A stretch of DNA of 23,977 nt from a virus. Shown here in pieces: positions 1 to 23,977 of this stretch (positions within the stretch are counted from its first letter, which is position 1; every line of letters starts with the position of its first letter). A program made the translations under genes and the position numbers. Where the stretch lies: the IMG/VR virus record IMGVR_UViG_3300042402_004112, positions 1-23,977 of that record. The stretch is one strand, 5' to 3'. The notes under the pieces are model-generated. The model did no database searches, was not told the DNA's origin, and saw nothing but the letters and a program-made list of their open reading frames with translations.

Positions 1-25
1 GGGGGCATTTCTGCCCCCTTTTTTT
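1..25 (+). terminator. Intrinsic terminator of an upstream gene
   Basis: The stem GGGGGCA (1-7) pairs perfectly with TGCCCCC (12-18) around a TTTC loop and is followed by seven T residues (19-25). This is the standard rho-independent layout for transcription on the + strand. The gene it serves lies left of the window. It separates that gene from the ligase-like gene at 114. Confidence 0.9.
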
Positions 26-78
26 ATACAAACTCGGCGGCCGCCCGCGTGCCAGTCGACCTAGTGGCACAAGACCCC

Positions 79-107
79 TTGAGTTCCCCACCAGGACCTG
101 CCATACT
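79..107 (+). promoter_or_regulatory. Possible sigma-70 promoter before the ligase-like gene
   Basis: TTGAGT (79-84) and CATACT (102-107) are 17 nt apart, a good sigma-70 arrangement. The -10 box ends only 6 nt before the ATG at 114, so transcription from it would start at or next to the start codon and give a leaderless message. Upstream lies GTGGCACA (64-71), an octamer that recurs at 1013-1020 and 1797-1804 ahead of other promoter units. The match is short and unproven. Confidence 0.4.
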
Positions 108-113
108 AAGCAC

Positions 114-1001
114 ATGCAAAACAAACACCTTGAACACCCCGAAGATGCCATCCTCACGGGCGACCTTGATGTGCTGGACTGGTTTGTTAATCCTGGCGCT
201 CTCAGCGTCAAGATTGATGGCGCTCCCGCTATTGTTTGGGGAACAAACCCCGCCAATGGTAAGTTCTTCGTTGGCACCAAAAGTGTCTTCAACAAAGTAA
301 AGATTAAGATCAACCACACACACGATGAGATCAATCAAAACCACGTGGGTCGTGTCGCAGAAATTCTGCACAAGTGTCTTGATTGGTTGCCTCGCACTGA
401 GCGTATTATCCAAGGTGACTTCATCGGGTTCGGCGGATCGGATGAATACAAACCCAACACCATCACCTATAAGTTCCCAGAGGTAATCACTGAGGAGATT
501 ATCATTGCCCCTCACACAGTGTATGAGGCAAACGATGACCTGCGCGATAGTTGGGCACTGCCACTGATGGTGAACCTGGACAGCACTGATGCCTGCCTGT
601 TCGTGAAACCTGATGCTTACATTGCTCACAATCAAACCTCATTCGCTGATGTTGAGGAGGTGTGCAAGTTCGCCCGCCAAATGTCAACCACTTGTGAGTT
701 CGTTGATGGTAAGCAACTGGCAGAACTGAAAAAGCAACTTAACGCTTGCATCCGCGAGCAACGCCCCGTTGAGGATGATGCCTTTGATTGTGATCCTAAC
801 CTGATTCGCTTGTGGAAACTGGTCAAGAGCATTAAGGAGGATTGCCTATTCCTGCTGCGCAATGATGGACCTGAAGCATACATCAATGGTGAGCGTATCG
901 TTGGTGAAGGTTACGTAATGACCAATGAGTTTGGTATGTTTAAACTCGTGAATCGTGAAGTTTTCAGTTATTACAACTTCACTCTTGCAAAGACCTGGTG
1001 A
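114..1001 (+). CDS. Putative covalent nucleotidyltransferase (RNA/DNA ligase-like)
   Basis: A 295-residue protein with ligase-superfamily motifs in the expected order. Motif I is KIDG at 33-36, where Lys33 would be the adenylated lysine. A GDFIGFG segment at 101-107 sits where motif III would be, EGYVM at 265-269 matches motif IV (EGxV), and FKLVNR at 276-281 is motif V-like. The length fits a bare nucleotidyltransferase domain without an added DNA-binding domain. The start is chosen because HLEHPED at the N-terminus recalls the conserved opening of a phage family usually annotated only as hypothetical. No Shine-Dalgarno is visible. Hand-counted GC in one 60-nt line is 43%, between the GC-rich genes to the right and the AT-rich late genes. 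The substrate (RNA, DNA or something else) cannot be told. A degenerate, non-catalytic member is possible, since motif V lacks the usual KxK. Confidence 0.65.
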   Translation: MQNKHLEHPEDAILTGDLDVLDWFVNPGALSVKIDGAPAIVWGTNPANGKFFVGTKSVFNKVKIKINHTHDEINQNHVGRVAEILHKCLDWLPRTERIIQGDFIGFGGSDEYKPNTITYKFPEVITEEIIIAPHTVYEANDDLRDSWALPLMVNLDSTDACLFVKPDAYIAHNQTSFADVEEVCKFARQMSTTCEFVDGKQLAELKKQLNACIREQRPVEDDAFDCDPNLIRLWKLVKSIKEDCLFLLRNDGPEAYINGERIVGEGYVMTNEFGMFKLVNREVFSYYNFTLAKTW

Positions 1002-1014
1002 CAATCGCTGAGGT

Positions 1015-1048
1015 GGCACAGAGGCGCTTGTGGGTGCCTCTCCGTGCC
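1015..1048 (+). terminator. GC-rich hairpin between ligase-like gene and next promoter
   Basis: GGCAC (1015-1019) and AGAGGC (1020-1025) pair with GCCTCT (1036-1041) and GTGCC (1044-1048), with a CC bulge. The structure ends one base before the TATACT box at 1050. There is no T run, so termination is uncertain. It may be a weak terminator, an mRNA 3'-end stabiliser, or a structure that insulates the next promoter. Confidence 0.5.
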
Positions 1049-1055
1049 CTATACT
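1028..1055 (+). promoter_or_regulatory. Promoter of TATACTGAT type
   Basis: TATACT (1050-1055) is followed by GAT, as in the units at 1521, 1836 and 2736. TTGTGG (1028-1033) lies 16 nt upstream as a possible -35 box, inside the loop and stem of the hairpin at 1015-1048. The ATG at 1078 is 22 nt downstream. Confidence 0.55.
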
Positions 1056-1077
1056 GATTCTGTTGAGAGGAACCCCA

Positions 1078-1206
1078 ATGTTTGACGAACTGTGGCAAGA
1101 GATCCAGGACATGCCTGGTGAGATCTTCGACCTTGACATTCCCGAACTGAAGGATGATGAATCCTTCAACATGAACGACTACCTCGCTGCTGACTATGAC
1201 TTCTGA
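1078..1206 (+). CDS. Small acidic hypothetical protein
   Basis: A 42-residue acidic protein starting MFDELWQEIQDMPG and ending ADYDF. It is one of few genes in the left block with a visible Shine-Dalgarno (GAGAGGA, about 7 nt before the ATG). A promoter-like TATACTGAT box precedes it by 22 nt. Its last 11 nt overlap the start of the next gene, which suggests translational coupling. There is no recognisable domain. The strongly acidic make-up is common among small phage proteins that bind host factors, but that role is only a guess. Confidence 0.6.
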   Translation: MFDELWQEIQDMPGEIFDLDIPELKDDESFNMNDYLAADYDF

Positions 1207-1351
1207 GACCTTCACCTCTTTCACTCAGGATGAGATCCGTGCTCTGCTGGAACTGATTGAATTCCACGACGACTGGGATGAGGTAAGCGAGCACCTGGGC
1301 GTTGACCTTGCCCAACTCTATGATAAAGTAGCAGCACTCCAAACCTTCTGA
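1196..1351 (+). CDS. Small acidic hypothetical protein
   Basis: A 51-residue protein beginning MTSETFTSFTQDEIRALLEL, with predicted helical character in the middle (EIRALLELIEFHDDWDEVSEHL). The ATG lies inside the last codons of the preceding gene in another frame (11-nt overlap), so it is probably translated by coupling from the 1078 message, and no separate promoter is visible. The family is not recognised. The pattern HDDWDEVSEHLGVDLAQLYDKV could be a short helix-turn-helix-like fold, but this is not supported beyond its look. Confidence 0.55.
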   Translation: MTSETFTSFTQDEIRALLELIEFHDDWDEVSEHLGVDLAQLYDKVAALQTF

Positions 1352-1358
1352 CTCACTG

Positions 1359-1502
1359 ATGCGCTCCATCCTTCCCCTTGGTTTCCTTGCCATCTCCCTC
1401 TGGGTTGGTGGCAACGTCCTATCAGCAGGCGCTCAGATCACCAAAGCAAACGCCGACCGCCTGGCAGTGGCAATGTGTGAAATGTCACAGGACTGCCGCT
1501 AA
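1359..1502 (+). CDS. Small secreted or membrane-anchored peptide
   Basis: A 47-residue protein. The N-terminus has one Arg and then a hydrophobic stretch (ILPLGFLAISLWVGGNVLSAGA, about residues 4-25), consistent with a signal peptide or a single membrane anchor. The short C-terminal part contains two cysteines (CEMSQDC) near the end, which could form a disulfide if exported. It begins 7 nt after the previous stop, so it is likely the third gene of the 1078 transcript. No family is recognised. It could act at the host membrane, but the role is unknown. Confidence 0.5.
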   Translation: MRSILPLGFLAISLWVGGNVLSAGAQITKANADRLAVAMCEMSQDCR

Positions 1503-1515
1503 GCACCCCACCTGA

Positions 1516-1538
1516 CCCCTTATACTGATCTCAGTTCA
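1516..1538 (+). promoter_or_regulatory. TATACTGAT promoter with dyad operator
   Basis: The -10-like TATACT (1521-1526) overlaps a perfect inverted repeat, ACTGA (1524-1528), TC, TCAGT (1531-1535). The whole 23-nt element is identical to 2731-2753. No convincing -35 box lies 16-18 nt upstream. The start codon at 1550 is 23 nt after the -10 box. The dyad covers the expected transcription start, where a repressor or activator could act. Confidence 0.6.
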
Positions 1539-1549
1539 CAGGACACCCC

Positions 1550-1795
1550 ATGATCGTTCAACAGATCGGCAGCAACATGACCGAGGTGATGCTGGCAGAT
1601 GGCACTGAGGTCCTGATCTCATATGTGACCCCCGTCGCTGCCCGCATCCCTGGTCGGGGATGGGTCCGCACTGCCCACAAGTGGAGCGCCACCACATCAA
1701 AGCACATTAACCGCTGGTTGACCGATAAGATCGGTCGGACCGATTGTGTACCTGCTGTTGATCAGTGGGAGATCGACCAACTGATCGCCTTCTGA
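1550..1795 (+). CDS. Conserved short cyanophage protein
   Basis: An 81-residue protein. The central part (TPVAARIPGRGWVRT, about residues 26-40) and the following segment KWSATTSKHINRWLTDK resemble a short family found repeatedly in marine T4-like cyanophages, normally annotated as a domain of unknown function. The fold appears to be mostly beta with a C-terminal helix. It is preceded by a strong TATACTGAT promoter-like element. Its stop is followed within 2 nt by the recurring GTGGCACA octamer and a hairpin, so it is probably a single-gene transcript. The biochemical role is unknown. Confidence 0.7.
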   Translation: MIVQQIGSNMTEVMLADGTEVLISYVTPVAARIPGRGWVRTAHKWSATTSKHINRWLTDKIGRTDCVPAVDQWEIDQLIAF

Positions 1796-1805
1796 AGTGG
1801 CACAG

Positions 1806-1823
1806 GGGGGACTCTGATCCCCC
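1806..1823 (+). terminator. GC-rich hairpin downstream of the 1550 gene
   Basis: GGGGGA (1806-1811) pairs with TCCCCC (1818-1823) around the loop CTCTGA. It lies 10 nt after a stop codon and 12 nt before the next TATACT box. There is no T run. The position and shape match the hairpins at 1015-1048 and 2716-2735, so it is probably part of a terminator-promoter module. Confidence 0.5.
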
Positions 1824-1835
1824 ACCTTGACCCCC

Positions 1836-1852
1836 TATACTGATTCAAGTTC
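1836..1852 (+). promoter_or_regulatory. TATACTGAT promoter, variant dyad
   Basis: TATACT (1836-1841) followed by GAT and then TCAAGTTCA, a variant of the dyad seen at 1524-1535. The ATG at 1864 lies 22 nt downstream. TTGACC occurs at 1827, but only 3 nt from the -10 box, so it cannot serve as the -35 element. Confidence 0.55.
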
Positions 1853-1863
1853 AAACGAAACCA

Positions 1864-2022
1864 ATGCGCTACGACGTGATCTGCCCCTCCGCTCCCTGGG
1901 AGAACACCACCACCGATGCGGATCGCGCCTGGGATCTGTGCCTGTCCCTCAGTGAGGAGTATGGGTACGCCCAGGTTCGCCAGAATGGCATGATCATCGG
2001 AGACTACACTGAGGGGCGCTGA
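1864..2022 (+). CDS. Small hypothetical protein
   Basis: A 52-residue protein, MRYDVICPSAPWENTTTDAD onward, ending with a short beta-like segment (YAQVRQNGMIIGDYTEGR). The sequence reads like a compact alpha/beta domain: an opening strand, a helix (DADRAWDLCLSLSEEYG) and a closing beta-hairpin. This is typical of tiny early phage proteins. Hand-counted GC in its first 60-nt line is 65%. There is no Shine-Dalgarno (leader ends ACGAAACCA). It has its own promoter-like box and is followed by another, so it is probably monocistronic. The function is not recognised. Confidence 0.6.
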   Translation: MRYDVICPSAPWENTTTDADRAWDLCLSLSEEYGYAQVRQNGMIIGDYTEGR

Positions 2023-2031
2023 CCCCCTCCC

Positions 2032-2046
2032 CTGATCTGCTACAAT
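2032..2046 (+). promoter_or_regulatory. Extended -10 promoter
   Basis: TGC directly before TACAAT (2041-2046) forms an extended -10 box (TGnTACAAT), which normally works without a -35 box. The 15-nt string CTGATCTGCTACAAT is identical at 3009-3023. The ATG at 2070 is 23 nt downstream. Confidence 0.6.
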
Positions 2047-2069
2047 TGCTCAGAACCCCCACGCCTCTG

Positions 2070-2249
2070 ATGCTGATCCGCACTCCTCGCTTCATTGAAC
2101 CGATCTTCTACGCTGCCATCGACCCCCGTGCCCGTATCCGTGATGAGGCAGCAGCAGTGAGCATCGGCAACCGCTATCTGGGCATCTACCGCACCCCTAA
2201 CGGGTTTGAGGTTGCCTGGGGCATCCTAAACGCTCAAGGCGCCCTCTGA
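2070..2249 (+). CDS. Small hypothetical protein
   Basis: A 59-residue protein starting MLIRTPRFIEPIFYAAIDPR. A TTG in the same frame at 2046 would add eight residues, but it lies inside the TACAAT box, so the ATG at 2070 is preferred. A mid segment (IRDEAAAVSIGNRYLGIYRTPNGFEVAWGIL) suggests a helix followed by a beta-hairpin. No domain is recognised. It is GC-rich, without a Shine-Dalgarno. Its TGA stop (2247-2249) also provides the TGn of the next extended -10 box. Confidence 0.6.
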   Translation: MLIRTPRFIEPIFYAAIDPRARIRDEAAAVSIGNRYLGIYRTPNGFEVAWGILNAQGAL

Positions 2250-2255
2250 CACAAT
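2247..2255 (+). promoter_or_regulatory. Extended -10-like box overlapping a stop codon
   Basis: TGA followed by CACAAT (2250-2255) resembles TGnTACAAT with one mismatch. The TGA is the stop codon of the preceding gene. The next ATG (2313) is 57 nt away, a longer leader than for the other units, so this call is weaker. Confidence 0.35.
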
Positions 2256-2312
2256 GGGAACGGCAGCGCCCCAAAAAGACTCCGCCAAACAACCACACTA
2301 CAAACGATTCCA

Positions 2313-2456
2313 ATGTCCCGCGAACTTGCTCTGTCCCTCCTGCGCTCTGGCAACACTGGCGATCAGATCCTACAGATCCTGGAGACCATCAGCAACCCCG
2401 AAACCGACAATGGTATGACAATCGCTGAACCGACCCTCGATGCCCTGGAGTTCTGA
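2313..2456 (+). CDS. Small hypothetical protein
   Basis: A 47-residue protein, MSRELALSLLRSGNTGDQIL onward. The N-terminal part is strongly helical (SRELALSLLRSGNTGDQILQILETI) and the C-terminal part is acidic. Short proteins with this opening (MSRE-x-ALSLLR-G-x-GD-x-ILQIL) are familiar from T4-like marine cyanophages, without an assigned function. The leader (ACGATTCCA) has no Shine-Dalgarno. A promoter-like TAGACTGAT unit follows right after its stop. Confidence 0.6.
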   Translation: MSRELALSLLRSGNTGDQILQILETISNPETDNGMTIAEPTLDALEF

Positions 2457-2467
2457 TCCTGACCCTG

Positions 2468-2482
2468 TAGACTGATCTCAGT
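2468..2482 (+). promoter_or_regulatory. TAGACTGAT promoter with dyad operator
   Basis: TAGACT (2468-2473) with the perfect inverted repeat ACTGA (2471-2475), TC, TCAGT (2478-2482), the same as at 1524-1535 and 2739-2750. The ATG at 2498 is 24 nt after the box. It shares GACCCTGTAGA with the unit before the gene at 3672. Confidence 0.55.
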
Positions 2483-2497
2483 TCACAAGCGAACCCG

Positions 2498-2701
2498 ATG
2501 GCAACCCTGACCCTCACCCTGGACCTCTACAAGCATCAGGCACTGCTGGATGCCCTGAAGGACAGCGAGCGCAACTGGAGGGACATGCACTTTGATGCCT
2601 CCACTGGCAAGCGCCCTGGAATGTCGCCTGAGGGTGCTAAGATGATCATCGACGACCTGGTGGACCTGATCAATCAGGTCAAGTGCCAATCGGTGGACTG
2701 A
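2498..2701 (+). CDS. Small hypothetical helical protein
   Basis: A 67-residue protein. It opens with a beta strand (MATLTLTLDLYKHQALLDAL), continues with a helix containing ERNW, and ends with an amphipathic helix (GAKMIIDDLVDLINQV). The pattern of an N-terminal LTLDLYKHQALLDAL followed by a helical C-terminus recurs in short proteins of marine cyanophages, with no known role. It is GC-rich, without a clear Shine-Dalgarno. It has its own promoter-like unit and is followed by a hairpin, so it is probably a single-gene transcript. Confidence 0.6.
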   Translation: MATLTLTLDLYKHQALLDALKDSERNWRDMHFDASTGKRPGMSPEGAKMIIDDLVDLINQVKCQSVD

Positions 2702-2715
2702 CCACCAGGACCTAT

Positions 2716-2735
2716 AGGGGGCACTCCCGCCCCCT
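2716..2735 (+). terminator. GC-rich hairpin abutting a promoter
   Basis: AGGGGGC (2716-2722) pairs with GCCCCCT (2729-2735) around ACTCCC. The 3' arm ends exactly at the first base of TATACT (2736). It lacks a T run. It may terminate the 2498 transcript weakly or tune the promoter that touches it. Confidence 0.5.
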
Positions 2736-2753
2736 TATACTGATCTCAGTTCA
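2731..2753 (+). promoter_or_regulatory. TATACTGAT promoter with dyad operator
   Basis: TATACT (2736-2741) overlaps the inverted repeat ACTGA (2739-2743), TC, TCAGT (2746-2750). The 23-nt block is identical to 1516-1538. The ATG at 2770 lies 28 nt after the -10 box. Confidence 0.6.
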
Positions 2754-2769
2754 AACGCCACCGCCCCCC

Positions 2770-3012
2770 ATGTTCATCGGTTACCCCATCACCACTCACG
2801 GCAGCACCGCGATTGAGACCCTGACCGTCAACCCCATCACGGGTCAGGTTCAGGTCAAGTTCCTCTGGGGCGGTCGCTATACCTACAAAGGCATCTCCCG
2901 CCGCGCGATCCTGGACCTGATGGCAAACACCGACTGCTCGCTCGGTCAGTGGGTCAACCGCCACTGCCTCCAACGCCACATCACTGTGACGCCTGGTCTG
3001 CTGATGAACTGA
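2770..3012 (+). CDS. KTSC-domain protein
   Basis: An 80-residue protein. Residues about 10-70 follow the KTSC pattern: a Ser followed by a beta-rich part (AIETLTVNPITGQVQVKF), a Gly-rich turn, then an aromatic strand (RYTYKGISRRAILDLM) and the closing SLGQWVNRHC, which corresponds to the usual GxYFNxxI segment. KTSC is a short domain of bacteria and phages, found alone or fused to Lys-tRNA synthetase-like and other proteins. Its role is not settled. The ATG at 2770 is preferred over an upstream in-frame start at 2683, which would overlap the previous gene and cross the promoter. Its stop TGA (3010-3012) lies within the next promoter element. Confidence 0.7.
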   Translation: MFIGYPITTHGSTAIETLTVNPITGQVQVKFLWGGRYTYKGISRRAILDLMANTDCSLGQWVNRHCLQRHITVTPGLLMN

Positions 3013-3023
3013 TCTGCTACAAT
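3009..3023 (+). promoter_or_regulatory. Extended -10 promoter overlapping a stop codon
   Basis: TGC plus TACAAT (3018-3023), a 15-nt identity with 2032-2046. The stop TGA of the KTSC gene (3010-3012) is part of the shared string. The ATG at 3045 is 21 nt downstream. The leader carries GCAACCGA (3034-3041). Confidence 0.6.
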
Positions 3024-3044
3024 ACTCACAACCGCAACCGACCG

Positions 3045-3392
3045 ATGCTGCTCACCTCTGGACAAAAGCAACGCCCCCGCCTCGCTCAGCAGGTCTACCG
3101 CTTCATGCTGGATCAGGAACCGCTGCTGGGGGCCGCGGCGATCACGGTTCACCATAAGCGCCTGACCTCTGAGGGTGTGGTGGGTTGGCAGCAGCAGGAA
3201 GACGATCTGGACTTTCTGGTTGAGGTTGAGCGGGAACTGCCCCACCTGGAATACGTCACGACGCTGATCCACGAACTGATCCACTGCCGCCAATCGCTGG
3301 AGGGCAACCACGACGACGAATCCCGTGAGGAGGAAGCATACCGCCTGGAGCAGGTCTACTCCGACCGCTACTGCGCCTGGTGCGCCGTCTGA
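3045..3392 (+). CDS. Small HExxH metallopeptidase-like protein
   Basis: A 115-residue protein with a clear zinc-binding HELIH (residues 76-80) preceded by a hydrophobic helix (VTTLI). An acidic, Ala-containing helix follows, REEEAYRLE (residues 94-102), which could supply the third zinc ligand (Glu95-97), as in small gluzincin or ImmA/SprT-like peptidases. The first 60 residues contain no recognised domain. The protein is shorter than most ImmA-type enzymes, so it would be a minimal domain. The frame is open from 2949, but the ATG at 3045 is chosen because it sits 21 nt after an extended -10 box. It is GC-rich (57% in one hand-counted line). The target is unknown, and cleavage of a host regulator is conceivable. 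A non-catalytic metal-binding role cannot be excluded. Confidence 0.65.
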   Translation: MLLTSGQKQRPRLAQQVYRFMLDQEPLLGAAAITVHHKRLTSEGVVGWQQQEDDLDFLVEVERELPHLEYVTTLIHELIHCRQSLEGNHDDESREEEAYRLEQVYSDRYCAWCAV

Positions 3393-3405
3393 TCTGTGGT
3401 ACAAT
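3390..3405 (+). promoter_or_regulatory. Extended -10 promoter overlapping a stop codon
   Basis: TGG directly before TACAAT (3400-3405). The stop TGA of the peptidase-like gene (3390-3392) begins the same TGATCTG string that precedes the boxes at 2041 and 3018. The ATG at 3431 is 25 nt downstream. Confidence 0.55.
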
Positions 3406-3430
3406 TATCAAGCAACCGACAGACGCACCG

Positions 3431-3622
3431 ATGACCTGCTCCACCTTCCCCGCCCTGATCGCTGAAATCACCAACCCTGAGAACGGCACCATCTATTGGA
3501 TTGAAGCGGCATACGCTGCCAAGCAGCACGGTCTGTGGGATGACTTCCGCACCGACTACGGCACGACATCTGACTTCGGCGGGGTCGACGCTGGTGAGTT
3601 CCTGGTGTGGTTGGGGTATTGA
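3431..3622 (+). CDS. Small hypothetical protein
   Basis: A 63-residue protein, MTCSTFPALIAEITNPENG onward, with many aromatic residues (YWIEAAYAAKQHGLWDDF) and a C-terminal GEFLVWLGY. Helix content looks high in the middle. The frame extends upstream to 3380, but the ATG at 3431 lies 25 nt downstream of a TACAAT box and is preferred. No Shine-Dalgarno. The leader contains GCAACCGA (3412-3419), shared with three neighbours. The protein family is not recognised with certainty, though small aromatic proteins of this type are frequent in marine cyanophages. Confidence 0.6.
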   Translation: MTCSTFPALIAEITNPENGTIYWIEAAYAAKQHGLWDDFRTDYGTTSDFGGVDAGEFLVWLGY

Positions 3623-3640
3623 CCCCTGCCCCTCTGACCC

Positions 3641-3648
3641 TGTAGAAT
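3641..3648 (+). promoter_or_regulatory. Promoter-like TAGAAT box
   Basis: TAGAAT (3643-3648) preceded by TG. The surrounding GACCCTGTAGA matches the unit at 2461-2471. The ATG at 3672 is 23 nt downstream, the same spacing as the other units. Confidence 0.45.
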
Positions 3649-3671
3649 TCCAAAGCAACCGACAGGCACCC

Positions 3672-3839
3672 ATGACCCGCTTCCCCCTCGCTATGTGCTC
3701 TGACCTTCAGACCCGCCAGATCAAGTGGATCTCACGCCATGATCAACTGAAGAACGGATCACGCCCTTCTCAGTTCGTTCACTGGGGAGTGCCTGCTACC
3801 GCCATCGCCGCCCAGTACTCTGAGGCACACCAGCGGTAA
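3672..3839 (+). CDS. Small basic hypothetical protein
   Basis: A 55-residue protein, MTRFPLAMCSDLQTRQIKWI onward, fairly basic in its first two thirds (SRHDQLKNGSRPSQ), ending VPATAIAAQYSEAHQR. The frame is open upstream to 3501, but that would overlap the previous gene on a different frame and skip the promoter, so the ATG at 3672 is preferred. The leader has GCAACCGA (3655-3662) and no Shine-Dalgarno. No domain is recognised. A nucleic-acid-binding role is possible from charge only. Confidence 0.55.
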   Translation: MTRFPLAMCSDLQTRQIKWISRHDQLKNGSRPSQFVHWGVPATAIAAQYSEAHQR

Positions 3840-3886
3840 GGGGTCGCCCCCTCTACCTCAAACAAAAAAAAACGCAACCGATTCTC

Positions 3887-4078
3887 ATGACCACCGCAAC
3901 CATCGACGGCATCCAATACAAGGTCACCCGCCTTCGCCCTGCTCATGGTTCTGCCGCTAACCGTTGGACAGATCGCATCAAGGGAGGCAGCACTCGGGTC
4001 AGAACTCATGGGGGTGCAGCAGGATCTCATGGCACTCGTATGAGCAGTGCCAACTCTGCCCTGCAGGATGTGCGGTGA
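3887..4078 (+). CDS. Small basic Gly/Ser-rich hypothetical protein
   Basis: A 63-residue protein, basic and rich in Gly, Ser, Arg and His in its C-terminal half (RIKGGSTRVRTHGGAAGSHG). The first part (MTTATIDGIQYKVTRLRPAH) reads as a beta-hairpin. It is the last gene of the GC-rich block. The leader has a run of nine A residues and then GCAACCGA (3874-3881), 5 nt before the ATG. No clear -10 box is seen 20-30 nt upstream, so it may share the transcript of the 3672 gene. The family is unknown and it may bind nucleic acid. Confidence 0.5.
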   Translation: MTTATIDGIQYKVTRLRPAHGSAANRWTDRIKGGSTRVRTHGGAAGSHGTRMSSANSALQDVR

Positions 4079-4087
4079 AACCCTCCG

Positions 4088-4114
4088 ATGCCCCGTGCTG
4101 TTCGTGCGGGGCAT
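4088..4114 (+). terminator. GC-rich hairpin ending the left block
   Basis: ATGCCCCG (4088-4095) pairs perfectly with CGGGGCAT (4107-4114) around an 11-nt loop. It lies 10 nt after the stop of the 3887 gene. There is no T tract behind it (TCGTGATTTG), so it is at best a weak or factor-assisted terminator. It sits at the edge of the composition change. Confidence 0.5.
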
Positions 4115-4264
4115 TCGTGATTTGACAGTTACGGTATAACGGTATCGTGATGTCGGCGCGGCCCTGCGATATAAAAACGCAACACTACCCTAACCTACAG
4201 AGGTGACAAAACGCGAGAGATATATTAAACTCTAAAAAAATTTTCCGGTAGGATTTTCCACCCC
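4115..4264 (+). other. Non-coding junction with promoter-like and repeat elements
   Basis: About 150 nt without a supported gene. It holds TTGACA (4122-4127) and a possible weak -10 TATCGT (4143-4148) 15 nt later. A direct repeat of ACGGTAT (4131-4137 and 4139-4145) lies between and over them. TATAAA occurs at 4170, and a second direct repeat, ATTTTCC (4240-4246 and 4253-4259), lies just before the next start codon. Base composition changes here from GC-rich to AT-rich. The promoter call is weak because of the short spacer. Confidence 0.35.
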
Positions 4265-4444
4265 ATGAGACCCCTTTATAATATTCCGAAATCCGCAATG
4301 AGATCTAAAAATAAACCCTATTGGAATTTCTGGAAGGTAGTCTTTGCGGGATGGTTAATAAGGTATCCACGGCAGTGCTTTACGATACTCGGAGTGCCGC
4401 TGGGATTTCTGATTGTTGTGATATATAATGCGGTAGCAAAATAA
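4265..4444 (+). CDS. Small single-pass membrane protein
   Basis: A 59-residue protein. The basic, aromatic N-terminal part (RSKNKPYWNFWKVV) leads to a hydrophobic C-terminal segment (FTILGVPLGFLIVVIYNAVA, about residues 39-58) that would span the membrane once. Positive residues before the segment predict the N-terminus inside the cell. A second, internal ATG at residue 12 is possible as a start. No Shine-Dalgarno is visible. No family is recognised. It could act on the host inner membrane, but nothing here shows its partner. Confidence 0.5.
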   Translation: MRPLYNIPKSAMRSKNKPYWNFWKVVFAGWLIRYPRQCFTILGVPLGFLIVVIYNAVAK

Positions 4445-4476
4445 GAGTTACTGAAAAAAATTCGGAAAAATTTTTT

Positions 4477-4671
4477 ATGACCGACAAGATTTATCACATA
4501 TACGCAAAGGACCAGTGCATATATCACAGTCTCTCAAAGGATAAATTTGAGGAGACCTGGGAGATGTTGCACAGGATGGTTGAGTTAATTGATGTGAAAT
4601 TAAAAAAAGAAGATTTTTCTTATGAGGAACTCACAATAAACAAAGAGGCAATTTTAAATTCCTCGCATTGA
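4477..4671 (+). CDS. Conserved small cyanophage protein
   Basis: A 64-residue protein. The opening YHIYAKDQCIYHSLSKDKFEE resembles a short family common in T4-like cyanophages and annotated as hypothetical: a beta strand with YHIYAK, then a helix with a conserved Trp (EETWEMLHRMV). Its C-terminal part (KKEDFSYEELTINKEAI) is charged. A T-rich stretch instead of a Shine-Dalgarno precedes the ATG. The TGA stop (4669-4671) lies inside the TTGACA of the next promoter. The function is unknown. Confidence 0.65.
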   Translation: MTDKIYHIYAKDQCIYHSLSKDKFEETWEMLHRMVELIDVKLKKEDFSYEELTINKEAILNSSH

Positions 4672-4697
4672 CAAGACCATATATAGACTGATAGAAT
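4668..4697 (+). promoter_or_regulatory. Sigma-70-like promoter before the glycosyltransferase
   Basis: TTGACA (4668-4673, a perfect -35 box that includes the stop codon of the upstream gene) and TAGAAT (4692-4697) are separated by 18 nt. An ACTGAT string (4687-4692), part of the TATACTGAT motif of the left block, lies between them. A dyad AAGTT-N5-AACTT (4706-4720) ends directly at the ATG and could affect translation. Confidence 0.55.
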
Positions 4698-4720
4698 TGA
4701 ACTGAAAGTTATTCAAACTT

Positions 4721-5491
4721 ATGGCAAAAGGATTCACTGTTAAAGCAAAGGCACCAACGCCTACTAATACACAAGAATGGGATTATGATGCAATTAAACA
4801 ACGGATGCGGGGCAAGACAATTGTATTTTGTCTACCTGGAAGAGGTTGTTCATTTACATTTCTAAAGAATTTTGTACAACTCTGTTTTGATATGGTTCAG
4901 AACGGAATGAGTATTCAGATTTCACAAGATTACTCATCAATGGTTAACTTTGCACGTTGTAAGTGTCTTGGTGCAAATGTTCTCCGTGGTCCTAAGCAAG
5001 AACCTTGGGATGGTAAACTACAATATGATTATCAACTCTGGATTGATAGCGATATTGTCTTTAATACAGAAACTTTCTGGCAACTTTGCGATCTTGCACT
5101 ACCTGCAGAAGGTTCTGAGCGTGAAGTTGCAGCTGGTTGGTATGCCACAGAAGATGGCCACACAACCTCTGTTGCACACTGGTTGGAAGAGGAGGAGTTC
5201 CGTCAGAATGGTGGCGTAATGAATCACGAAACCGTCGAAAGCATCTCAAAGCGTAGAAAGCCTTTCACAGTTGATTACACTGGATTTGGATGGGTTCTGA
5301 TTAAGAAGGGTGTCTTTGAGAATCTTGAATACCCTTGGTTTGCTCCTAAGATGCAAGTCTTTGAATCTGGTGCAGTTCAGGATATGTGTGGTGAGGATGT
5401 TTCATTCTGCCTTGATGCAAAGGATGCAGGTTTCGAAATCTGGTGTGATCCTCGCATTCGTGTGGGGCACGAGAAAACACGAGTTATCTGA
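4721..5491 (+). CDS. GT-A type glycosyltransferase-like protein
   Basis: A 256-residue protein with the outline of a GT-A glycosyltransferase. An N-terminal Rossmann-like part (TIVFCLPGRG, about 33-42) is followed by the metal-binding DxD motif (WIDSD, 107-111; DSD at 109-111). A later GEDVSFC (224-230) fits the acidic catalytic or acceptor motif, and His250 may be a further metal ligand. A family of this type is common in T4-like cyanophages, sometimes listed only as structural or hypothetical. It would transfer a sugar from a nucleotide donor to phage DNA, a virion protein or a host surface molecule. Neither donor nor acceptor can be told. GC is intermediate (52% in one hand-counted line) and the start codon follows a strong promoter. 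Confidence 0.7.
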   Translation: MAKGFTVKAKAPTPTNTQEWDYDAIKQRMRGKTIVFCLPGRGCSFTFLKNFVQLCFDMVQNGMSIQISQDYSSMVNFARCKCLGANVLRGPKQEPWDGKLQYDYQLWIDSDIVFNTETFWQLCDLALPAEGSEREVAAGWYATEDGHTTSVAHWLEEEEFRQNGGVMNHETVESISKRRKPFTVDYTGFGWVLIKKGVFENLEYPWFAPKMQVFESGAVQDMCGEDVSFCLDAKDAGFEIWCDPRIRVGHEKTRVI

Positions 5492-5494
5492 TGT

Positions 5495-5638
5495 ATGTTT
5501 AACGTCTTATACAAGGGGCGTAAAATTTTTCAAAACCTCTCATATGAAGAATGTGTGGAGGTTTTAGAAAATCTCTCTCAGGAATACTATGAGAGTGGTG
5601 AATATGATCCTAAAGAAATTGAATTGGAGGAAATTTAA
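5495..5638 (+). CDS. Conserved small acidic cyanophage protein
   Basis: A 47-residue protein, MFNVLYKGRKIFQNLSYEEC onward. A beta-hairpin (NVLYKGRKIFQNL) is followed by an acidic helix (YEECVEVLENLSQEYYESGE). Short proteins with this FNVLYKG opening recur in T4-like cyanophages. The ATG at 5495 is 3 nt after the glycosyltransferase stop. An ATG at 5491 overlapping that stop reads only three codons. It forms one transcript with the next two genes (gap 2 nt, then 4-nt overlap). The function is unknown. Confidence 0.65.
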   Translation: MFNVLYKGRKIFQNLSYEECVEVLENLSQEYYESGEYDPKEIELEEI

Positions 5639-5640
5639 AA

Positions 5641-5784
5641 ATGGCAGTTAAAACGAAAAAGTCTTCAAATACTCTTATTGAACCAAAACCCAAAAAATCT
5701 CGTCAAGGAATGGGTAAACATACTAAATATTCATCAAGCAGTCGCAATTCTGCAAAAAAACGCTATCGTGGACAAGGAAAATGA
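5641..5784 (+). CDS. Small strongly basic cyanophage protein
   Basis: A 47-residue protein that is very rich in Lys, Arg and Ser. The core KSRQGMGKHTKYS and the tail KKRYRGQGK make it almost certainly nucleic-acid or acidic-partner binding by charge. It resembles a short, highly conserved protein of cyanomyoviruses without a known role. A good Shine-Dalgarno (GGAGGAAAT) precedes the ATG by about 8 nt. Its TGA overlaps the next ATG (ATGA, 5781-5784), so the two are translationally coupled. Confidence 0.65.
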   Translation: MAVKTKKSSNTLIEPKPKKSRQGMGKHTKYSSSSRNSAKKRYRGQGK

Positions 5785-6005
5785 ACGAAGAGGAACTTAC
5801 AGTAGAACCTAAAGTTTTTGGATGGGTATCTGGATTACCCACAAGACTTCAAGAGCATCCAGATAAACCTGAAGTTTTTGAAGAGGAAGAATCTCCAACT
5901 GCAAGAGAAGCTCGTTTAGAAAGAGAAGCAATTATGGAACGTATGGCAGCAGTCGCAGCAGCAGAAGCAGCACTGGCAGCAGGAGAACTTACAGTTGAAG
6001 AATGA
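5781..6005 (+). CDS. Small acidic, Ala/Glu-rich helical protein
   Basis: A 74-residue acidic protein. Residues about 40-70 (TAREARLEREAIMERMAAVAAAEAALAAGELTVEE) form a long Ala-rich amphipathic helix, possibly a coiled coil. It follows the basic protein with a 4-nt overlap, so the two opposite-charge products are made together and may bind each other. It is the last gene before the terminator at 6034. The family is not recognised beyond similarity to other short cyanophage proteins. Confidence 0.6.
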   Translation: MNEEELTVEPKVFGWVSGLPTRLQEHPDKPEVFEEEESPTAREARLEREAIMERMAAVAAAEAALAAGELTVEE

Positions 6006-6033
6006 GTAATATAAAAGAAATAGCATAGATAGA

Positions 6034-6057
6034 GCAGGAAGAAATTCCTGCTTTTTT
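6034..6057 (+). terminator. Strong intrinsic terminator
   Basis: GCAGGAA (6034-6040) and TTCCTGC (6045-6051) form a perfect 7-bp stem with a GAAA (GNRA) loop, followed by TTTTTT. It lies 29 nt after the stop of the gene at 5781 and closes the transcript that begins at the glycosyltransferase promoter. Confidence 0.92.
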
Positions 6058-6068
6058 AGTATTAATTT

Positions 6069-6764
6069 ATGGCATATCTAAATCATAATCTTCCGACAAT
6101 TACTTGTTATATTCGTAATGAATTTCTTTATAATCATAAAAAAGGTCATGGTGAGGTAACTTTATGTGATGTCCACTCCGTAGCATCCTTAGAGAAGCAC
6201 GTACCACTCTTTGAGGCGTTTCTCGAGAATGGGGTGAACTGGACTCGTAGACCAATACATGCGTTTTGTTGGAAACCTGATGCGCCAGTACCCGAATTAG
6301 AAGAGTGTATGTGGTGGGATTGTTTTTCCCCTTATGTTGATATTCAAGTTCGTTCAAGACTTGCTAACTTACGTGCTGAATTGATCAATTATCGTGGAGA
6401 AAAGAATGAAGGAACTTACATGTTCACTCTTGATTGGTCATGGGAGTCTAAATCTACACTGAATACTAATTTTAGTGAAACCCCAGAGCATAAATGTGCT
6501 CATTTTTTCAAGATGGATAATGGAAACTTCTATGCATATCCTAATAATAAGATATTATGGTACGATGATGCATGGACTAAGAATAGAATTACCAAAAATC
6601 CAGGGTATGAAATAGATTTAACCGAATATTCCGTCGAAAATCGTCGAAAAATTGAAACATCCGACGATTTTATGTACGAAATTACAAAAATTCGGGATAG
6701 CAACCCCGTAAAAAGTTCTGATTTTAACGAATCAGGAGAACAAAATGGATCAAAAAATGCTTAG
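6069..6764 (+). CDS. Conserved hypothetical phage protein
   Basis: A 231-residue protein. The opening MAYLNHNLPTITCYIRNEFLY and the segment PIHAFCWKPDAPVPELEECMWWDCFSPY (about 81-108) resemble a phage protein family of about 200 residues in marine T4-like genomes, annotated as hypothetical. The middle (YMFTLDWSWES) and later KCAHFFKMDNGNFYAYPNNKILWYDDAW are rich in Trp and Tyr. The C-terminal 50 residues look disordered and charged. No catalytic motif is seen. It starts 12 nt after the terminator T run, with no clear promoter, so expression may depend on read-through or on a weak promoter not seen. Its 3' end overlaps the next gene by 20 nt. Confidence 0.65.
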   Translation: MAYLNHNLPTITCYIRNEFLYNHKKGHGEVTLCDVHSVASLEKHVPLFEAFLENGVNWTRRPIHAFCWKPDAPVPELEECMWWDCFSPYVDIQVRSRLANLRAELINYRGEKNEGTYMFTLDWSWESKSTLNTNFSETPEHKCAHFFKMDNGNFYAYPNNKILWYDDAWTKNRITKNPGYEIDLTEYSVENRRKIETSDDFMYEITKIRDSNPVKSSDFNESGEQNGSKNA

Positions 6765-6903
6765 AGAAATTGCAAATGATGATTTAACCCCTAAAGCACA
6801 TGATTTTTTCCATCAAAATGAAATTCATGAAAAAATTCGCAATGATGAAGACTATGATGATTGGGAATATGGAACTGAGCCAATATTTGGTTCAAAATCC
6901 TGA
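6745..6903 (+). CDS. Small acidic hypothetical protein
   Basis: A 52-residue acidic protein, MDQKMLREIANDDLTPKAHD onward, with DEDYDDWEYG in its second half. It has a good Shine-Dalgarno (CAGGAGAA) and starts inside the end of the previous gene (20-nt overlap), so it is coupled to it. Its TGA stop (6901-6903) shares its last base with the late promoter core ATAAATA. No domain is recognised. Confidence 0.6.
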   Translation: MDQKMLREIANDDLTPKAHDFFHQNEIHEKIRNDEDYDDWEYGTEPIFGSKS

Positions 6904-6909
6904 TAAATA
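6902..6909 (+). promoter_or_regulatory. T4-like late promoter core
   Basis: GATAAATA matches the cyanophage late-promoter core NATAAATA read by the gp55-type late sigma factor. It sits 24 nt before the gp25 start and overlaps the stop codon of the upstream gene. It is the only such element before the baseplate genes. Confidence 0.75.
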
Positions 6910-6932
6910 CAATTACTATGTGACATAATTTA

Positions 6933-7334
6933 ATGCCAATAGAAAGGATTAGTAAAGAATTTGTAGACGTAAGTCTTACTATAAAAGTTAATCCTGTGAA
7001 TTTTGATATTCTAATATTAAAGAATGAAACCGCTATTGCGAGAGCAATTAGAAATCTTGTTTTAACCTATCCCGGAGAAAGGTTATTTAATGCAAACTTA
7101 GGATCTAGGATTTCAAGATCATTATTTGAAAATATAGATCCTATAAGTGCAAACAGTATTAAAAATGAAATTGAATATACAATAAGAACATACGAACCAA
7201 GAGTTGAATTAACTGAAGTAATTGTAGATCCTGATTATGATGCTAATAACTTCAATGTGACTATAATTTATAATATCATAGGAGTTGATGTTCCTACTCA
7301 AAAATTATCATTCGCATTACAGCCAACGAGATAA
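6933..7334 (+). CDS. 25: Baseplate wedge subunit gp25
   Basis: A 133-residue protein, close to T4 gp25 (132). The central LTYPGERLFNANLGSRISRSLFE (about 44-66) and the family's EPR motif at 88-90 are diagnostic of the gp25/GpW/TssE fold, a structural core of contractile-tail baseplates. In T4 it joins gp6 and gp53 in the inner baseplate wedge. The next gene starts immediately after its stop. The ATG at 6933 is preferred because it follows the late promoter by 24 nt, giving a short leader without a Shine-Dalgarno. Confidence 0.93.
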   Translation: MPIERISKEFVDVSLTIKVNPVNFDILILKNETAIARAIRNLVLTYPGERLFNANLGSRISRSLFENIDPISANSIKNEIEYTIRTYEPRVELTEVIVDPDYDANNFNVTIIYNIIGVDVPTQKLSFALQPTR

Positions 7335-9290
7335 ATGGCATTAGTAAACTTCACAAATTTAGACTTTGACCAGATTAGAACCTCAATAAAAGATTATTTA
7401 AGAACAAACAGTAATTTTACTGATTATGATTTTGAAGGTTCTAGTTTATCGCATATCATAGATATTCTTGCGTATAATACATACATCTCCTCATACAATG
7501 CTAATATGATTAGCAATGAGGTGTTTATTGATAGTGCGACGTTAAGAGAAAATGTCGTATCTCTCGCAAGAAATATTGGATATCTTCCAAGGTCAAAAAC
7601 AGCATCATCTACGACGATTAACTTTTTTGTTGATCTAAGTGATGTGGCATCGGGAGATAATCCAGTCAATACCAATGAAGATCCAAATGAAGCAAGAACA
7701 GTTACTCTAAAGAGAGGTGTAGTTTGTAGTTCTTCTCAATCTTTTGGATCCGAATCCTACATATTTTCAACCTTGAGTGACATTACTGTTCCAGTTATTA
7801 ATAATATTGCAACATTTAATAATGTTCCCATATATGAAGGAAATTATATAGAGCAAGAATTTACAATAAATCCATTTACACCCAATCCACCACAAAGATA
7901 TATTCTAGATAACTCTAATATTGATTATAAAACAATCACCGTAAAGGTGAAAAACAGTGTAAGAGATACATTTGAATCTGAATATAAATTCGCAGATAGT
8001 TTATTCTCAATTGATGAAAATTCAAGGGTTTTCTTTTTACAAGAAGTTCCGGATGAAAAGTATGAACTATTATTTGGAGATGGTGTTTTCGGTAAGAAAT
8101 TAGAAACTGATAATATTATTAAAGTATCTTATTTAATCACTAATGGCAGTGTTGCTGATAGAATATCATCATTTACCTTTAATGGAATTCTATTCTTCAA
8201 CTCAAACGAAGCTAATGTACGTACAAGAGGTATATCATTAATTACAGCAAATAGTCCATCTTCTGGTGGTAGAGAAATTGAAGATGTTAATTCAATAAGA
8301 TCTTATGCACCTCAAAACTATTCTGCTCAAAATAGAGCTGTTACTGCAAATGATTTTAGAGCTTTGGTTCCCAAATTATATCCAGAAATAGAAACACTGT
8401 CTGTTTATGGTGGTGAAGATTTGGACCCACCAGTTTTTGGAAAAGTTTTTATTGCTTTAAAACCAAAAAATAACGTTTTTCTATCAAATACCGCAAAAGA
8501 GATATTAAAAAAGAAAATAAAATCTTATACAGTTGCTGGAATTAGACCAGAAATTATAGATTTAAAATATCTTTACATTGAAATTGAGAGTGATGTTTAC
8601 TACGACACAAATTTTACAAGTAAACCAAATGATGTTTTGACAAAGATCTTGAGAAATATTGAGAATTACTCAAAATCATCAGATTTAAACAAATATGGTT
8701 CAAGATTTAGATATAGCAATATTACTAGGTTGATTGATAATAGTGATAGATCCATAACCTCTAACATAACCTCAGTCAGAATTAGAAGAGATCTTAGGGC
8801 ATCTCTGAATACACTTGCCGAATATGAAATTTGTTTTGGAAATAGTTTTCATGTTAGAAATCAAAATGGATATAATATAAGATCTTCGGGATTTAATATT
8901 GATGGCACTGCGGAAACTGTATATTTGGCCGATGCTCCAAATGATGACCTTGAAAAAGGTTCGATTTTTGTGTTCCGATTAGAATCGAATGGAATACCAG
9001 TAATTGTCAAACCATCGGCGGGGACTATTGATTATGTTAAAGGAGAGATAATTTTAAATCCATTAAATATAACAGGAACAAAAATATTCAGGGGGGATAA
9101 CCTAATAGAAATCTCGGCACTTCCGGATTCAAATGATATTATAGGGTTGACTGATTTATATTTACAACTCGACTCAAGTAATGCGACGATAACAATGTTT
9201 GAGGACAGAATAATATCTGGATCTGATACTTCCGGAACTAGTTTTATCAAAAATTCAAGTTATTTAGATGAAGATTTAATAAGAAAATAA
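7335..9290 (+). CDS. 6: Baseplate wedge subunit gp6
   Basis: A 651-residue protein, near the length of T4 gp6 (660). Residues about 246-273 (LLFGDGVFGKKL onward) and 330-360 (RAVTANDFRALVPKLYPEI, then YGGED) match the baseplate J-like core that gp6 shares with other contractile tails. gp6 dimers form the ring that ties neighbouring wedges together around gp25. It begins directly at the gp25 stop (0 nt spacing) and its stop lies 1 nt before the giant gene, so all three are on one late message. The N-terminal part (VNFTNLDFDQIRTSIKDYL) is typical of the cyanophage version. Confidence 0.92.
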   Translation: MALVNFTNLDFDQIRTSIKDYLRTNSNFTDYDFEGSSLSHIIDILAYNTYISSYNANMISNEVFIDSATLRENVVSLARNIGYLPRSKTASSTTINFFVDLSDVASGDNPVNTNEDPNEARTVTLKRGVVCSSSQSFGSESYIFSTLSDITVPVINNIATFNNVPIYEGNYIEQEFTINPFTPNPPQRYILDNSNIDYKTITVKVKNSVRDTFESEYKFADSLFSIDENSRVFFLQEVPDEKYELLFGDGVFGKKLETDNIIKVSYLITNGSVADRISSFTFNGILFFNSNEANVRTRGISLITANSPSSGGREIEDVNSIRSYAPQNYSAQNRAVTANDFRALVPKLYPEIETLSVYGGEDLDPPVFGKVFIALKPKNNVFLSNTAKEILKKKIKSYTVAGIRPEIIDLKYLYIEIESDVYYDTNFTSKPNDVLTKILRNIENYSKSSDLNKYGSRFRYSNITRLIDNSDRSITSNITSVRIRRDLRASLNTLAEYEICFGNSFHVRNQNGYNIRSSGFNIDGTAETVYLADAPNDDLEKGSIFVFRLESNGIPVIVKPSAGTIDYVKGEIILNPLNITGTKIFRGDNLIEISALPDSNDIIGLTDLYLQLDSSNATITMFEDRIISGSDTSGTSFIKNSSYLDEDLIRK

Positions 9291-9291
9291 A

Positions 9292-12200
9292 ATGCAAAAC
9301 ACAAGAATTAAACTTTCCACAGTACTTGAGAACCTGCTCCCAGGTTTTATAAAAGAATCTTTTCCTCTTGTAGAAGAATTTTTTAAAGAATATTACAATT
9401 CTTTAGAGGGTAGAGGATTAACTCTTGATGTTTTGCAGAACATAGATCAGTATCTAAAAATAGACAATATTTCAAATCTTGATGAGGATATATTATTAGA
9501 ACAAGAATTGTCAGTTTTTGAGACTGATATTACAGTATCTGGCGGATTTAAACTACCAAATACTTATGGGGTTATTCAAATTGATGATGAAATAATTTTA
9601 TACAAATCAAAAAAATACAATATTGGTACTAATACACATACCCTAAAGGATTGTTATAGGGGTTTTAGTGGGATAACAAGTTTTAGGGAAGATACCAAGG
9701 ATGATTATCTTGAATTTAAATCCTCACAAATAGACTCACACAATATTAATTCGCAAGTTAAAAATCTATCAAACTCAATTCTTTCCGAATTCTTTAAGAA
9801 GGTTAAAATTCAGTTTGCTCCAGGATTTGAAAATGAATCTTTATATAAAGATTTGGATCAAAATTTGTTCATAAAACAAATAAGAGATTTTTATACAACT
9901 AAAGGAACAGATGAGTCCTTTAGAATTTTATTTAAAGCGTTGTATAATGAAAAAGTTGAAATAATTAAACCCCAAGATTTTCTTCTTATTCCATCAAATT
10001 CAGAATATAGAATATCTAAGAATTTTGTAGTAGAGGAGATATCTGGGGATATTACAAAGATAGAAGGAAGAACAATCTATCAAGAAAAAACAGAAATATC
10101 AGATGTTGCTTCAGCAGTTGTAAATAGAGTTCAATTAATAGAAAGAAACGGCAAGAAATTTTATATCCTTAGTGTCGATTTTGATTATGATAGGGATATT
10201 AATGTAAGGGGAACTACATTTGGTTCATTTATAATTGGACCAAAAACTACCATTACGAAAACAGTAAACCTTGGGGATTTTAATATTTGCGTTGACTCTA
10301 CTGTTGGTTTTCCAAAAACACCTTCAGAACTTCTCGTTAAGATAGATGAAAATATAAGTTACACCACTTTTTATGGACTTACAAATAATAATCAATTTTT
10401 ATCAACAACTCCTTTCCCATCGGTTTTAAATCCTGGAACAGAAGTATATTATAATAAGTTTTGTAAGTCATCATATCTTGACGATGATGATAATGAGAAT
10501 GAAGTATTGTTTAGAATAACTGGAGTTTTGAGTGACCTTGAAATTGGAGAAACTTTCAACTTAATTGAAAATTCTTCAGTTCAATTTAAAACTCTAGGAA
10601 AATCTGAAGAAGATAACTTTTTAGCTAATAATTGGATTTTTAATCTACCAGTATTATATGATATAAAATCTATAACATTGAGCAATGTCTCTTCTGGTAC
10701 ATATGTCTATAATGTAGAAGTATACAATAAAAATATTTTAAAAACTGGAGATTTGATAACTTTAATTTCATCAACTCCGACAACATATAACATAGATTTA
10801 CCAATAACAGTTAATGGTGATTATACATTTATATTTTCTTACTCTCCAGAAGAAGGTGAACCACCACTAAATTTAAACCTAACATATAAAGTAAGAAGAA
10901 ATATTAAAAATTTCAAATATTTTGTAGATTCTTTGGCAACAATTGATAATGATATTTACAACTCAGATGTTCAGAATGTATATTATGGAAAAAATAGCGA
11001 TGAAATTTATATTGCAACAAACTCTATACCAAATTATAGAAATGATTCCATCAATCCAAAAAGTTCTTTAGTTAATTTAATATTCAATTCTAGAGTAATT
11101 GAAGTTGATAATCCAATAAATTCATCATTAAAAGATAAAGTCTTAGATTTTGGATCACAAAACCCACACCCATTTATAACTGGAGATGAAATTTTCTACT
11201 CTGTTGGGTCAGATTCATTTGGAGCGGGATTAAATTTAAATCAAAATACTCCATACTACGTTAAAAAAATAAATGATACACAAATTAAAATTGCTGTATC
11301 AAGATCAAATATTAATACAGAAAGTTATTTTGATTTAAAAATTACCGAAGATTCCAATGAAGGTGCGTTTTTTGATAAAGGACATAGGATCGGAAAATTC
11401 TTACCAAGATCAATCATAGATCTGGATGGTAAGATTGTTGCTCAAGGAATTCTTGATTATAATCCAATTGTAAGAAAGATACAAAAACCAGTAAAAGATG
11501 AAAATTCATATGAGACAAAAATTGGACAAACTGGAATCTTTATAAATGGAACAGAATTAACAAACTATAAATCATCTGATAAATTTTATTACAATAAGAT
11601 ACAATCTATTACTCCAATCTCATCTGGAATTAATTATGATGTAATAAATTCACCCCAACTCGTAATAACAGATAGTGAGGGATCTGGCTGTCAAGCTTAT
11701 CCAATAATTAGTGGTAAATTATCAGATTTTAGAGTATTACAAAATGCCTTTAATTATTTGGAAATTCCGACTATCCAAATATCTGGAGGAAATGGATCTG
11801 GCGCTGATACTAAGGTAATTTTAGAATCATACGAATACTCTGTAAATTTTGATTCTTCTCCTACTTCTGGACTAATAAATTTAACAACTGGAACAATAGG
11901 TTTTAGTACAAATCATAATTTTTATGATGGTGAGGAAGTATTTTATGAATTAAAACCAGGAGCATTTCCTATAAGTGGATTGGAGGAAAGTGCAAAATAC
12001 TATGTTGGGGTGATAAGTCCACAGTCTTTGAGATTGTATTCAAATAAAACAGATTCCCTTAGAAAGTTAAATCAAGTAATATTCAGTGATTTTGGAGTTG
12101 GCACAAATTCATTAAGGTCTTCAGAATTAAAAAATAAAATAAATTCCATAACAATACTTTCTGGTGGGTCAAACTACTCAAATAAGAAAGTTTTTGTAGA

Positions 12201-15200
12201 CCCAGTAGGAATTAATACATTTTCAAATGCTATAACTTGCCCAGATCTACATAGATTTTCAAATAATGAAAAGGTAGTATACAGAAATTTGGGATCTTCT
12301 ATTTCAGGTCTTAGTACTAATATAAGTTATTTTGTTAATGTAATTGATAATTTCTCATTTTTCCTATCAACTAGCGTAAATTCTTATGCGGTAAATCTTA
12401 ATAGCATTGGTGTAGGAACTCATATTTTTCAGTATGAACCAATAACTGTAAAAATTGTAGGAAAAACACAAAATAACCAGGAAGCAAATATAGATCCAAT
12501 ATTCAGAGGTGAAATAGAATCTGTATATGTGTACAAGAATGGTACAAAATATGGATCTAAAGAAATTGTAAATTATAAGAAACTTCCAGAATATCAATTA
12601 GTAACTGGAAATTTTGCCCAGTTAACTCCAATTATTATTAATGGTAAAATTGAAAAGGTTATAGTTAATAATCCAGGAAAGGACTATTATTCAATCCCAG
12701 ATATTCAAGTTATTGGTGATGGAAACTTTGCGAAGTTGATCCCCATACTCCAAAACAATAGAATTATTGATGTTTTAATTTTAAACACAGGAAGTGGATA
12801 CTCTCAATCTGCAACTTCACTAATCGTAAAATCTGCGGGAAGTGGTGCAAATTTGGGAATTAATCTTCAAGAGTGGACAATAAACGAGGTTGAAAGATAC
12901 TTATCATCGTTGAATAAAGTTCAATCCGGAAATTTAACAGATTCTAGTGATTCATTCTTATCAAAAGGTTTGGTAGGTTTAAAGTATTCTCACCTATATC
13001 CACCAAGAAAACTAAGAGAAATATTAATAACTAAACAAATTGAAGGTGATCAAATTTCATATTCTAGAGATTTGGTCAGAAATAATGGGCAGGAAGTTAA
13101 TTCAAATATACACTCACCAATAATTGGATGGGCATATGATGGAAATCCAATTTATGGTCCATATGGATATGAATTCAAGGATGGAAGTGGTAGAATTAAA
13201 AGAATGGTTTCTGGATATAGAAAAATACAATCATCCGAAAGACCAAACTTTCCTGATGGATTTTTCGTAGAAGATTATGAGTATATTGGGTTTGAGAAAA
13301 CGCCAGATGCTGTAGCAAATTCTGATATTGTTCTAGATAAGTATAACGGTAGATTCTGCGTTACCCCAGAATATCCAAATGGAGTTTATGCATATTTCTG
13401 TACAATAGAAGAAACTGTTTTTGCTGATTTTTCGAATTATAGGAAACCACAGTTTCCGTATGTGATAGGAAATTTTTATCATTCTAAACCTATTGATTTT
13501 AATTTTGATTTTAATTCAAAGCAAAGTTTTATTGATATTAATTCAACAAATTGGATTAGAAATACATATCCCTATAATTTACAAGAATCGCATAGTAGAT
13601 ATGAATTTTTAGATTCTAAATTGAAAAAAGGAAATCTTTCAAAAATTATCTCCACTAAAAAGGGAGTAGTAGATAATATTGAAATTTTTTCTTCTGGAGA
13701 TAATTACACCGTAGGTGATCAAGTAATATTTGACACAAATGAGGGCCCTACATCTAAAGGGGCTTCAGCGATAGTTTCTGAAGTTGAGGGAAGAGAAGTT
13801 CTTAAAGTAAATCTTGATACTGAGACTACTCTTGATAATTTAGAATTTTACTTTTTACCTAAAGCAAGCAGTGGTCCTGGAGTTGTTTTAGGAATAACTT
13901 CATTTACCCACAAATTAGTTGATCAAACTGAAGTTCTAATTTCCGGAATGAAAGATTATTTAAATAATGAAAAAGATGATTTTATTGGAAAATTAATTTC
14001 AATAAAATCAAGTCAATTGGTGTTATCTTCAGATTTAGATACAGTTTCTAATACTGGTTTACAAACTTTCATCTATGTTGTTGGAAATTTAGATTTTCCA
14101 AATATTAAAGAAAATGATATTTTTGATATTGCTGATATAGAAAAAATAAAAGTTTTAAGAGTTGATAAATCACAATCCAGATTGTGGGTACTAAGAAATT
14201 ATAATGGATCTGGTGGTTTGGATAACCGTTTTAATAGTGGAACAATACTATTTGAAGATTCTTCTAAGTTTGAGTTTAGTGGATCTCTTATTCAGAATAG
14301 AGATTATAATATTCCTAGAACTCTTTATTTTAATCCCAATGAATCTTTGGGATTGGGAGTAACATTCTCATATAATCAAGAATATGGAACAACCATAACT
14401 TTTTCAAATCCAGGAGTTGGAGATACTCAAATTTTTGTAAGAACTCAACAAATATATTTGCCAAATCATGGATTATCAAATGGAACAAGGTTAATTTATT
14501 CATCCGAGGGATCAAATCCAATATCAATTTCAACTGACGGAGTTTCTTCTGGTCAACTTTTGGATAAAACTTTGGTTTATACAACTGTTTTCAATCCAAA
14601 CTTTATTGGAATATCAACAGTTCCCGTTGGAATATCTACATTAACTGGATTATATCAAAGTCCAAATTCTAGTGTTGGATTATTGTATTTTACAAATCCT
14701 GGAACCGGAAATGTTCACAGTTTTACGGCAAATAGTTTTGCCAAAAACAAAGGTAATATTTCAAACAATATTATAAAGGTAACACTAAAGGAAGAGCATA
14801 ATTTAAATAAATTTGATTCTATTAGATTAGAAATATTCTCCGGTATAGGAGTAACTCATAAAGCGTATTACAATAACGCAAACAGAAGAATTGTATTTAA
14901 TAAAAAATCTTTCACATCTTCAAATGTTTCTGTTGAAAATAATTTAATTAACATCGTTAATCATGGATACTATAGTGGACAAAAAGTAATATACAAATCT
15001 TCAACTCCAGGTAATTTTACTGACGATAAAATTTATTATGTTTTTGTATCGGACTTTGATAATATTGGACTCTCCCAAAATTATTCAGATTCAATTTCAT
15101 TTATACCAAATTTGATTAATATAACTTCCGCTGTGGGTGGTGAGTTATATTCAATAAATCCAAAAATTGAAGTTGAAAGAAATCAAACAGTAACTTTTGA

Positions 15201-18200
15201 TCTTTCAGATAGTTCATTGGCATTTACTAGAAATGGTGAATCATATCCAGCATTTAAATTGAATTTCTACAAAGATAATAATTTTTCAGATTTATTAGAA
15301 AGCACTGAAGGATTTAAAGGTTATAATATTTCTGGATTCGGAACTGTTGGAATAACAAGTACATCTAATGTATCTTTTACAATAAACGATCTTTGGCCAG
15401 AAACTGTTTATTATAAGTTTGATATTGACAATGTAAGTATTATTCCAGATCAAAAAAGAGGATTAGTTGTTGATAATGAAGTAGTCGGATTCAATCAATT
15501 ATCAATTCTAAAAAACAAATATAGTGATTCATATAGTATCATTGGAATTGCCACCACATCCTTTAATATTTCATCCAAACAAATTTCAAAACCATTTGAA
15601 TATAATGAAAACAATTCTTCAATAAAATATTATTTAAGATCAATTTCAGATTCTGGAAAAATATCATCTATAACAATAAAGGACAGAGGTTTAGGTTATA
15701 AGTCCTTACCAGGAATATCATCTGTTAGTTCAAAAAATGATGAAATCAGAATTACACCAATTTTGTTTAGTTCAAGTAAATCAATTGGTGAAGTTAATAA
15801 AATAGACATTAAAAATATAGGATCTGATTTTTACTGCGATAATAGTTTAAGACCTACAGCAAAACTTCCTGAATTACTAAAACTAGAACCTTTTAGTTCT
15901 TTTGATAAAATTGATGTAACTTATTCCGGTAAAAATTACATATTACCACCAAAGTTAATTGTTTTTGATGGATTAACTGATGAATTGGCAGAAGAGGTTA
16001 GTTTAGAATATAATCTTGAAGATTCTACTGTCAATATTCTAAAAAATAGTAATGGTTTATATAACAAAACACCAAGAATAGTTCCAACAAGTAATACCAA
16101 TGGCGTAAGTATAAAAAATATTTCTTATAATCCTTCAAACAGTGATGTTACCGTATTTTTAAATGTAGGATTTTCCCTTAATTCTAATCCATTCCCATTT
16201 GGAGTTGGAGATAAAATTTTAATAGAGAATGTAAGTGTTGGTATAGGAACAGAGAATTCTTTAGGTGAATTTGAATTTATTCAAACTGGTAAAGGGTATG
16301 ATTCGAAAGAATATAACTATGATTTATTCACAATAAAGAGTGTTGACGAAAATTATGGTGGAACAGGGTCAGTCACCTTTAACATCAAAAATTTCTTGAA
16401 AAATAGCGAAGTTCCTGGAACTTTTAACGATGAATTTTCACAATCAGCAATTGTTGTTCCGGAAAAATATTTCCCAGTTTTTGATATAAAACTCAAAAAG
16501 AATTCCTATATTTTAGGAGAAACTGTAGAAACTGAGTCTTCAAGTGGAGTTGTTGAGAACTGGGATCCAGTAAATGAAATTCTAACAGTATCTACAATAG
16601 ATACTTTTAAGGAAAATCAAATTATCACCGGAAATACAACATCATCTACAGCAACCATAACAAGAGTTACCAGTTTTGATGTAACATACGTAGTTGGTTC
16701 TTCTGCAGTTGTCAATGAAAAGTGGCAAAATGAAAGTGGATTCTTAAATAATTCTTTCCAAAAAACTCCCGATAATGATTATTATCAATATTTTTCATAC
16801 TCATTGAAAAGTAAAAAGCAATTTGCTGAGTGGGAAAGTTCTGTAAGTAAGTTAAATCATATTGCCGGATTTAAAAAATTTGCTGATTTATCTGTAGAAT
16901 CTGAACTTGAAACTGCAGATCGTATTGTTCCAGACTTACCATTAGTTTCCGAATTTTCTGTAGTTTCCGATTTTATCGAATTTATTGATCTAAATTGTTA
17001 TAACTATTTTGACATTGTTTCCGAAAATACATACTTACTTTCAAATATTATAGTTTCCGATGAAGTAACATTCGAAAATAATGAAATTCAAGATTACATA
17101 GAATCTATAGGAAACAGAGTTCTTTTAATAGATGATATAAGCCCACAATTCAATAATAGTCCAAGAAGTACTCCATACAGTATTGTTGATACATTTGATA
17201 TTTTATCAACAAACTATAAAAAATATTTTGCATATGTTAAAGATAAAAGATTTGGGGTAGATAGACAATTCTCAATCATATCTTTAATTAATGATGACAA
17301 TTCTGGATTTGTAAATGAGTATGGAACTGTAGACTCTTATTATCAACTCGGAAGTTTTGATTTTTCAGTCTCCGAAGAAATTGGAAATTTGGAATTTTAT
17401 CCAGTAAACTTCCAAGCAAATGACTTTGATGTATCTCTAGTATCATTTGATTTACTTAGCGATTCTATAGGTATTTCCACACAAAATATAGGAAACATAG
17501 CATCAATAATATCAAATACAAAACAAGTTTCTGCTGGAATAGGAACAACTACAGTTTCTATTGTTGGAATTTCATCAACCAATAGAACTTCAAAAATACT
17601 TATTTCTCTAAAGTCTGATGATGAAACTTTAGTTGAATGTAATGAATTAACCATCATGGTAGATAATGTCTATAATCCTATTATTTTGGATTATGGTCAT
17701 CTATCTAATAATAATTCAGCATCAATTTTGAATACCGGAAGTTATAATGTATATTATGACAGTCCAACACAAAAGATTTTGGTTGATTTGACAGCAAATG
17801 TTTCAATATCTTCAACAATTAAAGTTACAACAACTTCAATATCACTTTCTTCCACTGGAACAGCATCTTCAGAGTCTGTTTTAGATAATTCAAAGGTATT
17901 TTCATCTTTCTGTGGAATAGCATCTACTTCATCACCGGGAATAACTACAATTTCATCCTATCCGCTTTCTTATGCTGCTTCATATCACATAGTTTCGATT
18001 GCGGATACTATTGGTAATAGATATCAAACTTCAGAAGTTAATCTTTTGAATGATGGAAGTGAGGGTTATATCGTTGAGTATGGAACACTACAAAGTGGGG
18101 ATACCTTATGCTCTTTTGGATCTACAATAGTAGGATCAAATGTTTCTTTATGCGTAACTCCAATAGCAAATACCTCTCTTGAGGTTAGGGTCTTTACACT

Positions 18201-21200
18201 TTCACAAGGATTAAGAAATCCATTAATTAGTGATAATGTTATTGAAATTGGAAATTCTTCTATAAATTCTTCCGAAGGTGAATATTTTGGTACGGAAAGG
18301 GAAATTACGAAGGATTTTGAACTTTTATATGAAGATAATCCAATATTTGAAAGAGTTTTTGATGGCACTGATAATGCAGTAATCAATTTGGTTGATGACC
18401 AATTTGACTTCAATTTCCACTACTTTAATAGTGGTGAAGAAATTTCATATGATTTTACTTTTGGATCACCAATAGGAATTGCAACTACGACTATTTCTGG
18501 AATAGGAACTACTGATAAATTGCCATCAAAGTTGTTTGTAGTAAAAATTAATGAAAGGTCAATTCAGGTAGCGGCAACTGCGGAAGAGTCTTTGAGATTT
18601 AGTCCAAATGTTTTATCATTAACTTCTGTCGGAATTGGAACAGTTCACAAATTAACATCAACATATCAAAATAACAAATCTCTAATTTGTTTGGATAATA
18701 TAGTTCAAACTCCGATTGTTTCCACTTCTTCAACAACTATACTTTCTTCTAATATAGAAATTAGAGATGTTAAAATTGAAGTTAATGATCCTACAGATTT
18801 TATTGCCGCAGATTTTGTAAAAATTGACAATGAAATTCTAAAAATTAGAGCGGTTGGAATTGGCAGCACAAATACGTTATTGGTGGATAGAAATGTTCTG
18901 GGAAGCAACATATCAACACACTCATCAAACTCTCTAGTCACAAAAATCTCCGGAAATTATAATATTGTTGGAAATAGAGTTTACTTCCAAGATCCTCCAT
19001 ATGGTAAAATACCAGAAAGTGATCCAAATGGATCTCCGGATAATTTTGATTGGACTGGAATATCTTCAAGTTCAAGTTTCCATGGAAGAGTATTTTTAAG
19101 AAATTCTGCAATAGGTTCTACTCAAGAAACATATACTACAAACTACATATTTGATGATATTTCCAATCAATTTACAGGTATAAAAGAAGAATTTATATTG
19201 AAAGTTGGTGGCCAAAATGCAACTGGTCTATCGACGAGTAATGTTGTAGTTCTGATAAAGGATATATTCCAAATACCACAAAAAACTGAAATATTTGATC
19301 CTAGAGGAAATTATAGAGTTGTTGGAACTTCACAAACAACAACATTGTTATTTGATAAATTGGGAACAGAACAAAATCCAATTGATATCAATGTAACAAA
19401 TATTCCGGTTGGTGGAGTAATTGTATCTGTTTCATCTACAGGTGGATTTGGATATCAACCTCTCATTGCTGCCGGTGCTACTGCTGTAGTCTCCTCATCT
19501 GGAACTATCCAAGGTCTTGTGATTGGAAACACTGGTTCTGGATATAGAAAATCCTCAAAATATGAAGTTACAACAAAGGTAAGTCAATCGGTTAGTGCTG
19601 GATCGACAACTATTTTTATTGATGATAGAAATTCAGTATTTAAAAAACTTCAATATTCCAATAGCAATACTATCAGTATTGGATCTGCAATTAAAAATCA
19701 ATCTATTGTAGGATTTGGTACAAATTATGTTCTAATTGGAACTGGATCAACTGTTAATGTTGCCATAGCTAATACAACTAGCGTAACAGTATCTCTGAAT
19801 AATCCAAAATCTTCTTTAATTGATATTGGAATAGTTACTTCAAGATCTTTAGTAAAACCCACACATCTTGGATTCACAACTTCAGTTGGTGGATATATCT
19901 CAAGCGATATTAATATAACAAATCCAGGTTCTTCTTATACCAATTTCCCAACAAAATATACTACAACCACCTCTTCAATAGTTTCAATAGGTAGCACTGT
20001 TATTCCACTAACATCCTTAAGTGGTATAGTTGTTGGTGATTATATTGGAATAGGGACTCTTATTCAGCTAGCGGAAATTGTTGGGATTGGATCAACATCG
20101 GTTTTAGTATCAACATCAAGCACATCATCGTATCAAATAGCATCATCAACATCGGTAAAAATCAAAGAATTTGCCCCACCAGTAATTATTTTCGAGTCTC
20201 CCCTCCCCTATTCAAATATACCATTAAAATATAGTGCGAGTTCACCAAGTGGTGTGGGGATTGGAACAAATGCTTACATTAATATTGAAATGGGTCAAGA
20301 TAGAATACTAGAGTTTGATCTATCTAATTCCGGAAGTGGATATAAAAAAGGAGATATTTTAACAGTATCGACTGATGTTGATAATTTGTTGGGAATTTCA
20401 ACAGATCCATCAAAATCTTTTGTAGAATTCAAAATTACTGTAGACCAAATTTATAATGATAAGTTTTCCGCATGGTCCGTTGGTGATATTGATATCTTAG
20501 ATCCTTTTGATGAATTATTTGATGGATCTAGAACTAGATTTTCATTGAAATTGGACGGTAGCACTGTAGCAATTCGATCAGTAAAGGGATCAAATATCGA
20601 TATTCAATCAACATTATTAATTGTAATCAATGATGTAATACAAATTCCAGGAGAATCTTATACTTTTACTGGCGGTAGCACCATAAGATTTAAAGAAGCT
20701 CCAAAATTTGGAGATAAGTCTTACATTTTATTCTATAAAGGAACATCTTCAGTAGATACCGCATTTATTGATATACTAGAAACTATAAAAATTGGGGACG
20801 ATATTATAATTACCAGTGATGATATCAATCTGAAACAGAAAAAAAGAGGAATTTCTAATATAATATCATCAGACCGCGCTTTAACCACTTTATATTCTGG
20901 AGTTGGTATAAATTCATCTGTTTCTAGACCTGTTATTTGGTGTAAGCAAACCGAGGATAGAATTATAAATGGTAATAAAATCTTTAAAGACAGAGATTCT
21001 TATGAACCACTAATTACACCGTCAACAAATATTATACAAACAGTTGGAATTGGTTCTACAGAAATATTTGTTGAATCTATTCGCAATTTATTCAATTCCG
21101 AAAAAGAAAACACATTATCAAGTTATACCAATAAAATAGAAATAACATCAGCAAATGTTTTAGTTTCAGCATCGGCAACATGTAATGTATCATCTTCCGG

Positions 21201-22329
21201 AACCATAACATCATTCAACATCAATAATGCTGGATCGGGTTATGAGATTGCTCCATCCGTAACAATACAAAATCCAATTGGTATAGGATCAACACTCAAA
21301 GCAACAGCAACAGCAACAATATCTGGGGGAGTAGTTAATTCCATAACAGTTACAAATCCTGGATTTGGGTACACATATGGACCAATATCTGGTATTAAAC
21401 TAATATCCAATGGATCTGGATTCCCACCGGGAATAAGCACGGCAAAACAAAATAATATTTACTATAAAGCAAGATTAAAATCTTCAACTGGAATAGGTGA
21501 TGGGGCAACAGTAAATATTGGAATTGAACAGAATAATATCAACTATATTGAAATAATTGACAAAGGAAATGGATATATTGTTGGAGATGAAATTTTTATC
21601 GACCAATTCGATAATAAGAATCTAACCAATGATCTTAGAAATACTCTCCTTACACAAAATATTATTTTCAGAGTTACATCTGTAGATCCTCCTCTTGTAT
21701 TGATATCACCACCAACACTAAAAACCGAATCTATTAGTAATGTCACATATGAAGGTGATTATGGGCAGGTTGTTGGAATTGGATCAACCGGAGCATATTT
21801 CTATATGGACTTCTTTATTCCTTATGATTCCGCATTAAGAGATAGTAACAGTCCTATTTCAATAAGTGGTATTCAAACTGGATATTATTTTACTATTAGA
21901 AATTCCAATATTGGAAATGGATCAATTTCACTAAAAAATGACGGATCTTTGATTGGAGTTGGAACCACTTGCTTTGATAACATATATCAAGTATATGAAA
22001 AATCTCTATTAGAAAGAGATATTCCTGGAATTGGAGTCACATATGTTTCTAGGATTAAAACCCGAGTTCAAGATTTAGTGGCAGTTGCATTGCCAGATAT
22101 AGCATCATTTGATGCGACTGATATCACTTTTGATTCCACCTTATATACATTTGATAATCTTGGATTCGATACTAGAATATTTGGTCAATATAGTTGGGGA
22201 AGAATTTTGGTTCCTGAAAGAAAAAATCCAGTCGAATTTATCGCATATACGACTAATGGAGTTTCTGGATTAACAACAAACTCATCTGTCGAGAGATTTA
22301 ATCCTCTCAGATACAGAAACTACATATAA
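9292..22329 (+). CDS. Giant baseplate wedge protein, gp7 position
   Basis: A 4345-residue protein (about 480 kDa) read without interruption. Position after 25 and 6 is that of T4 gp7 (1032 residues), so a wedge role is likely. The gene name itself is not proven. The N-terminal 240 residues contain a tail-protein-like segment, IKQIRDFYTTKGTDESFRIL (194-213) and on to 232. A YHYH-like region occupies about 1274-1375, with GWAYDGNPIYGPYGY and a closing GVYAYFCTI. The rest is beta-rich and repetitive: G-x-G-Y-x-x-x-P units, HGxxxGxxVxY...YYV units and many GIGST/GIGT units after residue 2745. Residues about 2540-2740 (including IESIGNRVLLIDDISPQF) and the C-terminal 85 residues resemble segments of other cyanophage giant structural proteins. 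The composition is AT-rich and rich in Asn, Ser, Ile and Gly. A role in adsorption or as a wedge extension is possible. Confidence 0.75.
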   Translation: MQNTRIKLSTVLENLLPGFIKESFPLVEEFFKEYYNSLEGRGLTLDVLQNIDQYLKIDNISNLDEDILLEQELSVFETDITVSGGFKLPNTYGVIQIDDEIILYKSKKYNIGTNTHTLKDCYRGFSGITSFREDTKDDYLEFKSSQIDSHNINSQVKNLSNSILSEFFKKVKIQFAPGFENESLYKDLDQNLFIKQIRDFYTTKGTDESFRILFKALYNEKVEIIKPQDFLLIPSNSEYRISKNFVVEEISGDITKIEGRTIYQEKTEISDVASAVVNRVQLIERNGKKFYILSVDFDYDRDINVRGTTFGSFIIGPKTTITKTVNLGDFNICVDSTVGFPKTPSELLVKIDENISYTTFYGLTNNNQFLSTTPFPSVLNPGTEVYYNKFCKSSYLDDDDNENEVLFRITGVLSDLEIGETFNLIENSSVQFKTLGKSEEDNFLANNWIFNLPVLYDIKSITLSNVSSGTYVYNVEVYNKNILKTGDLITLISSTPTTYNIDLPITVNGDYTFIFSYSPEEGEPPLNLNLTYKVRRNIKNFKYFVDSLATIDNDIYNSDVQNVYYGKNSDEIYIATNSIPNYRNDSINPKSSLVNLIFNSRVIEVDNPINSSLKDKVLDFGSQNPHPFITGDEIFYSVGSDSFGAGLNLNQNTPYYVKKINDTQIKIAVSRSNINTESYFDLKITEDSNEGAFFDKGHRIGKFLPRSIIDLDGKIVAQGILDYNPIVRKIQKPVKDENSYETKIGQTGIFINGTELTNYKSSDKFYYNKIQSITPISSGINYDVINSPQLVITDSEGSGCQAYPIISGKLSDFRVLQNAFNYLEIPTIQISGGNGSGADTKVILESYEYSVNFDSSPTSGLINLTTGTIGFSTNHNFYDGEEVFYELKPGAFPISGLEESAKYYVGVISPQSLRLYSNKTDSLRKLNQVIFSDFGVGTNSLRSSELKNKINSITILSGGSNYSNKKVFVDPVGINTFSNAITCPDLHRFSNNEKVVYRNLGSSISGLSTNISYFVNVIDNFSFFLSTSVNSYAVNLNSIGVGTHIFQYEPITVKIVGKTQNNQEANIDPIFRGEIESVYVYKNGTKYGSKEIVNYKKLPEYQLVTGNFAQLTPIIINGKIEKVIVNNPGKDYYSIPDIQVIGDGNFAKLIPILQNNRIIDVLILNTGSGYSQSATSLIVKSAGSGANLGINLQEWTINEVERYLSSLNKVQSGNLTDSSDSFLSKGLVGLKYSHLYPPRKLREILITKQIEGDQISYSRDLVRNNGQEVNSNIHSPIIGWAYDGNPIYGPYGYEFKDGSGRIKRMVSGYRKIQSSERPNFPDGFFVEDYEYIGFEKTPDAVANSDIVLDKYNGRFCVTPEYPNGVYAYFCTIEETVFADFSNYRKPQFPYVIGNFYHSKPIDFNFDFNSKQSFIDINSTNWIRNTYPYNLQESHSRYEFLDSKLKKGNLSKIISTKKGVVDNIEIFSSGDNYTVGDQVIFDTNEGPTSKGASAIVSEVEGREVLKVNLDTETTLDNLEFYFLPKASSGPGVVLGITSFTHKLVDQTEVLISGMKDYLNNEKDDFIGKLISIKSSQLVLSSDLDTVSNTGLQTFIYVVGNLDFPNIKENDIFDIADIEKIKVLRVDKSQSRLWVLRNYNGSGGLDNRFNSGTILFEDSSKFEFSGSLIQNRDYNIPRTLYFNPNESLGLGVTFSYNQEYGTTITFSNPGVGDTQIFVRTQQIYLPNHGLSNGTRLIYSSEGSNPISISTDGVSSGQLLDKTLVYTTVFNPNFIGISTVPVGISTLTGLYQSPNSSVGLLYFTNPGTGNVHSFTANSFAKNKGNISNNIIKVTLKEEHNLNKFDSIRLEIFSGIGVTHKAYYNNANRRIVFNKKSFTSSNVSVENNLINIVNHGYYSGQKVIYKSSTPGNFTDDKIYYVFVSDFDNIGLSQNYSDSISFIPNLINITSAVGGELYSINPKIEVERNQTVTFDLSDSSLAFTRNGESYPAFKLNFYKDNNFSDLLESTEGFKGYNISGFGTVGITSTSNVSFTINDLWPETVYYKFDIDNVSIIPDQKRGLVVDNEVVGFNQLSILKNKYSDSYSIIGIATTSFNISSKQISKPFEYNENNSSIKYYLRSISDSGKISSITIKDRGLGYKSLPGISSVSSKNDEIRITPILFSSSKSIGEVNKIDIKNIGSDFYCDNSLRPTAKLPELLKLEPFSSFDKIDVTYSGKNYILPPKLIVFDGLTDELAEEVSLEYNLEDSTVNILKNSNGLYNKTPRIVPTSNTNGVSIKNISYNPSNSDVTVFLNVGFSLNSNPFPFGVGDKILIENVSVGIGTENSLGEFEFIQTGKGYDSKEYNYDLFTIKSVDENYGGTGSVTFNIKNFLKNSEVPGTFNDEFSQSAIVVPEKYFPVFDIKLKKNSYILGETVETESSSGVVENWDPVNEILTVSTIDTFKENQIITGNTTSSTATITRVTSFDVTYVVGSSAVVNEKWQNESGFLNNSFQKTPDNDYYQYFSYSLKSKKQFAEWESSVSKLNHIAGFKKFADLSVESELETADRIVPDLPLVSEFSVVSDFIEFIDLNCYNYFDIVSENTYLLSNIIVSDEVTFENNEIQDYIESIGNRVLLIDDISPQFNNSPRSTPYSIVDTFDILSTNYKKYFAYVKDKRFGVDRQFSIISLINDDNSGFVNEYGTVDSYYQLGSFDFSVSEEIGNLEFYPVNFQANDFDVSLVSFDLLSDSIGISTQNIGNIASIISNTKQVSAGIGTTTVSIVGISSTNRTSKILISLKSDDETLVECNELTIMVDNVYNPIILDYGHLSNNNSASILNTGSYNVYYDSPTQKILVDLTANVSISSTIKVTTTSISLSSTGTASSESVLDNSKVFSSFCGIASTSSPGITTISSYPLSYAASYHIVSIADTIGNRYQTSEVNLLNDGSEGYIVEYGTLQSGDTLCSFGSTIVGSNVSLCVTPIANTSLEVRVFTLSQGLRNPLISDNVIEIGNSSINSSEGEYFGTEREITKDFELLYEDNPIFERVFDGTDNAVINLVDDQFDFNFHYFNSGEEISYDFTFGSPIGIATTTISGIGTTDKLPSKLFVVKINERSIQVAATAEESLRFSPNVLSLTSVGIGTVHKLTSTYQNNKSLICLDNIVQTPIVSTSSTTILSSNIEIRDVKIEVNDPTDFIAADFVKIDNEILKIRAVGIGSTNTLLVDRNVLGSNISTHSSNSLVTKISGNYNIVGNRVYFQDPPYGKIPESDPNGSPDNFDWTGISSSSSFHGRVFLRNSAIGSTQETYTTNYIFDDISNQFTGIKEEFILKVGGQNATGLSTSNVVVLIKDIFQIPQKTEIFDPRGNYRVVGTSQTTTLLFDKLGTEQNPIDINVTNIPVGGVIVSVSSTGGFGYQPLIAAGATAVVSSSGTIQGLVIGNTGSGYRKSSKYEVTTKVSQSVSAGSTTIFIDDRNSVFKKLQYSNSNTISIGSAIKNQSIVGFGTNYVLIGTGSTVNVAIANTTSVTVSLNNPKSSLIDIGIVTSRSLVKPTHLGFTTSVGGYISSDINITNPGSSYTNFPTKYTTTTSSIVSIGSTVIPLTSLSGIVVGDYIGIGTLIQLAEIVGIGSTSVLVSTSSTSSYQIASSTSVKIKEFAPPVIIFESPLPYSNIPLKYSASSPSGVGIGTNAYINIEMGQDRILEFDLSNSGSGYKKGDILTVSTDVDNLLGISTDPSKSFVEFKITVDQIYNDKFSAWSVGDIDILDPFDELFDGSRTRFSLKLDGSTVAIRSVKGSNIDIQSTLLIVINDVIQIPGESYTFTGGSTIRFKEAPKFGDKSYILFYKGTSSVDTAFIDILETIKIGDDIIITSDDINLKQKKRGISNIISSDRALTTLYSGVGINSSVSRPVIWCKQTEDRIINGNKIFKDRDSYEPLITPSTNIIQTVGIGSTEIFVESIRNLFNSEKENTLSSYTNKIEITSANVLVSASATCNVSSSGTITSFNINNAGSGYEIAPSVTIQNPIGIGSTLKATATATISGGVVNSITVTNPGFGYTYGPISGIKLISNGSGFPPGISTAKQNNIYYKARLKSSTGIGDGATVNIGIEQNNINYIEIIDKGNGYIVGDEIFIDQFDNKNLTNDLRNTLLTQNIIFRVTSVDPPLVLISPPTLKTESISNVTYEGDYGQVVGIGSTGAYFYMDFFIPYDSALRDSNSPISISGIQTGYYFTIRNSNIGNGSISLKNDGSLIGVGTTCFDNIYQVYEKSLLERDIPGIGVTYVSRIKTRVQDLVAVALPDIASFDATDITFDSTLYTFDNLGFDTRIFGQYSWGRILVPERKNPVEFIAYTTNGVSGLTTNSSVERFNPLRYRNYI
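11620..21600 (+). repeat. G-x-G-Y protein repeats inside the giant gene
   Basis: At least 16 degenerate copies of a unit built like hydrophobic-x-x-x-G-x-x-Y-x-x-x-P/G-x-hydrophobic. Approximate residues are 779, 958, 1126, 1165, 1468, 2132, 2175, 2211, 2332, 3383, 3414, 3544, 3680, 3980, 4022 and 4091. Examples are NTGSGYSQSA, NPGSSYTNFP, NAGSGYEIAPS and NPGFGYTYGP. The copies differ too much at DNA level to recombine easily. They probably form repeated small beta domains along a rod. Confidence 0.6.
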
Positions 22330-22335
22330 TAAATA
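22328..22335 (+). promoter_or_regulatory. T4-like late promoter core
   Basis: AATAAATA matches the core NATAAATA and overlaps the TAA stop of the giant gene (22327-22329). The ATG of the fibre gene at 22354 is 18 nt downstream, so the message has a very short leader. It uncouples the fibre gene from the wedge operon. Confidence 0.72.
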
Positions 22336-22353
22336 CTAAAAAGATCTTTAGAA

Positions 22354-23977
22354 ATGTCTAAGTCATTAATTAGTACTGGAATTAATCCAAATGATGGAAA
22401 TGGTGATACTTTATTGGCAGGAGCTGGTAAAGTAAATTCAAATTTCAATGAAATTTATTCCACTTTGGGTAATGGAACTGATCTTAGCATTGGTGTTGGA
22501 AAAACTATAATTTCAACAAATGCACAGGGAAATGTTGGTATAAAAACTACAAATCCAACATCAGAATTATATGTCTCAGGAAATCAATACGTTACTGGAA
22601 TACTGACTGCAACATCTTTATTTGGAAATATAGTTGGATCATCGGGAACCATTACCAATTTAACTGGTACTGCAGGAACCATTACTACTTTAAACAGTAC
22701 TAATGGAACAATTACTACATTAACTGGTACAAACTTAAATTACACTGGAATTTCATCGGTTGGTTCATTATCAATAGGATCAACTGAAGTTATTAGTTCT
22801 GCAAGACAGCTTAAAAATATTACTTCATTAGACGCAACTACAAAAGCAACAATTGAAAGTTCTATACAGTTAGAACCAAATAACTTTAGTGATTTGCAGG
22901 TAACTGGAGTTTCTACATTTACCAATGGTCCTGTACTTATTGGAACTGGAACAAGCACCGGAACTGTAAATCAAGATCTTCAAATTATTGGTGGTGCTTA
23001 TATTAGTGATAATGTTGGAATAGGAACTACAAATCCAACATCTAGACTTTTTGTAACACAACCTGGAACAAGTCACACCACTTCTGAATTAAATACACAA
23101 GCATTTGCAGTTTCTTCTGGAAATACTGGAAGAACCATGTGGATGGGTTATGATGATGGTATTGACGCTGGATTTATTAATGCTGCAAGATTAGGACAGT
23201 CCAGACCAATTTATCTTCAAACCAGAAACCTTCTAAATGCTACAACAGTATTTGTTGGTATTGGAACTACAGAAGGGACTGGAACTGCAAATCAAGTCCT
23301 TCAAGTTGGTAGGGGTGGTTATTTTCGCGGTAATCTTGGAGTGGGTCACACAAATCCAACATCAGCACTTGATGTTGTTGGCAATGGAGAATTTACTGGC
23401 AGTGTCGTTGGGGCGGCATTAAGTGTCTCTGGAATTTCAACCTTTAGAAATGGACCAGTATTAATAGGCACTGCAACTTCAACAGGAACAGCATCACAAC
23501 CACTTCAAGTAACTGGTGGTGCTTATGTTTCTGGAAATCTTGGAGTTGGTATTACTAATCCATCATATAAACTTGATGTAAGTGGCGTAGCGAGATTAGG
23601 ATTTGAAGTTGCTCAAGGTGCTCCATCATCTAGTAATATTACAACAAATGCACACACACTTTTATCAGGAACAGGGTCAAATTTTCTTACAATAGGACAA
23701 TATGGTGCATCCAATTCTTATGCACAATGGATACAATCCGGATTCTCAAACCCATCAACAGCAACATATAATATAGTTTTACAACCTTTGGGTGGTAATG
23801 TTTGTATTGGAGCATCTTTAGCAACAGGAACTGCAAGTCAGAGATTACAAGTAACTGGTGGTGGTTATTTTTCCGATAGTATTGGACTTGGTGCAACTAA
23901 CCCAACCTCTTTATTACACATAGGTCCTGGAACTATATCAAGATCACAATTGGAATTTAGTTCAGGGTCACTTCTCA
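22354..23977 (+). CDS. Tail fibre or adhesin-like protein, partial at 3' end
   Basis: Open to the window edge (541 codons seen). The N-terminus, LISTGINPNDGNGDTLLAGA then GKVNSNFNEIYSTLG, is the usual opening of cyanophage tail-fibre and baseplate-attached structural proteins. The rest is beta-rich and made of repeats: a 10-residue GTIT unit and a longer module ending in GIGTTNPTSRLFV or similar. A WMGYDDG...FINAARLGQSRPIYLQT segment (about 264-290) looks like the kind of block found between such repeats in fibres and other host-binding proteins. The start follows its own late promoter by 18 nt. Gene identity (gp10-, gp12- or gp37-like) cannot be fixed. A receptor-binding role is inferred from the fibre-like repeats. 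Confidence 0.75.
   Translation, partial: MSKSLISTGINPNDGNGDTLLAGAGKVNSNFNEIYSTLGNGTDLSIGVGKTIISTNAQGNVGIKTTNPTSELYVSGNQYVTGILTATSLFGNIVGSSGTITNLTGTAGTITTLNSTNGTITTLTGTNLNYTGISSVGSLSIGSTEVISSARQLKNITSLDATTKATIESSIQLEPNNFSDLQVTGVSTFTNGPVLIGTGTSTGTVNQDLQIIGGAYISDNVGIGTTNPTSRLFVTQPGTSHTTSELNTQAFAVSSGNTGRTMWMGYDDGIDAGFINAARLGQSRPIYLQTRNLLNATTVFVGIGTTEGTGTANQVLQVGRGGYFRGNLGVGHTNPTSALDVVGNGEFTGSVVGAALSVSGISTFRNGPVLIGTATSTGTASQPLQVTGGAYVSGNLGVGITNPSYKLDVSGVARLGFEVAQGAPSSSNITTNAHTLLSGTGSNFLTIGQYGASNSYAQWIQSGFSNPSTATYNIVLQPLGGNVCIGASLATGTASQRLQVTGGGYFSDSIGLGATNPTSLLHIGPGTISRSQLEFSSGSLL
22645..22734 (+). repeat. Three tandem 30-nt repeats
   Basis: Three in-frame units of 30 nt (22645-22674, 22675-22704, 22705-22734) encode GTITNLTGTA, GTITTLNSTN and GTITTLTGTN. 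They are nearly identical at DNA level in their first half (GGAACCATTAC). Such units can be gained or lost by slippage and so change fibre length. Confidence 0.8.
22935..23925 (+). repeat. Four dispersed fibre modules of about 40 residues
   Basis: Copies at about 22935-23050, 23251-23385, 23455-23583 and 23800-23925. Each reads IGT...STGT-x-x-Q-x-LQV-x-GG-Y then a LG-V-G-x-TNP-x-x-L-x-V closing (for example VGIGTTNPTSRLFV and NLGVGITNPSYKLDV). A lone closing half (IKTTNPTSELYV) is near 22537. Copies 1 and 3 begin with the same NGPVLIGT. Spacing is irregular, with unrelated segments inserted between copies. Confidence 0.75.

Follow-up and report, generated by a model that had tools for sequence, protein, structure and literature searches.

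The window, a 23,977-nt stretch (positions 1 to 23,977 of viral record IMGVR_UViG_3300042402_004112), includes an array of 13 small genes on the + strand. In what is read as a T4-like cyanophage (Kyanoviridae), the array would occupy the hypervariable region that directly precedes baseplate gene gp25. It has no DNA similarity to named phages, whose matches are confined to its flanks. The nine -10-like boxes of the preliminary description are all found where it placed them (9/9): TATACT at 1050, 1521, 1836, and 2736; TACAAT at 2041, 3018, and 3400; TAGACT at 2468; and TAGAAT at 3643. Each ends 21-28 nt before an ATG, and the protein lengths it claimed (42-115 aa) are correct; its "nearly fixed spacing" applies to the box-to-ATG interval, but not to gene-to-gene distances. 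The features are listed below, with R1 a promoter profile and L010/L055 close relatives of this locus.

999..1020, + strand: palindrome of P1050, TGACAATC-GCTG-AGGTGGCACA (R1 match 998-1058, E 3.8e-7); overlaps the stop codon of the gene before it
1050..1055, + strand: -10 box TATACT (P1050), from sequence
1078..1206, + strand: small gene, 42 aa; homologs in 64 fetched loci
1196..1351, + strand: small gene, 51 aa, boxless; overlaps gene 1078..1206
1359..1502, + strand: small gene, 47 aa, without a convincing box of its own
1468..1489, + strand: palindrome of P1521, TGGCAATG-TGTG-AAATGTCACA (R1 match 1466-1540, E 7.8e-15); within the upstream gene
1521..1538, + strand: core promoter TATACTGATCTCAGTTCA (P1521; -10 and initially transcribed region), found unchanged in at least 119 viral contigs
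1550..1795, + strand: small gene, 81 aa, phrog_5643
1782..1804, + strand: palindrome of P1836, TGATCGCC-TTCTG-AAGTGGCACA (R1 match 1786-1855, E 3.8e-13); overlaps the stop of gene 1550..1795
1806..1823, + strand: G+C-rich stem-loop GGGGG-ACTCTGAT-CCCCC between palindrome and -10, from sequence
1836..1853, + strand: core promoter TATACTGATTCAAGTTCA (P1836)
1864..2022, + strand: small gene, 52 aa; whole cassette missing in L010/L055
2038..2046, + strand: extended -10 promoter TGC-TACAAT, without palindrome
2070..2249, + strand: small gene, 59 aa
2313..2456, + strand: small gene, 47 aa, boxless; homologs in 73 fetched loci
2416..2437, + strand: palindrome of P2468, TGACAATC-GCTG-AACCGACCCT (R1 match 2413-2487, E 3.2e-12); within gene 2313-2456
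2468..2485, + strand: core promoter TAGACTGATCTCAGTTCA (P2468)
2498..2701, + strand: small gene, 67 aa
2684..2705, + strand: palindrome of P2736, TGCCAATC-GGTG-GACTGACCAC (R1 match 2682-2755, E 3.7e-15)
2717..2734, + strand: stem-loop GGGGGC-ACTCCC-GCCCCC ahead of the -10, from sequence
2736..2753, + strand: core promoter TATACTGATCTCAGTTCA (P2736)
2770..3012, + strand: small gene, 80 aa, phrog_7365
3015..3023, + strand: extended -10 promoter TGC-TACAAT
3044..3392, + strand: gene, 115 aa, HELIH motif
3397..3405, + strand: extended -10 promoter TGG-TACAAT
3431..3622, + strand: small gene, 63 aa; whole cassette missing in L010/L055
3619..3648, + strand: promoter TTGACC-18-TAGAAT, the sole window promoter with a fair -35
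3672..3839, + strand: small gene, 55 aa; homolog in the S-PM2 array
3887..4078, + strand: last small gene of the array, 63 aa, boxless

Between 1001 and 4100 the + strand has 11 copies of TANANT, nine of them before gene starts, and the - strand just one. Ten starts in the window have a TANANT 15-35 nt upstream (including an internal TAAAGT before 1359); a first-order Markov model gave a mean of 0.25 and a maximum of 3, with none of 5000 simulations reaching 10, and 14 of 3100 circular shifts of the real boxes reached the observed count. The proposal of a promoter for nearly every small gene stands as a sequence pattern for nine of the 13 window genes, but the other four (at 1196, 1359, 2313, and 3887) each lack a convincing one. 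A sample of homologs collected by protein similarity, blind to the motif, agrees with it: 23 of 28 have a correctly placed TANANT (background 6%), and the remaining five have visible box variants.

The boxes fall into two main architectures. Those at 1050, 1521, 1836, 2468, and 2736 have an upstream palindrome, and the R1 profile matches exactly these five in the window; those at 2041, 3018, and 3400 are extended -10s, with TGn directly before the box. The box at 3643 has neither, and has TTGACC 18 nt upstream; it is the only one with a fair TTGACA-like hexamer at the host-type sigma70 distance of 16-18 nt. Neither the two architectures nor the palindrome, which is the main feature here, figured in the preliminary description.

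Over the wider collection, most promoters carry the palindrome, TG(A/C)CAGTT-N4-AACTG(G/T)CACA, in place of a -35. It was found unsupervised in 84% of TATACT-class promoters (motif log-likelihood 1181, against at most 117 in shuffled controls). Its end lies 30.3 +/- 0.8 nt before the -10 regardless of the upstream gene, and at -30 (SD 0.8) in 64 of 68 family pairs, so that it is centered some 42 nt ahead of the -10, near -54 with respect to the start site; relative to the upstream stop the SD is 29.5, with all reading frames seen. No -35 signal was found at palindrome-type promoters, the mean best match to a TTGACA-like hexamer being 2.4/6 with the palindrome and 2.7/6 without. Palindrome and extended -10 are nearly mutually exclusive alternatives: TGn precedes the box in 6 of 141 palindrome promoters vs. 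73 of 125 without one (odds ratio 0.03, P 6e-24, in dereplicated sets among which shared ancestry remains). The leaders are T-poor and A/C-rich, with a weak effect of genome-specific leader words (6.2% vs. 3.2% expected). The core ACTGA-TC-TCAGT is likewise palindromic in many copies.

At least 119 viral contigs share this promoter-leader, as do the isolates S-PM2 and S-SRM01. In all, 533 promoter-gene cassettes were collected from 121 sources, compared with one in a reversed-sequence control; the collection was gathered by motif and includes related, non-independent contigs, and its totals are not prevalences. None of the 121 sources has two or more cassettes on each strand. In S-PM2 the sites are clustered on one strand, upstream of gp25, with boxes at 21542, 21799, 22069, 22984, 24098, 24313, and 24583. 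Some Kyanoviridae are free of the palindrome, DSL-LC02 (0 hits) being an example. The palindrome architecture is also present in S-SRM01 and S-CRM01; sites in S-PM2 and S-SRM01 keep the palindrome and TATAAT, but not CAGTTCA. The promoter was not found in the T7-like cyanophages S-CBP3, S-CBP4, and S-TIP37, which have homologous genes. Nor was the full promoter found in 146 cyanobacterial genomes, save for one borderline partial match, so the putative palindrome-binding protein is probably phage-encoded.

The idea that units are gained or lost one by one is strongly supported by comparison with relatives, in which whole promoter-gene units are present or absent with junctions at promoters. L010/L055 are 94-99% identical to the window and differ from it by exactly three whole cassettes, with all three sets of junctions in promoter or leader sequence: in one case a different gene is joined exactly at the core 1836..1853, and in another a single cassette is inserted at the promoter 3015..3023, flanked by CTGATCTGCTACAATACTC repeats. 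More widely, 15 family pairs are seen both as A-C and as A-B-C. Promoters can stay with a gene or be exchanged: the family of gene 1550..1795 keeps its promoter though the upstream genes differ, while the homolog of gene 2070..2249 in L010/L167 has a palindrome-type promoter instead of the window's extended -10.

The 51-aa product of 1196..1351 has a weak Myb/HTH-like match and the 80-aa product of 2770..3012 a KTSC-like one, both below cut-off; the 115-aa HELIH product of 3044..3392 has weak metallopeptidase/SprT-like matches. A search against a defence-system library gave no match. The S-PM2 array includes an annotated anti-restriction protein, and homologs of gene 2770..3012 occur both there and in T7-like cyanophages, at their left end. 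That anti-restriction protein, the early position of the T7-like homologs, and the sigma70-type -10s suggest early expression, and the genes may have roles in host takeover.

Several known systems share properties with this array. PeSLs are reportedly promoter-early stem-loop cassettes of T4-type phages, an account attributed to Arbiol et al. 2010 and Comeau et al. 2014. Like them, the array has promoters, in part accompanied by stem-loops, between successive small genes in a plastic region (promoters at nine of 13 window genes, and 533 cassettes overall), linked to modular shuffling of adjacent genes, with junctions at promoters and single units gained or lost. PeSLs are described as having both a -35 and a -10, in the manner of T4-type early promoters, whereas here a palindrome or an extended -10 takes the place of the -35, only about half of the sites have stem-loops, and a unit almost always contains a single gene. 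The likening of the block to T4-like early clusters is apt, but the promoter type differs in S-PM2 and other T4-like cyanophages. PMC4503421 looked for PeSLs in S-PM2, reported only a few, and judged the mechanism unlikely; for the region at 21.5-24.6 kb, this verdict is contradicted by the array of S-PM2.

The SAS and ESAS of Cluster K mycobacteriophages (PMC3203893, PMC11373665) are also short conserved elements found ahead of many small non-structural gene starts; an imperfect inverted repeat lies upstream in about half of cases, and ESAS contain putative promoters. SAS, however, are spaced 3-9 nt from the start codon and appear translational; both -35 and -10 are present in ESAS, and no sequence relation to the cyanophage element was noticed. 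The 13-bp GGGATAGGAGCCC near the start codon has no counterpart in the cyanophage leaders. T4 middle promoters likewise combine a sigma70 -10, without a -35, with an upstream activator site, but this is a single MotA box near -30, in contrast to a palindrome near -54. PMC5780444, citing Doron 2016, reports motA and asiA absent from T4-like cyanophages. Halovirus HF2 (PMC8707807) has repeated intergenic promoter elements within one genome, but it is an archaeal virus and these are archaeal elements of unrelated sequence.

What the palindrome does can be considered in several ways. Similar palindromes at gene 3′ ends in Nostocales would fit a hairpin or terminator in the RNA of the upstream gene; however, paired positions show no covariation within sequences, so that the palindrome appears to act as DNA. 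Its position is tied to the -10 that follows and not to the stop of the gene before, and in many cases it falls within that gene's coding sequence. Absence of covariation and fixed spacing led to rejection of this very improbable reading. A host regulator, tying phage early genes to a host signal as with the PhoB or NtcA sites of other cyanophage promoters, is unlikely but less remote: host PhoB binds S-PM2d promoters (PMC10976474), NtcA sites are reported in cyanophages (PMC3037559), and with at most one mismatch the palindrome is enriched in cyanobacteria (about 38 matches vs. 1 in the control). Against this reading, the host sites checked are mostly at 3′ ends (e.g., between purH and Mn-catalase) and therefore resemble terminator hairpins; small, picocyanobacterial-size genomes have almost none at one mismatch and no enrichment at two (121 vs. 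112 in the control, by hand tally over 65 small genomes); and the full promoter is missing from the 146 genomes, apart from the partial match noted above.

A repressor operator for timed shut-off is somewhat less probable still. A dyad at a fixed place could bind a repressor, and the core is palindromic too in many copies, but a site near -54, upstream of the core of the polymerase footprint, together with the lost -35 and the exclusion of TGn, fits activation better. Much the same standing can be given to the proposal that the element, like start-associated sequences, serves chiefly in recombination and as a translation leader within one or a few long transcripts covering the block, the box and the conserved CAGTTCA leader being maintained by recombination or translation instead of transcription. 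Leader words are indeed shared by unrelated genes, junctions fall within the element, and half of the sites have no stem-loop; against this, a perfect -10 at fixed spacing, TGn where there is no palindrome, and a palindrome at -30 form a pattern to be expected in promoters but not in leaders, and the S-PM2 and S-SRM01 sites lack CAGTTCA while retaining palindrome and TATAAT.

The block is probably a set of mobile single-gene cassettes with -35-less promoters, dependent on a palindrome-bound activator or on TGn and shuffled by way of repeats; it is best read as the T4-like cyanophage version of PeSL-like mobile promoter cassettes, with an apparently new regulatory site. A cassette would open with a -35-less promoter of the sigma70 type, followed by a short, T-poor leader some 20 nt long and then a single small gene. 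The -10 would be read by host RNA polymerase holoenzyme, the -35 contact being replaced either by a dimeric activator on the palindrome, centered some 42 nt upstream, or by the extended -10. In many cassettes a stem-loop would end the transcript of the preceding gene; a stable stem-loop is seen at about half of such promoters (51% with z below -1.5), usually lacking a T-run, which makes read-through likely. With its own -10 and leader, separate transcription of each unit is plausible. The promoter cores and leaders repeated along the array would provide short homologies for recombination, so that junctions would fall in promoters and leave genes intact. More tentatively, and with somewhat less than even confidence, a phage-encoded or virion-delivered dimeric activator at about -54 may recruit host RNA polymerase to -35-less promoters throughout the early/middle region, with the arrays serving as plug-in cassettes for anti-host genes.

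The palindrome at many of the boxes resembles the landing pad of a gene activator, probably a viral one. It bears on how T4-like cyanophages, a dominant group of marine and freshwater viruses, activate pre-late genes without MotA and AsiA, and offers a concrete, widely conserved site now testable in the cultured phages S-PM2 and S-SRM01. The profile detects these promoters as well as genes missed by annotation, near-identical relatives reveal how such genes plug in and out, and the arrays amount to a ready-made catalogue of small proteins, shuffled among relatives and probably acting on the host.

All nine -10-like boxes (TANANT hexamers at 1050, 1521, 1836, 2041, 2468, 2736, 3018, 3400, and 3643) are at the positions assigned to them in the preliminary description, each 21-28 nt before an ATG, and the gene sizes given there (42-115 aa) are correct. 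The further statement that nearly every gene has its own box stands for the nine boxes found before gene starts, but not for genes 1196, 1359, 2313, and 3887 (named by start position), which lack a convincing one. Between 1001 and 4100 there are 11 TANANT sequences on the + strand, nine of them before gene starts, and one on the - strand. Ten gene starts (including one with a weak internal TAAAGT) have a box at the right distance, against a mean of 0.25 and a maximum of 3 in 5000 trials of a first-order random model.

The window is a 23,977-base viral record. The array of promoter-gene cassettes has a G+C content of 53-60%, vs. 28-44% past approximately position 4000. Its flanks match T4-like cyanophages, and window genes include those for a DUF6267 protein and the baseplate proteins gp25 and gp6; no DNA match to the array itself was found among named phages. 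The DUF6267 gene (114-1001; E 7.8e-82) immediately precedes the array, whose first palindrome (described below) overlaps its stop codon. Positions 1-26 form a clear intrinsic terminator (GGGGGCATTTCTGCCCCC, then TTTTTTT), and a single 4345-aa ORF downstream of gp6 (9292-22329) presumably encodes a giant structural protein.

The pattern TANACTGATYTCAGTTCA occurs in at least 119 IMG/VR stretches, with 2-6 exact copies in each of several contigs among the matches listed. A looser cassette definition (box, start-site region, ATG, and an ORF of at least 30 aa) yields 533 cassettes in 121 sources, vs. one in reversed sequence; their proteins have a median length of 63 aa, the box ends 23 nt from the ATG (5-95%: 21-28), and no source has two or more cassettes on both strands. 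Because these sources were picked by motif, homologs of gene 1550 were also gathered by protein alone: TANANT stands at the expected distance in 23 of 28 usable ones, against a background of 6%, and the remaining five have variant boxes (e.g., CATACT or TATTCT) with the palindrome.

This palindrome, TG(A/C)CAGTT-N4-AACTG(G/T)CACA, was recovered upstream of the boxes by unsupervised motif search, with a log-likelihood of 1181 (shuffled controls reach no more than 117). It is present in 84% of promoters of the TATACT class and in about 46% of those of the TACAAT class; no prior description was found in the accessible literature. Taking one example per neighboring gene-family pair, it ends at -30 from the -10 (SD 0.8) in 64 of 68. 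This spacing is the same whether the upstream gene ends approximately 14 or 41 nt before the box, and the palindrome is found in all reading frames of that gene; it is therefore an element of the downstream promoter. Its arms do not covary within sequences, behavior expected of a DNA site rather than an RNA hairpin. A clear -35 is absent from promoters both with (141) and without (125) the palindrome, while an extended -10 (TGn) precedes the box in 6 of the former vs. 73 of the latter (P 6e-24). Two alternative substitutes for the missing -35 are the strongest sequence evidence that these elements are promoters and that the palindrome helps polymerase. In the window, a profile of the palindrome-type promoter (R1) matches exactly the five promoters of that type (E 3.7e-15 to 3.8e-7); the TGn type is represented by 2041, 3018, and 3400. 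Transcription from the array, its timing, and its activator are putative.

A host regulator may bind the palindrome, which is enriched in cyanobacteria when one mismatch is allowed (about 38 matches vs. one in the control, with many of the 38 counted on both strands). Most of the cyanobacterial sites examined, however, sit at the 3' ends of genes, such as in the interval separating purH from a convergent Mn-catalase gene, and no enrichment is seen in small genomes at two mismatches (121 vs. 112, a hand tally of 65 genomes). A phage-encoded regulator fits better. The full promoter gave a single borderline partial match (E 0.008) in 146 cyanobacterial genomes, under stricter filters that can lose weak matches. 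Four loci from filamentous cyanobacteria have a phage-like palindrome just after purH, three with the convergent Mn-catalase gene adjoining.

Among isolates, S-PM2 (196 kb) has seven exact-type sites at 21.5-24.6 kb and two outside that interval; as in the window, the seven lie immediately upstream of gp25. R1 sites number 16 in S-PM2 (mostly at 5-24.6 kb, two of them near cobS), 14 in S-SRM01, and 26 in one IMG/VR genome; they are weak or few in S-CRM01, Syn9, P-SSM2, S-SM2, S-SKS1, and S-CAM7, and none were found in three T7-like cyanophages or DSL-LC02. Many of these sites retain the palindrome and TATAAT without CAGTTCA, so that the array promoter looks like a specialized form of a broader early-region promoter. 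In S-CRM01 (128835-146138, record coordinates) the palindrome precedes a GTTATGCTAGCTAAGTG-like box unlike that of the array, in some cases upstream of tRNA genes; this may be a variant of the array promoter. The public S-PM2 annotation (NC_006820; 20600-24900) omits array genes or places them on the wrong strand: p067 (21656-21928) and p070 (23768-23974) are annotated on the minus strand, where the predicted cassettes are plus-strand, and the annotated p056 start looks too early.

Nearly all array genes lack an assigned function, and a defense-library search gave no match. Exceptions occur among these genes and their relatives: an anti-restriction protein (S-PM2p068; phrog_36653), S-adenosylmethionine decarboxylase, and GP88, with weak matches to KTSC, HTH, and metallopeptidase. 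Gene 2770 homologs are found in T7-like cyanophages, at the left end of the genome, which is the early region in that group. Gene 3044 (3044-3392; 115 aa), with a HELIH motif and weak SprT/metallopeptidase matches, is a candidate zinc protease gene. Homologs of gene 1550 (1550-1795), 54-59% identical across the first 56 residues, occur in large phages of Pectobacterium, Cronobacter, and Enterobacter, and also in Prochlorococcus phages.

The cassettes fall into 103 families, with 140 different ordered family pairs among 246 adjacent pairs; fifteen family pairs are seen both as A-C and as A-B-C. Starts of homology blocks between arrays are 12-fold over expectation in the 10 nt before the -10 box and depleted within genes, although non-independence of the array pairs must be allowed for, and block ends are drawn to the edge of a conserved core in any case. 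The proposal that whole units are gained or lost singly is borne out by three single-unit differences between the window and two near-identical relatives (94-99% identity), the clearest case. In these relatives the gene 1864 unit is missing, with the join at the promoter core, converting the gene 2070 promoter from the extended -10 of the window to the palindrome type; an extra unit (57-aa ORF) is present at window 3012-3030, with direct repeats of CTGATCTGCTACAATACTC on both sides; and the gene 3431 unit is missing, with the join inside the shared leader AAGCAACCGACAG. The original observation is real, and more interesting than first stated: judged from sequence, the array appears to be a variant of mobile promoter cassettes, carrying a putative regulatory palindrome.
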